Of a stretch of DNA of 64,000 bases, positions 1 through 64,000 are shown piece by piece. Under the pieces are notes generated by a model. The model had not been told where the DNA came from, did not search any database, and saw only the letters and a program-made list of their open reading frames with translations. Position numbers and translations under genes: made by a program. The first letter of the stretch is position 1, and each line of letters starts with the position of its first letter. This DNA is from a virus. Where the stretch lies: positions 18,762 to 82,761 of the IMG/VR virus record IMGVR_UViG_3300009034_002371; one strand, 5' to 3'.

Positions 1-632
1 GATCCACTGGAGTTCAACCAAAGCTTACATCGACGACTAAGTATATCCTTGCAGTCGACGCCCTATTGCGTATCCATGCCATTGATATCCGCCCGTTAAT
101 GTCGGATGGCTTTTTAGAGCCACCTCCCTTAATAGACACTTTCTGGAAAACATTCCAAGTTGCAGAGCGATGCGCAACTTCTTCATCGGATCCTGGTGAG
201 TGGCCTTGTTATCTTGCACGTATGAGACGGGACTTCGATACTCTTTTTCCTGCGATTAAACAGCCTGGGGACAATGATTTAGTGTTACATCATGGTGAGT
301 ACATAATGCCCAATTTGGGTTTTGTTCCTGTGGGCATTGGATGGGAGTGCCGTCCCTTCGATTGGGATGGTGCGTGTATCTCCTCGCGGTGGCATGATCT
401 AGCGTATATGACGTTACCCTCAAGTGATGTTGACATGTTACGTAGTCTCGATCCCAAGCTTGTGCGTAGATATGCAAATGGATTGGGTATATTTGAGGAA
501 GAGTGGGTTACTCTGCTGTTAAAAACATACGCGCAACACAGAATTCTTCAAGTCCTCCGCATGGTTGCTAAGTTTAAGAAGTTAGCTTATACCGACCTCG
601 TGGGTTATTATTTAGACATACTGATGAGATAG
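1..632 (+). CDS. APH/choline-kinase-like small-molecule kinase, C-terminal part (5' truncated by window edge)
   Basis: The frame is open from the left edge (first full codon at base 3), so the N-terminus is outside the window; the in-frame TTG at 66 is probably not a start. The visible ~209 residues resemble the C-lobe of aminoglycoside phosphotransferase-type kinases: HGEYIMPN (from base 291) has the spacing of the catalytic loop HGDxxxxN, and RPFDWDGA followed by RWHDLAYM matches the metal-binding and following-helix region. The catalytic Asp of the loop is Glu here (codon 297-299), so activity is uncertain. The gene ends 3 nt before the next ATG, so it is co-transcribed with the methyltransferase. 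Substrate unknown; a sugar or other small molecule would fit the neighbourhood. Confidence 0.6.
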   Translation, partial: STGVQPKLTSTTKYILAVDALLRIHAIDIRPLMSDGFLEPPPLIDTFWKTFQVAERCATSSSDPGEWPCYLARMRRDFDTLFPAIKQPGDNDLVLHHGEYIMPNLGFVPVGIGWECRPFDWDGACISSRWHDLAYMTLPSSDVDMLRSLDPKLVRRYANGLGIFEEEWVTLLLKTYAQHRILQVLRMVAKFKKLAYTDLVGYYLDILMR

Positions 633-635
633 GAT

Positions 636-1463
636 ATGGTTACTCTTACGAAACTAATTCCCATTCATAGAGTTACTGAGTGCCAGGGAGCCGCTGGGGA
701 GCTTACTGGGTACATGTGGGATAAAGGGTTTATTCTAACCAAAGGAGGTGATGAATTTACACGCCTGAAGATGAATGGGAAGAAATTCGCCACTATTACT
801 GAAGTTCCTACACCAGTTAGAGATGCACATGCCTCTGCGGATCGATTACGGGAGTTATTTAGTTCTATTAAAAGAACCGCTGGGACTGCATATCAGCCTG
901 TAATGGTTGCTGATGTAGATGCTCACGAGCCTCGAAGAACAGCAGATACTAGACTTAATTGGATAGCCCAGGCTTTGTCTGATATTTGTTTTCCGTTTGA
1001 AGGGTTATCGCTGCTCGATCTAGGGTGCTCGACAGGGTATATGTCTCTAGCTTTTGATGCCTATGGTTTCACTGTTACCGGTGTAGATGCTAATGCTACC
1101 TCTCTTGAGCTTGCGAACTGTGCAAGTGATGTTGTTAGAGGTAATGTTACTTTCATAAACGAGTGGTGTCTTAATTTTCTATCCCATACGTCGGGTAGTT
1201 ACGACGTGGTACTTTTACTAAATCTACTACATTGGCTACACAGGCAAAATAAGTGGGGCCCTCCCCAAGTTGAGGAATTTATTCAGTCGCTTGCCGACCG
1301 CACACGTATCGCTTTAGCACTTTCATTTTTCCCTAAAAGAGCGTGTATGGGAGAGCAGGGTAAAACTGAAGACTCAATCCGCCGCTGGGGTGAGGGTAAG
1401 TTCAGTGCAATAAAGTACTTAGGCGCCGGTAAGGCCTACCCCCTATGGCTATGTATACGGTAA
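636..1463 (+). CDS. class I SAM-dependent methyltransferase
   Basis: 275 residues. The middle of the protein has a clear motif I (LLDLGCSTGYMSLAF) followed by an acidic strand end (GVTVD-like, here VTGVDAN) and a motif IV-type strand (SYDVVLLLNLLHW), which define a Rossmann-fold class I methyltransferase. The N-terminal ~100 residues are unrelated to the fold and may recognise the substrate. The start ATG lies 3 nt after the upstream stop, with only weak Shine-Dalgarno character. Methyl acceptor unknown; O-methylation of a sugar is plausible by context but not shown. It is followed by an 88-nt gap with a candidate promoter before the two small virion-type genes, so it may end a transcription unit. 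Confidence 0.8.
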   Translation: MVTLTKLIPIHRVTECQGAAGELTGYMWDKGFILTKGGDEFTRLKMNGKKFATITEVPTPVRDAHASADRLRELFSSIKRTAGTAYQPVMVADVDAHEPRRTADTRLNWIAQALSDICFPFEGLSLLDLGCSTGYMSLAFDAYGFTVTGVDANATSLELANCASDVVRGNVTFINEWCLNFLSHTSGSYDVVLLLNLLHWLHRQNKWGPPQVEEFIQSLADRTRIALALSFFPKRACMGEQGKTEDSIRRWGEGKFSAIKYLGAGKAYPLWLCIR

Positions 1464-1496
1464 CAGACAAGTCGGAGAATATTGTTTGGGGGTAAA

Positions 1497-1510
1497 TGTG
1501 TAATAATAAT
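1497..1510 (+). promoter_or_regulatory. candidate phage promoter motif TGTGTAATAATAAT, copy 1
   Basis: This 14-mer occurs 42 nt upstream of the ATG at 1552 and again, perfectly, at 17970-17983, 20 nt upstream of the ATG at 18004. Both copies lie in rare intergenic gaps in front of small unknown proteins of similar pattern. No sigma70 -35/-10 pair is evident. A promoter role is inferred from position and repetition only. Confidence 0.35.
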
Positions 1511-1551
1511 TGTCTTATATTTCTTGTACTCGATGATTGGAGGTAGTAAAA

Positions 1552-1983
1552 ATGGCTGAAACTGCTGTACAACAGGAGAAGAAGGACAAATTTATCTTTG
1601 GTTGTATCCACGATCAGAACGTAGTGCTTCCTGATCTCATAACTGGACCGAGGGGATCGGAAGGTGCTCTCAGGTTTGAGCCAGGACAGGTGGTTGATCT
1701 TGAAGATTACTTCTCTGGACCTCGGCTTAGAAGATCTAGGTCCCTGAAGCTAGCTATCAATGAGGGATGGCTAATTCCCTGTAAGAGTGTTGATCAGAAG
1801 GTGACACCCAAGAAACGGATCGTAGAGAGTGGTGAAGCTCCTATTAACGAGTTCGATATGAGGTTAGCTGAGGAACTCGATAAGGAGGAGGCAGAGCTAG
1901 AGAGGCTCAAGCAGGGACATGACGCTCTTGGAGCCCGTGCAAGAAGAGTGAGAGCCCGGCAGGCGGCTGAAAAAGGGACTTGA
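1552..1983 (+). CDS. small virion-type protein of unknown function, coiled-coil C-terminus
   Basis: 143 residues from ATG 1552, chosen because GGAGG (1539-1543) sits 8 nt upstream; an in-frame TTG at 1537 has no such site. I do not recognise a named family. The N-terminal half has the pattern 'VVLPDLITGP... VVDLEDYF... SRSLKLAINEGWLIP', a type often seen in small myophage structural-module proteins; the C-terminal ~50 residues are charged, heptad-like and rich in Glu/Arg (AEELDKEEAELERLKQ), probably a coiled coil. The next gene begins 1 nt after its stop. The pair probably belongs to the head/neck morphogenesis region continuing from the left of the window. Function not assigned. Confidence 0.6.
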   Translation: MAETAVQQEKKDKFIFGCIHDQNVVLPDLITGPRGSEGALRFEPGQVVDLEDYFSGPRLRRSRSLKLAINEGWLIPCKSVDQKVTPKKRIVESGEAPINEFDMRLAEELDKEEAELERLKQGHDALGARARRVRARQAAEKGT

Positions 1984-1984
1984 G

Positions 1985-2326
1985 ATGAAGGTTATTCATA
2001 CCGCACCTGGGGGCCCCACGGTTTATATTACCGACTTAGGACTTCGGCTTGGTCAGGCTAGTGAAATGTTTGTTCCAGTTCGTAAAGCTGCTGGTTCCGC
2101 GGATCTGGTGAATGCCATAGAGAGGAACCTTGTCCGCATTAAATTTACAGCAGCCGAGGGGAATCATCCTGATCTTCAGGAGCTGTTGTCACGAGTCGAG
2201 CAAGCTGAGGCAAAGCGGGAGGGACAGTTACTATATGCCAAGGTGAAAGAGACCATGGAAACCGGGCGGATGGCCTCTTCCTCTGTCCCAGTACGTCCTG
2301 CGGTGCTTGAACCTGTGACCCCATAG
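1985..2326 (+). CDS. small virion-type protein of unknown function
   Basis: 113 residues, ATG 1985, one nucleotide after the preceding stop and probably translationally coupled to it. The first ~55 residues (VYITDLGLRLGQ... SADLVNAIERNLVRIK) share a loose 'DL...S..L..AI...L..I' pattern with the preceding gene product and with the one at 18004, so the three may be divergent relatives; this is pattern similarity by eye only. The C-terminal half is helical and charged, ending in a Pro-rich stretch. No enzymatic motif. Probably a structural or assembly protein by context. Confidence 0.55.
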   Translation: MKVIHTAPGGPTVYITDLGLRLGQASEMFVPVRKAAGSADLVNAIERNLVRIKFTAAEGNHPDLQELLSRVEQAEAKREGQLLYAKVKETMETGRMASSSVPVRPAVLEPVTP

Positions 2327-2340
2327 TGTGTAGTCCAAAT

Positions 2341-2366
2341 GTGGAGGAGTCGTGAGGCTCCTCCAC
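2341..2366 (+). terminator. perfect 9-bp hairpin between virion genes and glycosyltransferase block
   Basis: GTGGAGGAG (2341-2349) and CTCCTCCAC (2358-2366) form a perfect 9-bp stem with an 8-nt loop. It lies 15 nt after the stop of the previous gene and 20 nt before the next start. No T-run follows (GCAAAACGG), so it is not a classical intrinsic terminator; it may be a processing or stability element, or a weak terminator. Confidence 0.35.
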
Positions 2367-2385
2367 GCAAAACGGAGAGGGTAAA

Positions 2386-3606
2386 GTGGCTATACGATTA
2401 GGATTGCATGCACCATTCATCTTTGGCCCTGTTGGTTTTGCACGTGTTGGTAGGATGATGGCTCTTGGGCTTAATAATCTTGGTGTGGAGGTGCGATTAA
2501 AAGGTGTAAAAAATCCAAGATACAACAGGGTCATAGCAAAGGAAGAATATGATCGTCTAAAAAGTTTTGCACAGGAGACATGGGAGCCAGATATTTGGGT
2601 TGCCCTGTCCCCCGGTTGTGGTTTTCTTAAAGATGTGAAGGGTTGGAACATAGGTATGTCTATGTGGGAAACACCAGAGCTTCCGGGGTTCGGGCGCCAT
2701 TGTAAACATGTTGATGAGGTTTGGGTTCCCTCTCCCTTTAATTGGAAGATATTTCACGGTTCTGAAAGTAGTAGTGTACCCAGAGAAAGTCTATCCTATA
2801 TGCCCCTTGGGGTAGACACCCGCCTTTATTCCCCACATACCCCATCGATCCGTATTACGGATGACTTTCAAACCAGCTTTGATTTCATCTATGGAATAGT
2901 TTGTGGTTATTCGGCGCGGAAGGGTGTGGACCTCATGTTAACTGCCCACCATGAGCTTTTTGACCATGAGGATAGTGTAGCACTCTTTGTGAAGGGTGAT
3001 CATTTTGGTCAGAGGCTGCTTCCAAAAGATATCCAATCCATGTACAACGGGAAGACTTTAGTAGATCTTTCTGATCAGCCTCCCAGAGTAAGAGAGGAGA
3101 TTGAGCAGAAGGTGTGTAAGCATAAGCCTACTATACTGTACAATTTTGCTAGTCTTAGCGATGCAGATCTTAGCGAAGTCTATAACTCATTAGATGCTTT
3201 TGTTTTCCCATCCCGTGGAGAAGGATTTGGACTACCCCCTCTGGAAGCAATGAGTTGTGAGCTCCCTGTAATTGGGACCGCAGCGACAGGAATGAAAGAG
3301 TTTATGCTTGATGAGTTTAGTTACCCTGTACGCTCAAGGGGTTGGAAGATATGTACTGGTTGCGATTGGATTACTCCTGACTACCGTGGGCAGTTATTTG
3401 TGGATCCAGATTATATACAGTACAGGGATGCGCTTTGGGAGGTTTATTCTGATCGTGAGGCCGCTAAAGTCAAAGGAAAAAAAGCGCGTGAGTTTGTGAT
3501 TGAGAATTACAGTTTTGAAGTTGCAACAGCTAGGATGAAGAGAAGGTTAGAAGAGATAGTGGGTGGTCATATGACGACAGAAAACTTCTGGCCGGAGGGG
3601 GTGTAG
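2386..3606 (+). CDS. GT4-like glycosyltransferase (GT-B fold)
   Basis: 406 residues from GTG 2386 with GGAGAGG (2374-2380) 5 nt upstream. The C-terminal half is a typical group 1 glycosyltransferase donor-binding domain: 'YGIVCGYSARKGVDLML' opens it, and EGFGLPPLE gives the E-x7-E signature (E279 and E287), followed by 'CELPVIGTAATGMKEF'. The N-terminal Rossmann domain begins 'GLHAPFIFGPVGFARVGRMM'. A retaining transfer from a nucleotide sugar is expected for the family. It is the first gene of the glycosylation block and is followed after 3 nt by a second GT4-like gene. Acceptor and sugar unknown. Confidence 0.88.
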   Translation: MAIRLGLHAPFIFGPVGFARVGRMMALGLNNLGVEVRLKGVKNPRYNRVIAKEEYDRLKSFAQETWEPDIWVALSPGCGFLKDVKGWNIGMSMWETPELPGFGRHCKHVDEVWVPSPFNWKIFHGSESSSVPRESLSYMPLGVDTRLYSPHTPSIRITDDFQTSFDFIYGIVCGYSARKGVDLMLTAHHELFDHEDSVALFVKGDHFGQRLLPKDIQSMYNGKTLVDLSDQPPRVREEIEQKVCKHKPTILYNFASLSDADLSEVYNSLDAFVFPSRGEGFGLPPLEAMSCELPVIGTAATGMKEFMLDEFSYPVRSRGWKICTGCDWITPDYRGQLFVDPDYIQYRDALWEVYSDREAAKVKGKKAREFVIENYSFEVATARMKRRLEEIVGGHMTTENFWPEGV

Positions 3607-3609
3607 GCT

Positions 3610-5466
3610 ATTTACTTCCTTTATGCTTCGGAGATCCCATATCACCATAGCGGCGGTGCCTGTCGAAGTGTACAGACGTTATTTAAGGAACTTAGTAAAA
3701 GCGGGCATTCCTGCCTTAGCATTTCTAGGATCCCAGGTGAAAAACATGTTGCCATAGATGGTGTAAAATGTTTACGCACTGCGGTCCCCGAGAGGTGGTT
3801 GGAGAGTATCCTCAAAGATCGGGGTCCGGGAGGGAAGATTGTTCTCGCCCAGCTTGCAGGGGATTCGTGGGTAGTGAAGCTTGCAAAGCAATATAAGGTT
3901 CCTTCTATTTTGCGTATTCCTTCTTTTACTGAGTATATCTGTACAGCTTACGCTAAATTTATACGCTGTTTAAGGCCTTGCTTATCAGGGAACAAATGTC
4001 CGCATAGAGTTGTCAATAGGGCAGTTAGAGAGGCATCGGCAGTTATTACAAGTAGTTATTTTGCAGCAACACTTGTGAAGCAATTTTACGACAAGGATGC
4101 TTTAGTAGTTTACCCATCTATAGATCCGGAGGAGCATTTGGTAAAGAAGACTGGGCATAAAGTGACTCTGATAAATGGGACTCCGGTAAAAGGTATGGGT
4201 GTCCTTCTTAAAGTGGCTAAAAAGCACAAGGAGTTTTCATATATGGTTGTTAGAAATCCTCCCCCGCTTGATAAGTCCTGGAAGGATTATGATATACAGC
4301 TTCTTCCAGGAAGAGACGACATGCATGCTGTGTGGGAGCAAACGAGAATCCTTCTAGTTCCTTCTTTGGTGGCAGAGTCGTTTGGCAGGGTTTGTGTTGA
4401 GGCGGGTATAAATGGAATCCCTGTAATAGCTTCCGATCGTGGGGGGTTACCTGAAGCAGCTGGTCCTGCGGCAGTGATTCCTGTTGAAGATATCAAGGCG
4501 TGGCAACAGGAAGTCTATAAGTTAATGACTGATTCAAAGTACTATGCAACTCGTAGCGCTTCGGCTAGGGAGCATGCTACGCAGTTTGATGTAGTTACCT
4601 CAACAGATAGATTTGCACGGTTGGCTGAGGAACTTTTAGCTGGAAGAGAAGCCGCCCCACTTATTACGAGACTCAACAAGTCTATAATAGAACCTAGTAA
4701 GGTACCTAGAGTAGCACTCTTCGGTCCATGGATTGGGGAATTTGGTTGGGAAGTAGCTACATGGCAGCCTTGGTGCAGAAAGCAGGCAAGAAAATACGAC
4801 AAAGTATATGTGTGCAGTTTCCCCGGTATGGGAGCTCTCTATGAGGACTTTGCGGAGTTTGTACCTCATAGTTATCCTAGACGAGAGGTTTTATGGACGC
4901 TGGATAGGGGTGTGGACCTTTCTAAGGTTGCATATAACAGACCTGCTGATGTTACTACCTTGGTGAATCCTATATGGGAATACCGGATTGATGGAGAGTT
5001 TATAAAATTTGGTAAGGGTCACAACACTCAGTTTGGCTGCCTCATACACGCTGCTAAACACCTGGCGGATGATAAGCTTTGTAAAAATTATCCAGAGAAG
5101 CTTTGGCGGGAGATTGTAGCAGAGCTGCCAGGAAGTGTTGCTTCTATAGGGACTGGGGCAGATTTGCACATAGCGGGGACAGTGGATCGGAGAGGTATCC
5201 CGCTTAATGAGTTGATGGATCTTATGGCTGGATGTAGGGTTGTTGTTGGGGGCAGCTCTGGTCCCATGCATCTTGCCGCCTTTTGCGGTGCTGCTGTTGT
5301 TGTCTGGGGACCGCGAAACGCGTCTTTTGAGCCGCTCAATCGAAGGTATACGAAGGCATGGAACCCATTTGGAACAAGGGTAGAGTACATCTTTGCAGAT
5401 GATTGGAAGCCGCTTCCTGCTGGTGTGGTATCAGCAGTGCGGAGGGTGTTGGAAAATACGTCATGA
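3610..5466 (+). CDS. two-domain glycosyltransferase: GT4-like N-half fused to GT9 (heptosyltransferase-like) C-half; likely ATT start
   Basis: The frame holds no ATG/GTG/TTG until 3799, but the residues encoded from 3610 (IYFLYASEIPYHHSGGACRS...) are a complete GT4 first strand and glycine-rich loop. GGAGGGGG (3594-3601) lies 8 nt before ATT 3610, so I propose an ATT start; the alternative TTG 3799 would remove 63 residues of the fold. GT4 signature ESFGRVCVE gives E256/E264. From about residue 365 a second domain starts (FGPWIGEFGWEVATWQPW) and ends with VVVGGSSGPMHLAAFCGAA, the donor-site pattern of ADP-heptose:LPS heptosyltransferase-like GT9 proteins. The stop TGA overlaps the next ATG. 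Two successive transfers by one polypeptide are possible (inference). Confidence 0.8.
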   Translation: MYFLYASEIPYHHSGGACRSVQTLFKELSKSGHSCLSISRIPGEKHVAIDGVKCLRTAVPERWLESILKDRGPGGKIVLAQLAGDSWVVKLAKQYKVPSILRIPSFTEYICTAYAKFIRCLRPCLSGNKCPHRVVNRAVREASAVITSSYFAATLVKQFYDKDALVVYPSIDPEEHLVKKTGHKVTLINGTPVKGMGVLLKVAKKHKEFSYMVVRNPPPLDKSWKDYDIQLLPGRDDMHAVWEQTRILLVPSLVAESFGRVCVEAGINGIPVIASDRGGLPEAAGPAAVIPVEDIKAWQQEVYKLMTDSKYYATRSASAREHATQFDVVTSTDRFARLAEELLAGREAAPLITRLNKSIIEPSKVPRVALFGPWIGEFGWEVATWQPWCRKQARKYDKVYVCSFPGMGALYEDFAEFVPHSYPRREVLWTLDRGVDLSKVAYNRPADVTTLVNPIWEYRIDGEFIKFGKGHNTQFGCLIHAAKHLADDKLCKNYPEKLWREIVAELPGSVASIGTGADLHIAGTVDRRGIPLNELMDLMAGCRVVVGGSSGPMHLAAFCGAAVVVWGPRNASFEPLNRRYTKAWNPFGTRVEYIFADDWKPLPAGVVSAVRRVLENTS

Positions 5467-6452
5467 AGGTTCTCTTCGTTACCAGAGTTCCACCGGAGGT
5501 TATAGCGTGGAAGGCTCAGAATGCACTACCCCGGGTCCGCCATCTCCCTTGCGAGCTTGTAGAATGTTACTCTGCCGAGGATGTACGTAACCATATTGGC
5601 ACCGCTGATGTGATTTTATTGGATAATGGTTACAGATATGTACCTTTTTGGGATGAAATTACGTTTATCAACACAGCCTCCTTGTATACTGGTAGGTTTC
5701 ATGTTGATATGTGGCTTCCTCGTGAGAGCGGCACTCCAGCTACCTGGAATGAGAGCTCTATAAGTTTTAACGTGCGTATCATTGCCTACCGTAAGCTCCA
5801 GAAGGAGTACCGACCTGGATGGCAGAATGTGTTTTGGTCTCCTCACTGCATAGACGCTCAACACTATGACGTTCTTCGCGATATTGATGTTTTATTTTGG
5901 GGGGCGTGTAGTCCACAATATCCGTTTCGGCAGTTTGTGTCCCAGAAACTAAAAGAGTGTGTTGTTGGGAATGGGGTACCTATAGATCCCTTTCTGACTA
6001 TGTACGATGTAGTAGTTGCACGTCGTAAATACAAGTATGGTGTCGTACGTTTTGTTTCGAACCCAGTAGATTGGCAACCACCACAAGTACAAACAATGTA
6101 CGGCTACTACGGTCCCCGATTGTTCAGGTTACTGTCTAGGGCTAGAGTTTGTTGTACGGGACCGGCCTGGGGCGTTCCGGTTGGTAAGTATATAGAACAT
6201 GCTGCTTGTGGTGCAGTGAGTTTAACTACGGATTTCTCTGATAGAGAAGCTTTGGGGTTTAGTCATGAGGAGAATATTTGGGTTACCGATAAGCGGCACT
6301 TCATGGGGGACCTCACCCATTTGTTAGAACGTGATAATGTGGTACAAGCGATATCGAGGAACGCGAGGGAGCTTGTAGAGACGCGTCATACTTTAGCTAT
6401 TCGGGCACGAGAGTTATATAAGTTTCTATGTAAGGCGACAGGGAAAGAATGA
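5463..6452 (+). CDS. CgeB-like glycosyltransferase (Glyco_trans_1_2 type), paralogue 1
   Basis: 329 residues from ATG 5463 (ATGA overlap with the previous stop); an upstream GTG-type extension in the same frame lies wholly inside the previous gene and lacks family conservation. The N-terminal Rossmann half starts MKVLFVTRVP. Family signature FWSPHCID...DIDVLFWG at about residues 123-147, then the C-terminal donor domain: VGKYIEHAACGAVSL, 'DREALGFSHEENIWV', and the final helix 'NARELVETRHTLAIRARELY', all matching the CgeB/Glyco_trans_1_2 pattern. First of four tandem paralogues; each ends with an ATGA or GTGA overlap with the next. Sugar and acceptor unknown; the expansion suggests transfer to several positions or acceptors. 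Confidence 0.8.
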   Translation: MKVLFVTRVPPEVIAWKAQNALPRVRHLPCELVECYSAEDVRNHIGTADVILLDNGYRYVPFWDEITFINTASLYTGRFHVDMWLPRESGTPATWNESSISFNVRIIAYRKLQKEYRPGWQNVFWSPHCIDAQHYDVLRDIDVLFWGACSPQYPFRQFVSQKLKECVVGNGVPIDPFLTMYDVVVARRKYKYGVVRFVSNPVDWQPPQVQTMYGYYGPRLFRLLSRARVCCTGPAWGVPVGKYIEHAACGAVSLTTDFSDREALGFSHEENIWVTDKRHFMGDLTHLLERDNVVQAISRNARELVETRHTLAIRARELYKFLCKATGKE

Positions 6453-7540
6453 AGGTTGTTTTTGCTACTAAGCGTGTCAGTAAGTTAAGAAGGTTATCGC
6501 TTGTACGGCCAAATGATATGTTAAGACATCTACCGTGCAAGGTGGTTGAATGTTATTCTGCAGCTGATGTACGTAAGCATGTAAAAACTGCTGATGTAGT
6601 GCTTCTCGATTTCTTTAGAGCTATGAACTTAGCTCTTAATTATATTCACTATTGGAAGGATCTTACGTTTCTCAACGAGTTAGATATCCCCGTTGGTTGG
6701 TTCTATTGGGGTGTGTGGCCGCAGCATGGGAAAATTGTTAAACCAATGCTTAACGCTATTAAGATTGACTTTTACCTAGCCCTCCAGCAGGAGATCGTGA
6801 GGGAGTTTCGACAGCATTGGCTTGATGATACATTCTGGTGCCCATCCAGTATGGCAGTACAAAATTACAACGTTCCCAGGGACATAGATATACTACTCTG
6901 GGGCACAGTTGGCATTCCCTCAAAACATACGTATCCGTACCGGGAGTTTCTGAGGAGGGAGTTGAAGAGGCGCATTATCAAGAAGATCGAGGATGTCGAT
7001 CCCTGGCTATCGACCTACAGTATAAGTATCGGGGGGCGTAAGTACAAGTATGCTCGATTACGTCGATTACAGATTGATCGACCCAGTTCGCGGCAAATGA
7101 AGTATGGGTACTATGGACCGAAGCTGCACGAGCTAGTGTCACGAGCTAAGATTTGTCCAACAGGTCCGCATCGCGACAGAATTCCCCTTGGCAAATATTT
7201 TGAGAATGCAGCCTGTGGTGCGGTTACTATGAGTATCAGGTTCGTTGATGATGCAGCTCTCGGCTTCGAGCATGGCAAAACTATTTGGTTTACTGACAGG
7301 AAGTTTCCGTCATACCCACGCTTTTCAAAAAATGATATAAGGTTTCCGAGCCATTGGCAAGAGATCCTTAACAGTAAGGAACATGATTTTTTTGGCGATC
7401 TTGCTTATTTGTTAGAACACCAGGAGGTGATACAGGAGATATCAAACAATGCAAGAGAACTCATCCGAACGAGACATACTCCAGAGGTTCGAGCACTTGG
7501 GTTGTATAAATTCTTGTGCGAGAGGGTGGAAGAATCGTGA
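6449..7540 (+). CDS. CgeB-like glycosyltransferase, paralogue 2
   Basis: 363 residues, ATG 6449 overlapping the stop of paralogue 1. Same architecture: MKVVFATKRVS start, FWCPSSMAVQNYNVPRDID followed by ILLWG in the centre, and C-terminal LGKYFENAACGAVTM with 'AALGFEHGKTIWF'. It differs from its siblings by an insertion of about 30 residues after that motif ('RKFPSYPRFSKNDIRFPSHW'), just before the terminal 'FFGDLAYLLEH' helix. The bases around 7184-7220 are nearly identical to those in paralogue 3 (around 8249-8285), a sign of recent duplication or gene conversion. Confidence 0.78.
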   Translation: MKVVFATKRVSKLRRLSLVRPNDMLRHLPCKVVECYSAADVRKHVKTADVVLLDFFRAMNLALNYIHYWKDLTFLNELDIPVGWFYWGVWPQHGKIVKPMLNAIKIDFYLALQQEIVREFRQHWLDDTFWCPSSMAVQNYNVPRDIDILLWGTVGIPSKHTYPYREFLRRELKRRIIKKIEDVDPWLSTYSISIGGRKYKYARLRRLQIDRPSSRQMKYGYYGPKLHELVSRAKICPTGPHRDRIPLGKYFENAACGAVTMSIRFVDDAALGFEHGKTIWFTDRKFPSYPRFSKNDIRFPSHWQEILNSKEHDFFGDLAYLLEHQEVIQEISNNARELIRTRHTPEVRALGLYKFLCERVEES

Positions 7541-8523
7541 AAATTTTATTTGTCCCAGCACGCGTGCATAGCTTGTGCCGAGAAAAGGCTGTATGGATAC
7601 GTTCTATGATGAGACATCTACCCTGTGATATGGTAGAGTGTTACTCTCCTGCTGATGTTCGTGCCCATTTGAAAGGGGCTCATGTAGTCTTGTTGGATAT
7701 TCCTAGGTTCATCCCTTTTTTGAAAAGTCTTACGTTTCTTAACAAAGCTAAAGTGTTCAAGGCTATATATTACTGTGATATATGGCGCCCTTATGAGCTT
7801 GATGAGCTTATAAAGCCTAACGTGCATCTAGTACCGGTGCGGAAGCTTGTAGAGAGGTATAGGGCCGAGTGGTTGCGTAGTATGTTTTGGACTCCTGCAA
7901 GCATGGACGTTCAAGAATATGATTTACCACGAGACATAGATGTTTTGTTCTGGGGAACGTTTAGCTACCCCACAGTGGGTACTTACCCGTTCCGGGAGTT
8001 TGTTAGGATATGGTTAAAAGAGCACATTGTTGACAAGATCTCGCAAGTTGATCCGCATTTGGCCATGTACCATGTAGAGATTGGGGGCCGTAAGTACGTG
8101 TATGCTCTGCTAAAGTCTGTTCCTGGTTTGCACTCACGTAACCCAAATAAGGTACAAGCAACATATGGCTATTACGGTGAAAGGTTGTATAGACTAGTTT
8201 CAAGGTCTAAGATTTGCTGTGCCGGACCAAAACTGAAACGTGGTGTTCCCCTTGGCAAATATTTTGAGAATGCAGCCTGTGGCGCTGTTTCTATAAGTCG
8301 CGAGTTCACTGATAGAGAGGCTTTAGGCTTCGAGCATAAAAAGAATATCTGGATTACAGGTACGAAACATTTTGCAAGTGGTCTTACTTACCTATTAGAG
8401 CATGATGACGTGGTAAGGGAGATGTCGGGTAATGCAAGAGAGCTCATTCGGGCGAGACATACCCGGGGGATCCGGGCGCGGGAGCTGTATAAATTCTTAT
8501 CTAAGAAAACGGGGAAAGTATGA
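7537..8523 (+). CDS. CgeB-like glycosyltransferase, paralogue 3
   Basis: 328 residues. I choose GTG 7537 (GTGA overlap with the previous stop) because the product then begins MKILFVPARVHS like all siblings; the in-frame GTG 7516 would add seven non-conserved residues. Signature FWTPASMDVQEYDLPRDID then VLFWG, C-terminal LGKYFENAACGAVSI, 'REALGFEHKKNIWI' and 'NARELIRARHTRGIRARELY'. The acceptor-side N-terminal half diverges much more among paralogues than the C-terminal donor half, suggesting one donor sugar class and different acceptors (inference). Confidence 0.78.
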   Translation: MKILFVPARVHSLCREKAVWIRSMMRHLPCDMVECYSPADVRAHLKGAHVVLLDIPRFIPFLKSLTFLNKAKVFKAIYYCDIWRPYELDELIKPNVHLVPVRKLVERYRAEWLRSMFWTPASMDVQEYDLPRDIDVLFWGTFSYPTVGTYPFREFVRIWLKEHIVDKISQVDPHLAMYHVEIGGRKYVYALLKSVPGLHSRNPNKVQATYGYYGERLYRLVSRSKICCAGPKLKRGVPLGKYFENAACGAVSISREFTDREALGFEHKKNIWITGTKHFASGLTYLLEHDDVVREMSGNARELIRARHTRGIRARELYKFLSKKTGKV

Positions 8524-9500
8524 AGGTGCTTTTAGTTTCTAGAGATATACCTAAGCAAAAGGTACACCGGTTGTCTAACTTTCTCTTACGTATGGACTAC
8601 ATGCCTTGTACTTTGCTTAGGGCAAGAACAAATCAGGACATAGCACGTTACATGTCTGAGGCGGATGTTATTTTTCTTAATTCAACATCCCATACTAGGT
8701 GGGTGGCGGAGGATTCTCCTATATACAGGGTGGGGGTTCCAGTGGGTAGGATTTTTGGTGATGTTTGGGGGCTACCACAGCTTGAGAAATACAGGAACAT
8801 GAAAAAGTTTAGGAGTAAGACTGGTACCCTTGTTGCGGACCACTTTAGGCATTACGATTATCGTGTTTGTACTTGTCAGGCACTTTTTAGAGAGTTTTGC
8901 CCGGAGTATGTTGATACCATGTTTTGGTCTCCGCACTGTGTAGACGTTCAGAACTTTGATGTTCCCAAAGATGTTGATGTTTTGATTTGGGGAGCTTTGG
9001 GTACTAGTGCTGACAGAAGACGTGTGAAAAACCTCTTGATGAAACATGTTGTTGCTCCAGGGAGGCAATACGATGCGGCCCGTTTAATATACAAGATTGC
9101 TCTAGGTGGGAGAAAGTATACACTTGTGTGGCTTCGAAGTCATGGTGAGGTATACCGTGGCTCTAAGCTCTACAGAATGATATCAAGGGCTAAGGTTTGC
9201 TGTACAGCTCCCGTACACCAGGCACCTGTTGGTAAATACTTTGAGAATGCAGCCTGCGGCTCTGTGACTTTAACCTTAAAGTTCACCGATAGGGAAGCTT
9301 TGGGGTTTGAACATGGGAAGAATATTTGGATTTCGAGCTTGGGCAGCTACTTAAAGAATTTGCGGTTTCTGTTAGAACATGATGCCTTGGTGAAAGAAAT
9401 GTCCAGGAATGCGAAGGAGCTCATCTGTACTAGACATACTCCAGAGATACGGGGTAAGGAGTTGTATGAGTTCTTTAAGCGTCTGACGGGGAAGACGTAA
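8520..9500 (+). CDS. CgeB-like glycosyltransferase, paralogue 4
   Basis: 326 residues, ATG 8520 in an ATGA overlap. Signature FWSPHCVDVQNFDVPKDVD then VLIWG; C-terminal VGKYFENAACGSVTL, 'REALGFEHGKNIWI', terminal 'NAKELICTRHTPEIRGKELY'. The N-terminal part (KQKVHRLSNFLLRMDYMPC) is closest by eye to the paralogue at 14928 (KKVEHRPSNFQKRVNLMPC), so the copy separated by the nucleotide-sugar genes may derive from this one. Its TAA stop overlaps the next ATG (TAATG). Cytoplasmic, no signal peptide or membrane segment. Confidence 0.78.
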   Translation: MKVLLVSRDIPKQKVHRLSNFLLRMDYMPCTLLRARTNQDIARYMSEADVIFLNSTSHTRWVAEDSPIYRVGVPVGRIFGDVWGLPQLEKYRNMKKFRSKTGTLVADHFRHYDYRVCTCQALFREFCPEYVDTMFWSPHCVDVQNFDVPKDVDVLIWGALGTSADRRRVKNLLMKHVVAPGRQYDAARLIYKIALGGRKYTLVWLRSHGEVYRGSKLYRMISRAKVCCTAPVHQAPVGKYFENAACGSVTLTLKFTDREALGFEHGKNIWISSLGSYLKNLRFLLEHDALVKEMSRNAKELICTRHTPEIRGKELYEFFKRLTGKT

Positions 9501-10168
9501 TGCGGAATCTTATCCTCCTGGGGGCTAGTGGTAACGCCCGGGAGATACTTGACGTTGTTGATAGTATCAATAAACTGGCTTCCAAGCCTGTTTACAAATG
9601 CCTTGGTTTTCTTGACGATAACAACTCTCTCCATGGTGAAAAAGTTTGTGGTATCCCAGTTTTGGGACCCATAGTAGCTGCACAAGATTTTCCAGATGCT
9701 CATTTTGTAAATGCCATTGGAAGTGTTTCTACTTTTCTGCAACGAGAGTCCATTATTGAAGCTACTAGGATTCCCTTGGAAAGATTTGCTACGATAGTCC
9801 ACCCTCTAGCGAGTGTTTCCCGGACTGCCTATGTAGGGCGAGGGACCGTAGTTCTTCCTCATGTATTCATAGGTTCCGATGCTAGAGTAGGAGATCATGT
9901 TCTTATATTGTCCGGCTCTGCTGTAAATCATGATGTGGTAGTCGGAGATTGTACATGTATTACAAGTGGTGCGTGTATCTCGGGCAAGGTAAAGATAGGC
10001 AGGTTGTGTTACTTGGGGACAAACTGCTCCCTCATAGGAAGTATCACTGTTAATGATTATGTGCTCATTGGTATGGGTAGTGTTGTACTTAAGGATGTTC
10101 CAAGAGGTTGGGCTGTTGTGGGTAACCCCGCTAGGTTTTTGAGATATACTGTAAGGGAGGAGATATGA
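9500..10168 (+). CDS. NeuD/PglD-type hexapeptide acyltransferase
   Basis: 222 residues. The N-terminal ~80 residues form the small Rossmann-like PglD/NeuD domain (LILLGASGNAREILDVV ... YKCLGFLDDN), and the C-terminal part is a left-handed beta-helix of isoleucine-patch hexapeptides (VGRGTVVLPHVFIGSDARVG, ... YLGTNCSLIGSITV) ending 'VPRGWAVVGNPARFLR', typical of sugar O- or N-acetyltransferases that act on nucleotide amino-sugars or sialic-acid-like sugars. The catalytic-type His is seen in SGSAVNHDVVVGD. Next to an epimerase and an aminotransferase, it probably acetylates a nucleotide-linked sugar. Exact substrate not deducible. Confidence 0.85.
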   Translation: MRNLILLGASGNAREILDVVDSINKLASKPVYKCLGFLDDNNSLHGEKVCGIPVLGPIVAAQDFPDAHFVNAIGSVSTFLQRESIIEATRIPLERFATIVHPLASVSRTAYVGRGTVVLPHVFIGSDARVGDHVLILSGSAVNHDVVVGDCTCITSGACISGKVKIGRLCYLGTNCSLIGSITVNDYVLIGMGSVVLKDVPRGWAVVGNPARFLRYTVREEI

Positions 10169-11154
10169 ATATGGCGGAGAGGGTCAATGGTTGCGTTCTA
10201 ATTACGGGTGCCGCTGGGCATATCGGCTCATCTATAGCTAGGGCACTGTTGGACGAGCCAGTAGATCAATTGGTACTTCTGGACAACTTTACTAAGGGGA
10301 GACGCGAGGATATTGTAGATGTTGTACGAGATCCTCGGGTACAATGTGTTTCGGGAGATATAAAGGATTCTGGGCTGCTCCATAGGCTCTTTGAAGATGT
10401 AGACTATGTTTTCCATCTGGCTGCTCTGTGGATTCGACAATGTCAGGATTTTCCCTGTGCAGGGTTTGAGGTGAATATCAGGGGTACCTTTAATGTACTT
10501 GAAGCTGCTGCTGCCCAAGGGGTTAGGAGACTGGTGTTTGCATCAAGTTCTTCAGTTTACGGGACACCCGTTGAAACTCCAATAACGGAGGAACATCCAT
10601 ACAACCACAGAACCTTCTACGGCGCGTCAAAGGTTGCGGGGGAGCATTTATGTCGTGCTTTTAACGAGAAATACGGCTTGGATTATGTAGGGCTACGCTA
10701 CATGAACGTTTATGGTCCAGGTCAAAGTTTTACCGGTACTTATACAGCCGTGATATCAAAAATGCTGCAACGTATCGAACAGGGACAGCCTCTCATAATA
10801 TACGGTACCGGACTCCAATCGCGAGACTTTACATATATAGATGATGCTGTAGATGCAAGTATCCTTGCACTGAAACATGGGGAATCGACCGCTATTTATA
10901 ACGTTTGTACGGGTTCGGAAGTAACTGTAAAGGAACTGGCTGACCTTCTTCTGGAACTTACAGGCTCAGACGTGGGTACTGTACATGAAACTGAGGCGGA
11001 AGCCTTTTTGATTCGAAAAGTAGGTAGTACTGAGAAGGCAGAAAGGGGTTTAGGGTTCAAAGCGCAGGTACCTTTAAGGGAGGGACTGCAGCGCTTACTC
11101 CAATGGAGATCTAAACAGCGAGTGGAGGTGCCACATGAAAGTTCCGATAACTAG
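10165..11154 (+). CDS. NAD-dependent sugar-nucleotide epimerase/dehydratase (extended SDR)
   Basis: 329 residues, ATG 10165 in an ATGA overlap (ATG 10171 is an alternative). NAD-binding GAAGHIG at residues 15-21; active-site Ser in 'FASSSSVYG' and the Y152-xxx-K156 pair (YGASK); 'RYMNVYGPGQ' and 'RDFTYIDDAVDA' are the usual UDP-hexose 4-epimerase/4,6-dehydratase landmarks. By sequence pattern it is closer to UDP-glucose/GlcNAc 4-epimerases than to RmlB dehydratases, because no clear dehydratase D-E pair follows the Ser. It overlaps the next gene by 20 nt, indicating one transcript. Provides an epimerised nucleotide sugar for the glycosyltransferases around it. Confidence 0.88.
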   Translation: MNMAERVNGCVLITGAAGHIGSSIARALLDEPVDQLVLLDNFTKGRREDIVDVVRDPRVQCVSGDIKDSGLLHRLFEDVDYVFHLAALWIRQCQDFPCAGFEVNIRGTFNVLEAAAAQGVRRLVFASSSSVYGTPVETPITEEHPYNHRTFYGASKVAGEHLCRAFNEKYGLDYVGLRYMNVYGPGQSFTGTYTAVISKMLQRIEQGQPLIIYGTGLQSRDFTYIDDAVDASILALKHGESTAIYNVCTGSEVTVKELADLLLELTGSDVGTVHETEAEAFLIRKVGSTEKAERGLGFKAQVPLREGLQRLLQWRSKQRVEVPHESSDN

Positions 11155-12286
11155 ACCGTTACTGTCAAAAGAGGAAGAGGAGGCTGTTGTCTCTGTGCTG
11201 CAGTCTGGATGGCTAGTTCAGGGAGCAAACGTCGAAGCCTTTGAGAAAGCTATTACTGAATATGTCGGTGGTGGATATGCTGTGGCAGTAAGTTCATGTA
11301 CTACAGCACTTCACCTAGCTCTGATTCTGGGGGGTATTTCAAAGGGTGATGAAGTACTTGTTCCAGCCTTCACGCACACTGCGTCAGCCAATGTTATCGA
11401 ATACCAGGGGGCCACGCCGGTGTTTGTAGATATCGATTTAAACACCTTTAACATGAGTACACGTGGCGTTGCAAAGTCTATTAGTAAGGACACGAAAGCA
11501 ATCATGCCTGTACATCTGTTCGGGTTGTGTGCTGATATGAGTAGTATTTTGAATTTGGCCTCTAGGTATGATCTATTTGTTGTTGAGGATGCTGCCTGTG
11601 CTCTGGGAAGCTCTCTTGCGTTTTCAAAGGATGAAGAGATCCGCTATGCGGGGACTATGGGAGTTGGCTGTTTCAGTTTCCACCCCCGCAAAGTTATTAC
11701 AACAGGTGAAGGGGGCATACTGCTTACAGATCATCCAGAGATGGCTAGTGCGGCTCGTAGTTTACGAGCTTTTGGAATGGCTGCTTCAACCTATAAGCGA
11801 CAGCAAGCTGAAACACCTGCTAATCCTACCTTTGAGAATCTAGGTTACAATTATCGCATGACAGATATCCAGGGAGCCATAGGTGTAGTGCAAATGCGGA
11901 GGTTGGAAGGTATCATTGCGAAAAGGCATATGTTAGCAGCCCGTTACAATGAAGCATTATCGCATGTCCCGGGTATTCAACTTCCTATCGAGCCCATAGG
12001 TTATAAACACATCTATCAGTCGTACGTTCTCCTAATTACAGAGGAGTTCCCGCTACCTAGAGATGAGGTTACTGAGAAGTTACACGGGCAAGGTGTTGCT
12101 ACAAGATCGGGAGCTGAGGCTGTTCCGATGCTAGCTTACTACTGTGAGAAGTATGGGTATACAGAGCAGGACTTCCCTAATGCTATAACTGCGGAAAAGT
12201 GTAGTTTGGTGCTACCGCTGTATCCCCAGATGACGGCCGAGGAGCAGGACTACGTTATAGAGGCTATATGGAGGCTTTCGTCATGA
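11135..12286 (+). CDS. DegT/DnrJ/EryC1-type PLP sugar aminotransferase 1
   Basis: 383 residues, ATG 11135 preceded by GGAGGTG. Full-length family member: substrate-binding start 'SGWLVQGANVEAFEKAI', cofactor site 'VSSCTTALHLALILGG', Asp-rich 'VVEDAACALGS', and PLP lysine K186 within FHPRKVITTGEGG; C-terminal part intact. Transfers an amino group to a keto nucleotide sugar. It sits between the epimerase and a Gfo/Idh dehydrogenase. It is clearly different from the second aminotransferase at 13807, so the phage may make two distinct amino sugars, or use two steps in one pathway. Confidence 0.88.
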   Translation: MKVPITRPLLSKEEEEAVVSVLQSGWLVQGANVEAFEKAITEYVGGGYAVAVSSCTTALHLALILGGISKGDEVLVPAFTHTASANVIEYQGATPVFVDIDLNTFNMSTRGVAKSISKDTKAIMPVHLFGLCADMSSILNLASRYDLFVVEDAACALGSSLAFSKDEEIRYAGTMGVGCFSFHPRKVITTGEGGILLTDHPEMASAARSLRAFGMAASTYKRQQAETPANPTFENLGYNYRMTDIQGAIGVVQMRRLEGIIAKRHMLAARYNEALSHVPGIQLPIEPIGYKHIYQSYVLLITEEFPLPRDEVTEKLHGQGVATRSGAEAVPMLAYYCEKYGYTEQDFPNAITAEKCSLVLPLYPQMTAEEQDYVIEAIWRLSS

Positions 12287-13197
12287 CGATACCTGTGGGG
12301 CTTATAGGTTATGGGTATTGGGGGAAGATAGTTGCGAAGTACCTCGATGAGAATACTGACATAGATCTTAAGTGTATATGTAGTCTGGAGTATGAGATAG
12401 AAGACCGTTGGACTAAGGATCCCCTGCATATTTGGGCAGATGATAAAATTGAAGCCGTATTCATAGTAACTCCTATAGAAACTCACTATGGATTGGTTAA
12501 GGAAGCTCTACACCAGGGAAAGCACGTCTTTTGTGAAAAGCCTCTCACCATGAAAGCGGCACATGCGAGAGAGCTTAAAGAGCTTGCGGAAGCCGGTAAG
12601 CTTATGTTGGTAACAGATCTTACATATACCTTCTCCCCCGCTCTCGAACTAGCCAAGTTCTATTTAGAGTCGGGTCGCATAGGAGATCTTCACCATGTCG
12701 AGCTTGCCTTAAAGAAGATGGGCAATCACAGCGAGAAGGATGTACGTTGGGTGTTAGGACCTCATCTTCTTTCTATACTTGGGATGTTTCATCCTCTAGA
12801 GGACTTGCGATTCGATTGTAGTACCTATTTTAGTGTAGACGGCAGAGCGGAAGCTTGTTCTATAGCGCTTGAGGATGGTTGTATAACCGGGCGTATAGAT
12901 TTAAGTGCGAACTATCCCGAGAAGTGCAGGGAAGTTGTTCTGTATGGTAGTAAAGGTGCAATTATCTATCAGCCTGGAGGGAAGGAGTGGACGCTTCGAC
13001 TATTACAGTATTCTGCAGCTACCAGAACCTCTACCAAGATGCTATTACAGGATGTAACGGATATACACACAGATGAGCGTAATAATCTCCGTTATGCTGT
13101 TAAGTTTTTTACAGATGTTTTCTTTGGTCGTCAAGAGTCTAACATAGATGATGCTATACAGGTGACTAGTATACTGGAGCAGTTGGTACAGGAGTAA
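12283..13197 (+). CDS. Gfo/Idh/MocA sugar-nucleotide dehydrogenase (WlbA/WbpB-like)
   Basis: 304 residues. I choose ATG 12283 (ATGA overlap, GGAGG at 12270-12274) rather than ATG 12268. NAD-binding GLIGYGYWGK at the N-terminus and the family hallmark E85-K86-P87 (VFCEKPLTM). In the Wlb/Wbp pathway this enzyme oxidises C3 of UDP-GlcNAcA to the 3-keto sugar. The gene order dehydrogenase, acetyltransferase, aminotransferase (12283, 13205, 13807) is that of wlbA-wlbB-wlbC, supporting that role. The UDP-GlcNAc 6-dehydrogenase that would make its substrate is not in the window and may come from the host or elsewhere in the genome. Confidence 0.82.
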   Translation: MTIPVGLIGYGYWGKIVAKYLDENTDIDLKCICSLEYEIEDRWTKDPLHIWADDKIEAVFIVTPIETHYGLVKEALHQGKHVFCEKPLTMKAAHARELKELAEAGKLMLVTDLTYTFSPALELAKFYLESGRIGDLHHVELALKKMGNHSEKDVRWVLGPHLLSILGMFHPLEDLRFDCSTYFSVDGRAEACSIALEDGCITGRIDLSANYPEKCREVVLYGSKGAIIYQPGGKEWTLRLLQYSAATRTSTKMLLQDVTDIHTDERNNLRYAVKFFTDVFFGRQESNIDDAIQVTSILEQLVQE

Positions 13198-13204
13198 AAA
13201 GAGC

Positions 13205-13804
13205 GTGAGTGACTATTTCGTACACGAATCAGCATATGTTGAAGAGGGTGCTATCGTTGGTGAGGGAACAAAGGTATGGCATTTCAGTCATGTGATGAGT
13301 GGCGCCCAGATTGGTAATAACTGTTTACTTGGACAAAGTGTCTTTATCGATAAAAGGGCGAAGATAGGCAATAACGTAAAGATAATGAATAATGTTTCAG
13401 TTTATGATTTGGTAACAATTGAGGATAATGTATTCTGTGGGCCGTCGATGGTATTTACTAACGTCAAGAATCCTCGCGCGGAGATACAGAGGCGCCTGAG
13501 CGAGTACCTGCCTACTGTGGTAAAGCGCGGTGCTACTATAGGTGCTAATGCGACGGTTGTATGCGGAAATACTATCGGGCGGTATGCTTTCATAGGTGCA
13601 GGTTCTGTGGTGACTAAGGATATTCCTGATTATGCTGTGGCATATGGGAATCCGGCTCGTGTAGATGGATGGATGTGTGAATGTGGTGAGGAGCTAAATT
13701 TCACGCCCGAATATGCTATTGCTACATGTGTTAAATGTAACAAGAAGTATAAGAAACGTGTGCAGATTGTAGAACGCCATTGGGGTGATACGGAGAGGAG
13801 CTGA
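13205..13804 (+). CDS. WlbB/WbpD-like sugar N-acetyltransferase with C-terminal zinc ribbon
   Basis: 199 residues from GTG 13205 (weak ribosome site). Hexapeptide left-handed beta-helix throughout ('VHESAYVEEGAIVGEGTKVW', 'IGNNVKIMNNVSVYD', 'YAFIGAGSVVTKDIPDYAV'), with the conserved WHFSHV catalytic-region His and the 'TNVKNPRAEIQRR' loop characteristic of WlbB/WbpD-type 3-N-acetyltransferases. The last ~40 residues hold CEC...CVKC, a zinc ribbon as found in some members. Expected to acetylate the 3-amino group made by the neighbouring aminotransferase, giving a 2,3-diacetamido sugar. Assigned by motif plus operon order. Confidence 0.85.
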   Translation: MSDYFVHESAYVEEGAIVGEGTKVWHFSHVMSGAQIGNNCLLGQSVFIDKRAKIGNNVKIMNNVSVYDLVTIEDNVFCGPSMVFTNVKNPRAEIQRRLSEYLPTVVKRGATIGANATVVCGNTIGRYAFIGAGSVVTKDIPDYAVAYGNPARVDGWMCECGEELNFTPEYAIATCVKCNKKYKKRVQIVERHWGDTERS

Positions 13805-13806
13805 GA

Positions 13807-14925
13807 ATGATTGTCCCTTTTGTAGATCTAAAAGCGCAATACTTATCGATCAAAGACGAGATCGATGCAGCTATACAGTCTGTGATAGACAATACGTCTT
13901 TCATTATGGGTGCGGATGTTTTCGAGTTCGAAAAGGAGTTTGCTGAATTCTGTGGTGCTAAATACGCAGTTGGTGTAGCCTCCGGTTCAGCTGCCCTAGA
14001 TCTAGCTTTAATAGCCTGTGGTATAAGACAAGGCGATGAGGTTATAACAACACCGAACACCTTTATAGCGACGGCTGAGGCTATTAGTCATGTGGGTGCT
14101 AAACCTGTTTTCATAGATATTGAAAACGTTAGCTATAATATGGATCCTGAACTGCTTGAAGCCGCTCTTACCCCCAGAACTAGAGCAGTTATTCCAGTCC
14201 ATCTGTTTGGACATCCCGTTGACATGGATCCCATAAGTGCTATTGCACATAGACACGATCTAGTAGTTATTGAGGACGCTGCACAGGCTCATGGGGCGGT
14301 ATATAAAAATCGTGTTGTTGGTACACTGGGGAGGGCGGCCTGTTTTAGTTTCTACCCAGCCAAGAACCTCGGCGCTTATGGCGATGCAGGGATGGTTGTA
14401 ACAAATGATGAGGGGATAGCTAGACGGGTGAAACTCCTTAGGAATCACGGACGTGTGGAGAAATACCGTTATGACATTGAAGGTTACGGTGCTCGATTGG
14501 ATACGATTCAAGCAGCTATATTACGTGTAAAGTTAAGGTATTTGGAGCAGTGGACGAGTGAACGCAGAGTGAACGCGCAGATATACAATAGCTGTTTGAA
14601 GGCTAACGGGTTAGGTATAGAGATACCTAAAGAGGCACACCGCTCAAAACATGTGTATCATCTCTATGTAATCAAAACTGATGAACGAGATAATTTACGT
14701 ACATCGCTAAGGGGCGCAAGTATTGCTACTGGGGTACACTATCCCATTCCCCTGCACCTGCAGCCCGCTTATAAGTACCTGGGTTATAAGGAGGGGGACT
14801 TTCCTGTAACGGAGGAACTAGCACAGAGGTGTCTTTCTTTGCCGATGTTTCCTGAGCTTACGGAAGAGAGCATTGTGTATGTTACTTCGTCTATGTTGCA
14901 ATTATTGGAAGGGAGACTTTCGTAG
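13807..14925 (+). CDS. DegT-type PLP sugar aminotransferase 2 (WlbC/WbpE-like)
   Basis: 372 residues, ATG 13807. Family landmarks: 'FVDLKAQYLSIKDEIDAA' N-terminus, 'GVASGSAALDLAL' cofactor loop, 'VVIEDAAQAHGA', and K186 in FYPAKNLGAYGDAG, the PLP lysine. The FYPxKNLGAYGD form is typical of WlbC/WbpE and QdtB/FdtB enzymes that aminate C3 of keto nucleotide sugars. Together with the two genes immediately upstream it completes a Wlb-like trio. Two nucleotides separate it from the next glycosyltransferase gene. Confidence 0.87.
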   Translation: MIVPFVDLKAQYLSIKDEIDAAIQSVIDNTSFIMGADVFEFEKEFAEFCGAKYAVGVASGSAALDLALIACGIRQGDEVITTPNTFIATAEAISHVGAKPVFIDIENVSYNMDPELLEAALTPRTRAVIPVHLFGHPVDMDPISAIAHRHDLVVIEDAAQAHGAVYKNRVVGTLGRAACFSFYPAKNLGAYGDAGMVVTNDEGIARRVKLLRNHGRVEKYRYDIEGYGARLDTIQAAILRVKLRYLEQWTSERRVNAQIYNSCLKANGLGIEIPKEAHRSKHVYHLYVIKTDERDNLRTSLRGASIATGVHYPIPLHLQPAYKYLGYKEGDFPVTEELAQRCLSLPMFPELTEESIVYVTSSMLQLLEGRLS

Positions 14926-14927
14926 AT

Positions 14928-15863
14928 ATGAGAGTTTTGTTCTTATCTAGAATTGTGCCAAAGAAGGTAGAACATAGACCATCTAATTTTCAAAAACGTG
15001 TAAACCTTATGCCGTGTGAGATAATCCAATGTACTTCCCCGAGTGCTGTACATGAATATGCTGAAACTGCCGATGTTATATTGGTGAACTCTTGGAGCCA
15101 TGTTTCCTGGTTGTCGGAGGTTAGGTTCATTACTGACCTTCCTGCACTTACAGGAGCAATTTATGATCAGGTATGGGTACGGAAAGTAACAAGGAATACC
15201 CTACAGTTTGATGTACGTATTGGCTTCTATCGGGAGCTTATGCAGAGATTTGCTCCCCACTGGATGGAACAGTTTTTCTGGTCGCCGTACTGTGTGGATA
15301 TACGAGAGTATGGTACTCCGCGTGATATTGATACTCTGTTTTGGGGAAAATCTGGTAGCGGTCATAAGTTTCGAAACTTTGTGGATATGACTCTAAGGAA
15401 ATATTGTATTGGAGAGGGGGAAAAAGTAGATTCGCGTTTGACAATGCATGACATAGTGATTGGTGAACGGGAGTACAGACACGCACGACTTATGAGGAAA
15501 CCTCCTACTCCGTATCGTGGGGATCTGAATCTATATCCGCTAATAGGAAGAACTAAGATTTGTCCAACAGGTCCAGCACATAATGCTCCAGTTGCTAAGT
15601 TTTTCGAAAATGCTGCTTGTGGCGCTGTAAATTTGACTTGTGACTTTACCGATAGAGAGGCTCTAGGTTTCGAACATAAAAAGAACATCTGGATTACAGA
15701 TATGGGACACTTTACAGATGATCTTGTCTACCTACTGGAGCATGACGATATCCGAGAAGAGATCTCGAGGAATGCAAGAGAGCTTATAGAGACTCGACAT
15801 ACTCCAGCCATCCGTGCGCAGGAGTTATATGAGTTCTTGTGTAAACGCTCAGGGGTGGTGTAG
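14928..15863 (+). CDS. CgeB-like glycosyltransferase, paralogue 5
   Basis: 311 residues, ATG 14928. Starts MRVLFLSRIVPKK; signature FWSPYCVDIREYGTPRDID then TLFWG; C-terminal VAKFFENAACGAVNL, 'REALGFEHKKNIWI', terminal helix 'NARELIETRHTPAIRAQELY'. Compared with siblings the Gly of VGKY is Ala (VAKF). Bases 15710-15804 are identical to 16669-16763 in the next gene, showing recent exchange between copies. It lies downstream of the nucleotide-sugar genes, so the paralogous array brackets that pathway. Confidence 0.8.
   Translation: MRVLFLSRIVPKKVEHRPSNFQKRVNLMPCEIIQCTSPSAVHEYAETADVILVNSWSHVSWLSEVRFITDLPALTGAIYDQVWVRKVTRNTLQFDVRIGFYRELMQRFAPHWMEQFFWSPYCVDIREYGTPRDIDTLFWGKSGSGHKFRNFVDMTLRKYCIGEGEKVDSRLTMHDIVIGEREYRHARLMRKPPTPYRGDLNLYPLIGRTKICPTGPAHNAPVAKFFENAACGAVNLTCDFTDREALGFEHKKNIWITDMGHFTDDLVYLLEHDDIREEISRNARELIETRHTPAIRAQELYEFLCKRSGVV
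15710..15804 (+). repeat. 95-bp exact repeat in glycosyltransferase genes, copy 1
   Basis: Identical to 16669-16763. It encodes the end of the donor domain (FTDDLVYLLEHDDIREE... region). Flanking bases diverge at both sides, so the identity is local, as expected for gene conversion rather than whole-gene duplication. Confidence 0.9.
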
Positions 15864-15865
15864 CT

Positions 15866-17845
15866 GTGAAGGTGTTATTTTGTACTACATTCAGAGCTCG
15901 GAGGACAAGACCTACAGCAAAGGCTCCTATGTTGGAGCGGCTACCATGTGAGTATGTAGAATGTGGTAGCTTGCGGCAGGTTGAGAAGCATATAGATACT
16001 GCAGATGTTGTATTGTTAGATTGGCGACCTGGCTGGGTCAAGTTTTGGAGGCAGCTTGATTTCCTTAACGATTTACCCGTGCTTGTAGGCCGGTTTCATG
16101 GTGATATATGGCAGAAGCTAGAGCGCCCTGCGGGAGATTTGAAATTTGATGTTCATCTATCTCCTTTTTTGGAGGGTGCACGACTTCTTGCACCTCATAT
16201 AAAGTTTATTGATTGGCTAGATAAGATGCATTGGGTTCCGGCCTGCGTAGACGTTCCAAAGTACCAAGTATCGAAAGATATCGATATCTTATTCTGGGGT
16301 AGCCTCTCGAGCCATGTGTATTCGTTTAGAAGTTTTGCAAGCAAGACTCTGAGGAAGATGATTGTTAAAGATTATAAAGTACCGGGCAGTGTACGTGCTT
16401 TTGATGTACGTATTGACGATCATATTTATAACTATTCATATCTGAGTTACTCACATAGTGACTATATAGGGGACAAGTTGTTTAAGTTACTATCTAGAGT
16501 TAAGATATGTCCGACGGGTCCAGCACTTATGTGTGGAGTTAGCTTACCCGTTGGAAAGTTTCTCGAAAATGCTGTTTGTGGTGCTGTGAATTTGACTTGT
16601 GACTTTACTGACAGGAAAGCTTTAGGTTTCGAACATAAAAAGAACATCTGGATCACAGATACAAAACGCTTTACAGATGATCTTGTCTACCTACTGGAGC
16701 ATGACGATATCCGAGAAGAGATCTCGAGGAATGCAAGAGAGCTTATAGAGACTCGACATACTCGGGATGTTAGAGCTCAGGAGCTGTATACGTTTCTGTG
16801 TGATAAAACAAGTAGCTCTCGTCCTGGTAAAAAGGTCTCTCAGAGTTTGCCAAAATTAGAGGAGTTGGTAGTTGTCTTTTCGTCTACGTATAATGGTAGC
16901 AGAGGACCCTATGCAACTCATGTACACGGTATGTTGGGACACCTTCCATGTAAGTTTGTAACCTGTACCTCGGTGGGTGCTGTTCGAAAACAGATTGAAG
17001 CAGGTGCTGGTGTTGTTATACTGGACAAAGGGCCCCGGTTTACTCCCGATTGGAATGGGCATACATTTCTTAACGAGTTACCGGTGTTTGTATCTAGAAT
17101 TTACAATGATACCTGGCATCCCGTAGAGCAAGATCCTGGTAACGTGCGGCTTGATGCTCTTTTTGTCCAGTATTTTGAATCGTCGAAACGGACTCGACCA
17201 GAGCTTGCAGATAAAATGGTTCAAGTTCCTCCTAGCGTGGATGTATATGATTTAGAGCCTGTTCGTGATATTGATATACTGTCCTGGGGGGGCATTAGCC
17301 AACATTATCGGCTTCGTAGGCTTATTCGTCAATGGCTACAAAAGCGAGTAGTTGGGGAGTTGGATATAGTTGATGAGTATTTAACGATCTACGAAGTTAA
17401 GCTTAATGGTAGGCGTTATAGATATGCACTTTTACATAAGTGCCGATCTGGTCTGTATACGGGGAAGAACTTGTTTAAGTTGATTGCACGTTCGAAAGTT
17501 TGTCCTACGGGTACCATGAACATCCGAAATTGTTACTATCCCCCGCTTGGTAAATACTTTGAAAATCCTGCAGCTGGGGCGGTTATGCTAAGTAACGAGT
17601 TTAGTGACAGGGAATCTCTGGGTTTTGAACATGGAAAGAATATCTGGATTTTAGAGGAAGGACAGTTTGTAGATAGTGTGGCTGAGGATTATTTTATAGA
17701 AAATCTCGTTTATCTGTTGGAACATGACGATATCCGAGAAGAGATCTCGAGGAATGCAAGAGAGCTTATAGAGACTCGACATACTCGGGATGTTAGAGCT
17801 CAGGAGCTGTATACGTTTCTGTGTGAGGAGACGAGAAAGAGATAG
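15866..17845 (+). CDS. tandem-duplicated CgeB-like glycosyltransferase (two complete copies in one polypeptide)
   Basis: 659 residues from GTG 15866, two nucleotides after the preceding stop. Copy A (about 1-310): MKVLFCTTFRARR start, VDVPKYQVSKDIDILFWG, VGKFLENAVCGAVNL. A short Ser/Lys linker follows, then copy B (about 331-659): LEELVVVFSSTYN start, VDVYDLEPVRDIDILSWG, LGKYFENPAAGAVML. Both copies carry the family donor-site features, so both may be active, although copy B has AAG where others have ACG. The last 104 bp of both copies are identical (16700-16803 and 17723-17826). A fused pair may add two sugars in sequence or act as a built-in dimer (inference). Confidence 0.8.
   Translation: MKVLFCTTFRARRTRPTAKAPMLERLPCEYVECGSLRQVEKHIDTADVVLLDWRPGWVKFWRQLDFLNDLPVLVGRFHGDIWQKLERPAGDLKFDVHLSPFLEGARLLAPHIKFIDWLDKMHWVPACVDVPKYQVSKDIDILFWGSLSSHVYSFRSFASKTLRKMIVKDYKVPGSVRAFDVRIDDHIYNYSYLSYSHSDYIGDKLFKLLSRVKICPTGPALMCGVSLPVGKFLENAVCGAVNLTCDFTDRKALGFEHKKNIWITDTKRFTDDLVYLLEHDDIREEISRNARELIETRHTRDVRAQELYTFLCDKTSSSRPGKKVSQSLPKLEELVVVFSSTYNGSRGPYATHVHGMLGHLPCKFVTCTSVGAVRKQIEAGAGVVILDKGPRFTPDWNGHTFLNELPVFVSRIYNDTWHPVEQDPGNVRLDALFVQYFESSKRTRPELADKMVQVPPSVDVYDLEPVRDIDILSWGGISQHYRLRRLIRQWLQKRVVGELDIVDEYLTIYEVKLNGRRYRYALLHKCRSGLYTGKNLFKLIARSKVCPTGTMNIRNCYYPPLGKYFENPAAGAVMLSNEFSDRESLGFEHGKNIWILEEGQFVDSVAEDYFIENLVYLLEHDDIREEISRNARELIETRHTRDVRAQELYTFLCEETRKR
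16669..16803 (+). repeat. exact repeat in glycosyltransferase genes, copy 2 (shared with both other copies)
   Basis: Bases 16669-16763 equal 15710-15804, and 16700-16803 equal 17723-17826. This segment is therefore the bridge between the three copies. Confidence 0.9.
17723..17826 (+). repeat. 104-bp exact repeat in glycosyltransferase genes, copy 3
   Basis: Identical to 16700-16803, ending at the TGTGTGA just before the two C-termini diverge. It makes the 3' ends of the two halves of the fused gene the same at DNA level. Confidence 0.9.
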
Positions 17846-17870
17846 TTTAGACTAGAGTGAATAGGGGAGA

Positions 17871-17892
17871 TAACAATTCCGATGGATTGTTA
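17871..17892 (+). other. 7-bp hairpin in the intergenic gap 17846-18003
   Basis: TAACAAT (17871-17877) and ATTGTTA (17886-17892) pair perfectly around an 8-nt loop, 25 nt after the glycosyltransferase stop; no T-run follows. The rest of this 158-nt gap contains a 25-codon ATG frame (17882-17959; Cys/His-rich but without a well-placed ribosome site, so not called) and the candidate promoter motif. The gap probably separates two transcription units. Confidence 0.3.
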
Positions 17893-17969
17893 CTATGCTC
17901 ACGATATTGTCGAGCATTGTCATCGGTCAACTGCAGAAACACGGAGTTGTCTTCACTAAGTGACCAAAG

Positions 17970-17983
17970 TGTGTAATAATAAT
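17970..17983 (+). promoter_or_regulatory. candidate phage promoter motif TGTGTAATAATAAT, copy 2
   Basis: Perfect copy of the 14-mer at 1497-1510, placed 20 nt before ATG 18004 and just upstream of its ribosome site (GGAGAGGAG). Same orientation and same type of gap as copy 1. Function inferred from recurrence. Confidence 0.35.
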
Positions 17984-18003
17984 CGAGCGGAGAGGAGAGC
18001 ACA

Positions 18004-18408
18004 ATGATACAAATTAGGAAACATCCAGATGTTGAAGCAGCCCTGTATATATCGGGCTTGGATGTTAAATTACCTGCGGACCACTCGTGGGTAACTATAT
18101 CTAGTCGCTTCTCTGTCGATGAGATTGAAGGTTCGAAGAACCTTGAGGATGCCCTCAGGGTGAAATTCATTGAGATGCGAATTGACGGAGACTATAGCGA
18201 TGCTCCTAGTTGGTTTCTCGAATCGTACGCCGATGCTGTACGTGTCCCGGTTGAGGTTCTGGACGATAATGAGTTGACAGCTGTGCAAAAACTGGAGAGT
18301 CTTAAAGCGTCTGCTCATCCTATTATGTGGGCTATTATACGTTCAGAACTGTTTAATGTAGAGAGTGAAGGGCGAAATCGCCCTACCGTGCTTAATATGT
18401 TGCGATAG
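18004..18408 (+). CDS. hypothetical protein of the small virion-protein pattern
   Basis: 134 residues, ATG 18004 with GGAGAGGAG 6-8 nt upstream. No recognised family. The first half (WVTISSRFSVDEIEGSKNLE... ALRVKFIEMRID) recalls the 'S..L..AL....I' pattern of the products at 1552 and 1985; the second half contains 'NELTAVQKLESLKASAHP'. It follows the candidate promoter and starts a new set of genes, next to a methyltransferase. It may be a structural or accessory protein; I cannot assign a role. Confidence 0.55.
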   Translation: MIQIRKHPDVEAALYISGLDVKLPADHSWVTISSRFSVDEIEGSKNLEDALRVKFIEMRIDGDYSDAPSWFLESYADAVRVPVEVLDDNELTAVQKLESLKASAHPIMWAIIRSELFNVESEGRNRPTVLNMLR

Positions 18409-18425
18409 GTGTGCGAGGTAGAGAT

Positions 18426-19052
18426 ATGAGGGAGTTTGATTACGACGCTGCATATTTTGAAAATATGTTGCATATGTATAGCGGGTCGGCCGGGAAGATT
18501 GCTGAGACCCGCTGGGACTTTGTTAAAGAAGCGGGGGCCCGTACAATTTTGGATTTTGGGTGTGGTTGTAACTTTATGACTATATTCGCTCCTGATGGAA
18601 CTGATGTGGATTCATACGATATAGGGCATATCGACGATAATCCATATCCGCAAACTGGTATACGCCGTGATCATTATGATTTGGTCCTTTTCCATGATGT
18701 GTTGGAGCATATTGACTGGGAGAATAATCCAGATGCGAAGATAGAGGAGATAGTCCAGAAGACACGGTGGATATCTGTAACTGTTCCTATGTTACCCGAT
18801 GGACAGCCACTAGAGGAATGGAAGCACTATAAGCCAGGTGAACACCTGACTTACTTTACGGGAGAATCTCTCGACAAGTTTTTTGAGGAGCGTGGGTTCG
18901 TGAAAGCAAAAAGTGGGTATCCGGAATGCCCACCACGTATAGATATTTTGTCGGTGCTTTATAGGAGGGAGGATGAACCTCTTCGGGCATCACAATCCTC
19001 AGCTACTTCGACGTCTAGTATTCCTGAAACTAGAAAAGTATCTGAGGTGTGA
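18426..19052 (+). CDS. class I SAM methyltransferase (type 11/12-like)
   Basis: 208 residues from ATG 18426 (GAGG at 18415-18418); the in-frame GTG 18411 has no better site. Motif I TILDFGCGCNFMTIF, then 'YDLVLFHDVLEHID', the acidic/aromatic strand found in the ubiquinone-methyltransferase-like group, and 'GEHLTYFTGESLDKFFEERG', typical of small methyltransferases in sugar clusters. The C-terminal ~20 residues are Ser/Thr-rich (SQSSATSTSSIP), a minor version of the serine tails in this region. Likely modifies a metabolite or glycan; acceptor unknown. Confidence 0.82.
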   Translation: MREFDYDAAYFENMLHMYSGSAGKIAETRWDFVKEAGARTILDFGCGCNFMTIFAPDGTDVDSYDIGHIDDNPYPQTGIRRDHYDLVLFHDVLEHIDWENNPDAKIEEIVQKTRWISVTVPMLPDGQPLEEWKHYKPGEHLTYFTGESLDKFFEERGFVKAKSGYPECPPRIDILSVLYRREDEPLRASQSSATSTSSIPETRKVSEV

Positions 19053-19090
19053 AGTAAGAGCGGAGGCAAATAACGCTCAAGGAGGCGTAA

Positions 19091-20647
19091 ATGAGATTAG
19101 GGGTGGTAATAAACCAGCCTGGAGCTGCCAAACCGGAGGATCAAAAGATACTTAAGCTACCTGGCGTTAAGCCGGTAGAAGTATCGGTTGAAGTACCTCC
19201 CGATGGTACCGTAGTTGAAGTAGCGCAGCTACCGGCAGGTGTTAAAACTATTGAGATTCCGGAGCAACCTGTGGAACAGGTTCAGCCTGCTATTGCTCCT
19301 CTCGGTGCTGCTGCCAGAGCTGGTGCAGTGGAGGGAGCTCCACAGGTACCACCGGGCAGAAAGATTATCTTATATCAGCGCCAGTCGCCAGGTGACATCT
19401 TGACTATGTCGAATCCCGTTGGCGACCTGAAACGGACATATCCCGATTGGTTTATAGATGTAAAATCTCCAGCTCAGGAGGTCTGGCTTAATAATCCACA
19501 TCTCACACCACTTGATGAAAACGATCCAACGGTGGAGAAATATGATGTCACGTACGATGATATCAATATTAGCGGCTGGGATGGACTTCACTTTACGGAT
19601 GCGTTTCGATACGATATAGAGAGGAAATTAAACTCTAATCCGGCGATGGTGTCGAAGTGGGGGAGAGTAGAGATAAGAAAGACCAGTTTCCGACCGGAGT
19701 TGTATATATCCGATGACGAGAGGAGCTGGTGGTCCCAGGTTCATTGCGAATTCTTCTGGGACGGTCCCTATTGGGTGATTAACGCGGGGCGAAAGCCTGA
19801 TAACGAATTAAAACAGTATCACCGGTGGCAGGAGTCAGTAGCACAGCTGAATGAGTACTTTGCCGGGCGCGTAAAGATAGTCCAAATGGGACACGAGAGT
19901 CATATACATCCTCCGCTGGAGGGTACTTTCAGCCTTGTAGGTAAAACTGATATACGGCAGCTTATCCGTCTCATATACTGGTCACATGGTACAATTGGAC
20001 CTCTGTCCTTTCAGTTTGTTATCTCAGGGGCCTTCGAGCAACCAGCTGTATGTGTGGCTGGTGGAAAGGAAGGAGTTCCGTGGCACCTTTATCCGCATAT
20101 GAGGTATATTTACACTAATGGTGCTCTGGAGTGCTGCAGGTGGGACGGGTGTTGGTTAGGGGGCATGCAGGGTGAATGTAAGGATTCTGTTGATGGTGTT
20201 CCCCATTGCTTCAGGTTAATCGAACCCCACATGATAGCAGACGGTGCTAAAATGTACTATGAGGGCGGTCGATTACCTATGCCGACTGAGGAGCAGGTTG
20301 AAGAGTGGACTAAAGATATTCTCATTCTTGAGGATCAACCTGATAGGCAAGAGGCGTTTCAGCAGAAGCTGGGCCATACCCACCGATTAACCATTCTAGA
20401 TAATGCTAAGGCAGCTATCAAGATACTTGGGGAAAAGTCCTTTGATGTAATATCGCTGGATCATCATCTTACTGATGAGAAACCAAAACAAGGGCAAACA
20501 CCCAACACGGGGGAAACGGTTGCCAAGTTTCTAGCGAAACAGAAACCTGATTCCCACATTATAGTGCATTGTCATGATGGTTTTGGTGTTAAGCTCATTA
20601 CAAAACACTTACCACAGGCAGAGCATCGTCCAGGTTATTGGGTCTAA
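19091..20647 (+). CDS. GT9-like glycosyltransferase fused to a cyclic-phosphate-processing receiver-like (cREC) domain
   Basis: 518 residues, ATG 19091 with GGAGG at 19081-19085. Residues 1-~85 are Pro/Val-rich and probably flexible. The middle resembles ADP-heptose-type GT9 enzymes: 'GDILTMSNPVGDLKRTYP' (first loop) and 'TDIRQLIRLIYWSHGTIGPLS' with 'PAVCVAGGKE' as the donor-side. From about residue 410 a second domain begins, DILILEDQPDRQEAF, then FDVISLDHHLTDE and 'TGETVAKFLAKQ...HIIVHCHDGFGVKLI'. This matches the receiver-like fold described as cyclic-phosphate processing receiver domain, with its DD-type N-terminal and SLDHxL motifs. The combination is unusual; regulation of or substrate supply for the transferase is possible. 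Confidence 0.65.
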   Translation: MRLGVVINQPGAAKPEDQKILKLPGVKPVEVSVEVPPDGTVVEVAQLPAGVKTIEIPEQPVEQVQPAIAPLGAAARAGAVEGAPQVPPGRKIILYQRQSPGDILTMSNPVGDLKRTYPDWFIDVKSPAQEVWLNNPHLTPLDENDPTVEKYDVTYDDINISGWDGLHFTDAFRYDIERKLNSNPAMVSKWGRVEIRKTSFRPELYISDDERSWWSQVHCEFFWDGPYWVINAGRKPDNELKQYHRWQESVAQLNEYFAGRVKIVQMGHESHIHPPLEGTFSLVGKTDIRQLIRLIYWSHGTIGPLSFQFVISGAFEQPAVCVAGGKEGVPWHLYPHMRYIYTNGALECCRWDGCWLGGMQGECKDSVDGVPHCFRLIEPHMIADGAKMYYEGGRLPMPTEEQVEEWTKDILILEDQPDRQEAFQQKLGHTHRLTILDNAKAAIKILGEKSFDVISLDHHLTDEKPKQGQTPNTGETVAKFLAKQKPDSHIIVHCHDGFGVKLITKHLPQAEHRPGYWV

Positions 20648-20665
20648 TCGGAGAGGAGACCTATA

Positions 20666-21433
20666 ATGATTACAAGTTTCAAGGAAAAAAAGCTTGTGGA
20701 GTACCTTGAGCCGGGAGGTAAGTATTTAATCCGTTTTGGGCATGGATTCGGGGACACTATCATGTTTATGCCCATCTATGATAAGTTAGTGGGGATGTTT
20801 ACCGATTGTCAAATAGACCTCTATGTGGAATCTGGACAGGAAGAGATCTGGAAGTCTGTAGCAGATAAGGACGCTCCCGGGTATGATGTAGTGTTCTCGC
20901 TGGACTTCCCCATGGCCATAGGTAGCGACCTCACAAAGCCAGCTAAATGTTGCATAGACGAAGTGGGTATTGAACCAATTACAGCCCTTGCAGAGCTTCC
21001 GGAGAAGCCGAGTCCGTTAGTTGGTATACATTATCAGGGAACAGCCTTACCGGATTCTGTTGGTTGTCCCCAGGAGGTAGCCCAACAGATATGGAACGAG
21101 GTTCTGGAATTTGGCAAAGTTCCCATAGAGTGCCACTTCGAGCACATGTTTCATAACCCAGTTAATAAAATGTTCTGGTTTGTTAGTAGCCATGTTAGAA
21201 ACTGTACTGCAAACCTCCATAATTTGATTGGGTTGATACAGCATACGGGAGCGTTTATGGGTGTTGCCTCCGGTCCTTGGGTGGCAGCTTTATCTATTAT
21301 GCCAGAGAGAACGTTGTATTTGGAGAAACATCACAAGTTAGAAACATATACCAGTGAGGCTAGAGCCCGGGTAGATGTACTTGACTATCGCTCCGGGAGT
21401 GTAAAAGAGTGGTTAGAGAGCCTGACATGGTGA
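20666..21433 (+). CDS. GT9-like (heptosyltransferase-fold) protein, short form
   Basis: 255 residues, ATG 20666 with a GGAGAGGAG site. 'YLIRFGHGFGDTIMFMPIYD' is the glycine-rich first loop of the GT9 N-terminal domain (GxGDxI...P), and 'QHTGAFMGVASGPWVAALSI' matches the donor-binding motif near the C-terminus, although the usual SGPxHLA is altered to SGPWVAA. It is shorter than typical family members (about 320-350). Cytoplasmic enzyme of glycan assembly by context; the altered motif leaves activity open. Confidence 0.7.
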   Translation: MITSFKEKKLVEYLEPGGKYLIRFGHGFGDTIMFMPIYDKLVGMFTDCQIDLYVESGQEEIWKSVADKDAPGYDVVFSLDFPMAIGSDLTKPAKCCIDEVGIEPITALAELPEKPSPLVGIHYQGTALPDSVGCPQEVAQQIWNEVLEFGKVPIECHFEHMFHNPVNKMFWFVSSHVRNCTANLHNLIGLIQHTGAFMGVASGPWVAALSIMPERTLYLEKHHKLETYTSEARARVDVLDYRSGSVKEWLESLTW

Positions 21434-21478
21434 TGGGTGTTTGGGGAGAACGCCATAAAAACGGAGAGGAGAACAATA

Positions 21479-22435
21479 ATGGCTAGAAAATATGCCATGA
21501 TAGTGACAGATTCCGGGTACCTAGGCGGGGTCAACGGGATGCTTAACGGGTTGTGGTACTATAATAACGATGTAGATTTCCACTATATCTATAAGGAAAG
21601 TAGACGTGGGGAACTCACTGCGTTCATGGAGGACGTAAAAAAGGACCCGTGGTATTCCGATCGAATCTATATGACGAAGTATGAGGAGTTAATAAATGAG
21701 GGTTACCCTGAAGGCTCAGGTCGCCCTCCATGGCGTCTCAAGTTCTACCGCTATCTATATGGTATTAGAAGATGTCAAGACTATGACGCCGCAGTCATAT
21801 TTGATGCGGATATGATAATAGTTAATAACTTCATGCGGTACTTTGATATTGCTGCCGAGACGGGAAGAATTTTAGTTCCTAATAACGATTACTCGGGAGA
21901 GGAGTTTGATTGTTATCGTGGAGGCTATAAAGGCGCTTCTTCCCCACCTCTCTATTGTATGCCGCTTTTCTTCGTTCCCAGTAACCCGGATATAATCAAA
22001 GCTTTCGAAAGGATTCCGGAGTTGGCTATAGAGCGAGATACAAGTGACATGGTTGCTTTTAATCACTCGATGATAGAGTCTAAGCTGATAGAGGAGCTTC
22101 TCCTACTGCCCGCTGTTTTGTGGTTACAAGTGCATTACTACTTTGTAATGCTGGCAAGGAGAAATATAGGTGGTAAACAGTATCTAGCACTACATAGGGG
22201 TGGTGATAGATTGTTCTCTTTTCATCGGCGGTGGTGGTTTGAATCCGACTGTAGGAAGAAAATAGTGATGCCCAAAACGGCTATAGGGGCTGCGTTTGCA
22301 TATAACAACGTGCGTCTGTTTTGGGAGTTTACTAGGTTCTTCAATCTACAGTGTCGCCACAATGTCGAGTGGCAGGAGAGGTGGGGCGACTTTCCTAAAG
22401 AGATACCAAAACCGAAGTTGCCAGGGAAGTATTAG
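21479..22435 (+). CDS. GT-A fold nucleotide-diphospho-sugar transferase
   Basis: 318 residues from ATG 21479 (GGAGAGGA 8 nt upstream); the longer frame from 21437 is not supported by a ribosome site. The chain begins KYAMIVTDSGYLGGVNGML and has the metal-binding DxD in 'AAVIFDADMIIVNN', flanked by 'YRYLYGIRRCQDYD', typical of GT8/GT-A enzymes. Late segment 'YLALHRGGDRLFSFHRRWWF' supplies a His close to the active site in similar proteins. Partner of the related gene 22465, 29 nt downstream. Sugar unknown. Confidence 0.75.
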   Translation: MARKYAMIVTDSGYLGGVNGMLNGLWYYNNDVDFHYIYKESRRGELTAFMEDVKKDPWYSDRIYMTKYEELINEGYPEGSGRPPWRLKFYRYLYGIRRCQDYDAAVIFDADMIIVNNFMRYFDIAAETGRILVPNNDYSGEEFDCYRGGYKGASSPPLYCMPLFFVPSNPDIIKAFERIPELAIERDTSDMVAFNHSMIESKLIEELLLLPAVLWLQVHYYFVMLARRNIGGKQYLALHRGGDRLFSFHRRWWFESDCRKKIVMPKTAIGAAFAYNNVRLFWEFTRFFNLQCRHNVEWQERWGDFPKEIPKPKLPGKY

Positions 22436-22464
22436 GTAGATTTCAGTCGAGAGGGAGGTTTACG

Positions 22465-23472
22465 ATGGGGGCAGGTGTACCGGGTAATAAATTCGCGTTT
22501 GTAGTGGGGGCGTCAGATAACTATTTGCAAGGTCTAACAGCCATGTTCAATAGTCTAGAATATCACGGTAGTACCGCTGATGTTCTCTTGATTCCCTGGA
22601 AACTACCAGAGGAATTTCTGAACGGACTTAGCAGGTATAGTTTCCAGGTTAGATTGTTTCCCAACGAGATACAACATCAGGTTTTGGCCACAGCTATAGA
22701 GAGGTTTAGAGTTGCGTATCAGGCCGGTGCAGAGTACGAGGCTGTGTGTTTGCTTGATGCCGATATGTTTTTCCTCGATAATGTTGATCTCTTCTTCGAG
22801 ATAGCTGCAAAGGGGTTTATAGTTACCGGCAGCAATGGGATGATTATTAACTTCAATACGGGTTACCAAAATCAGTACAGTCTGGATCTAGGTCAGCCTG
22901 AGTGGCCATATAAGAAGGTACATACAACTGCACCAATCTTTATAAGTCCTTCAGACTTGGATTGGTTTGAAGCGTTGTACAGTGCACGTCGTGTCGATTC
23001 GTGGGATGACTTTCTCTATCTTAACATTTTGGGTATAAAGCTGGGGAAGTATAAAAACATGTTGTGTATGCCTCCCTATGCGTTTACAGGGATACACCAC
23101 TGGGATCTGAAAGTAGAAACGGGTTTGGTACGTAAAAGTTCTGAGATAGTGCTTGCTGGTACAGAAGAGGCCGTGTATATGGCCCACGGTAAGTTCTGGG
23201 ACGAGAGCTATTGTAAAGATCTTCTCAATGTCATGCACCAGTACCTAGAGCGTTGGAATATGGGCGATATGTGTAAGCAAAGAGTGGAGGACGCTCATAA
23301 GATAGCTATTCAGGAGTTCCAAAAGTATCTTAATTATCAAGTTGGCCATGAACCAGAGCCCACTCCCGTTGCTTGGTTCCTTAAACGGCACTCGTCGAGT
23401 TCTAGTAGGATGTCCGCCTCACCAGGTAGCGGACCTGATAGAAGTTCTACTTCTTCAAAGGCAACTGTGTAG
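22465..23472 (+). CDS. GT-A fold glycosyltransferase (GT8-like) with Ser-rich C-terminal tail
   Basis: 335 residues, ATG 22465 with GAGGGAGG upstream. 'FAFVVGASDNYLQGLTAMFN' and the DxD motif in 'AVCLLDADMFFLDNVD' mark a GT8-like GT-A domain; 'VYMAHGKFWDE' near residue 235-245 gives the late His of the fold. The last ~35 residues are Ser-rich (RHSSSSSRMSASPGSG...), unusual for a cytoplasmic transferase and similar to the tails of the adhesin-like proteins nearby. The tail could be an acceptor mimic or tether; this is inference. Confidence 0.75.
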   Translation: MGAGVPGNKFAFVVGASDNYLQGLTAMFNSLEYHGSTADVLLIPWKLPEEFLNGLSRYSFQVRLFPNEIQHQVLATAIERFRVAYQAGAEYEAVCLLDADMFFLDNVDLFFEIAAKGFIVTGSNGMIINFNTGYQNQYSLDLGQPEWPYKKVHTTAPIFISPSDLDWFEALYSARRVDSWDDFLYLNILGIKLGKYKNMLCMPPYAFTGIHHWDLKVETGLVRKSSEIVLAGTEEAVYMAHGKFWDESYCKDLLNVMHQYLERWNMGDMCKQRVEDAHKIAIQEFQKYLNYQVGHEPEPTPVAWFLKRHSSSSSRMSASPGSGPDRSSTSSKATV

Positions 23473-23515
23473 ATAGTCCAATCTAACTAACCATGATCTA
23501 AATCACACTATTAAA

Positions 23516-24820
23516 ATGGCTACTGAATTTATATGCAAAGTTGGGTGGGACGGACCACCCACCCGAGACTTTAAACAGCTATCGCTCTGGACTATAACGT
23601 GTCATTGTGATCTAACGGCTGCATCTACTAAAGTTTTTAGTAGTACTAGGCATGCTGGAACTAGATTCCCCGTGCAGGACGGTAGACGAGTTTACTTGTA
23701 TCGGGGCGGTACTCTCATGAATGCTAACGCCTGGATGCTGCATGCTACAGAGACCCAGACTTTAGTTAGAGATATTCAGGGTACCGATACGCCTCAGGCC
23801 GGTGATCAGTGGCGACAAACTGCGGGTAATATATATGGTTGGGTCACTATAAGCGATGCCGGAGATTCTGTCATCGCGGTAGCTGAATGTTATAGTGACC
23901 GTGACATGATAGATCGTATTAAGCTTATAGGTTGGGGAACAAATGCTATAAACTATGTAAAGATATATGCACCTAGTGGTCAGCGCCATACAGGTGTTGC
24001 AAATACCGGTTTCAAGATTTATGTTCCGGATGCTGATAATATCTTGGAGTTGAACGATGTAGATATTCTTATTCAGTATATTGAGTTCCATGGTGGTGGT
24101 AGGCAGATAACTGGCACCTACAGATATGGGATACGTACTATAAGGATAGACAGTTGTATATTCCATGATAACATTTGGGGTGCAATGATAGATATCCCAA
24201 ACAATGCCTACTTGACAACTATGATATGGAACTCTGTCTTCTATAGTTCGTTCTCTGCTGCTATCGGACCTGGTCATTACAGTGCTGATGTTCATGTAGA
24301 AAACTGCTCTATCTATAACCCAGGTGGTATTGGCGTCTTTAGAGCAGAGTGTTACAATGTTGTAACGCATAGAGGAGAGAATGCTGTAGACCCAGGTTTT
24401 GGAGATGAGTGTACAGGTGACTATAATTGCGATGGGGTTGAGGTGGAAACGGATGGTAGTGCGCCTGGACTGAACTCATTGCATAATCAGACACTCTCGG
24501 ATATATCATGGGTTTGTACCGATTTACATCCTGCGGAGAATAAGCAGATAGACCTCCATACTTATACTGACTATTATACCGATAGTGTACTCATCGGGCA
24601 AGGTGTTGATAGATCCGCAGGTGTTATTGGATTTAATACTGACATTGATGGTGATCCCCGTATAGGCCTTTGGACTATTGGTGTGGATCAAAAGGCGTAC
24701 TCATCGAGTTCGTCTAGCGCGTCTAGTTCAAGCGCGTCTTCTGCTTCAGTAGTTTCAAGTTCATCCAGTAGCGGATCTACATTCGATTTGAGACTACGCG
24801 ACATAACTTACGATGTATAG
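23516..24820 (+). CDS. right-handed beta-helix (pectate-lyase-like) virion adhesin or tailspike candidate with poly-Ser C-terminus
   Basis: 434 residues, ATG 23516; I see no Shine-Dalgarno site (it is preceded by ACTATTAAA), so expression may be coupled or low. The middle contains coil-like repeats with Asn/Ile ladders ('LNDVDILIQYIEFHGGG', 'IRTIRIDSCIFHDNIWGAM', 'DVHVENCSIYNPGGIGVFRA'), the pattern of a parallel beta-helix. Near residue 395 a poly-Ser stretch (YSSSSSSASSSSASS) precedes a short unique end (STFDLRLRDITYDV). No signal peptide, as expected for phage spikes. Probably surface-exposed; glycan target unknown. Confidence 0.65.
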   Translation: MATEFICKVGWDGPPTRDFKQLSLWTITCHCDLTAASTKVFSSTRHAGTRFPVQDGRRVYLYRGGTLMNANAWMLHATETQTLVRDIQGTDTPQAGDQWRQTAGNIYGWVTISDAGDSVIAVAECYSDRDMIDRIKLIGWGTNAINYVKIYAPSGQRHTGVANTGFKIYVPDADNILELNDVDILIQYIEFHGGGRQITGTYRYGIRTIRIDSCIFHDNIWGAMIDIPNNAYLTTMIWNSVFYSSFSAAIGPGHYSADVHVENCSIYNPGGIGVFRAECYNVVTHRGENAVDPGFGDECTGDYNCDGVEVETDGSAPGLNSLHNQTLSDISWVCTDLHPAENKQIDLHTYTDYYTDSVLIGQGVDRSAGVIGFNTDIDGDPRIGLWTIGVDQKAYSSSSSSASSSSASSASVVSSSSSSGSTFDLRLRDITYDV

Positions 24821-24841
24821 CTGCTGTTGGGGGAGTTTAGC

Positions 24842-25654
24842 ATGGATATTGTTTATCTAGATGATAAGTGGCCGTTTAGAGTACAGACAGCCGAGCCAGA
24901 TAACACACCCCTTATCGTGGACGATGCTGAGGTGACCATCACCAGGGTAGATGATATGGTAGTGGTGTTGCCAACTATGTCTGTAGCCCCAGGTGGTATT
25001 TTTCCCGGCTACACTGAGTATATCGTCTCTCCCCCGGTCACATCGACAGAGGGGAACTATATCATTGATTGGAATATTATACTAAATGGTGTAAGTAAAA
25101 GCTTCCGTCAGGTGTATCAAGTTATCTCTCTCCCCGAGTATGCTATCGAGGAACGGGACATGATAAATGCACTGAGGATTCGATTAAAGGATAATCGACC
25201 CGAGTTGTATAGGGTTGATGAGGCAGAGCAAAAGTGGCATGATGAGGAGTTATACTCCTTCCTCTATTATGCCCTAGCTGACTTTAATGGTTATCCTCCC
25301 TACTGGACGGATTATACATTTGTGGATCTGCCTTTACAGCTGCATGGTATGGTGTTGCTCGGTGCACAGATAATGGCTATAATTGCGGAAGCAACCTTAC
25401 AAGCAGCTAACGACTTTAGCTATAATGATAATGGGTTGACTGTGACATTATCTCGTTCCGGAAAGTATATGGCTATTGCTAGTCAGCTCTGGAATATGTA
25501 TGTACAGCTTGTAGCCAGGGTCAAGAGATTTCTTGGATTTTACCTTACTGAGTGGGTGGGTGTCAAGACACGACGTATGCCGATCAGTGTCAGACGCCCA
25601 CTTTCCATGTTACCGCACCTGGAAAATGTATTTGGTCGTGAGGGTGGTATGTAG
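24842..25654 (+). CDS. virion structural protein, Ig-like N-terminal domain, putative connector
   Basis: 270 residues from ATG 24842 (GGGGGAG 7 nt upstream; the TTG 24827 extension is not supported). Residues ~1-95 have an Ig-like/BppU-like beta pattern ('PFRVQTAEPDNTPLIVDDAE', 'GNYIIDWNIILNGVSKSFRQ'). The remainder is helical ('MINALRIRLKDNRPELYRVD', 'MAIASQLWNMYVQLVARVKR') and looks like virion connector-type proteins in large myophages. It is the only morphogenesis-type gene between cargo blocks 1 and 2, which indicates that the cargo was inserted on either side of it. Function inferred. Confidence 0.5.
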   Translation: MDIVYLDDKWPFRVQTAEPDNTPLIVDDAEVTITRVDDMVVVLPTMSVAPGGIFPGYTEYIVSPPVTSTEGNYIIDWNIILNGVSKSFRQVYQVISLPEYAIEERDMINALRIRLKDNRPELYRVDEAEQKWHDEELYSFLYYALADFNGYPPYWTDYTFVDLPLQLHGMVLLGAQIMAIIAEATLQAANDFSYNDNGLTVTLSRSGKYMAIASQLWNMYVQLVARVKRFLGFYLTEWVGVKTRRMPISVRRPLSMLPHLENVFGREGGM

Positions 25655-25668
25655 GAGGTTGGTTAGTA

Positions 25669-26868
25669 ATGGCCTTACATGCAGATACGGTATGGGAAGT
25701 AAGATCAGCAGGAAGCAATAACAATGGAGGAGGTTGGCACGACGCGGGCGGAGCCTCTGCCGACCACTCTCAGCAGGATGCTGCAAACGAGAGCTGGACG
25801 AACCTGTCCATTAGTGGGTCAACGTTGACTGACGACGATGCCGGCGGTAAGTTCACTGCGAGTATGCTCGGAAATATCATCAACGTTTTGACGTCAGGCC
25901 GCTTTGAAATAAGCACCGTTACGGATGGCGATAACGTTGAGCTAGATCGATCACCGGGGAACGATACTGGGCTGACAGGATACGAGGGTGGAGCTGTCGC
26001 CGATCTAGAACAGATCGACAATATAATTGTAGCGGGGAATACGGTACATGTAAAGGCAGGGACATATGTAGCGGGAGGAGCACTATCCTTTACGGCTGGA
26101 GGGAGCGCTACACCAGTTGTAATTGAAGGATATAATTCATCCAGAGGCGACAATCCTACAGGGACTAATAGACCGTTGCTCACGATGGGAGCGAACGCTA
26201 TTACTACTGGGCTATACACCCAGTTTCGGAACTTCAGGATGACATCCAGCGCGGCCACCTTCTTCTCCCTCGGTACTATAAGTATGATAGTGAATTGTGC
26301 TATAGATCACACCAATACGGGTGACGCTGTTGCTGCGGGCCAGAGCGCTTCTGTCATTGACTGTGATATTACTTCTAACGGTACAGGGATAGACTGCGGC
26401 GGGTATGGCGTTAGAATACATGGCTGTTATATCCACGACCTTAGTATAGGGATTGAGCTTGACCAATATGCCTGTTCCATTGAGTTTTGCATTCTTGATA
26501 CCTGCAGCACTTACGGTATATATCTTAGCGGGGTGGGCGCACGGCACAGCCAGGACATAACAAACAACGTCTTCTACAGTTGTACGGACGCCATATATGC
26601 CGGTGTAGCGGTATACGGTAACAAGATAATGAGCAACAGTTTCTCCGATGGAACTGATGGCATTCACATTACCTCTAGTTCTCCTCATAACCATATTGAC
26701 TATAACAACTGGTACAACAACGGTGGTAATGATGTGACCAACGTTTCCAAAGGGGATAATGCTACTGCGAACGATCCGCTATTTACAAATGCTGGTGCTG
26801 GCGACTTTTCTTTACAGTCTGGTTCTGCGATGAGAGGTGCAGGGTTCGCTGTGAGGGTAGGTGTATAA
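25669..26868 (+). CDS. right-handed beta-helix fibre or tailspike protein, paralogue of 44589
   Basis: 399 residues, ATG 25669 after TAGGAGG-type context. The N-terminus (WEVRSAGSNNNGGGWHDAG) is shared with the product at 44589 (WEVRTSGNNNNGGGFKAGA) and marks a common attachment segment. The rest is a beta-helix with repeated coils ('SVIDCDITSNGTGIDCGGYG', 'SIEFCILDTCSTYGIYLSG', 'NNVFYSCTDAIYAGVAVYGN') ending 'NNWYNNGGNDVTN', a typical C-terminal pattern of Asn-ladder spikes. Its base composition looks GC-richer by eye than its neighbours, suggesting separate acquisition. Receptor binding or depolymerase role possible; no catalytic residues assigned. Confidence 0.68.
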   Translation: MALHADTVWEVRSAGSNNNGGGWHDAGGASADHSQQDAANESWTNLSISGSTLTDDDAGGKFTASMLGNIINVLTSGRFEISTVTDGDNVELDRSPGNDTGLTGYEGGAVADLEQIDNIIVAGNTVHVKAGTYVAGGALSFTAGGSATPVVIEGYNSSRGDNPTGTNRPLLTMGANAITTGLYTQFRNFRMTSSAATFFSLGTISMIVNCAIDHTNTGDAVAAGQSASVIDCDITSNGTGIDCGGYGVRIHGCYIHDLSIGIELDQYACSIEFCILDTCSTYGIYLSGVGARHSQDITNNVFYSCTDAIYAGVAVYGNKIMSNSFSDGTDGIHITSSSPHNHIDYNNWYNNGGNDVTNVSKGDNATANDPLFTNAGAGDFSLQSGSAMRGAGFAVRVGV

Positions 26869-26936
26869 ATAGTAAGTTAATAACACGAGGTTTCCGTTTA
26901 AGAGATTAGTAGTTGTCCTAGACGGGGGTGATATAT

Positions 26937-27554
26937 TTGACTACTAGTACTACAGAGCTAAAGGAGCCTGTAGAACAGGCACTGGGTGCTGATCTCAATA
27001 CGATTTTTCATCTAGGGCCTTCTGGGTTAAAGAAAGCTGATATAGCGTATGCTTATGTTACAGCTGATGAGATACAAGCTGCCACTATTGTCGAGATTGG
27101 TGCAGGCTACGGTATCTCGAGTGTAACATTGGGGGCCGTTGCTAAGAAGTACGGTGGTAAGCTCTATAGTGTTGAGTACAGAGTGAAAGCGGCTTGGTGG
27201 ACAAACCTAAAGAAATATGGTGTCATAGATCATGTTGAGCTTGTACAAGGGAGGAATCCCTTCCTTGACTGGTCACAACTTGATCATATTAGAACTGTAG
27301 ATTATCTTCTAATCGACGGTAATCACTGTTATATGCCTGTAATGGTTGACTTCTTTACTTGGGTGCCAAGGGTACGCAACGGAGGTAGAATAGCTTTTCA
27401 TGATTACCTTAACGGGAGAGCTCAAGTGAAGGATGCAGTAGATAAGCTAGAGAAAGTCTATCCTCTGGAGTATGTTGGTTTATCAGCTTCCAAGAGTGGT
27501 CTATATGTGGTAACCAAGTCACTAGATGAGAGAGGTAGATTTCCGAAGTTCTGA
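26937..27554 (+). CDS. class I SAM methyltransferase (Methyltransf_24-like)
   Basis: 205 residues. I prefer TTG 26937 because GGTGA (26926-26930) is 6 nt upstream; GTG 26928 overlaps that site. Motif I TIVEIGAGYGISSVTLGAV, then 'VDYLLIDGNHCY' and 'VRNGGRIAFHDYLNGRAQV', the three landmarks of the small O-methyltransferase-like family found in glycan and capsule loci. Similar by eye to the two related domains that follow (27564 and 30990), so it begins a methyltransferase cluster. It ends in a TGA that overlaps the ribosome site of the next gene. Confidence 0.8.
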   Translation: MTTSTTELKEPVEQALGADLNTIFHLGPSGLKKADIAYAYVTADEIQAATIVEIGAGYGISSVTLGAVAKKYGGKLYSVEYRVKAAWWTNLKKYGVIDHVELVQGRNPFLDWSQLDHIRTVDYLLIDGNHCYMPVMVDFFTWVPRVRNGGRIAFHDYLNGRAQVKDAVDKLEKVYPLEYVGLSASKSGLYVVTKSLDERGRFPKF

Positions 27555-27563
27555 GGTGATCTT

Positions 27564-28109
27564 ATGGCCCGCCCCCCTTCTGCTATGATCTTAGCCGTTA
27601 AGGAAGCTTTTGGAGATCGACCTCTGACCGGTGCAGAGATTGGAGTATTCATAGGTGATAATGCCAAGTTTATATTGGATACGTTAAACCTCCAGAGGTT
27701 GTATCTTATAGATCCCTTTGATCCAAACAACGACTTCGAAGCCTATATAAAGCCCAGGGTAGGGAAAGCTAGAGCGCATGTTGTAAAGAGGTTGGAACAA
27801 TATGAACATATTGTTACATGGCTATTTGTAACGTCAGATGAGGCTGTTGACAGGATAACGGATATACTGGATTTTGTCTATATCGATGGTAATCATAGTT
27901 ACGAATATGTTAAGCGTGATATCGGAAATTACTATCGTTTAGTAAGGCCGGGCGGTTTTGTAGGCGGTCATGATTACATGATGCGAAAGAAGCCTCCTAT
28001 AGAGGCAAAAAGGGCTGTGGACGAGTTCGTACAAGAGCATGGATGTGACTTGGTAGTATCCAAAGAGTTTGACCCACATCACCCGGATTGGTGGTTTCGC
28101 AAGCAATGA
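27564..28109 (+). CDS. class I SAM methyltransferase, free-standing copy of the 30990 N-domain
   Basis: 181 residues, ATG 27564 with GAGGTGAT. Motif I TGAEIGVFIGDNAKFIL, acidic loop 'LYLIDPFDPNND', then 'LDFVYIDGNHSYEYVKRDIG' and 'RPGGFVGGHDYM'. The segment DFVYIDGNHSYEYVKRDI is identical in the fused protein at 30990. Its stop overlaps the ATG of the GT32-like gene by 4 nt, so the two products are made together; the same pair is a single polypeptide downstream. Methylation of a sugar on the growing glycan is plausible. Confidence 0.82.
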   Translation: MARPPSAMILAVKEAFGDRPLTGAEIGVFIGDNAKFILDTLNLQRLYLIDPFDPNNDFEAYIKPRVGKARAHVVKRLEQYEHIVTWLFVTSDEAVDRITDILDFVYIDGNHSYEYVKRDIGNYYRLVRPGGFVGGHDYMMRKKPPIEAKRAVDEFVQEHGCDLVVSKEFDPHHPDWWFRKQ

Positions 28110-28867
28110 TACATTTTATATGGTTGGGACCTGATGAGTTTAGATATGCAGACTATCTGGCAATCAGAACAGCTCAGAAAGTCTATAAAGAAGTTCCGTA
28201 TCTCTGGGTGGATGATACTGTACCGGAGAACGAGTGGTTAGCAAAGGCGAGAGGTTACAGTGTCCGACAACTTATTCCTGGCGATTGGCAGCGGTTTGTG
28301 GTTATAGGAAAGAAACAAAGTGCAAGTCAGAGCTCTAATTATCTGAGATATTGTCTCTTATATAGATTTGGTGGCCTATATTTAGATACGGATACGCTCT
28401 GCATTAAATCTATCTTTGATTTCGACTTGCAGGGTTTGGTAGTAGGTAGGGATGATGTTGTAAAGCGGTGGCCGTTGTGTACTGCTATTATGTATGTTAA
28501 GAAGTGCCACAATCCAGATGTAAAAGTTCTGCTACGGAGATGCATTGATATACTGGAGGAGTCCGGCGGTGATGTTAAATGGGGAACAACAGGACCGAGA
28601 TTACTAAGTGCTGTACTTCCCACAAGTGATAACCTACATACTCTTCTACCTAAAGAGTGTTTTTACTTCTATGGATACCCCGAGTGGCAGGAACTGTTTG
28701 AGGATAACCCTATAGATGAACGAATGTACGTACTTCACTACTGGGGTAAGTATGCCAGGGATCCCGAGTGTATGGGTTTAGATTGCATAACACCAGAGTA
28801 TATTAGAACATCAAATAGCCTTTATGCTAAAGTAGTGAGAAAAGTACTAGGGGAAGATTATCTATGA
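28106..28867 (+). CDS. GT32-like glycosyltransferase (Gly_transf_sug, DxD)
   Basis: 253 residues from ATG 28106 (ATGA overlap); the in-frame extension to 28088 is inside the methyltransferase gene. N-terminus IHFIWLGPDEFRYADYLA and the central 'SNYLRYCLLYRFGGLYLDTD' carry the YLR...GGxYxDxD signature of Och1/capsular-polysaccharide type GT32 enzymes. C-terminal 'VLHYWGKYARDPE' holds the late His-Tyr-Trp motif. Free-standing copy of domains found fused at 30990 and 32302. Transfers a sugar from a nucleotide donor in the cytoplasm; acceptor unknown. Confidence 0.83.
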   Translation: MIHFIWLGPDEFRYADYLAIRTAQKVYKEVPYLWVDDTVPENEWLAKARGYSVRQLIPGDWQRFVVIGKKQSASQSSNYLRYCLLYRFGGLYLDTDTLCIKSIFDFDLQGLVVGRDDVVKRWPLCTAIMYVKKCHNPDVKVLLRRCIDILEESGGDVKWGTTGPRLLSAVLPTSDNLHTLLPKECFYFYGYPEWQELFEDNPIDERMYVLHYWGKYARDPECMGLDCITPEYIRTSNSLYAKVVRKVLGEDYL

Positions 28868-28914
28868 TGTTGGGGAGTGAAATTCCGTAGCCCCCTCGTT
28901 AACACGGTAGTAAT

Positions 28915-29733
28915 ATGTTATCAGTGATAATTCCTATCATGGGAAAGCGCCCGGATCGGGTCCCCCTCTTTGCAGAAACGTTGCGGTGTATACAACAACA
29001 GGACTTTCGGGATTATGAACTAATCGTGGTAGAACAGTATTCGGATGAGCCAATGTGGGAGGAGGATGTAGCTACTTTCTCCCCCAGATATATTGCTATT
29101 CAAGGAAGTCCTCTTTGTGTGCCTTGGTGTAAAAACGTGGGGGCTCGAGAAGCTAGAAGCGATGTTTTAGTTTTCCTTGACGCTGATGTAGTATTCGGTA
29201 CTGATTACTTTCGCGTCATTATGGAGAATTTTACTTCAGCTAGGAAGTACTCCGCTGGATGGGATAGCACCCTATGGTTGCGTCAAACTGGGCTCCAGGA
29301 GTATTTATCTACGCACACTTATACACCTAACTGGAGTCCGGAGCTTCTTCAACAGGAATTATTTATAGGGTTAGATGGTCCCGTAAACTTTGGACTGTCT
29401 ATAGTTTTTGATAGGGAGTTTTTTAGGAGCATCGGGGGGTACAACGAGAATTTTGATATGTGGTCTGCAGATGATAAGGATCTGTTGACTAGAGCTATTG
29501 CCGCGACAGGTGACGACTGTAAGTTACACACCATACCGTATACCGTTCTTCATTTGTGGCATGATATGCGGGAGAAGTCCCCAACGTGGAAAGAAGACAG
29601 GGAATACCGGCTTAGTTGTGTAAGGAAATATCCCCTAGAAGTTTCAAGGCGTCTTGTAGAGGCACAAACCGGCAACCCAGAGCATAGGTCACTTATAGAT
29701 TGGCCCGATATGCGGTGGCAGGGGATTTTATGA
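28915..29733 (+). CDS. GT2 family glycosyltransferase
   Basis: 272 residues, ATG 28915. 'LSVIIPIMGKRPDRVPLFAE' start, 'DVLVFLDADVVFGTDYFRV' with DxD, and 'GGYNENFDMWSADDKDLLTR', the GGF(D/N)E...ED-type motif of GT2 enzymes. No membrane segment, so cytoplasmic. The closest relative in the window is the second domain of the 32302 product. It lies between the GT32-like gene and the radical SAM gene; 47 nt separate it from the former. Donor unknown. Confidence 0.85.
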   Translation: MLSVIIPIMGKRPDRVPLFAETLRCIQQQDFRDYELIVVEQYSDEPMWEEDVATFSPRYIAIQGSPLCVPWCKNVGAREARSDVLVFLDADVVFGTDYFRVIMENFTSARKYSAGWDSTLWLRQTGLQEYLSTHTYTPNWSPELLQQELFIGLDGPVNFGLSIVFDREFFRSIGGYNENFDMWSADDKDLLTRAIAATGDDCKLHTIPYTVLHLWHDMREKSPTWKEDREYRLSCVRKYPLEVSRRLVEAQTGNPEHRSLIDWPDMRWQGIL

Positions 29734-30993
29734 ATGGTATTGCTAATTAACTTACCGGCACCCTTTTTAGTTGAGCAAAGGGTACACCCACCACTGGGCT
29801 TATTATATCTAGGGGCTGTGCTACAAGAGAATAAAGTTGAGGTAGAAGTTGTTGATCTAGCAGGGCAGTCCTGTGAAGATCTGTTGGTGTATAATACCCC
29901 TGAGCTTGTTGGTATATCATCCGTTACTCCTCAGTTTGACGATGCCAAGGTTGTTCTGGATCGATTAAGGGAGCAGTGTCCAGATGTACCAGTTGTAATT
30001 GGAGGGCCCCATGCTACCGTCGATCCTAAGTCCTGTGGGGTCTTTGACTATATTGCAGTGGGCGAGGGAGAACAAGTTATTGCAGATTATAAAAAGTGGG
30101 GTGAGGCTAAGGTAATTCAATATACATCTGCAGGCGATCTAGATAGTATTCCTTTCCCGGCTAGGGATCTAGTGGATCTCGGATCTTATAGTTACGATAT
30201 CGGCGGCGAACCAGCTACAACTCTCGTGACTAGTCGCGGGTGCCCTTACCGTTGTGCATTTTGTTGTCGCACTTGTGGCCCTAGGATGAGGATGCGGTCT
30301 CCCGAGAATATTATTGAAGAGGTGCGTTTACTTAAGAGAAAGTATGGGTACAGGGCGTTTGCGATCTTTGATGATGTGTTTGTGCTAAATAGGAAGAGGA
30401 TTAGTAGGATAACGAGTTTATTGAAAAAGGAAAATGTGATATATAGGTGTTTTGTCAGGAGTGATGTTGTTGACTTGTCATTGCTCAGGATGCTTAAGGA
30501 GTCCGGGTGCTATGAGGTAGGGTTTGGGGCAGAGAGTGGCTCCCAGAAAATATTAGATGTTGTAGATAAGAGGACTAGCGTACAGCAAAATACACGGCTA
30601 GTTGAGATGTGTAAGCAGGTGAGTTTGAAAGTTAAGGCGTTTATGATTGTGGGCCTGCCGGGAGAAACTCACGAGACCATGCAGGAGACATATAACTGGT
30701 TAAGAGATGTTGCTCCCGATACCTGGGATGTATCCATTTATACTCCATATAAAGGTAGTCGAATAGTTAGTAGTCCGTTTTTATATGACATAAAGATAAA
30801 TAATATTGCTTTTAAGGATGCTTGGCACAAAGGAGTCCCAGGTGCGTATAAATGTGCCGTCTCCACTAGTGGCCTCAGCTCTGATGATATTGTACAGTGG
30901 CGGGATAAGATAGAAGCTGAGCTCGGAGGAAACCGGTACAAGCATCCCGTCTCTGATGTGCTCCACAGCCTGAGCACAGGTCCAATCTCATGA
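29734..30993 (+). CDS. B12-binding-type radical SAM enzyme
   Basis: 419 residues, ATG 29734. N-terminal ~130 residues: Rossmann-like cobalamin-binding-type domain ('LVGISSVTPQFDDAKVVLDR', 'VPVVIGGPHATVDPK', 'YIAVGEGE'), though the DxHxxG base-off motif is not evident. The radical SAM core follows with the 4Fe-4S motif C-x3-C-x2-C in SRGCPYRCAFCC (residues ~168-180), then 'VGFGAESGSQKILDVVDK' and 'KAFMIVGLPGETHETMQETY'. Family members perform C-methylations and other radical chemistry. Among methyltransferases and glycosyltransferases it may C-methylate or remodel a sugar. Its stop overlaps the next ATG. Confidence 0.85.
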   Translation: MVLLINLPAPFLVEQRVHPPLGLLYLGAVLQENKVEVEVVDLAGQSCEDLLVYNTPELVGISSVTPQFDDAKVVLDRLREQCPDVPVVIGGPHATVDPKSCGVFDYIAVGEGEQVIADYKKWGEAKVIQYTSAGDLDSIPFPARDLVDLGSYSYDIGGEPATTLVTSRGCPYRCAFCCRTCGPRMRMRSPENIIEEVRLLKRKYGYRAFAIFDDVFVLNRKRISRITSLLKKENVIYRCFVRSDVVDLSLLRMLKESGCYEVGFGAESGSQKILDVVDKRTSVQQNTRLVEMCKQVSLKVKAFMIVGLPGETHETMQETYNWLRDVAPDTWDVSIYTPYKGSRIVSSPFLYDIKINNIAFKDAWHKGVPGAYKCAVSTSGLSSDDIVQWRDKIEAELGGNRYKHPVSDVLHSLSTGPIS

Positions 30994-32312
30994 CTCATGA
31001 AGTTTTAACAGCAAAGCGGCTCCCAAGTACCTTAGTGCAGGAGCTCAAGCGGTCGTTTGGTAATGCACCAGTACGTGGTGCTGAAATTGGGGTTCTAGAC
31101 GGTCGGAATGCTCTGTACATGTTGCAGGCGCTAAATATTGAGAAGCTGTATCTTATAGATCCCTACGAGGGTTATAATGGATATTGTGATTTAGATGAAG
31201 ATACCTTACGCGTTGCCAGGACGATGGCAATGCAAAGGCTAAAGCCTTTTGAGGACAGAATTGTATGGCTTTACCTAAGATCAGATGAAGCTGTAGACAA
31301 AATACCAGATATGCTAGATTTTGTCTATATCGATGGTAATCATAGTTATGAATATGTTAAACGAGATATTGAGAATTATCACTGCTTGGTAAAGCCTGGC
31401 GGTTTTGTTGGAGGACATGACTATACTTCAAATATCGACCCGAGATATGTTATTAAGGTAAAGAAAGCCGTTGATGAGTTTGTTACTAAATATGGTTATA
31501 AGTTGTTCGTTCGCCCTTATAGAAAATCAGATGACTGGCCAGATTGGTGGGTGAGGACAGGAACAGTACATTTTATTTGGTTTGGCCCGGCAGCCTTAGG
31601 CTATGCAGATTTTTTAGCAGTTAAAACTGCTGCATTGGTGTATGGTGTAGCCCCCTATGTTTGGTTGGATGCTGTGCCCGAAAATGAGTGGCTATCAAGA
31701 ATAAGGGAGATTTCCATACAGGGGCAAATTAAAGATGAGTGGTTAGATATTGCACATTTAACTACAAATACTGGGCACCGATCAGATTACCTGAGATATC
31801 AACTTCTACATGACTTCGGTGGTTTATATTTAGATTTTGATACCATTTGTGTAAGATCCATTTTTGATCTCAGCCTCAATGGCGTAGTTGTAGGACGCCA
31901 GGGGATACAAATAGACCCTCTAAATGGTGCTGTTATGTATGTTGCCGAGCCTTGTCATCCAATTGTAAAGACTCTGTTGTGCAAATCTACTGACTTGTTG
32001 AAAAGGTTTGGGAGTGGGCTTCAATGGGAGGCTACAGGGCCCTGGCTGTTGAAGGAAGTGTTATTTGAGAATGAACATTCCCACACTATTTTACCTCAGG
32101 AGGTTTTCTACTTTTACAGTCCCTGTAATTGGCAGCAGTTGTTTAGGGATAATCCTGTAAGTGATCAAATGTATGTTATGCACTGGTGGCGCGCTGCTGC
32201 TAAGGGAAAAGTAGGTAAGATTGCGGCAAGGAAGATTACACCAGAGTATGTTAGAACGTCGAGTGAGTTTTATGCCAGGGTAGTTAGGGAGGTACTAGGG
32301 GATGACGTGTAG
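30990..32312 (+). CDS. fusion of SAM methyltransferase and GT32-like glycosyltransferase
   Basis: 440 residues, ATG 30990 in an ATGA overlap. Residues 1-~190 equal the methyltransferase at 27564 in layout (VRGAEIGVLDGRNALYM, LYLIDPYEGYNG, DFVYIDGNHSYEYVKRDI, KPGGFVGGHDYT). Residues ~193-440 equal the GT32-like protein at 28106 (VHFIWFGPAALGYADFLA, SDYLRYQLLHDFGGLYLDFD, MYVMHWWRAAAK). The junction falls where the two separate genes overlap by 4 nt, so a small indel in a duplicated pair explains the fusion. It ends 11 nt inside the next gene. The fusion supports that methylation and transfer are steps on the same product. Confidence 0.87.
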   Translation: MTHEVLTAKRLPSTLVQELKRSFGNAPVRGAEIGVLDGRNALYMLQALNIEKLYLIDPYEGYNGYCDLDEDTLRVARTMAMQRLKPFEDRIVWLYLRSDEAVDKIPDMLDFVYIDGNHSYEYVKRDIENYHCLVKPGGFVGGHDYTSNIDPRYVIKVKKAVDEFVTKYGYKLFVRPYRKSDDWPDWWVRTGTVHFIWFGPAALGYADFLAVKTAALVYGVAPYVWLDAVPENEWLSRIREISIQGQIKDEWLDIAHLTTNTGHRSDYLRYQLLHDFGGLYLDFDTICVRSIFDLSLNGVVVGRQGIQIDPLNGAVMYVAEPCHPIVKTLLCKSTDLLKRFGSGLQWEATGPWLLKEVLFENEHSHTILPQEVFYFYSPCNWQQLFRDNPVSDQMYVMHWWRAAAKGKVGKIAARKITPEYVRTSSEFYARVVREVLGDDV

Positions 32313-34431
32313 GTTAATACACTTTGTATGGTTTGGACCTAGACCTTTAGGTTATACTGAGTTTCTGGCTGTTAAAACAGCCCGTAAGATATATGGGGTT
32401 GAACCATACCTCTGGACAGACAATTCTGTCCCGGAAAACGAGTGGTTGTTAAGAATAAAAGAGATCGCCGTACAAAAACAGATTAAAAGTGAGTGGCAGC
32501 AGATCGCTAACCTTGCCAGCAAGTATAATTACAAATCAGACTATCTAAGATATCAACTCCTACACGATTACGGGGGTTTGTACCTAGATATAGATACCCT
32601 CTGTGTGAAACCTATCTTCGGCCTCGTTCTGCAGGGTTTGGTCGCCGCGCAGCAGCAGTCTTCCAAAGAGCCCATCAATGGCGCTGTTATGTATGTTGCC
32701 GAGCCTCAGCATCCAGTTGTGGCTGCCCTCTTAAACGAATCTATAAGAATACTCAGAGAGGTCAAGTCTATGACCTGGTCAGAGATTGGCCCTAAATTGC
32801 TTTCCAAAACTTTGAAACCGAATATTGATTGTACTATACTACCTCATGAACATTTCTATTTCTATAAGTCGTCTCACTGGCGGCAGATATTTGAGGATAA
32901 TCCTATAGATGACCAGATGTGTGTTATTCATTGGTGGAACAAACATGCAGGTGCATTTGCCAGGAAAACTGTTAACCCAGAATATATTAGGACTTCTAAC
33001 AGCCTCTATGCCAAGATGGTAAAGAGAGTGTTAGGTTCGGATTATGGTTTGTCCCAGAAGACACCTGCACTGTCGGCTATTGTTTCTATTATGGGTGATC
33101 ACCCTCAGCGAGCCAGAAACTTTGAAGCGACTCTGCGGTGTATACAGCAACAAGACTTCCAAGACTATGAGCTAGTAATTGTAGAGCAGTATATAGAGAA
33201 GCCTCTATGGGAGAGTCGTGCTAAATCTCTAAATGCAACTTACATGACCATCACAGAGAGTACCCTACCTGACTGGGCACGCTTCTGCCTTTCGTGGTGT
33301 AAGAATGTCGGAGCCCGGGTATCTAAGCATGATACTTTATTGATGCTTGATGGTGATGTGGCATTTGGTAATGATTACTTTTCACGTGTGGTTAGTACTT
33401 TCAGGACTGATTGGGGTTACCTTATGGGATTTAGCTTGCTTATCCGGTTGAACACCAAAGGTACTGGCATCTACTTGAGAGATGGGACCTACCATGCGGA
33501 GTGGCCACGTGAGCATGTTGAGAAGACTAACAATCCAGGTTTCTCAGGTAGTGGAGGCGGGGGTGGTTCCGTTGTCTTCGACAAGCGGTTTTTCTTTGAT
33601 GTTATAGGGGGTTATAGTGAGAATTATTTCGGCTGGGGTAAAGAGGATAAAGATTGTCTACTGAGGGCTTATAGATTTGCTGGAGGCAATGAAGAGGGTA
33701 GGTTAAGGCGTATGGACTACACCCTACTGCATTTGTTCCATCGCCACATAGGACTCGCGCATAGGCCGAAGGAAGCGACTACCCACTATTTCAAGTATAC
33801 ACGGCCATATCCACGTCGTGTTACACATCTTCTCGTGGAGGCCCAAGTAGGTAGACCGGAGCATAGAACTCTTATAGATCTGTCGCGTTTGGATTCTCCC
33901 AGTGCTGGTTGTGTTGAACTTCAAAGATCCCCGTTGTCCCAGGAAGAACGTGTGAGTATGTTGGGTAACCACCACCCCGAGTATAGTTTTGAAGATTTCA
34001 CTAATCAAAAGTTGTTCGATGCCACAGATCTAGACGGCTCTGTCATTGTTGGCAGTTGTTTCTATCAGGATCCCGATTCTCAAGATGCAGATCCTCGCGT
34101 GAAAGTTTTTCCTGATGATATGCAGGGGGTTACGTTTATTGAATGCAATTTAGATAATGTGTATGTACCCCCAGGTAATACAGTTGACCTCTTGTGTTCT
34201 TGTAGGAGGATCAAACGTCAGAATGACGGAGAGTCTTGGATACTTAATGAAGATCTAGTGCCTATTGAGCCATTGAGCAAGGAACGCTTAGCCGCGGTTG
34301 GTGGTAATATAGTCCCCAGGAAGATACCGCGACGTGCTATACGTAAAGAGGAATTGCGTCGCTTACGCAGTGAACGAATGAAGAAGTTCCAAGAGTTTTA
34401 CGCGTCTCGAGAGAGGCAGGATGAAGAATGA
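32302..34431 (+). CDS. fusion of GT32-like and GT2 glycosyltransferases with a phage-type C-terminal domain
   Basis: 709 residues, ATG 32302 (overlaps preceding gene). Domain 1 (1-~250): GT32-like, 'YLRYQLLHDYGGLYLDIDTL'. Domain 2 (~255-530): GT2, related to the 28915 product ('ALSAIVSIMGDHPQRARNFE', 'DTLLMLDGDVAFGNDYFS', 'GGYSENYFGWGKEDKDCLLR'). Domain 3 (~540-709): a module I associate with other phage proteins, with 'VFPDDMQGVTFIECNLDNVY' and 'PPGNTVDLLCSCRRIKRQND', followed by a Lys/Arg-rich helix. Domain 3 may dock the enzyme to virion or assembly proteins (inference). The first two domains are duplicates of separate upstream genes. Confidence 0.8.
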   Translation: MTCRLIHFVWFGPRPLGYTEFLAVKTARKIYGVEPYLWTDNSVPENEWLLRIKEIAVQKQIKSEWQQIANLASKYNYKSDYLRYQLLHDYGGLYLDIDTLCVKPIFGLVLQGLVAAQQQSSKEPINGAVMYVAEPQHPVVAALLNESIRILREVKSMTWSEIGPKLLSKTLKPNIDCTILPHEHFYFYKSSHWRQIFEDNPIDDQMCVIHWWNKHAGAFARKTVNPEYIRTSNSLYAKMVKRVLGSDYGLSQKTPALSAIVSIMGDHPQRARNFEATLRCIQQQDFQDYELVIVEQYIEKPLWESRAKSLNATYMTITESTLPDWARFCLSWCKNVGARVSKHDTLLMLDGDVAFGNDYFSRVVSTFRTDWGYLMGFSLLIRLNTKGTGIYLRDGTYHAEWPREHVEKTNNPGFSGSGGGGGSVVFDKRFFFDVIGGYSENYFGWGKEDKDCLLRAYRFAGGNEEGRLRRMDYTLLHLFHRHIGLAHRPKEATTHYFKYTRPYPRRVTHLLVEAQVGRPEHRTLIDLSRLDSPSAGCVELQRSPLSQEERVSMLGNHHPEYSFEDFTNQKLFDATDLDGSVIVGSCFYQDPDSQDADPRVKVFPDDMQGVTFIECNLDNVYVPPGNTVDLLCSCRRIKRQNDGESWILNEDLVPIEPLSKERLAAVGGNIVPRKIPRRAIRKEELRRLRSERMKKFQEFYASRERQDEE

Positions 34432-36368
34432 GAACTATACCAGTAAAGGAATATGTTGAAGATAGGATAGAAGATAACGGATCGTATAGTCGGACTTTTC
34501 TGTCCTATCCTAAATACCATAGGCATGAAGATGGTACCCTCCATGAGACTGATTGCACTATTATAGAGAGTCAGGATCCTGATTGGGATTGGGAAGTTAC
34601 CGAGGGTGTCTGGACTCTTTATGTTAAAAGAGATGGTACCTTCCAGTCGCGGTTCCATGAACATACTGTTACAAGGAAGCCGGTTGGTATTGGATTTTAT
34701 AATATCAGAACCAAGACTTCCATAAACAGAGTTGAGTTTGATTTAACTACATGGGACGTTGAGGTTGGGCATGATACCATAACATGGACAAATCCTGAGA
34801 ACGGTATTATCTTTAAGGTATGGTATATACATGATCAGGCTCGAGGTATCGTGGAACTTCCACAAGAAGTACAAACAGAGTTATTAGCTAAGAGGCGCAA
34901 GAGCTGGTCCCGTGAAAATACTTATGTTAGCGTTATTTACGATGCTGATATGAATTTTCAGGATGAGGATATGGAGTCCGAAGATCGGATCAGACATAAG
35001 CATCCTGATTGGGAGATCCAGATCGGAGGGCACCACATCGTCCATGAAAAATTCGGTCGGAAACCGAATCCACATCCCCCAGAGGTTGAGCGGGAAGATG
35101 CAGATGAGTCACTAGATTATACATGGCCCAAACGTAAGATATACTTTGCCGAACAGAAGAAGTTCATCGAAGCCTGTAGAATAGATGCTCTGGAAAGCGA
35201 AGATGGGAAAATCATTTTCAATACTACCGATACCTTTGGTTTTGCTTTCTGCGAAGATGCCTATATCCGTGGCTATCCTAATTACAATAATACCAACTAT
35301 AATGGTGTCGGTCTTATTGTAGATGGGCACACCAGTTCCGCGTGTGAGTATTTTTCGTTTATCAGATTCAACTTGAGTAGTCAGCTTGGTATCCCAGGTA
35401 CTATATCTCTTGTTCGCTTGTACTTATACTGCTATAATACTTCCTACGGTGGGATCGATTACATGTATGCCAGCCCGACACTCAAGCCGTGGACAGAAAC
35501 GGGAGTTACCTGGCGTAGATGGAATGGCTCTGCGTATTGGAATGACCCGGGAGCTTGGTACGGGTTTTATGACTGGGAGGGATGTGAATACGATTTCAAT
35601 ACCCTGAATGGGGCTGGTTGTGATATTAGTAAGTATTACGCCTCTAGGCCGGTTAATGAAGGTCACGAGGATTCCTATATAGCTATTGGTGATCTTGGGT
35701 TCCATAATATGTTTGACCATCTCCAGGCCCAGTGGGAGGCCGATAAGTGGTATGGTTGGAAAATCCACAACCCGTCTGACGAGCTTGGGAGAGCATATTT
35801 TAGAGATTCTGAGTATGCGACTGTTGGTCAGAGGCCCTATTTAGAAGTTACTTGGGTATCTAGTAGTTCAAGTAGCTCTGCCTCGTATAGCTGTAGTTCC
35901 TCAAGTTCCAGCTCGTCCCACTCCAGTTCTTCCTCGTTTAGTTCTAGTTCTTCCAGCTTCAGTAGTTCAAGCTCATCGTGTTCTAGTTCCTATCCAGGTC
36001 CATACTACGTTAGGGCGGACGCACTCGGTGGAGGTGTGGGAGATGCCGATACTCAGGCTCGAGCTCTTACTCCGGAAGAATTTAGAACTCATAATGCAGG
36101 GTCCCCGGTAACCTATTACGTTAAAGGAAAATTTGGAACATGTTTAGGTGACTACGCATTTAGTGGTAACTTAAACTACTCGGCAAGGGATGGTAATTTT
36201 GCTAATGCTATGCTTATCAAGGGATACCTGAACAACGGGCCACTTGACGTAGTCCACGGAAGGTATCGTCCAAGATTTATTCTTGGGGATGTCTCTCTGA
36301 GTTCGTCAAGCTCGTGTAGTTCAAGTTCTGGTTCTTCAAGTGTTAGTTCTTCAAGTAGCTCTACTTGA
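34428..36368 (+). CDS. DNRLRE-type adhesin with poly-Ser linkers and a truncated beta-helix cap
   Basis: 646 residues, ATG 34428 (ATGA overlap). The N-terminal ~200 residues are a conserved domain shared with 36427 ('FLSYPKYHRHEDGTLHETDC'). Then a DNRLRE-like cell-surface domain ('CEDAYIRGYPNYNN', 'FSFIRFNLSSQL', 'WTETGVTWRRWNGSAYW'). Poly-Ser from about residue 478 to 521, with scattered Cys, Phe and His. Residues ~523-622 match only the first part of the beta-helix protein at 39838 (YYVRADALGGG / RYVRADAAGGG, ...RPRFILGD / RPRIACG), then a second poly-Ser tract and the stop. Possibly a split or truncated spike. No signal peptide; virion-attached adhesin by context. Confidence 0.7.
   Translation: MRTIPVKEYVEDRIEDNGSYSRTFLSYPKYHRHEDGTLHETDCTIIESQDPDWDWEVTEGVWTLYVKRDGTFQSRFHEHTVTRKPVGIGFYNIRTKTSINRVEFDLTTWDVEVGHDTITWTNPENGIIFKVWYIHDQARGIVELPQEVQTELLAKRRKSWSRENTYVSVIYDADMNFQDEDMESEDRIRHKHPDWEIQIGGHHIVHEKFGRKPNPHPPEVEREDADESLDYTWPKRKIYFAEQKKFIEACRIDALESEDGKIIFNTTDTFGFAFCEDAYIRGYPNYNNTNYNGVGLIVDGHTSSACEYFSFIRFNLSSQLGIPGTISLVRLYLYCYNTSYGGIDYMYASPTLKPWTETGVTWRRWNGSAYWNDPGAWYGFYDWEGCEYDFNTLNGAGCDISKYYASRPVNEGHEDSYIAIGDLGFHNMFDHLQAQWEADKWYGWKIHNPSDELGRAYFRDSEYATVGQRPYLEVTWVSSSSSSSASYSCSSSSSSSSHSSSSSFSSSSSSFSSSSSSCSSSYPGPYYVRADALGGGVGDADTQARALTPEEFRTHNAGSPVTYYVKGKFGTCLGDYAFSGNLNYSARDGNFANAMLIKGYLNNGPLDVVHGRYRPRFILGDVSLSSSSSCSSSSGSSSVSSSSSST
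34581..34639 (+). repeat. 59-bp near-exact repeat of paralogous adhesin genes, copy 1
   Basis: Differs from 36580-36638 at one position only (C/T at the 20th base); surrounding N-terminal coding sequence is also clearly homologous. Marks a recent tandem duplication of the 34428/36427 genes. Confidence 0.88.
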
Positions 36369-36426
36369 TGGTACATATTTACGCCTTGACTGTACTTAGG
36401 GTGAATTTGTAATTGGGGGTTGTTGT

Positions 36427-39400
36427 ATGAAACCTCAACCAACGGGTTTATATACCGAAGACGCGATAGAATCGGGTGGTATGCACCATACCACCTTCCT
36501 ATCCTATCCCAAATATCATCGACATGAAGATGGTACTCTCCATGAGACTGATTGTGTTATCAGGGACAGTCAGGACCCTGATTGGGATTGGGAAGTTATC
36601 GAGGGTGTCTGGACTCTTTATGTTAAAAGAGATGGTACTTATCAGTCCCGATTTCATGATTATACTATCACGAGAAAGCCAGTTGGTGTTGGGTTCTGTA
36701 ACACACATTCCAAGAAGTGTGTCGTTAAGATAGACTTTGATCTGAACTCCTGGGTAGTCAAGATCGATGGGGATACTGCAACATGGACAAATCCCGATAA
36801 CGGTATTGTTTTCAAAGTCCAGTATATACATGATCAGGCTCGAGGTATCGTAGAACTTCCACAAGCAGTACAAACACAACTGTTAGAGGATTGTGGATCC
36901 TGGCCAGTTGAAGATACCTCCGTTTGTGTTATTTATGATGCCGATATAGACTTCCTTAGTGAAGATGTAGATACTGTAGATAGTATAATAGATGGGAACT
37001 CGAAGTGGGTAGTTAAAGTTGGAGGACTTTATGTAGTTCACGAGAAGCATGGACTGGTAAGTAAAGAACACCGCGATAATCTCGCTTGGCAAAAGCATAC
37101 GATATACCTTCCTGAACAAAAGAGATATATTGAAGCATGTGCTCTAGATGCTTTAAAAAGTGAAGATGGCGTACTTATCTTTAACGATACTGATACGTTT
37201 AAGGAAGGTGTGGATGGCTACTCAGGCTGCGAGGATACTTATATAGAGTTAAGTAGTGAAACCACCCACGGTAGTTCTACCCAGATATACTGCGACGGGG
37301 ACTCTTGGGATACAAAGAAAGTCTTGATTAAGTTTGACCTAAGTGGTGAGATTCCACTAGTTCCTCATCAAACAATAACTTCTGCTTCCCTGGGTCTATA
37401 CGTTCTTAACCACTTTGATGGCCCAGCTGACTCCCTTCGGATTATGTGTGCAGGTGTCCTTAAACCATGGACAGAAGATGAGGCTACCTGGACGCGCTGG
37501 CATAAAACAAATGACAAGTGGTGGCACAGTAGCGGCTGTGATGCTAAGAATGACTATGCCTACTTCAATAGTTTTAGTGGTTATGGGTATGATAGATTTA
37601 GTAGTTGGACCCAAGCGTTTATTAACGAAAGTGATGAGGATGACTACACTTCATGGGTTGTTAGACCATGGCAAATACAAAAGCAGTATGATGCTCAGCT
37701 CTGGTATGGTTGGGTACTCGACCCTGGCGTTCCAGAGCATGTAGAAATTACTTTTGCTAGTTCGGAGCATGCTGATCCAACAAAGCGGCCGTATCTGACA
37801 GTTACCTGGGAACCAACTAGTTCCTCAAGCTCCAGTTCGAGCTTCAGTAGTAGTTGTTCCAGTTCGAGCTTCAGTAGTAGTAGTTCTTCATGGGGCCCCT
37901 ACAGTTGTCAGTTTGGAGATTATACAGTACTACAACACCTTCATTTTGAAACTGAAAACCCTGATGGGATCCAAATTGGTAAATATAGTATTGTCCATAA
38001 CTGTTATGCTAACCAGGCCTCCCCCACTGCAGACTATCCAGCGTGGAAAGCAACTGGAAGCGGATTTAATGTAACTTCGTTCATCAGCTGTGAAGGGGCT
38101 AGTGTTGGTGGGTACGCCTTCTATACAGATCTTGAGGATATAACCTTCACAGGGTGCCTTGCTCGTGATAGTAATGTTGGTTTTTATGTTGGAAACCAGG
38201 CTATCAGATTAGTCCATAATCTGATTTATAACTGTGCACGTGGTATACATATAGCAAGTAGAGATACCTTTATACATGGCAATACTATTTACAACTGTAG
38301 TACCTGTGGAATATATCTTGGTACTACTTGGGCCAGTGTGTACATTCTAGGCAATATTTTAGATTCCTGTGACTATGGTATATTGGCATCTTTTCGACAA
38401 CCGGCATGCTATCTTGATTGGAACAATTTCAGTAATAGCCTCACTCTAGATATAGCCCAGTCTGGTGGCCAAGACGTTGTGAATAAGGGGCCGAATACTA
38501 CCTCCCTTGATCCTGGTTTCTTTGATATAGGAAGTTTAGATTTCCGTGTTGGTCAACATATGAGGGGACTTGGTGTTAAGTCTAATTTTGGTAGTAATAA
38601 TATTATAGCAGCTAGTTGTATCGGCTATCCGGATCAGGGAGCCATACAGCGGAGAGAGGTAATTGGTGAGGATGCAGCGGTATGGGAGACAGGACCTGAT
38701 GCACATACCGGAATTGGTTATGTGAAGCTGAGTCCTACTCACGCTAGTAGATATCCCCTGAAGTGGGAATTCTTAGCTCCTGTCAAAGCTGATCGTGCTC
38801 TTCAGTTTAGCTTTTGGCGTAAGGGGAGTTTTAGTGGTACATTTCAATTTCTTGCAACAGGTGTTGGTATAAGCATATCTGAGGTTGTTGCTGTACCGGG
38901 TTCGTATCAACAACATATATCCCCTGTGGTGACTCCAACTTCGGATCAGTTTGCCAAGATAACGTTACAAGCGCAAGGAACAGGTACTATCTATGTCGAT
39001 GACTTTGGAACTTCGCAAAGTTGTTCCTCAAGCTCATCGTTCTCAAGTAGTTGTTCCTCAAGCTCATGTAGTAGTTCCTGTTCGTCAAGTTCATGTAGTT
39101 CATCGTTCTCAAGTAGTTGTTCCTCAAGCTCATCAAGTTCATGTAGTTCATCGTTCTCAAGTAGTTGTTCCTCAAGTTCATGTTCGAGTAGCTTCTCAAG
39201 TAGTTGCTCTTCGAGCTCCAGCTTTAGTTCATCATGCTCAAGTAGCTTCTCAAGTTCATGTAGCAGCTCCTCGTTCTCAAGCAGCTGCTCATCGAGTTCA
39301 TCATGTTCAAGTAGCTTCTCATCGAGTTCATCATGTTCAAGTAGCTTCTCAAGTAGCTGTTCATCGAGCTTCTGTTCATCAAGTTCATGTTCAAGTAGCT

Positions 39401-39828
39401 TCTCGAGCTCCTGTTCATCGAGCTTCAGCTCATCGAGTAGCTGTTCAAGTAGCTTCAGTAGCTGCAGTTCAAGCTTCAGCTCATCAAGTTCATGTTCAAG
39501 TAGCTTCTCGAGTTCATGCTCTTCGAGCTTCAGCTCATCGAGTTCATGTTCAAGTAGCTTTAGTAGCTGCAGTTCATCGTTCTCAAGTAGCTGCTCATCG
39601 AGCTTCAGCTCATCGAGTTCGTGCTCAAGTAGTTTTAGTAGCTCATCGAGTAGCAGTTTCAGTTCATCGAGTTCATGTTCAAGTAGTTTCTCAAGTTCAT
39701 GTTCAAGTAGCTTCTCAAGTTGTTCATCGAGCTCCAGCTTTAGTTCATCATGTTCAAGTAGCTTCTCAAGTTGTTCATCGAGCTCCAGCCTTAGTTCATC
39801 ATGTTCAAGTAGTTCGAGCATACAGTAG
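36427..39828 (+). CDS. giant DNRLRE/beta-helix adhesin with a ~270-residue Ser/Cys/Phe tail
   Basis: 1133 residues, ATG 36427 with a GGGGG-type site upstream. Order: conserved N-domain (1-~205, as in 34428); DNRLRE-like domain (~235-455, CEDTYIELSSETT..., KPWTEDEATWTRW); poly-Ser linker (~463-488); beta-helix without the first cap (~490-730, 'FISCEGASVGGYAFYTDLED', 'NTIYNCSTCGIYLGT'); jelly-roll CBM-like domain (~745-862, also in 39838); then from residue ~865 to the end a tract of Ser with Cys and Phe at about every fourth or fifth place (CSSSFSSSCSSSF). Probably a virion fibre or surface protein; the tail could be a glycosylated stalk. No secretion signal. Confidence 0.72.
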   Translation: MKPQPTGLYTEDAIESGGMHHTTFLSYPKYHRHEDGTLHETDCVIRDSQDPDWDWEVIEGVWTLYVKRDGTYQSRFHDYTITRKPVGVGFCNTHSKKCVVKIDFDLNSWVVKIDGDTATWTNPDNGIVFKVQYIHDQARGIVELPQAVQTQLLEDCGSWPVEDTSVCVIYDADIDFLSEDVDTVDSIIDGNSKWVVKVGGLYVVHEKHGLVSKEHRDNLAWQKHTIYLPEQKRYIEACALDALKSEDGVLIFNDTDTFKEGVDGYSGCEDTYIELSSETTHGSSTQIYCDGDSWDTKKVLIKFDLSGEIPLVPHQTITSASLGLYVLNHFDGPADSLRIMCAGVLKPWTEDEATWTRWHKTNDKWWHSSGCDAKNDYAYFNSFSGYGYDRFSSWTQAFINESDEDDYTSWVVRPWQIQKQYDAQLWYGWVLDPGVPEHVEITFASSEHADPTKRPYLTVTWEPTSSSSSSSSFSSSCSSSSFSSSSSSWGPYSCQFGDYTVLQHLHFETENPDGIQIGKYSIVHNCYANQASPTADYPAWKATGSGFNVTSFISCEGASVGGYAFYTDLEDITFTGCLARDSNVGFYVGNQAIRLVHNLIYNCARGIHIASRDTFIHGNTIYNCSTCGIYLGTTWASVYILGNILDSCDYGILASFRQPACYLDWNNFSNSLTLDIAQSGGQDVVNKGPNTTSLDPGFFDIGSLDFRVGQHMRGLGVKSNFGSNNIIAASCIGYPDQGAIQRREVIGEDAAVWETGPDAHTGIGYVKLSPTHASRYPLKWEFLAPVKADRALQFSFWRKGSFSGTFQFLATGVGISISEVVAVPGSYQQHISPVVTPTSDQFAKITLQAQGTGTIYVDDFGTSQSCSSSSSFSSSCSSSSCSSSCSSSSCSSSFSSSCSSSSSSSCSSSFSSSCSSSSCSSSFSSSCSSSSSFSSSCSSSFSSSCSSSSFSSSCSSSSSCSSSFSSSSSCSSSFSSSCSSSFCSSSSCSSSFSSSCSSSFSSSSSCSSSFSSCSSSFSSSSSCSSSFSSSCSSSFSSSSSCSSSFSSCSSSFSSSCSSSFSSSSSCSSSFSSSSSSSFSSSSSCSSSFSSSCSSSFSSCSSSSSFSSSCSSSFSSCSSSSSLSSSCSSSSSIQ
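36580..36638 (+). repeat. 59-bp near-exact repeat of paralogous adhesin genes, copy 2
   Basis: Counterpart of 34581-34639 with a single mismatch; see that entry. Confidence 0.88.
39016..39825 (+). repeat. degenerate Ser-codon microsatellite-like tract encoding the Ser/Cys/Phe tail
   Basis: About 810 bp built almost only of AGT, AGC, TCA, TCG, TCC, TCT with interspersed TGT/TGC and TTC/TTT. Recurrent blocks such as AGTTCATGTTCAAGTAGC and TCATCGAGCTTCAGCTCA appear many times in shifted order. All three readings on the + strand and a Glu/Leu-rich one on the - strand stay open for long distances, simply because the tract lacks stop triplets; only the Ser frame continues a real gene. Confidence 0.85.
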
Positions 39829-39837
39829 AGGTAGAGG

Positions 39838-41250
39838 ATGGCTGCACCCAAGACAAGATATGTTCGCGCTGACGCCGCTGGTGGTGGTAATGGTACCGTA
39901 GATGCTGCAAGCGGGCCAGGCGGTAATTATGCCTGGACGTGGAATGAGTTTATGTCCAATCTCCCACGCTATGGCGATACCTACTATATTAAAGGTCCTT
40001 ACACATATACCCTTACAACGGACCTTGATTTCTATGCCGGACGTTCTAGTGCCCCTATAGTTGTTGAAGGATATTATAATTCCCCCGGAGACAACCCTAC
40101 AGGAAATAATAGACCTAGAATTGCTTGCGGTGTCCATGAGTTGGACCTAGGTGGTTATTTCTATTTTAGGAATTTCCGAATAACAATAAGCGAGTGGCTT
40201 GGATGTTATTCCGAGGGTCCGAATACAATTGTACAAAATTGTAGTAGTTATAATACCGGTCCTGCTATTGACTATCCAGCTGCCTTCTCCGGCGGGGGAG
40301 GCGTTTGGATTGACTGTGATGGGAGAGCAAGAGACGCCGGGTGGTTTTTCGAGGGTAATGTTATCGGTTGCTGTGCTTACAACTGCGATTACGGTTTTAT
40401 CTCATGGGCGCACGATGTTTGCATTATACATAGTATAACAAAAAATTGCGGCTACGGGGTATGGATGTACTCCGGCGGGAGTGCTATATTGAACAATACA
40501 TTCTATAACTGTTCCTCAGGTGGAATCTTTGGCGAGAATCAGGCTGTTGGCCCTATTATAGGTAACGTGTTTGACTCTGGTGATAAAGGTGTAGAGTATG
40601 ATGTTCCGGCAGGTCGGGAGGTGTGGCTTGATTACAATAATTATGAGAACCTCTCCGGGAGTGATACTGTAAACTGTAGCAAGGGGGAGGACTGGACCAG
40701 CGATGATCCCGAGTTCTTCGACTTCGGAACTAGCGACTTTCGGGTAGGTCCAGGTATCAGAGGACAGGGATTCCCGAAGTGGCAAGATTTCTTTGACCAT
40801 ATCCTCAACCCCAATTTGGAGGGTTGGTCTGATCAGGGAGCTTTGCAGCGACGAGAAGAAGTAGGGGAAATGTCTGTCGAGAAGGAGACAGGTCCTAACG
40901 CTCGCGGGGGCACTGGATCATGTGTACGATTCACTCCTTCATCTACTGTACACCCTCAAGTATGGGTTTTCAAGGTTCCCTGCCAGGATAGTATTGCTGT
41001 ACAGTTGGACATGTGGCATAAAATCACGTCCGGCTTTAATGGGTCTTTTACATTTAGTGCTTCTGGTAGTGGTATCACTCCAATAAATGAGGAAGTAGTG
41101 GCGCTTACAGATGATGGTGTTTACCATGAGTTTCTTTCCAGTATAATGACGCCGACCGAGTCCGGTTACATTGCAGTAACACTGAGAGCAAAGCAGGGTG
41201 TAGTTTCCGGTAGCATTTTCGTTGATGACATTACTACTCTAGAAGTATAG
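39838..41250 (+). CDS. complete right-handed beta-helix protein with C-terminal jelly-roll/CBM-like domain
   Basis: 470 residues, ATG 39838 (AGAGG site). Starts 'TRYVRADAAGGGNGTVDAAS', the same cap as residues ~527 on of the 34428 product; beta-helix coils 'NTIVQNCSSYNTGPAIDYP', 'CIIHSITKNCGYGVWMYSG', 'NNTFYNCSSGGIFGEN'. Residues ~345-470 ('SVEKETGPNARGGTGSCVRF', 'GYIAVTLRAKQGVVSGSIFV') equal the CBM-like domain of 36427. This is the unsplit version of the domain that is divided between 34428 and 36427. Likely virion surface protein; enzymatic residues not identified. Confidence 0.7.
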   Translation: MAAPKTRYVRADAAGGGNGTVDAASGPGGNYAWTWNEFMSNLPRYGDTYYIKGPYTYTLTTDLDFYAGRSSAPIVVEGYYNSPGDNPTGNNRPRIACGVHELDLGGYFYFRNFRITISEWLGCYSEGPNTIVQNCSSYNTGPAIDYPAAFSGGGGVWIDCDGRARDAGWFFEGNVIGCCAYNCDYGFISWAHDVCIIHSITKNCGYGVWMYSGGSAILNNTFYNCSSGGIFGENQAVGPIIGNVFDSGDKGVEYDVPAGREVWLDYNNYENLSGSDTVNCSKGEDWTSDDPEFFDFGTSDFRVGPGIRGQGFPKWQDFFDHILNPNLEGWSDQGALQRREEVGEMSVEKETGPNARGGTGSCVRFTPSSTVHPQVWVFKVPCQDSIAVQLDMWHKITSGFNGSFTFSASGSGITPINEEVVALTDDGVYHEFLSSIMTPTESGYIAVTLRAKQGVVSGSIFVDDITTLEV

Positions 41251-41266
41251 GGGTTGAGGTAGCAGT

Positions 41267-42124
41267 ATGGCAAGCTCAAGTTCTAAAGTACCCCGTGATA
41301 CAGGTACATTTGAGTATCGTTATCGAGATAGCGCTCTGCCACCTGTAATTCATGATGATGAAAAGTATAATCTACCATCACAGGATTTCATCGATGAACT
41401 AAACGACCCTTCATTTTTCCAGGGAGATTTTTATGAGGATGTAAGTCTAAGTTCTAGCTCATCGAGCTCTTGTTCTCCAAGTCCAAGTTCATCAAGCTCA
41501 AGTAGTATAAGTCTTTCGTGTTCTAGCTCTTCAAGTTATAGTTCACAGTCGGTAAGTAGTTCATCTTCAAGTTGTAGTAGTCTTGAAGCCCCAGACGTAA
41601 CTGACGCCAGAGTAGACCCACCACGTTTTCGTTCCGGTGAAATTATATGTGCTAGGTATACCTATCATGGTGCTTTTCCTGAAGCCGGTTCTCAGATCCG
41701 TTGGTATAAGAACGATGTATATCAGCCGGATCATGATAATGAGATATGTTTCGAAGTAACTGGTCAACGGGGAGATGTTTGGTTCTTCTATGTTACACCA
41801 TGTGATGCGTTTGTATGTGGGAACCCTGTGGAGTCTCTCCCTGGGATTATGATAAATAACCCTCCGTCTGCACCCTCCCGTATAGAGATTGTTCCTCATA
41901 ATCCACAGGTGGATGATGACTTATTTGCAATTGTAGAGGGATCTGTCGATCTCGATGGTGACAGGATTATATATCATATAACATGGTACAGACTCAGGGA
42001 CGGGGTTACTGAGGAGTTAGTAGCGTATCGTAATAAGACTACGGTACCGTATACTGAGGTACAGGAGGGAGATGTATTCTCCATTGAGGCTAGGGCATTT
42101 GACGGAAGTGATGAGTCCGGGTAG
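41267..42124 (+). CDS. poly-Ser and Ig/FN3-like domain virion protein
   Basis: 285 residues, ATG 41267 with a GGTAG-type weak site. N-terminal ~60 residues unique (FEYRYRDSALPPVIHDDEKY...), then poly-Ser (about 60-107, 'SLSSSSSSSCSPSPSSSSSS'), then two Ig-like repeats ('SGEIICARYTYHGAFPEAGS' with RWYKNDVYQPDHD, and 'DLDGDRIIYHITWYRLRDG'). Similar Ig repeats occur in the 45836 product (IQWYRNGGRQSGYDNL). Probable structural or fibre-decorating protein at the end of cargo block 2, next to the neck genes. Confidence 0.6.
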   Translation: MASSSSKVPRDTGTFEYRYRDSALPPVIHDDEKYNLPSQDFIDELNDPSFFQGDFYEDVSLSSSSSSSCSPSPSSSSSSSISLSCSSSSSYSSQSVSSSSSSCSSLEAPDVTDARVDPPRFRSGEIICARYTYHGAFPEAGSQIRWYKNDVYQPDHDNEICFEVTGQRGDVWFFYVTPCDAFVCGNPVESLPGIMINNPPSAPSRIEIVPHNPQVDDDLFAIVEGSVDLDGDRIIYHITWYRLRDGVTEELVAYRNKTTVPYTEVQEGDVFSIEARAFDGSDESG

Positions 42125-42215
42125 TGAATTCATAGCCCCATGCCTTTCCGTTGGTTATAGGGGATTAGGGGGTTTAGCCGTATATTAGTAGGCGAGGCTC
42201 TCTACTAGACTTTGG

Positions 42216-42263
42216 CATAGTGGTGGGCTACACGAAGGTGCTCCTCTCCGTGCCCATACTATG
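42216..42263 (+). other. imperfect hairpin upstream of the neck gene
   Basis: CATAGT-GGT-GGGC (42216-42228) pairs with GCCC-AT-ACTATG (42252-42263), a 10-bp interrupted stem with a 23-nt loop. It lies in the 196-nt gap 42125-42320, the largest one of this part, between the poly-Ser gene and the next morphogenesis gene. Could influence transcript level or be a processing site; no T-run, so not an obvious terminator. Nothing else was seen in this gap. Confidence 0.3.
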
Positions 42264-42320
42264 ACAGAGCTCCTCTCGACTAGTTGGGGAGCCTCTCCTA
42301 TACCTCGCGGGGTGATAAAG

Positions 42321-43259
42321 ATGCCTGTATGGGTTACAGATAACTTTTTTAGGACTATGAGATACTTTAATCGGTTCATAGGTCTACAGGCTCATGAGCC
42401 TGTGTACCTACTGTTTAGGAAGTGGTCTGGTCCCGTAATCTCTGGCACAGCGTCTGGCTTTCGTCTTAACCCTGTTTACCAAAGATATGAATTTACCCTG
42501 TATACACCACCTACGCCTATAGTAGGCACCGGGAAGCCCTTCTTGCTATCTTTAAAGTTATTCCTAGATGGCGCCGAAATGAATCCTGTATATCAGTACG
42601 ACCTAACAACATCAAATCTTGACTTTTGGATGGAGATAGATAAGGGAGGGCCCAAAGATCCAGATAGCTATGGTGGTTATATTGTAGGCTTTCATGATGG
42701 TTTTGACCCTGCTGGACATATAATAGAGTACCGCTACGAAGAAGTTTGTCACTGCGTAGATGTTGGAGAGGAGAGTTTTCATCCTGACTCTAGATGTTCG
42801 ACCTGTTACGGTACAGGATTTGTGGGTGGCTATGATCAATATACGTCATTCCAAGAAAGAGAAGCTGGGCGGATTGTTAAGCCAGCTAATACTATCCTTT
42901 GTAGGTTCCCTATTACTTCTGAAATACTAAAGATAAGCAGATACGGTGGTGAAATAGTTACTCAGAGAAAGAGCTGGGCCATCGTTAGCCCACTTTTGCA
43001 TGACTGGGATATACTTATAAGAATGAGAGCTTACGGTGCTCCTATGCAGCTAAATCCTACTACACTCACGGTGCCAGATGAACGATACTGGATCATAGAG
43101 TGGGAACACTCATCTGCAAGGCCTTCATACGACCTGCCCCTGAGGGCGCAGCCCGGGATGCATGCTGTGCGAAAGGGAGTTACTCTTCACCAAAAATTTA
43201 ACACAGCGGAGATACAGCCACAACATATAGCGTATCAGATTCCGTTCCTGAGAGGGTAA
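42321..43259 (+). CDS. virion structural protein with zinc-binding CxC...CxxCxGTG motif (neck region)
   Basis: 312 residues from ATG 42321 with GGGGTGAT (42309-42316); the in-frame ATG 42261 upstream lies in the hairpin and has no site. The middle has VCHCVDVG... RCSTCYGTGFVGGYDQYTSF, a CxC and CxxC pair with the GTGFxGGY run that I associate with a large-myophage virion protein group. It begins the second stretch of morphogenesis genes (42321, 43264, 43764) leading to the tail sheath, so a head-closure or neck role is likely. Exact equivalent not determined. Confidence 0.6.
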   Translation: MPVWVTDNFFRTMRYFNRFIGLQAHEPVYLLFRKWSGPVISGTASGFRLNPVYQRYEFTLYTPPTPIVGTGKPFLLSLKLFLDGAEMNPVYQYDLTTSNLDFWMEIDKGGPKDPDSYGGYIVGFHDGFDPAGHIIEYRYEEVCHCVDVGEESFHPDSRCSTCYGTGFVGGYDQYTSFQEREAGRIVKPANTILCRFPITSEILKISRYGGEIVTQRKSWAIVSPLLHDWDILIRMRAYGAPMQLNPTTLTVPDERYWIIEWEHSSARPSYDLPLRAQPGMHAVRKGVTLHQKFNTAEIQPQHIAYQIPFLRG

Positions 43260-43263
43260 TAGC

Positions 43264-43761
43264 ATGGTTATATCTGTTGCCTCACTAGTTGGTAGGGTTC
43301 TCGTTCAACGGGGCATGAATCAGCTAATAGCCCAGGTGACAGCACAAGCTGTTGAAGAAGTGATTGAATCTTTTAGGGAAGAAAGTGCAGAACTCGCCAG
43401 CCAGCGAATCGGAGTTATTGATATAGAATCCGATACATGGTACGCTTTTCATATGGCCAATCGACAGAGTTGGGAAGCTGGGCTTCGTAAGTGGGCTGAT
43501 GTGCTTAAAAGAGAAATCCCACGACGTTACGTTGGACAGGGTGCAGGACCCGGGAGCAGATCAATGTTCAGGACAGATATAAATGCTACTGGGGAGGGTT
43601 TGGATATACGTCTTGTTCGTCTACCTGGATCTCCTCGCGGGATTAGTAGAGCTGCTGCCCAAGGGGTTATACGAAAAGCTGTTCAGGATACTATAAAGGC
43701 TTATATAAGGTGTGTTGCTACCGGTGGTGCAGGTTTCCCGGAGGATTATGAGGGTGCTTGA
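43264..43761 (+). CDS. HK97-gp10-like head-tail joining candidate
   Basis: 165 residues, ATG 43264. Helical N-terminal ('LIAQVTAQAVEEVIESFREE') and a globular middle ('WEAGLRKWADVLKREIPRRY'), then 'GVIRKAVQDTIKAYIRCV'. Length, position between a virion protein and a tail-terminator-like gene, and general pattern suggest the head-tail joining/gp10-like family, but I see no diagnostic motif. It overlaps the ribosome site of the following gene. Confidence 0.45.
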   Translation: MVISVASLVGRVLVQRGMNQLIAQVTAQAVEEVIESFREESAELASQRIGVIDIESDTWYAFHMANRQSWEAGLRKWADVLKREIPRRYVGQGAGPGSRSMFRTDINATGEGLDIRLVRLPGSPRGISRAAAQGVIRKAVQDTIKAYIRCVATGGAGFPEDYEGA

Positions 43762-43763
43762 TA

Positions 43764-44555
43764 ATGGCATTTTACAGGTTTACTCGCTCTTGTAGACAAG
43801 TTCTAATCAATTATTTGCAGAGTCAGTTGAGCAGATCAGAGAAGCACTGGGACGGATCTGAGTGGGTTGAGCTGCCAGAGATTCGTGTTGTAGATGCTCA
43901 TGAATATCAACCGAGGCTGCTTCCGGCTGTTGTTACAGATACGGTCATGGGTAATATACGAACTCTATCTTTTAACCATGTTATTCACGTGTGGACAGAT
44001 GATTACGGCCTCTACGGGCCCCGTAATGCCACGTATCAGGTATTTGGTGGTAGGGGTGACTTTGATGTGACATTTTTCTGTGGCGCTAATGATAGAGAGC
44101 TCCAACAAAAGTTAGTTGATGTAACGACGATGTATTTGACGATTGGTCGTGGATACCTTTGGCTTTACCGGTTTGTATTGGTGGGTGATGTGAGAATACA
44201 AGGTGATGGTGTCGAGGGTGAGGTACAACAAGAGAGGGTGTGGTATGGTAACTTGCTCACGCCTGTATCTGCTGACTGGCGACTAATCGTGCCCCGAGAT
44301 CAGGTCGAGCGTTTTGATATTGATATTGATTTGGTAACACCGGACGATCCATTTGAGAGTCCAGATGGACTTGCACCTGGAGTACTTACTCCCATGGATC
44401 CAGAGGGTGCAAGAGCCAGACTCGTAGAAATGCAGAGGCAGGAGTCAGCGCAAGCACCTGCTAGTTCATTGAGAGACCTCATGATAGAAGGTTCCGATGC
44501 CGAGGATTTGCCCCTTCGACCTATGAGAAGTTATAAGAAGGTCCAGAAGGAATAG
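43764..44555 (+). CDS. tail terminator/completion-like protein
   Basis: 263 residues from ATG 43764 (AGGGTG site; TTG 43758 rejected). Pattern: 'FDVTFFCGANDRELQQKLVD' followed by 'TMYLTIGRGYLWLYRF' and 'VWYGNLLTPVSADWRLIV', which recalls the tail-terminator/tail-completion type seen upstream of sheath genes in contractile phages. The C-terminal ~80 residues are acidic and disordered ('TPDDPFESPDGLAPG'). It is followed after 33 nt by cargo block 3, which separates it from the sheath. Confidence 0.5.
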   Translation: MAFYRFTRSCRQVLINYLQSQLSRSEKHWDGSEWVELPEIRVVDAHEYQPRLLPAVVTDTVMGNIRTLSFNHVIHVWTDDYGLYGPRNATYQVFGGRGDFDVTFFCGANDRELQQKLVDVTTMYLTIGRGYLWLYRFVLVGDVRIQGDGVEGEVQQERVWYGNLLTPVSADWRLIVPRDQVERFDIDIDLVTPDDPFESPDGLAPGVLTPMDPEGARARLVEMQRQESAQAPASSLRDLMIEGSDAEDLPLRPMRSYKKVQKE

Positions 44556-44588
44556 CTTTGTGGTGGAGTTTCGAGGAGGTTATATATA

Positions 44589-45836
44589 ATGGCACTTAAC
44601 GCAGCGATTGTGTGGGAGGTAAGAACCTCCGGCAATAATAATAATGGTGGAGGCTTCAAAGCGGGGGCATCTGGGACTGATCGCTCGCAACAGGACGCTG
44701 CCCATTTATCTTTTACCGATCTAGAAGTTAAGGGCGCGGTCTATACCAGAGTATACTCTGTCACAGAGAATGCAAACTTAGTTGCTACTTGTATTGGAAA
44801 CTTAATCCATATAACTGGCGACGGTGGCTCCGGGCTTTTTACAGTCGGGTTTTATGAGGTCACTGGGCAAGGTAACGATGGTAATAACTATCTCGATATA
44901 GATAGGAACTGCGCTACTGGTAATGCTAGTGACGGAATTGCCGCCCTCGGGGGCGCTGTTGCGGACTTATTGGAGATAGATAGTGTTGTAGTCGCGGGTA
45001 ATACCATGTATGTTAAAGCTGGAACGTACGCTCACGCTAGTGCGTTAAGTGTAAACAATGGTACTGCTAGTCTATATATTAAAACAATAGGCTATAATAC
45101 TGCTAGGGGTGACGCCCCCACAGGTGATAACAGGCCACTGATACAGGACGGCGGTAACGAACAGAAATGGGGAACGTATAACGAGATTGAGAATTTCAGA
45201 CGTACAGGTTCTCACACCTACGGTATCTATACTTTGAACTACTGCGTTATTCGCAATTGCAAGAGTACGGTAGCAGCTAACACACGCTGCTTCAGGTATG
45301 GTGCTGGAAGTGTTGTGATCGATTGTGAAGCTATTGGACCTGGTACCCTAGGGATAGGTTTTGAATCGTCCGGAGGTGGTTCATTTACAATAGCTTGTTA
45401 TGCCGAGGGTTTGAACCGAGGCTATGAACATGTAATAGGTAATGAGGTAGTCGCCTTCTGCACTTTCGATACTTGTACATATGGGTGGTACGGTAATAAC
45501 GTTAATGGTCGCCCAGGTTGTAAAATTCTCAATAATAATTTTTATAACAGCTCGAATACTGGTGTGTATGGTAATTATGGAGGGCAGACAGCGTATTCCT
45601 GGCTCGTTCTGAATAACCAATTTGTGGACTGCGGTGTTGGCATGCAAATAACTATTTCTTCGCCAGGGGTATATCTTGATTTTAATAACTTCTTTAATAA
45701 TACCACAGATGTAACTAACGTTATCAAGGGTGCAAATACAACAGCGAACAATCCCGGATATACAAATGCCCCTGCTGGCGATTTCAGTGGTGTTGACAGT
45801 GCAGACGGCTTTGGTATTAGACTTGGAGTTGGATAA
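44589..45836 (+). CDS. right-handed beta-helix fibre or tailspike protein, paralogue of 25669
   Basis: 415 residues, ATG 44589 with a GAGGAGG site. N-terminus WEVRTSGNNNNGGGFKAGA is the attachment segment shared with 25669. Beta-helix coils include 'SVVIDCEAIGPGTLGIGFES', 'AFCTFDTCTYGWYGNNVNG' and 'NNNFYNSSNTGVYGNY'; ends 'NNFFNNTTDVTN' like 25669 ('NNWYNNGGNDVTN'). The TAA stop overlaps the next ATG (TAATG), so it is coupled to the poly-Ser/LVIVD gene; the two may form one appendage. Receptor-binding candidate. Confidence 0.68.
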   Translation: MALNAAIVWEVRTSGNNNNGGGFKAGASGTDRSQQDAAHLSFTDLEVKGAVYTRVYSVTENANLVATCIGNLIHITGDGGSGLFTVGFYEVTGQGNDGNNYLDIDRNCATGNASDGIAALGGAVADLLEIDSVVVAGNTMYVKAGTYAHASALSVNNGTASLYIKTIGYNTARGDAPTGDNRPLIQDGGNEQKWGTYNEIENFRRTGSHTYGIYTLNYCVIRNCKSTVAANTRCFRYGAGSVVIDCEAIGPGTLGIGFESSGGGSFTIACYAEGLNRGYEHVIGNEVVAFCTFDTCTYGWYGNNVNGRPGCKILNNNFYNSSNTGVYGNYGGQTAYSWLVLNNQFVDCGVGMQITISSPGVYLDFNNFFNNTTDVTNVIKGANTTANNPGYTNAPAGDFSGVDSADGFGIRLGVG

Positions 45837-47935
45837 TGGCTCAAGCAACAATATACCAAGGGGCCTGGCAGCAAAGTACCTATCAAGGGGCCTGGCAAGA
45901 GCAAGCGCCTGTTTCCAGTTCGTCTTCATCCTTGAGCAACTCATCGAGTAGCTGTTCATCAAGCTTCAGCTCATCGAGTTCATGTTCAAGTAGCTTCAGT
46001 AGCTGTTCCTCGAGTTCAAGCTTCTCGAGTAGCAGTTTCAGTTCATCGAGTAGCAGTTTCAGCTCATCAAGTTCATGTTCAAGTAGCTTCAGTAGCTGCA
46101 GTTCATCGTTTTCGAGTTCATGTAGCAGCTCATCGAGCTTCAGCTCATCGAGTTCATGTTCAAGTAGCTTCAGTAGCTGCAGTTCATCGTTCTCGAGTTC
46201 ATGTTCAAGTAGCTTCTCAAGTAGCTGTTCGTCAAGCTTTGCTTCCAGCTCATGCAGTAGCAGTTTTAGTTCCGGTTCGCTTTCATCCTCATCTTCGAGC
46301 AGTTTGGCTGTTCCGCGTCCACCAGAGGCTCGGAACGTGATTATTCGACCTCTAAGTCCACGGCCTCATCATGATCTAGAGCTGACCTATGATTACTATG
46401 ATCCTGACGGTGACCCCGAGCAGGGATCTTTAATCCAGTGGTATAGGAATGGTGGGCGTCAATCGGGCTATGATAACTTGTCAACACTTCCCTACACGGC
46501 TACCAGTGCAGGTGAAATCTGGTACGCTATGGTTCGACCGAGAGATAATCAGGGGTTGTGGGGAAACTGGGCTATTTCTAACATTGTGCGGATATCGTCT
46601 GTCATTACAGACTGGTATTATGGTCCGGGTGCATATCCAAGCAGACAATTCGAGCGCCGGCCGGTAGTTCCTAGCTTTTCAAGTTCATCACGTTCAGTAA
46701 GTTCAGTAAGTGCAAGTTCTTCGAGTAGTTCTAGTTTATCAGGTATAAGCAGTTCGAGTAGTAGATCATCCGAGTCGCTTTCTGAATCATACTACTTTAT
46801 GGATACTGCATTCAAGTCTACAAGCTCCTATGTGTTTGCTACTGTTATAAGTTACGCCACCGGCAATCCTAGGGGAGTTGTGTCTATAGATGTGGACGAT
46901 CCATCGAACCCGAGCATTGTTGGCTGGTTGCCAATTGATCCTACTGTTTATGGTAGCGTTAAACATTGTCAGATTACAAATTCTGGCCACCTTGCAGTGA
47001 GCCTTAGTGAATGGAGTGGTGTTTCTGGAGGTGTAATCTTAGTTGATATATCTAACCCTGCCTCCATGTCGTTGATGGGGAAATATAGTCTTGGAAATCC
47101 AGCCACATATGTTACCAGTGTGAACTACTTCGATGTGGCTACCATCACGGGGCCTGAGGAACGTATTTATCTTGCAACAGCTGATAGTGCGCTGGGATTA
47201 GTTGCCGTAGATATAGATAATCCTAATAGTTTAACCAAGGCCGGTGACTATGTGCCAGGGACGGAGATTTTTGATGTTGCTGTTACTAATAACAATGTTG
47301 TTGTTATAACTAATAACAGAGTTCGGTTCTTGTCTAGAAACGATTCTCTTACACTTCAGAGCGAGCCCGATCTAACGACAGCCCCTGGAACTTCCGGGAG
47401 CTGTCCTACCTGCAACTACGACCCAAGCAAAGCTACGGGCTTTAACGATACTGATTTCAAGTTACTTACTCTTGCCGCAGACGCAGCAGCAAACGTTGTC
47501 TATTTTGTAGTACGTAAACTCGATGCAACAGCAAGCCACTTATGGGTGGTCAACTCCGGTGGAGTGGAAAGTCTTGCCCCAATTAGTTTTGGAACTACAT
47601 CAGATCTTCAAATGGTTATTTACTTCAACACCGGAGTATATGTATGTGCTTCGGTTAGTGCTCGTATATTGTACTCCCACGATTCAAATAATACTATTGA
47701 TTTTTGCGACACCCCTTGGTATATGGGAATGAACTGTGGACCACCAACACCGTCCATTTACCTAGATTACCCTGTGTCTAAAGATACTAAAAGTCATGAT
47801 ATTATAGGAATAGATGGGGGTATAGTGTCTGCAACACCTTATATATTCTGTGCTTGTATGGATGAGGGGTTGAGGATTTATGACGTAACTGACATAAGTA
47901 ATCTTTCATTGGAGTATGTAAACTTTGGTCAATAG
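45836..47935 (+). CDS. QGAWQ/poly-Ser/Ig/LVIVD-propeller virion protein
   Basis: 699 residues, ATG 45836. Order: an N-terminal pair of IYQGAWQ/TYQGAWQ repeats (1-~25); Ser/Cys/Phe tract (~28-156); an Ig-like domain ('IQWYRNGGRQSGYDNLST'); second poly-Ser (~282-320); then a beta-propeller of LVIVD-type repeats ('GVVSIDVDDPSNPSIVGWL', 'GVILVDISNPASMSLMG', 'LVAVDIDNPNSLTKAGDY', 'LRIYDVTDISNLSLEYV'). The same QGAWQ-then-Ser beginning is found in the gene cut by the right edge. Probably a tail-associated or surface protein displaying a propeller at the end of a Ser-rich stalk. Confidence 0.7.
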   Translation: MAQATIYQGAWQQSTYQGAWQEQAPVSSSSSSLSNSSSSCSSSFSSSSSCSSSFSSCSSSSSFSSSSFSSSSSSFSSSSSCSSSFSSCSSSFSSSCSSSSSFSSSSSCSSSFSSCSSSFSSSCSSSFSSSCSSSFASSSCSSSFSSGSLSSSSSSSLAVPRPPEARNVIIRPLSPRPHHDLELTYDYYDPDGDPEQGSLIQWYRNGGRQSGYDNLSTLPYTATSAGEIWYAMVRPRDNQGLWGNWAISNIVRISSVITDWYYGPGAYPSRQFERRPVVPSFSSSSRSVSSVSASSSSSSSLSGISSSSSRSSESLSESYYFMDTAFKSTSSYVFATVISYATGNPRGVVSIDVDDPSNPSIVGWLPIDPTVYGSVKHCQITNSGHLAVSLSEWSGVSGGVILVDISNPASMSLMGKYSLGNPATYVTSVNYFDVATITGPEERIYLATADSALGLVAVDIDNPNSLTKAGDYVPGTEIFDVAVTNNNVVVITNNRVRFLSRNDSLTLQSEPDLTTAPGTSGSCPTCNYDPSKATGFNDTDFKLLTLAADAAANVVYFVVRKLDATASHLWVVNSGGVESLAPISFGTTSDLQMVIYFNTGVYVCASVSARILYSHDSNNTIDFCDTPWYMGMNCGPPTPSIYLDYPVSKDTKSHDIIGIDGGIVSATPYIFCACMDEGLRIYDVTDISNLSLEYVNFGQ
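45922..46305 (+). repeat. second long degenerate Ser/Cys/Phe codon tract
   Basis: About 380 bp of AGY/TCN with TGT/TGC and TTC, sharing blocks such as AGTTCATGTTCAAGTAGC with 39016-39825. Encodes residues ~29-156 of the 45836 product. Probably expanded by slippage or recombination between such tracts. Confidence 0.8.
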
Positions 47936-48045
47936 AGTATCCGGAGAGGAGTTAGGTTTTTATCATTAGGTGATAGGAGGAGAGGAGCGGCCGAGGAAGT
48001 TCTAGTTCCCCGGTGTATCATTACTTATTTAAGGAGGTTGTCAGA

Positions 48046-49512
48046 ATGGCTTACCGTCCACCTGGAGTATATGTCGAGAAGATAGTCAATCCTGGCTTAG
48101 TTGCTATGTTTCAGGGAGCTCGCGTACCTGTTATAGTAGGAGCTGGTCAGCGGACTATAGAGGAGGTAGAGAGTCTTGTACATGGATCTGCGGGGGGTAC
48201 TGATCAGCTTACGTACGCTGCAACATCGATAATAAGATCTGGTGACTATCCGGATCAGATAAAGTATCGGGAAGGTACCGACTTCCTCTTCAGCGGCACG
48301 TTAGCTAACCCCTCACAGAACCTAGTTTGGAGTCCCTCTGGATCAGGTACGCGAGAACCTGATGTAGGAGCAACTTACTGGGTGACGTATAGACGTCCGG
48401 TAGATGATGATCAGTACGATTATCATATGTATACTAACGAGAATGACATCATTCAGCGCCATGGACCCGAGTCCAGTTTTAACCTTGCGACTGTGGGGGC
48501 CATTGTTGCTCTGAGACAGGGTTGTCAACAAGTTGGCATTATCCAGTTGAACCTAGTGGCAGCTACTGAGCAAAGTTACCCACATGGGGATCCTGATGAT
48601 CCAACACCCGCTGAGTGGTATACGGCGTTTATAGACGTCCTACCAATTCTCGAGCAGCTTGATACAGAGCAGTGTAGATACATTGTACCCATGACCACGT
48701 TGGGTGACGAGGCAGGGGAAGAAGATTACGATATCTTCAATGATTACCTGTTCCATGTCGACGAGATGAGCTTGACTTCTCAGCGTAGATGGAGAATGAT
48801 AGTCAGGGGGAAGGCGGCGACCCCGAGTGCATCCAATAGCACCGTTCGGGATGCGTTTAAAACGCAAGCTGAAGGGTACCGCTTCCATAATTCCGCTCGC
48901 AGGATGATAGTAGCCAGCCCGGGCGAGATTTACAGGATAATTCGGGACCCCGATACGGGGATCGCTACTAGAACGCTGTTTGATGGTAGTGTACTTGCAG
49001 CCGCGACTGCCGGTAGAATTTGTTCCTGGAACAATCCTGCAGTTCCTATCACCATGAAGGATTTTGCCGCGATCCAGTTCACCAGGATCTTCAGTAACGC
49101 TGACATGAACTATATGGCAGCTAACGGTGTTTGCGTATACTGGTACAAGGGTGAGAGTCTTAAATGCCGTCATGGTATAACATGCGACCTCACTAATGCT
49201 AATACGCAGGAGATCTCTGTCGTGGAGATAGAGGATTGGATCAAAGTGCAAGCTATCTTTGTACTGGAAAACAGGTATATCGGATCGATTATTGTAGGAG
49301 GGTTAACCGAGTCGATCCGAGCTACCCTAGTTGCACACTGGGAAGGACTGGTAAGAGCACAGAATATTGCAGACTTCGATCAGGGCTCTATTACAGTGAC
49401 CCAGAATGAAACTGATCCTCGTATCATTGATGTATACGGCAGGATAAAACCAGCGTACCCACTAAACTGGATTGATATTCGATTCATGTTCTACGCTGGT
49501 CCTGCCACATAA
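48046..49512 (+). CDS. contractile tail sheath protein
   Basis: 488 residues from ATG 48046 (AAGGAGG at 48031-48037; the frame from 48013 adds 11 non-conserved residues). N-terminus YRPPGVYVEKIVNPG is the classical sheath start, and the C-terminal domain ('ANGVCVYWYKGESLKCRHGI', 'FVLENRYIGSIIVGGLTESI', 'GRIKPAYPLNWIDIRFMF') fits the conserved sheath core. Polymerises around the tube and contracts on infection. It has its own 110-nt leader (47936-48045), in which I see a 5-bp hairpin TATCA/TGATA but no clear promoter; it is the first gene of the tail module. Confidence 0.92.
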   Translation: MAYRPPGVYVEKIVNPGLVAMFQGARVPVIVGAGQRTIEEVESLVHGSAGGTDQLTYAATSIIRSGDYPDQIKYREGTDFLFSGTLANPSQNLVWSPSGSGTREPDVGATYWVTYRRPVDDDQYDYHMYTNENDIIQRHGPESSFNLATVGAIVALRQGCQQVGIIQLNLVAATEQSYPHGDPDDPTPAEWYTAFIDVLPILEQLDTEQCRYIVPMTTLGDEAGEEDYDIFNDYLFHVDEMSLTSQRRWRMIVRGKAATPSASNSTVRDAFKTQAEGYRFHNSARRMIVASPGEIYRIIRDPDTGIATRTLFDGSVLAAATAGRICSWNNPAVPITMKDFAAIQFTRIFSNADMNYMAANGVCVYWYKGESLKCRHGITCDLTNANTQEISVVEIEDWIKVQAIFVLENRYIGSIIVGGLTESIRATLVAHWEGLVRAQNIADFDQGSITVTQNETDPRIIDVYGRIKPAYPLNWIDIRFMFYAGPAT

Positions 49513-49588
49513 GGCCTCATGATTAGCACTTGCGTCAAGAGGTACATTATTGTGTAATCTTCGATTGAAGGTGGGCGTTAACTCGCCT

Positions 49589-49631
49589 GGACTCTAGGGT
49601 GGTGCCGCGAGAGGGTAACCACCTTAGGTCC
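49589..49631 (+). promoter_or_regulatory. hairpin with T-box-like core between sheath and tube genes
   Basis: In the 163-nt gap 49513-49675. Stem: GGACT/GGTCC (49589-49593 with 49627-49631), a short internal loop, then AGGGTGGT/ACCACCTT (49596-49603 with 49618-49625). A small upstream hairpin GGCG/CGCC (49574-49577, 49584-49587) precedes it. Bases 49596-49609, AGGGTGGTGCCGCG, differ at one position from the canonical T-box sequence AGGGTGGNACCGCG. No U-run follows. Likely attenuates or stabilises sheath/tube transcripts; T-box identity is unproven. Confidence 0.35.
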
Positions 49632-49675
49632 TTGGTGTATGCTCATATATTGAAGATTTGAAGGGAGGATGAAAG

Positions 49676-50344
49676 ATGCCTTTTCCAAGCGGATTGACAG
49701 GGTGGCGAGATGTTCCGCCTCCACCACAAGCGACAAGGGTTTACTATTCTTACCGCATCCTGGTACCCGCTGTAGAGTACGGTGGTGGAGCAGGAATCGG
49801 AGGAAAGACTATGGTGCAGGTTGGAACCTTCCAAAACTTTGCACCAACATCAACCCGTCAAGTGGTCCGTGTAAGGGGTATTGCCAATAACGGTGGATAT
49901 CCTTTAGAGCTAGTTCCGGGACCAGCTGACACCTCTATCAATGTTACCTACCTATCTCTTTATCTATTGCCTCTTAATGAGGCACTTGGATACGATATAG
50001 GTTCAGTGGTTGACTTGAACAGGCAACGGATACCTTTTGATATTCAAGAGGTGTGCCAGATGCCTATTGGAGCTGAGGCCTTCGGGCAGATTGGGGAGGC
50101 CGGCATTCCTAGGCGAAGAACTGCGTACGAGGTAAACCACTATTACGAATGTTACCTAAGTAACGTTGGTAGAACTATTAACCAGGGTACTGTAACCATT
50201 GCAGAAACTGCAACGATTCAAGTTACAGCTGTGGCTCCTCTAAAGCAGCCGCCTGAGATGGGAACTGCGCTTGATGTGCCAGAGATTCCAAGTCTTGGTG
50301 CAAGAGGCGGTACTCTATATTCTACGACACCGGCGTTCGGATAA
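49676..50344 (+). CDS. tail tube protein
   Basis: 222 residues, ATG 49676 with AGGGAGG upstream. The position directly after the sheath, its size, and a beta-rich pattern ('TMVQVGTFQNFAPTSTRQVV', 'YPLELVPGPADTSINVTYLS', 'DVQEVCQMP'-like region) fit a gp19-type tube subunit. The C-terminal ~30 residues are Pro-rich. Forms the inner tube through which DNA passes. Assigned mainly by order; the pattern is supportive. Confidence 0.75.
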   Translation: MPFPSGLTGWRDVPPPPQATRVYYSYRILVPAVEYGGGAGIGGKTMVQVGTFQNFAPTSTRQVVRVRGIANNGGYPLELVPGPADTSINVTYLSLYLLPLNEALGYDIGSVVDLNRQRIPFDIQEVCQMPIGAEAFGQIGEAGIPRRRTAYEVNHYYECYLSNVGRTINQGTVTIAETATIQVTAVAPLKQPPEMGTALDVPEIPSLGARGGTLYSTTPAFG

Positions 50345-50368
50345 TACACTATTGAGAGGGTGTATGTT

Positions 50369-50857
50369 ATGGCTTTTGTGTGGCCCGATACTGAGCGGGA
50401 TACTGTGACGGCTAGACTCACTCAGCTGTTTACACTTCCCGCTAGGGTCTTTGAGGTTCCAGTTGGAGAGGGGCAAGTAATAAGGGTTAAACTGCGCCTA
50501 CTAAATGATAGGGAGAATCTGGAAGTTGCCGATATGGTTGACAGGTATGGTATGATCGGTAAGTCTATTGTAGAGCGCAGGCAGATTCTTGCCAGAGCGG
50601 TTCTGTGGCTTGAAGATCAGCCCCTTCGGATGTCTACGTCTGTAAAGCAGAGTTTTATGGATCGTAACGACCGATCTCCTACAGAGGTAGAGGAGAAACT
50701 GTGGGTTTTCGAGATGTGTCAACCTGTAGTATTGGATGCTTTGTTTGAGAAGTATGATGAGCTGATGCGTGAGCAGTTAAGACTCGTGAGTGAGTTAAAA
50801 AAAAATTACGTAGACGGCTTGGAAGGGACGCAACCCGAGATGAAGTCGTCTCCGTAG
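50369..50857 (+). CDS. tail assembly chaperone, short form
   Basis: 162 residues from ATG 50369 (GAGAGGG at 50354-50360; earlier GTG 50360 rejected). 'RLTQLFTLPARVFEVPVGEG' then a helical region ending 'LVSELKKNYVDGLEGTQP'. The gene sits between tube and tape measure, the position of the gpG/gpT-type chaperones. Its 3' end carries an A9 slippery run and a stem-loop that allow a -1 frameshift into the next frame. The TAG stop (50855-50857) is inside the stem's 3' arm. Expected to bind the tape measure during assembly, at high copy. Confidence 0.82.
   Translation: MAFVWPDTERDTVTARLTQLFTLPARVFEVPVGEGQVIRVKLRLLNDRENLEVADMVDRYGMIGKSIVERRQILARAVLWLEDQPLRMSTSVKQSFMDRNDRSPTEVEEKLWVFEMCQPVVLDALFEKYDELMREQLRLVSELKKNYVDGLEGTQPEMKSSP
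50797..50856 (+). other. programmed -1 frameshift signal: A9 slippery site and stem-loop
   Basis: Nine A residues at 50797-50805. With zero-frame codons at 50798 and 50801, A AAA AAA (50797-50803) or A AAA AAT (50800-50806) can slip back by one. Directly downstream, TACGTAGACGGC (50807-50818) pairs with GTCGTCTCCGTA (50845-50856), 11 of 12 positions pairing (one G-U, one mismatch), with a 26-nt loop. The -1 frame is open from 50803 without stops into the 50899 reading frame. Typical of tail-assembly-chaperone recoding. Confidence 0.85.
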
Positions 50858-51453
50858 TTCTGTTCCGATTCCCCTACCTGTTACACGATTTTGGAAAAAT
50901 GTCCGAGTTCGGTTGGTGGTATCTGTATATCCAGATTTTGCAGGCAGAAGGGGAAAAGAGGAAAGAGATCAGCGATCTCATAGAGGCTTTGTTGCCCTGG
51001 ATAAACCCGGAACTTTGGGCCGAGGTTCAAAAGCGCGACGGGAAGGTTCGGGAGAATGTTGCTTTTGAGAACCAGATTAGATCCATGTTTGACGGGACCT
51101 GGGATCCGGATCCTAGTGCAGAACAGGTTCCCTTTATTGATGAACTTGCTGTAAGTGAACCGGGATCAGAAGCTGATCTAGTGCAACAAATGTTTAATCA
51201 ATATGGACAGGAGCAACCCCCTGGTACAATAAGAAGTCAGTTATTCCCAGGTGTGCCGCCTACGTTTAGGGGGCCTGGGGATCAGGTTCCCGAGACAATA
51301 GGGGCTGTTTCTAGAGACCCACGTCGCGTTCAATCAAGTCCCGGGGGCGCTGAGGAGGCTTTTAGACAATTGCGGAAGCGAGAACGAGAACAAGAACAAG
51401 AACAGTCATCACCAGAGACCCAACTGCCTAGTTCTGAAGAGGAGGATAAGTAG
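50803..51453 (+). CDS. tail assembly chaperone, C-terminal extension expressed by -1 frameshift
   Basis: The -1 frame continues without stop from the slippery site (KLRRRLGRDATRDEVV...LLHDFGK) into MSEFGWWYLYIQILQAEGEK and on to TAG 51451-51453. The fusion with the 50369 frame is about 361 residues. ATG 50899 has no ribosome site, so independent start is unlikely. The extension has a Trp/Tyr-rich start, then an acidic, Gln/Pro-rich disordered tail ('REREQEQEQSSPETQLPSS'). By family precedent the long form binds the tape measure at a low ratio to the short form. The tape measure start overlaps its stop by one base. Confidence 0.85.
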   Translation, partial: KLRRRLGRDATRDEVVSVVLFRFPYLLHDFGKMSEFGWWYLYIQILQAEGEKRKEISDLIEALLPWINPELWAEVQKRDGKVRENVAFENQIRSMFDGTWDPDPSAEQVPFIDELAVSEPGSEADLVQQMFNQYGQEQPPGTIRSQLFPGVPPTFRGPGDQVPETIGAVSRDPRRVQSSPGGAEEAFRQLRKREREQEQEQSSPETQLPSSEEEDK

Positions 51454-53894
51454 TGCAGGATTCGACTACAGGGCCACTACAGCCAGGAGGAGCTGGCATC
51501 CCACAGGTACCAGGCGCTTCGCAGGAAATTCGAGATGAGTATCTACTGCGTCTGGGAGTCAGGGCTGACGATGCACAAGCTAGCTTACGAACTATGTCTA
51601 ATGCTTTGCGGGAGTCAAGTGAGCAGGGCGTTAGACAGTCGACCGCTCTTGGCACTGCTTTGAAGGGCGTTTCCAAAATTGCGGGTGTGTTGGGAGTTAG
51701 TTTGGCACCCACTGCTATATTGAGAGGTATACTCGAGGCTCAGTCCGAGGTGCGAGCGCTTCGTATGACCATGTTCGAAGCTGGAAGAGAAGCTGCACGT
51801 GGTGGAGCTGCTATGCTCGAATGGACTAAATATAATCAGGAGGCCGCTCACGTTTACAATACTGTCGTTGAACATGCAAGAGTTCACTGGAGACGTTCTG
51901 CCGATGACGTAAAACAAATGTTCACAGCGGTTTCTCGCTCCGGTATAGGTATGGTAGAGGGTGTAGGAGCTTCTACTGATAGGGTGTTACGCGCTATAAC
52001 TGAGGTAGCGCAAGCTACTAGGACGGCCTTTGCACTTCAGTTTTTGGGATTTGACCCCGATCAAATTACTTCCATATACCGGTCTCTGGCTGTTAATTTG
52101 AGGATGACAGTTGGTCAGATAGAAGAAGCCATGTATAGGTTTCTTCTTATTTCCCAGGACACTACTCTTGCCTGGCGTGATCAGATTCGTATAGTTGTTG
52201 AAGCGCTGTCTCAGTATAGTAAGTTTGGTGTAACGCTAGATGATGTGACTCTGATGTTAAGTGGCTTAGTACGGGAATCGCAGAGCCTTAGAGAAGGTTT
52301 TATGACTGTTGGGATGGCTTACGATATACTTATGAACAAGCTGGGTATTCGTACTCGTGTTACTCCTCAACAAGTGATGATGGCGTTCTCACAATTAACA
52401 CCAACGGATGTAGAGCAGATTCTTACAGGTTTGAGACCTGAGCAGTTAAGGACCCTAACAGGTCCACAAAGGGAGGAAAGACAGCGGGTCCTCGATGCCT
52501 TAACTAAGTGGATGCAACGGTTACCTGCGGGTACGTTACCTCCTGGGCTAGAACGTGCAGAGCAGTTACTAGAGGAAGGCGTTCCTATCGGAGTTTGGCC
52601 TCAAGTAGTTCCTGGACTTGATCCCAGACAGTGGGCTAGAATAGGTCCCGCCCTGGCACGTAGGTTAGGCGCAGGACGGTTTATACAGGGCATGCCACTA
52701 GAGCAGGCGCCCATCTTCTGGCAACAGTTACAGGGCATGTTTGGTAGTCTTGCGGAAGGGTTTTGGGAGATGCGTGTAGGGAGAGCTGCAGATCCCCTAG
52801 GATTAACTGAGAGAGCCCTAGAGGGTATAGAAGCCTCGTCAACAGCTGCACAGGAAGCAAAAAAGGTCTTAGATAAGTTGAGGTCAGAGGGGCGAGAGGT
52901 ATCGCTGACGGCTAAGGATTTCTATGCGAATGTTGATCAATCGATGAGGAAAGTGGCCGATAATACTACCGGTTTGCTAAGGGATGTAGGTTTCATTGCA
53001 AGTACCATGATGAGGGCAATTGTTAGTCGTGAAGCGCGGGAACAGTGGCGTACTAGAGAAGAGATGGAGATGGCAGAGTCCAGGCGGTCGCAATATCGAA
53101 AGTGGCTTGAAGAGGGCGGGAGGAGACGGATAGGTCGCGAGCTCAGATTAGATGTCCCGGAGGAGTTTCTAGAACCTGAACAGGCGAGAGAGCGTAGGCG
53201 GTTGATGGAACAGATGAGTGAAGCTTATCGAGCTTACTTTGAGGAGGCTCCTACTCCGGAGACTCTGATGCAGTTTCTCAGACCTGGCGGACCCGTTGAC
53301 CCTGGAGCGCGCCGAACTTTGCTGGAGATGCTTAGTGTTATGCGGCAGATGCCAGAGCTTGAGCAATATATTACACCTGAGGCATTTCCAGGGTTAAATG
53401 AAGTACTTGAAACACTGTTGGAAACTGGAATCATGGGTGCGGGTGGTTTGGGAGGGCAGAGACGGAGGCTAGAGAGATATCTTGAGAATTTACAGGTTGA
53501 GGCTATGCCTCCCACGCGACAGGCGGCTGCTCAGTGGTTGAGGACTATAGGTCCTCATATTCCCCAGGAAACAATTGATGAGACGTTATGGCAACGCTGG
53601 GGGATCCGGCCAGGGGAGATTCCAAGCCTTATAGCTCCGCCATCGAAGGTTGTACCTCTACCAGAGATTCCAGCAGCTGAGGCTGAACCCACCACCGCCC
53701 TCCCCAAGGATATAAGGGATCAGCTAGGGTTGGGAGAGGGTGGAGAACTCACTACAGGGTTATCTGAAGCGAATATTACTGTAGTTGTTAATATTGATGG
53801 TGAAGAGCTTAACATTCCTGTTCAACGACGACTAAATATCGATAGGGCAAATGAAAGGCCGACAGACGTTGATACAGCAGGCTTACCAACATAA
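51453..53894 (+). CDS. tail tape measure protein
   Basis: 813 residues from GTG 51453 (TAGTG overlap). Long, mostly helical: 'ALGTALKGVSKIAGVLGVSL', 'AREAARGGAAMLEWTK' and many heptad-like stretches with Ala/Gln/Arg. Position after the chaperone frameshift pair and before hub genes is diagnostic. At roughly 1.5 angstrom per residue the length predicts a tail of about 120 nm. Contains no obvious peptidase or muralytic motif. The C-terminal ~60 residues are Pro-rich then end 'NIDGEELNIPVQRRLNIDRA', a short Mu-like hub-contact pattern. Confidence 0.88.
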   Translation: MQDSTTGPLQPGGAGIPQVPGASQEIRDEYLLRLGVRADDAQASLRTMSNALRESSEQGVRQSTALGTALKGVSKIAGVLGVSLAPTAILRGILEAQSEVRALRMTMFEAGREAARGGAAMLEWTKYNQEAAHVYNTVVEHARVHWRRSADDVKQMFTAVSRSGIGMVEGVGASTDRVLRAITEVAQATRTAFALQFLGFDPDQITSIYRSLAVNLRMTVGQIEEAMYRFLLISQDTTLAWRDQIRIVVEALSQYSKFGVTLDDVTLMLSGLVRESQSLREGFMTVGMAYDILMNKLGIRTRVTPQQVMMAFSQLTPTDVEQILTGLRPEQLRTLTGPQREERQRVLDALTKWMQRLPAGTLPPGLERAEQLLEEGVPIGVWPQVVPGLDPRQWARIGPALARRLGAGRFIQGMPLEQAPIFWQQLQGMFGSLAEGFWEMRVGRAADPLGLTERALEGIEASSTAAQEAKKVLDKLRSEGREVSLTAKDFYANVDQSMRKVADNTTGLLRDVGFIASTMMRAIVSREAREQWRTREEMEMAESRRSQYRKWLEEGGRRRIGRELRLDVPEEFLEPEQARERRRLMEQMSEAYRAYFEEAPTPETLMQFLRPGGPVDPGARRTLLEMLSVMRQMPELEQYITPEAFPGLNEVLETLLETGIMGAGGLGGQRRRLERYLENLQVEAMPPTRQAAAQWLRTIGPHIPQETIDETLWQRWGIRPGEIPSLIAPPSKVVPLPEIPAAEAEPTTALPKDIRDQLGLGEGGELTTGLSEANITVVVNIDGEELNIPVQRRLNIDRANERPTDVDTAGLPT

Positions 53895-53903
53895 GGTGAT
53901 ACT

Positions 53904-54794
53904 ATGGCAGGTATACAGTTAGCAGCACCCGTAAGGACAGCAACGCGACCATTTAATGATGTTGAACGGATGGCTATTGAGCGGGCAAACACTCCATCAG
54001 ATTTTGTCGTTATGCATATTAACCCGCAGAGAATCAATATCCGCTACAGAAAAGTGATTCAGCGAGTTCAGACGAACACTCGGTGGGTTTTTCAGCACTG
54101 GGGAGCAGAGCCAGTTACCCTTACTTATAACGGACTTACTGGCTATATGAATTCTGAGGTAGCTCAAGAGTATAGTCGAAAGTATCTACCAAATCAAATT
54201 ACCAGTCTTCGAGATGCAAGAGAAGCGCGAAAGTTTCTTACACCATATGAAACTAACGCTTATAGAGCTCTATTGAGATTGAAAACGTTTTATGAAGAAC
54301 CTCATAAGTGGCTCCAAGGAAGAGACTTAACCAAGATTGCTGGAGCCAATATAGACGATAGACTGCAGGGCCTGAAGTTAAATTTGTATTATCGCGATAC
54401 AATGTATGTAGGATACTTCACTAGAATGGAGATCCGGGAGGAGGAGACCTCCCCTTGGATGTGGGCTTACAGTATGGAGTTCACTGCGTACGACACGCAA
54501 TCTAGCCCATGGCAGGGTCAACTTACTAGCTGGGAGAGAGATGCGCTGGCGGAGGCTGCGAAGGAAGCAGGCATAGAAGTGGATAAGGTTCTAGCCCGAG
54601 CAAGTAAGTTAGTTGAGAAGTCGGCACCGTCTACAAAGGGTACTATACCTCCGGGTCCAGCTCGTTGGGGTCCTGCTGCTGCATCTGAGCAGGCATGGAA
54701 GAAAGAGTCTTATACAAGAACTCCGCAGTTTAATGCTAACTTAGTTCGTAAGAATCTGTTAACTGTCCAAACTAGTGACGAGGAGTCGGAATAG
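53904..54794 (+). CDS. tail/baseplate adaptor protein (hub region)
   Basis: 296 residues, ATG 53904 with a GGTGAT site. Sequence 'MHINPQRINIRYRKVIQRVQ' followed by 'TRWVFQHWGAEPVTLTYNGL' and 'KLNLYYRDTMYVGYFTRMEI... YSMEFTAYD' recalls the tail protein lying between tape measure and hub in many contractile phages ('INPQ...Y.K...R...G.....W...P..I...G'). Likely connects tube and hub. I do not recognise a gene name. The C-terminal third is disordered, Pro/Lys-rich. Confidence 0.6.
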   Translation: MAGIQLAAPVRTATRPFNDVERMAIERANTPSDFVVMHINPQRINIRYRKVIQRVQTNTRWVFQHWGAEPVTLTYNGLTGYMNSEVAQEYSRKYLPNQITSLRDAREARKFLTPYETNAYRALLRLKTFYEEPHKWLQGRDLTKIAGANIDDRLQGLKLNLYYRDTMYVGYFTRMEIREEETSPWMWAYSMEFTAYDTQSSPWQGQLTSWERDALAEAAKEAGIEVDKVLARASKLVEKSAPSTKGTIPPGPARWGPAAASEQAWKKESYTRTPQFNANLVRKNLLTVQTSDEESE

Positions 54795-54801
54795 TTTAGT
54801 T

Positions 54802-57792
54802 ATGGCTGATGATGATTTTGTATACCCGGGTCCATCTGACGTTGAACTCAGAGATCCTTTTGAGCCTCAGAGCTCACTTCCGACCGCGCCCCCGTCTCCT
54901 GAGGCCGAGGCAGTTTGGAGTGAGCAGTCTCCAAGGCCTGTACTTCCCTGGCAAGGTGAGCGTGGGTGGGCTGCTGTCGTCCCTACGCAGGCTGATGTTA
55001 GGGCTTCTGTTCCAACCGCTGAGCATTATCCTTATGTTTGGATTGACGTTTACACAGGGGAGAGTCTTAACGAGACTAGATACCCCTGGGGAATAGCACA
55101 GCAGTATGGTGGCGGTGACTTTTCAAGAGTTGCTTTTGACAGCAAGGATTTTGTGCGTTTAGCTGATGTACAGGGGCTACGTGTTAGGTTATCTACTAGC
55201 TCGGGTTCCCCAGGTACCTGTACTATTTCTTTACAGAACGCCCTTGTTGGGAGGGAGCGGGACGATGGAACCTGGCACTGGGAAAGACACCATTTCAAAT
55301 CAGGTCGTTTTAGCGATGGGCAAACTGTCCGGTATCTGCAGCGACGCCCCGATACTCGAGGCAAAGGTGCCCTCTGGTTTAGAGGTAGGTTGCGGAAAGT
55401 TCTGACTGGTGAGTCTTATGATGTTATTCTGGAGGAAAAGCCTTTCAAGGTTGTTTGGGAAGCTAACGGTGGGCCCTCTGCTTCTGAGGTCGATTTTCGG
55501 GCGGGTGAGTTTGAAAGGGTTACTGATGAGGAGGGACGTGAAGAGTTTATCATCGCTCGGGGATCTCGCTTTCGAGGAGCAAGTGCCTTAGATCCTAGTT
55601 GCTTCTTTGTGGAGACAGCTGGAGAGCCAATCTTTGAGCCTATGCAGAAAATCAAAATCTTCGGCATGAACAGGTTTGCTCCCGAGAAACTAAACGGCTT
55701 CCCATACCGACCATACTCAGGTCCTGGCGGTGTGAAACCGGAGGGTGAGGAAGACAAACAGGTTACTAGCGGGGAAGTCAGTACTTCATCGAGATTTCGC
55801 CCTAGAGAGCGTTCTATCGATGGCACGTTTATACCTGAACAGAAGATGTTTCAATATAGTGGAGAAGCTGCTTACTTCTATGCCACTCCAATCTTTACCG
55901 GGTTCATTACCGATGTAGCAAATACACAGCAAGGTCCAGACTGGCGTGTAACTATTACAGCGCGCGATGTGACATGTTGGCTCGACTATAGTCAGCTTAA
56001 TGTTAACCCCTCCATAAATATTTTCAATGCAGATTTTATTCGTGAGTTAGAGGAACAGAATTGGCAGATCTATACCAGTCGATTTGAAACAATGCCGGCG
56101 CATGAAATAGTTAGGGCGCTTTACCTGGGGCTATATGAGGCGAGAATAAGCACGAAAGAAACTATAACGGACTTTGATCTCCTACAGGTTACAACGCTCT
56201 TCCCGTCGGCAGCTCAGCTCAGGGCAAGACTTATCGAGGCCAACTCTGTACAGGGTGCATATTTCTATTTTCAACGACCTGAGCGGGATAGTAATCCTCC
56301 GCGATTTAGGATAACAGGTGAACGTGGTCGACCTATAGTGTTGCCGTTTAACGCCAGGGTATTTATACGAGGACAGTGGCCCACGGACGGAGATCCTGAG
56401 TGGTATTATGTAGCTACAATTGGTGGCCAGTTGGGGTGGGTTAGTGCAAAGGATATAGGAAAAGTCCAGGCTACCTATAACGCTGTTGGTCATTTCAGAG
56501 AGATGCAAGATTCATCTACCCCGCTTATACCTATAGGTATGTCTACGGACCAGATAAAGAGCATGTTCGCTTACGATAAGCTTATTATTAACCCAGCAAT
56601 AGAGCCTGGTGATGACCACGCAATAGGTGCCTACGAAAGGTATATGAGGCAGAACTGGCCTCTAGTTCAATCAGAGTATGTATCTCGGCGTAGTATTATA
56701 AACCAAGTTACGAAGCATGCCAACTGTGAATCCTATGCTGACGGGGATGGTCGTGTATGGTTCCATCCTGTACGCGCTTACCTTTCAGTTTCGGATCCTG
56801 TATATATTATACATCCTGAGGAAACTACTACTTGGGCGTTTACTTTTTCTGATAGGGAGATCGTTACCTGGGTCCACGTACATGGTGAATTCTTATTTAA
56901 CACAATACCCGGTGAGTGGTTATATGGTCAGATAATGGAAAATGAGGACATGATAAAAAGGTTCGGTATCCGAGCCATCCATGTCTCCAATCCTAACATT
57001 AAAACAAGACCAGCTGCAAGAGCACTCGCGAGATCGCTTGCCAAACGAATTAACGCAAATAAGGTTACAGGTTCAGTTACTATTATATTTCGCCCTGAGA
57101 TGCAGCTAGGTAGGAATGTTTATATACCATGGTTAAATGTAATTGGTTATGTTTCTAATATAGATCATAACATACAGTGGGGGAGGACGGCTACGACAAC
57201 TCTCTCCTTAAGGTATGTACGCCATCCTTGGGAGCCCTGGAGTCCCCTGGAATATGATGCGCCTAAGATAATTACTAAGCTTGATGATTGGTGGAGAAGG
57301 GACAATCCATCTCGAGGGCGCTCACCAGCATCTAAGGGAGAGGCGTCTTTTGAACAGGAGACGATACCGGATAAGAACATTACTACAGCCCGCAGAACAC
57401 CAGATAAATCTGAGGGCGGGTACAAGATGCGGGACTATGTACATCATGCTTATAAAGAGGCAGCTAAAAGTATACAGAAGAATCTGGATGTGCTGTGTCG
57501 CGTGACTAAGGGTCGAGACCCGAGGGGAGCAGAACCTTGGAGGAGGGGTATTGCGCTTAAAGTTGAACTAGATACTATGGTATCCGCTATGGGTCCCGGA
57601 GCGAAATACACTAGAGCGGCAGCCGCTACAAACTTACCTCTTGTTATGAAAACTTTTAGAGAAGCAGGTTTTAGAGTTGTAAATAACTATATATCTACAG
57701 CGAGATGGGAGGTGGAAGATTCTAGAGGTCATCTAGTTCTTGTTTATAGTGAACCACCACCAGCGGATATAGTTCCGGAGGATGAGCTTTAG
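54802..57792 (+). CDS. baseplate hub protein (gp27/gpD-like) with an SH3-like insertion and unknown C-terminal domain
   Basis: 996 residues from ATG 54802; in-frame GTG 54775 would start inside the upstream gene without a ribosome site. The hub-like segment is in the second half: 'TWAFTFSDREIVTWVHVHGE', 'RPAARALARSLAKRINANKV', 'MQLGRNVYIPWLNVIGYVSN', 'WGRTATTTLSLRYVRHPWEP', the beta-barrel late-control pattern. At ~503-555 an SH3-like stretch (VFIRGQWPTDGD... GGQLGWVSAKD). Residues ~875-996 form a separate domain ('YKMRDYVHHAYKEAAKSIQK', 'FREAGFRVVNNYISTARWEV') that I cannot assign; it is not clearly a peptidase. Sits in the tail-tip with 57803. Confidence 0.72.
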   Translation: MADDDFVYPGPSDVELRDPFEPQSSLPTAPPSPEAEAVWSEQSPRPVLPWQGERGWAAVVPTQADVRASVPTAEHYPYVWIDVYTGESLNETRYPWGIAQQYGGGDFSRVAFDSKDFVRLADVQGLRVRLSTSSGSPGTCTISLQNALVGRERDDGTWHWERHHFKSGRFSDGQTVRYLQRRPDTRGKGALWFRGRLRKVLTGESYDVILEEKPFKVVWEANGGPSASEVDFRAGEFERVTDEEGREEFIIARGSRFRGASALDPSCFFVETAGEPIFEPMQKIKIFGMNRFAPEKLNGFPYRPYSGPGGVKPEGEEDKQVTSGEVSTSSRFRPRERSIDGTFIPEQKMFQYSGEAAYFYATPIFTGFITDVANTQQGPDWRVTITARDVTCWLDYSQLNVNPSINIFNADFIRELEEQNWQIYTSRFETMPAHEIVRALYLGLYEARISTKETITDFDLLQVTTLFPSAAQLRARLIEANSVQGAYFYFQRPERDSNPPRFRITGERGRPIVLPFNARVFIRGQWPTDGDPEWYYVATIGGQLGWVSAKDIGKVQATYNAVGHFREMQDSSTPLIPIGMSTDQIKSMFAYDKLIINPAIEPGDDHAIGAYERYMRQNWPLVQSEYVSRRSIINQVTKHANCESYADGDGRVWFHPVRAYLSVSDPVYIIHPEETTTWAFTFSDREIVTWVHVHGEFLFNTIPGEWLYGQIMENEDMIKRFGIRAIHVSNPNIKTRPAARALARSLAKRINANKVTGSVTIIFRPEMQLGRNVYIPWLNVIGYVSNIDHNIQWGRTATTTLSLRYVRHPWEPWSPLEYDAPKIITKLDDWWRRDNPSRGRSPASKGEASFEQETIPDKNITTARRTPDKSEGGYKMRDYVHHAYKEAAKSIQKNLDVLCRVTKGRDPRGAEPWRRGIALKVELDTMVSAMGPGAKYTRAAAATNLPLVMKTFREAGFRVVNNYISTARWEVEDSRGHLVLVYSEPPPADIVPEDEL

Positions 57793-57802
57793 GAGTATGT
57801 GA

Positions 57803-59920
57803 ATGGCTATTGGTACTCCCGGACATTTTTATAGAGATGGTTTAGAATCGGGTCCTAGCCCCTATCTTCGGTGGGGTATAGTTGAAGATGTGTATGAAAC
57901 AGATAACTTTTATCCTGCCACAGATGAGTTCGGTAACATAGATAGAGCTATCCCCCTGTCATATGCTCGGTCTGTTACTATTAAATGGTGTAATGCGGCT
58001 GCAGGTCGTTCTACGGTTAAGTTTGTGGAACCCTGGGGCGTAACATCTATGCCCCTGAAGGGCTCTGTAGCTGCAGTAGGATTTGTAGGAGGTCCTGGTG
58101 GTGAGCCTGTTATATTGGGCTTCTGGACGCAAGGGTATGCTCAGCGTTTGATTAAGGGGCCGGAAGATGAACTGGGTACTGGGGAGTTGGGACCAGGTCT
58201 AAAACCCGGTCAGGAGATCTGGCGCAGGTCGGGTTGGCGACTTCGTGTAATACCCTATTACAATGATGTACGGAAGTTTGATGAGCAGTATGTACAGTCT
58301 CCGTGGGCGTTAGATTTAATAGCCGGGGAACAAGCAGACAAGGCATGTTTCTGTCCTAAATGTCAAACTAGATATGCTGCTACGGAAGAGCGGGATTCAG
58401 AAACTGGCAAACTGAAACTTACATGTCCGACTGAGTGTCCTGAGTGTGGTGGTAAAGCTATCCTGGTTACGAGTTCTGTGGCAAGCGGGCAGGGTGAAGC
58501 GTGGCTTGTTGTTCAGGAGATAAGGCTCGTTAACGCGATAATGAAAGAACTTTCGGACCTATATGACGAAATAATTATAGGTGCTAACATCCCAGATATT
58601 ACATTGCAGGTTGAGATTCAGAGGCGGTGGCGCCGTTTTCGTGATACCGAGTTAAGGCGTAAATGGGGAAGAGAAGTCGGAGGCTTTTTTAGAGCCCAAG
58701 TTGCCGGGTACTGGGAATCTATTCTCAGGGAATATTTTACAGTTGGTAATCTCCTGACTTATGCACATGATGCCCCGATTATGACTGGCCCACTTGTTCT
58801 TTTACTACATCAATATGTAGAAGGGTGGCTGCTTACGCATCTCACTAACTATCTAATGGTAGATGGTAGGCTTACCAAGGCACAGAGAGATGCGCTTATG
58901 AACAGGCTCAGGACTAATCTCGTAGCCTATATAACAGACTATACGCCACGGTTGATAGAACAGATGGTCAAGCAGGCTATAATGAATAAGGCCAGAGCTT
59001 ACCTCACTGATGTAGTTTCACGGCTCCGGAGGAAGGCAGTTAACTGGTTACATAAGACCTTTCTTAAAACAGCTAAAGACGCGGCTCTTGGTTTTATCAG
59101 GGATAAGTTGGATATAGATTGGAAAGGGTTTAGATGGGTACGTGATACAGCTGGTCAAACTATTGCTGATTTTTATGAGAAAGTTGCAGAGTTCGACCTT
59201 GTTGCGGAAATGAGGAAAGCACTTGACGAGGGTTTAGAAGATCCAGAAGAACTTCCGATATTAGAACTCCGGGGAGAGCAAGCTATACGTTCTGTGCTAA
59301 ATCCGGAGTCTGGTAGGGAAGAGGGTCAAGGAGATAAGGCATCTAGGTTTACTCTCAGATTGTATAGGGACGGCGAACTACATATTCAAGTACAGGAAGG
59401 GCTCTTTCTCTACTGTCGTGCAGACGGTACCTTTGAGCTTGACTGTGAAGCTATAGATTTTACAGCTAATAAACTCGATGTATTACTTCGTGACTTTTCT
59501 CGTATAGTTGTTCAAGATATCTTAGCCATAGGTAATCCTCTCGGAGAAGCTGGTCCTCAACCTTTTAAGAAGGTAACACTCGATGAAGATAATGTAAGGG
59601 AGTATGACCCAGGTCCCGCTGGCATAAGTACGAGGCGGTTTGTAGAACGAGTTGCATGGGCATATATCTCGCAACAGTTAGGACAACTATTTGCTCAGGC
59701 GCCTGTAACGCCTACCGATGGCGGATTAACGTTTAAGACATACCTAGCAACACAACTCCTCGGGGGCAGTCCCCTGAGCTGGAACCTGGGGTCGTCTCTC
59801 CCGCTAGGCATATCGTCTCTTGCGGAAGCTATTGGAGTCCTCAAACAGCTAACAATCCCCCCACCGGATTCCATTGTTGGTAAAACTGAAGCATCTGCAG
59901 AGCATATAGAAGGCAACTAG
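57803..59920 (+). CDS. gp5-like baseplate spike/hub protein with zinc ribbon
   Basis: 705 residues, ATG 57803. N-terminal OB-fold-like domain of gp5/VgrG type ('RWGIVEDVYETDNFYPATDE', 'GVTSMPLKGSVAAVGFVGGP', 'GEPVILGFWTQGYAQRLIKG'). An inserted zinc ribbon at ~182-217 (CFCPKCQTRYA...CPTECPECGGK). A long helical region (~230-470, 'MVKQAIMNKARAYLTDVVSR') and a beta region with 'GELHIQVQEGLFLYCRADG' follow. No lysozyme motif recognised. Likely the spike/hub core threading the tube. A 269-nt noncoding gap follows, unusual in this operon. Confidence 0.7.
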   Translation: MAIGTPGHFYRDGLESGPSPYLRWGIVEDVYETDNFYPATDEFGNIDRAIPLSYARSVTIKWCNAAAGRSTVKFVEPWGVTSMPLKGSVAAVGFVGGPGGEPVILGFWTQGYAQRLIKGPEDELGTGELGPGLKPGQEIWRRSGWRLRVIPYYNDVRKFDEQYVQSPWALDLIAGEQADKACFCPKCQTRYAATEERDSETGKLKLTCPTECPECGGKAILVTSSVASGQGEAWLVVQEIRLVNAIMKELSDLYDEIIIGANIPDITLQVEIQRRWRRFRDTELRRKWGREVGGFFRAQVAGYWESILREYFTVGNLLTYAHDAPIMTGPLVLLLHQYVEGWLLTHLTNYLMVDGRLTKAQRDALMNRLRTNLVAYITDYTPRLIEQMVKQAIMNKARAYLTDVVSRLRRKAVNWLHKTFLKTAKDAALGFIRDKLDIDWKGFRWVRDTAGQTIADFYEKVAEFDLVAEMRKALDEGLEDPEELPILELRGEQAIRSVLNPESGREEGQGDKASRFTLRLYRDGELHIQVQEGLFLYCRADGTFELDCEAIDFTANKLDVLLRDFSRIVVQDILAIGNPLGEAGPQPFKKVTLDEDNVREYDPGPAGISTRRFVERVAWAYISQQLGQLFAQAPVTPTDGGLTFKTYLATQLLGGSPLSWNLGSSLPLGISSLAEAIGVLKQLTIPPPDSIVGKTEASAEHIEGN

Positions 59921-60189
59921 TCTCTAGTATATGGCTAAAAGCCTTTTATCCCCCTTATAAGCCACTTTTAGCTTAAGCGTTATGTAAAGTCCCGTTTTTA
60001 TTTATGCCGCCCCTTAAAACCCCGGTTCCCGACGCAGGTCCAATTTTCAGATTCGGGCCGCATCTTTTTGCTGCGTACTTATTTCAAGGGGCTAGCAAAT
60101 ACGTTTAGAAAACTAGTTATAAAAACCTTATGAATCCGTGGACTGAGCGCACTTGAGTTTTACTACTTCGTAGGGATAGAGAACTAAAA
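59921..60189 (+). other. 269-nt noncoding gap with nested inverted repeats in the baseplate operon
   Basis: Contents: GGCT/AGCC hairpin (59933-59943) followed by TTTTAT, also able to pair as GCTAAAAG (59934-59941) with CTTTTAGC (59965-59972); a long-range GCCCCTT (60009-60015) with AAGGGGC (60086-60092); and a 34-codon ATG frame 60004-60108 (MPPLKTPVPDAGPIFRFGPH...) without a ribosome site. The first hairpin could be a weak terminator. I see no consensus promoter. A structured leader for the gp25-like gene, or a small RNA, is possible. Confidence 0.35.
60004..60108 (+). CDS. possible 34-residue ORF in the baseplate gap
   Basis: ATG 60004 to TAG 60106-60108, product begins MPPLKTPVPDAGPIFRFGPH and ends YLFQGASKYV. 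There is no Shine-Dalgarno sequence and the frame has no upstream start. Listed only because the operon is otherwise densely coding here. It may be chance. Confidence 0.2.
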   Translation: MPPLKTPVPDAGPIFRFGPHLFAAYLFQGASKYV

Positions 60190-60696
60190 ATGAGTTTTGA
60201 TATAGGTAAAACAATACCTTGTGACCATGTAGACAGGTATGGCAACACCTATCATAGCCCTGAACGAATAAACCTATGCCCGAAGTGTGCGGGTAGCAAC
60301 GAGTATTACGATTTCGTTTGGAGCGTTGTATCTGGAGATATAGAGTTGGTTGAGGATAATCCATTACTTCAAGAACTCTGTGTTAAAGCTGTTGTAACCG
60401 CGAAAGGTGACAATATATTTCACCCGAGTTATGGAACTTCTATTGCTGATTCCGTAGGTGCTCCCTCATCGTCCATTGAAGCAGTTGCCCGATTGATTGA
60501 GCGTGAAATCGTCAAGGGTATCGGAGCTGTAAGATTTAGACAGGACCAACAGTTGGAACTTGGGCAGGAGATGAGTGACGATGAGCTTCTCCATTCTCTT
60601 GATGGAATAGAGATAGGAATAGCAGATGAGAGAACCTTATCTGTAACTTTGCGTATCATAGCGGAGTCAGGGAGCTCACTGGTATTTACTATTTAG
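60190..60696 (+). CDS. gp25-like baseplate wedge protein with N-terminal zinc site
   Basis: 168 residues, ATG 60190 (weak GGGATAGAG site). The C-terminal ~100 residues have the gp25/lysozyme-like wedge pattern: 'DNIFHPSYGTSIADSVGA', 'EAVARLIEREIVKGIGAVRF' and a final beta strand 'LSVTLRIIAESGSSLVFTI'. The N-terminal ~35 residues add a zinc-type set: C11, H13, C30, C33 (CDHVDRYGNTYHSPERINLC). Followed by the gpJ-like gene in the conserved W-J-I order, which supports the call. Confidence 0.85.
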   Translation: MSFDIGKTIPCDHVDRYGNTYHSPERINLCPKCAGSNEYYDFVWSVVSGDIELVEDNPLLQELCVKAVVTAKGDNIFHPSYGTSIADSVGAPSSSIEAVARLIEREIVKGIGAVRFRQDQQLELGQEMSDDELLHSLDGIEIGIADERTLSVTLRIIAESGSSLVFTI

Positions 60697-60708
60697 GAGG
60701 TGCTTTGT

Positions 60709-62160
60709 ATGGGAGCTAGTGGCATTAGAAGCTATGATGAGATAGTAGAAACTCTGCTAGCAGAACTGCAGAGTACGCAGCCCAATGCTAATCTAGCTAT
60801 TGGAACTGCTAATAGAGACTTACTTGTCGATGTTCCAGCTAGCTCGCTAGCTGAACTATATGGTGAGGTTGCTATTGCTCAGGAGGCTCAGTCAGTCAGA
60901 GATGCTATCAACGAGCATCTAGATAGGCTTTTGGCTAACTGGGCACTATATAGAAGGCCGGGAACAAGAGCGCGCGGCTCTATAATCTTCTATCGAGATA
61001 CTGTTCCTATTGCTGATATAGAGATCCCAGCGGGTACGATGCTGCAGACTTCTACAACAATAGAGCAAGACTCCATAGAGTTTGTTACTACAATAACTGT
61101 GACTATGTTAGCAGCACAGGCGTCGGATTATTATAATCCTGCGGAGGATAGGTATGAGATCCAGGCTCCTATAGAGGCGGCTATTAGCGGGATCTCGGGT
61201 AATGTTGGTCCGGGCACCGTCACTGCATATACGGGGACTGCAGATGTCAGTGGAGTTACCAACATTACTTCGACAAGTGGTGGATCTGATGGTGAGACAG
61301 ACATAGAGTTGCGAGCAAGAGGTACATCAGTGCTTGCGGGTGTGAATGCAGGCACTAAACAAGGTTATGAGATTCTAGTAGAGACTATCCAGGGAGTTCA
61401 GAATGCAATCGTAGTTGATCCAAACGATTCGGAGATGGAGAGGGTTAGAGATGGCGGCGGTGCAGATGTCTGGATTGAAACTCAGGAGATTGAAGAGGCA
61501 ACGGAAACGTATACCTATCCATCAGGGGAAACCTATAGATCGTTGGAGAACAGACCCGTGTTATCCATCTCGTCGGTTAAATCGGATGGGGTATTGTTAG
61601 TCCCTGGTACAGATTATGAGTTCGGTTATGATACTGGAGTCTATGCTAGATCTGTATATTCAAGGGACCGCCTTAACTGGATAATAACCCCGGTTGTAGG
61701 TTCTACTATTGAGATAATATATGCCCACACGGATCTCATTCAGACCCTACAGGATCTCCTAGATGCCGATGATAATCATCATGTTGGTGCGGAAATAGTA
61801 GCTAAGGTTGCTTACTACGCCGATATAGATGTTACTATGACAGTTGAAGTGCTCGCGGGATATAACCCAAGTGATGTTACAAGCACTGTTAATACTGCTA
61901 TTACAGCGCACATTGAAGCGCTCGAGCTAGGTGATGGAGTACAACAGTCCGATCTAATTGCTCTAGCAGAAGTAACGCCAGGTGTGGACTCCGTGGTTCT
62001 TCCGCTTACAACATTTCAAGTAACGCGAGAGCTTTCCGGAATTACCGATGGCCCTGATGAGGTGGAAGGAGTTGCAACGGGAGCTACTACTGGTAATCTA
62101 GTGCTACGGCGCTTTGAATCGCCTAGAGTAGACGTTGTTCAGATAAACTATTACGTATAG
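60709..62160 (+). CDS. baseplate J-like (gp6/gp47-like) wedge protein
   Basis: 483 residues from ATG 60709 (AGGAGG at 60695-60700; the GTG at 60700 overlaps it). 'GIRSYDEIVETLLAELQSTQ' N-terminus; central 'GSIIFYRDTVPIADIEIPAG', 'GSDGETDIELRARG', and 'GYEILVETIQGVQNAIVVDP', the classic gpJ core; C-terminal 'ITAHIEALELGDGVQQSDLI' and 'VTPGVDSVVLPLT'. It forms the wedge/inner baseplate. Order with gp25-like and gpI-like genes is conserved in contractile phages. Confidence 0.9.
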   Translation: MGASGIRSYDEIVETLLAELQSTQPNANLAIGTANRDLLVDVPASSLAELYGEVAIAQEAQSVRDAINEHLDRLLANWALYRRPGTRARGSIIFYRDTVPIADIEIPAGTMLQTSTTIEQDSIEFVTTITVTMLAAQASDYYNPAEDRYEIQAPIEAAISGISGNVGPGTVTAYTGTADVSGVTNITSTSGGSDGETDIELRARGTSVLAGVNAGTKQGYEILVETIQGVQNAIVVDPNDSEMERVRDGGGADVWIETQEIEEATETYTYPSGETYRSLENRPVLSISSVKSDGVLLVPGTDYEFGYDTGVYARSVYSRDRLNWIITPVVGSTIEIIYAHTDLIQTLQDLLDADDNHHVGAEIVAKVAYYADIDVTMTVEVLAGYNPSDVTSTVNTAITAHIEALELGDGVQQSDLIALAEVTPGVDSVVLPLTTFQVTRELSGITDGPDEVEGVATGATTGNLVLRRFESPRVDVVQINYYV

Positions 62161-62169
62161 GAGTAAGAG

Positions 62170-63903
62170 GTGGCTGATTTTGAAACCACTCCGGCAACTG
62201 AACCAGTTTCTATTAGAGCACAGATGCTGGAGCGTTTAACTAGATACTATCCTAGAGACTCTCGTAATACCAACTTCTACAAATTTCTATCGGCTCTTGG
62301 CGATATAATGACCGATATAGATTTTGAGGTAGATTATACTATCCTGGATAATGGTATCGACGAGGCTCGAGTAGCTGCCCTATACCCCAACTTTGGGTAT
62401 GTTGCTGCCGATCTCCCTCCTAGAGGAGACCTAAACTGGGGGTGGGACGATTATAGGTTTATGCTGAAAGTGTTAACAGAGGCATGGACCGTTTACGGCT
62501 CTACCAAGTTTGGACTACGTAGAGTGGTACAGGTAGCAACTGGGGTCTCTCCTTACGTCTTTGAACACTACTGGCACGCGGGCTGGATTCTAGGACAGTT
62601 CGCATTGGGCGCTACTGCCATAGTACAGACCGGTAATTATATATGGAACTCGGTTTCACTCCCTGCGGTAAGCACTTATGACTTTGAAGCTATATGGCCT
62701 CAACAGCAAACTAGAGTCTGGGCTTGTGGTACGGATGGAGCTGCCGGACAGATATGGAGAAGTCAAAACGCTGGTGAGACGTGGTATACTATGTCCCCTC
62801 CAGCAGCTGTCATATATTATGATATCCATGGAATCTCTCCTTCTAAAACCTGGGCCTGTGGTGATACTGCAGCAGCCGCTATAGTTGTTCAATGGCATCA
62901 TATTTTTGGCTGGAGTACTGTACTTAGTGTCCCTGGTATCTCGTTTAGAGGGATCTGGATGCGTTCTTCTCAGGAAGGTTGGGTAGTTGGTACACTGGGT
63001 ACTGTTTATCACTGGAGTGGAGGTACATGGACGTTAACTGCTATTCCCGGACCTGCTTTATCTCTCTTTGCAGTAGACGGGACACCAGATGGATATGTAT
63101 ATGCTGTAGGCGCTAGTAGTAAAGTTGTTAGGTACGACCCTACAACTTTAACTTGGTCAGATGTTTCTGTGCCAGGACCTCCTCAAGATTTTAGGTCTGT
63201 CTCTGTAGTAGATAGGGATACAGCTTATGCTTGTGGTTTGACAGGAGCTGTCAGCTGGACAACTGATGGTGGCGCATCTTGGTCAAGTACTGTGATCCCA
63301 CCCGCCCTCGACTTACATGGTATTTCGGCTTCTTCAGACGGACAGGATATCCGTGTAGTAGGAAGAACCGGGGTGTTATACTATTCTCAGGATGGTGGGG
63401 CTACTTGGGGAACTGAATCTTATCAAGGCTCGTTAGTTGACCTGAATGGTATCCGTATGCGCCCTAACGATACTATGGGGTTTATATGTGGGGATAACGG
63501 AGTGCTCTTACGGCGTAACGGGCAGTCTCCGGGATATACGCTCTCCAATGGAGAGTTTTTAGCAAACGGTGAACTTATAGATGGTGCTATTCTAGAGTCC
63601 CGTTATGGTAGAAGAAACTCGGTTGATGTTATTGTTTGGAACGTTATGGATTATAATCTGCTATGGCGTTTCCTTACTGAGATGAAGCCCGCACATGTTA
63701 AGTTATTTATCATGTTTGAGCATCCATTTATAATGGATTACTACTATTATGATGAAGACTTTTATACGGGCGCCCACAGGAGGCATTTGTTAGCAGATGT
63801 TGGGCCGGGAAGGGGTACAGTAATTAACGGCCGGACGTACGGTGAGTCGATGAGCAGAGTCGTGGTGAACGAGGGGGAGTTGTTTATACCACAACTACCT
63901 TGA
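62170..63903 (+). CDS. baseplate wedge (tail protein I-like) with an inserted beta-propeller
   Basis: 577 residues from GTG 62170 (GGAG at 62160-62163). Residues 1-~135: baseplate segment 'MLERLTRYYPRDSRNTNFYK', 'WTVYGSTKFGLRRVVQVATG'. Residues ~165-460: repeated 'WACG.DG..G.I..S.NAGETW' and 'VSWTTDGGASWSSTVIPP', 'VLYYSQDGGATWGTES', i.e. BNR/Ycf48-like propeller blades. Residues ~465-577 return to the baseplate family ('NSVDVIVWNVMDYNLLWRFL', 'MKPAHVKLFIMFEHP'), so the propeller is inserted into the wedge protein. It may display receptor- or polymer-binding surface at the baseplate rim. Ends 12 nt before the next ATG. Confidence 0.75.
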   Translation: MADFETTPATEPVSIRAQMLERLTRYYPRDSRNTNFYKFLSALGDIMTDIDFEVDYTILDNGIDEARVAALYPNFGYVAADLPPRGDLNWGWDDYRFMLKVLTEAWTVYGSTKFGLRRVVQVATGVSPYVFEHYWHAGWILGQFALGATAIVQTGNYIWNSVSLPAVSTYDFEAIWPQQQTRVWACGTDGAAGQIWRSQNAGETWYTMSPPAAVIYYDIHGISPSKTWACGDTAAAAIVVQWHHIFGWSTVLSVPGISFRGIWMRSSQEGWVVGTLGTVYHWSGGTWTLTAIPGPALSLFAVDGTPDGYVYAVGASSKVVRYDPTTLTWSDVSVPGPPQDFRSVSVVDRDTAYACGLTGAVSWTTDGGASWSSTVIPPALDLHGISASSDGQDIRVVGRTGVLYYSQDGGATWGTESYQGSLVDLNGIRMRPNDTMGFICGDNGVLLRRNGQSPGYTLSNGEFLANGELIDGAILESRYGRRNSVDVIVWNVMDYNLLWRFLTEMKPAHVKLFIMFEHPFIMDYYYYDEDFYTGAHRRHLLADVGPGRGTVINGRTYGESMSRVVVNEGELFIPQLP

Positions 63904-63914
63904 GGTGATTAAGG

Positions 63915-64000
63915 ATGGCTGATCAAATAGATCAGGGTGCGGCGCAGGAGTTAAATCAGGGTGCGTGGCAAGCCCCTACTGCGAGTGAATCTTCATCGAG
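63915..64000 (+). CDS. QGAWQ/poly-Ser fibre-like protein, 5' part (cut by window edge)
   Basis: ATG 63915 with AAGG upstream. Visible 28 codons: MADQIDQGAAQELNQGAWQ then APTASESSSS. The QGAWQ element followed by Ser matches the N-terminus of the 45836 product (YQGAWQ...VSSSSS), so it is probably another appendage protein with a Ser-rich stalk. Its position after the gpI-like gene is where tail fibre genes usually lie. Confidence 0.6.
   Translation, partial: MADQIDQGAAQELNQGAWQAPTASESSS

Follow-up and report, generated by a model that had tools for sequence, protein, structure and literature searches.

The window is the whole 64,000-nt stretch analysed here, bases 18762-82761 of an 82,761-bp IMG/VR record from an uncultivated virus of bacteria or archaea; the 82.8 kb record is probably incomplete. 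The virus is a contractile-tailed phage, with a sheath (ORF 48013, E 1.4e-12) that resembles those of Bacillus phage G and others distantly only, and a baseplate wedge protein (ORF 60700, E 4.5e-38). The features under study are collected in Table 1. ORF 36427 is a fibre-like protein with paralogous neighbours: its N-terminal part has 45% identity with ORF 34428, and the beta-helix/beta-sandwich C-terminal part that precedes the tail has 37% identity with ORF 39838. The second of these paralogues stops precisely at the point where the tail starts, which makes the tail an optional module. A homologue of the fibre's N-terminal part was not found among the INPHARED isolate phages. The tail runs from aa 863 (nt 39013) to the end of the protein, closing with IQ and the stop codon at 39826-39828. 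Tracts of the same type occur at two other places in the genome, at 45914-46303 of the window and at about position 7634-8104 of the record (L007).

Table 1. Features of the window related to the Ser/Cys/Phe tail and the transferase cassette.
Position	Strand	Feature	Remarks
9500..14925	+	Sugar-nucleotide modification genes	NeuD-type acetyltransferase, epimerase, aminotransferases, oxidoreductase, second acetyltransferase; may contribute to glycan supply
18411..19052	+	Cassette methyltransferase	Methyltransf_23
19091..20647	+	Cassette GT9-like enzyme	TibC/WaaF predicted fold; conserved C-terminal Cys cluster; C-terminal receiver-like domain (cREC_REC) in the window phage
20666..21433	+	Cassette second GT9-like protein	57-58% identity to relatives; class from sequence pattern, no Pfam match
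21437..22435	+	Cassette GT8-like protein a	Class assigned by sequence pattern, without Pfam match
22465..23472	+	Cassette GT8-like protein b	52% identity to relatives; class assigned by sequence pattern, without Pfam match
23516..24820	+	Protein with short Ser tract near C-terminus	Directly 3' of cassette
28088..34431	+	Glycosyltransferase genes (Gly_transf_sug, GT2-like) and B12/radical SAM protein	Immediately 5' of the fibre genes with Ser tracts
34428..36368	+	Paralogous fibre-like protein	CBM96 match; shorter Ser tracts
36427..39828	+	Fibre-like protein, 1133 aa	N-terminal domain, short Ser linker, beta-helix/beta-sandwich part, Ser/Cys/Phe tail last
37819..37890	+	Short Ser linker with F/C	Within the 36427 protein
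39013..39825	+	C-terminal Ser/Cys/Phe tail of ORF 36427	S209 C33 F25
39838-41250		Paralogue without Ser tail	Ends at the tail's start point
41267..42124	+	Protein bearing short Ser tract	Tract at 41450
45836..47935	+	699-aa protein, LVIVD repeats	Second C/F Ser tract near N-terminus
45914..46303	+	Second C/F Ser tract	38-nt exact stretch in common with tail

The earlier note described the tail as Ser with near-periodic Cys and Phe, and the counts bear this out. The full composition is S209 C33 F25 Q2 L1 I1; Pro, Thr, Ala, Arg and Tyr, the other one-step neighbours of Ser that were said to be almost absent, all number 0. Neighbouring Cys or Phe residues are most often 4 apart (34 cases), followed by 6 (10), 5 (5), 3 (4), 8 (2), 1 (1) and 10 (1). 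In 1000 shuffles of the tract, spacing 4 is expected 6.0 times (z 12.5), and a Phe at 4 after a Cys, observed 20 times, is expected 1.5 times (z 15.7). Cys and Phe also alternate, 47 times against 27.9 in the shuffles. We rejected a heptad coiled coil: an F-S2-C-S3-F arrangement yields a 3-4 spacing locally, but the dominant 4-4 and 4-6 spacings break the heptad. AlphaFold2, run on the single sequence, gives a tail without secondary structure at a pLDDT of about 25-39, and lends no support to the stacking solenoid proposed earlier.

As a neutral model for the tail, we used one-step mutation of its own Ser codons, at ts/tv 1 and 3. Phe is observed 25 times with 0.5 and 1.0 expected, respectively, Cys 32 times with 5.0 and 3.0 expected, and Leu once with 4.4 and 8.0 expected (p <1e-18 for Cys and <1e-28 for Phe, both overstated as copied repeats are non-independent events). 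The tail contains DNA-level tandem repeats of 48, 51, 54 and 105 nt and has 38-nt exact stretches in common with the two other tracts of the genome, whose tracts share 38-44 nt exactly; the tail has therefore grown at least partly by duplication and exchange. Because these repeats are copied, the Cys and Phe sites of the tail are not independent, and the independent evidence comes from other genomes. A scan of IMG/VR with a DNA pattern for S-C-S-S-S-F-S finds true Ser/Cys/Phe tracts in 5 contigs. Taken together, the window's genome and six related loci contain 220 copies of CSSSF, written in 158 different DNA spellings that include all eight TCN/AGY arrangements. The C/F tracts use both codons of Phe (TTT/TTC 305/367) and of Cys (TGT/TGC 431/300), and the one-step neighbours of these two residues are rare (Leu 30, Ile 10, Val 19, Tyr 27, Trp 10). 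Of 671 Phe, 269 have a Cys four positions before them. In every genome tested, C-to-F at spacing 4 lies above the shuffles (z 8.9 to 19.1) and C-to-F at spacing 3 is nearly absent; some related tracts spell the C-x3-F motif as CDSAF. Adjacent identical Ser codons are below chance in the window's genome (40 against 96.5, z -6.9), a deficit also seen in most relatives. The many spellings of CSSSF, the C-to-F excess in independent genomes and the CDSAF variant mean that spacing and identity are held at the protein level. Homologues that preserve the spacing thus occur in independent genomes, within one phage group, and the preference of the earlier note for selection over slippage agrees with both the substitution spectrum and the codon data. 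The same two lines of evidence rule out a neutral microsatellite origin, and neutral drift is excluded as the source of the Cys/Phe pattern.

The relatives were gathered with an alignment of the GT9-like enzyme, which gives 40 viral loci. As a single-sequence query the GT9-like gene has no matches, and of 600 stretches found by tblastn with the tract, 0 were confirmed as relatives, for which low-complexity filtering is probably responsible. Relatives include one reading frame of >2,400 aa in which beta-type domains alternate with Ser/Cys/Phe tracts. Elsewhere the Ser tracts have other spacers: Glu every 3-6 residues in L118, L130 and L134, His every 5 in L138 (HSSSSH 63 times, in 60 spellings), Pro/Leu every 9 in L112, Gln/Leu/Glu in L137 and Phe/Arg/Leu/Val in L103. 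None of His, Glu and Gln can be reached from a Ser codon in a single step. In the enzyme tree (used only for spacer type following lineage; rows L103, L104 and L138 are mis-framed), the Glu and Pro/Leu types are nested among the Cys/Phe types. Judged from these sequences, the constant of the tracts is Ser, and Cys/Phe vary between phages, which the earlier note overlooked. Thr is nearly excluded from the C/F tracts, with 8 codons against 6,555 for Ser, as a Ser-only enzyme would favour.

Also overlooked was the enzyme cassette. In relatives, the order is a Ser-tract gene, the methyltransferase, in some cases HldE-like and HldD-like genes, the GT9-like gene and further transferases, often followed by a second Ser-tract gene. 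Within the stretch read, a Ser tract using both Ser codon families is present in 22 of the 26 close-cassette loci (the window, L099-L122 and L139, some from near-identical contigs), and 2 of the 4 tract-less loci are fragments beginning inside the cassette. Conversely, all 5 contigs with true C/F tracts from the pattern scan carry the cassette including the GT9-like enzyme, and 0/35 control records have a GT9-like gene. Among other poly-Ser records of uncultivated phages the gene is found in 5/31, a count that leaves out four further matches chosen for their GT9-like gene, so poly-Ser as such is wider than the cassette. A more general link of poly-Ser to GT2 or GT1/4 is weak (about 7/20 tract records and 4/25 controls above cut-offs), and we do not use it as proof. 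Two cassette proteins searched against the INPHARED isolate phages have no homologue, and the radical SAM gene of the window has no match in the related loci read. The GT9-like enzyme has one match among cellular genomes, on a lone phage-like contig of a WOR-3 MAG; the enzyme was not found in 146 other genomes of that phylum. Our literature search did not find a published description of the pairing of Ser tract and cassette.

The AlphaFold2 model of the GT9-like enzyme has a pLDDT of 89. Its best Foldseek matches in the PDB are WaaF (1psw, E 2.7e-9) and TibC (4rb4/4rap, E 5.2e-9), and TibC has the highest TM-score among the matches, 0.64; a sequence-profile search of the PDB returns WaaF only, as a marginal match. 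With ADP-heptose as donor, TibC modifies Ser but not Thr of TibA and AIDA-I by O-heptosylation, for which a C-terminal iron finger of four Cys is required (Cys-339, 342, 358 and 370; PMC4358343). The C-terminal Cys of the GT9-like family (C258, C259, C264, C273 and C283 in A5 numbering), three invariant and two near-invariant, form a cluster in the region of the TibC iron finger with other spacing, where the confidence of the model is low. The window enzyme has no match to NCBIfam TIGR04414, which detects the distant L137 homologue only, at 22.2 bits with a cut-off of 200, and the L108-L114 homologues (308 aa) start at the catalytic domain, with the N-terminal beta-barrel absent. For these two reasons we do not file the GT9-like enzyme as a bacterial autotransporter heptosyltransferase (BAHT); it may act in a similar way. 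In eight loci (L099, L100, L101, L102, L105, L106, L120/L121 and L139), genes resembling the heptose-7-phosphate kinase HldE lie <=5 kb upstream of the enzyme, accompanied in most of the eight by HldD-like heptose-epimerase genes (in L139, E 1.7e-46 and 3e-62, respectively); the count among controls is 0/12. Neither HldE nor GmhA has a match in the window's record. The host or the missing part of the record would then have to supply heptose, unless another sugar is used; genes for amino-sugar modification are present at 9500-14925.

Since the tails of related viruses adjoin genes of protein-serine heptosyltransferase type, the tail is probably a sugar-coated stalk. We put at roughly 0.58 the probability that it is a flexible virion stalk with serines glycosylated by the phage's own cassette. 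The tail would be a long, surface-exposed addition to the fibre-like protein, and its serines would be O-glycosylation acceptors modified in the infected cell. The TibC-like GT9 enzyme would probably add the first sugar to Ser. In relatives with ADP-heptose genes this would be heptose; in the window phage it would be host-supplied heptose or another sugar. The neighbouring transferase-like proteins and the methyltransferase may lengthen the glycan or cap it. Periodic residues other than Ser divide the tract into Ser blocks of about 2-8, and may set the spacing or register for the enzymes and tune the chemistry of the stalk. We favour the glycosylated stalk because of the cassette-tract gene order, the TibC/WaaF fold, the Cys cluster and the heptose genes, because of the near absence of Thr, where plain linkers would tolerate Thr, Gly and Pro, and because the tail is modular and has no predicted secondary structure. 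Of the three roles suggested in the earlier note, the S- or O-glycosylated mucin-like fibre is the best supported, through the conserved cassette with its TibC/WaaF-fold enzyme and the ADP-heptose genes. The data show the composition, the spacing, the protein-level conservation, the exclusion of Thr, the conserved gene order and the similarity in fold, from which we infer glycosylation itself, the sugar, the location on the virion and the role of Cys/Phe. Several observations count against the glycosylated stalk: poly-Ser is common in other uncultivated phages, few of which have a GT9-like gene; the window's cassette lies ~13 kb from the tail gene and its record carries neither HldE nor GmhA; and the classes of the second GT9-like and the GT8-like proteins come from sequence pattern, not family match. 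In addition, WaaF, an LPS enzyme, scores as well as TibC, so that the acceptor of the cassette could be host LPS or some other molecule.

An unmodified flexible spacer is an unlikely alternative. Here a disordered Ser linker would give reach to a receptor-binding or anchoring end, and the cassette would serve, for example, host surface glycans. The tail without predicted structure, the linker-like position of relatives' tracts between beta-domains and the many poly-Ser phages without a GT9-like gene all fit; the near-total exclusion of Thr and Pro, the strict non-Ser periodicity and the conserved adjacency to the cassette are unexpected of a plain linker, and the tail of ORF 36427 is terminal, not interdomain. 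We regard as improbable a cross-linked fibre, in which the Cys of C-x3-F would form disulphides between tails after release, with Phe adding hydrophobic contacts, to give a stiff oxidised stalk. The directional C-x3-F in independent genomes (z 8.9 to 19), also as CDSAF, speaks for it, but sister phages with the same cassette have Glu, His, Pro/Leu or Gln/Leu instead, spacings vary and no structure is predicted. The disulphide-laced stalk of the earlier note therefore fails as a general role, and disulphides may form in the window phage. Modification of Cys itself, by S-glycosylation or radical-SAM chemistry, is very improbable; C-x3-F would then be the recognition motif and Ser the spacer. In its favour, C-x3-F is the sole recurrent motif and the window encodes a B12/radical SAM protein, but Cys-less tracts accompany the same cassette, and the radical SAM gene is unmatched in the related loci read. 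The least credible alternative, a neutral or selfish Ser microsatellite grown by slippage with Cys and Phe as drift, fits the tandem repeats and the exact sharing between tracts, and duplication is a likely growth route, but as a full account it is refuted by the substitution spectrum, the mixture of TCN and AGY codons, the deficit of adjacent identical codons and the spellings of CSSSF.

If the glycosylated stalk is correct, phages make their own heavily glycosylated stalks with protein-Ser heptosylation, so far known from bacterial adhesins. Some of the many glycosyltransferase and ADP-heptose genes found in viral metagenomes would then have a defined function, with consequences for how phages adsorb, are shielded and keep their particles stable. 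Tentatively, we extend it to a widespread virion-decoration system in which long Ser tracts with lineage-specific spacers (C/F, E, H, P/L, Q/L) would be scaffolds for Ser-specific O-heptosylation by a phage cassette. Such tracts, hundreds of residues long with protein-level spacers and scrambled codons, could perhaps form an undescribed system of uncultivated phages. Periodic in protein and scrambled in codons, they are natural repeat proteins without DNA repeats, useful for the study of selection on low-complexity sequence.

The closest known likeness is to the bacterial autotransporter heptosyltransferase systems TibC-TibA and AAH-AIDA-I, which share the predicted GT-B/GT9 fold, a Ser-rich surface protein encoded near the modifying enzyme and Ser over Thr, and which have C-terminal Cys, at other spacing, in the region of the phage Cys cluster; ADP-heptose genes are present in several of the related phages. 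Unlike TibC and AAH, the system described here is phage-encoded, its shortest homologues lack the N-terminal beta-barrel, the candidate acceptor is a poly-Ser tract and not a beta-helix passenger, and the cassette adds several transferase-like genes and a methyltransferase. Among phages, we know of no long periodic Ser tract in mycobacteriophages, and to our knowledge no GT9/heptose type is involved there. Their glycosylated virions are, going by the part of the literature available to us, the nearest phage precedent: capsid and tail tube C-termini are glycosylated, with a reported shield role (cited in PMC12619734). The likeness would lie in glycans on C-terminal extensions of virion proteins and in transferases linked to virion glycosylation.

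Long Ser repeats O-glycosylated by enzymes of the same locus are found in the serine-rich repeat adhesins of Gram-positive bacteria, cell-wall proteins with SASTSAST-type repeats; the phage system differs from them in transferases, secretion route and repeat type. Poly-Ser linkers also occur in the carbohydrate-active enzymes of Saccharophagus, Teredinibacter and Microbulbifer, as long Ser runs between the domains of secreted, modular, carbohydrate-linked proteins. We know of no report of periodic Cys/Phe or of a linked transferase cassette for such linkers. The tail differs from them in position, being C-terminal on a phage fibre-like protein, with no domain following.

Very regular Ser tracts are found in L138, L112 and L118, three viral loci from the GT9-like enzyme alignment search, where the periodicity is near-perfect in the protein while its DNA spelling differs in almost every unit. 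There are 60 distinct spellings among the 63 HSSSS units of L138, 35 among the 37 ESSSS units of L118, and each of the 13 PSSSSSSSS units of L112 has its own (13/13). These tracts resemble a codon-scrambled synthetic gene, in that the protein repeat is kept and the DNA spelling varied. In the window, the long open frames overlapping the tail (the Ser/Cys/Phe tract) in other registers are a by-product of Ser codon composition.

Features in the window and in stretches of other viral contigs
Feature	Stretch	Position	Strand	Detail
Periodic Ser tract	L138	5-1741		HSSSS unit
Periodic Ser tract	L112	7619-8380		PSSSSSSSS unit
Periodic Ser tract	L118	3-863		ESSSS unit
Very long reading frame	L051	3-7304	complement	2,434 aa within stretch read
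Very long reading frame	L068	9626-12835	complement	1,069 aa within stretch read
Array of paralogous proteins, similar to one another	window	5403-9500 and 14928-17845		motif KYFENAACGAV...DREALGFEH
B12-binding radical SAM protein	window	29734-30993
Long open frame over tail, other register	window	38991-39851	-
Long open frame over tail, other register	window	38993-39901	+

L051 and L068 are two stretches of one contig, and in their reading frames Ser/Cys/Phe tracts are interleaved with beta-type domains. Among other uncultivated phages, L145, L150, L160, L172, L170, L194 and L226 also carry Ser tracts of great length, with totals reaching ~1,000 aa, and of additional kinds (E/P/Q, E, R/C, CR, DC and almost pure Ser); most of these phages are missing the GT9-like gene.

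In the window, the GT9-like enzyme (19091-20647) and a receiver-like domain (cREC_REC, E 1.3e-7) make up a single fusion protein. The paralogue array is putatively glycosyltransferase-like, judged by eye, and a run of glycosyltransferase genes encloses the radical SAM gene.

As to the host, L139 (JAGMCN010000046.1), a phage-like contig that carries heptose genes besides the complete cassette, is binned into a WOR-3 MAG; this is only a weak hint, because the GT9-like enzyme was not found in 146 other genomes of that MAG's phylum. Elsewhere in the window's own genome (L007 17856-18389), a gene for a putative ECF-type RNA polymerase sigma factor, assigned from how the protein reads, adjoins a capsid-like gene.
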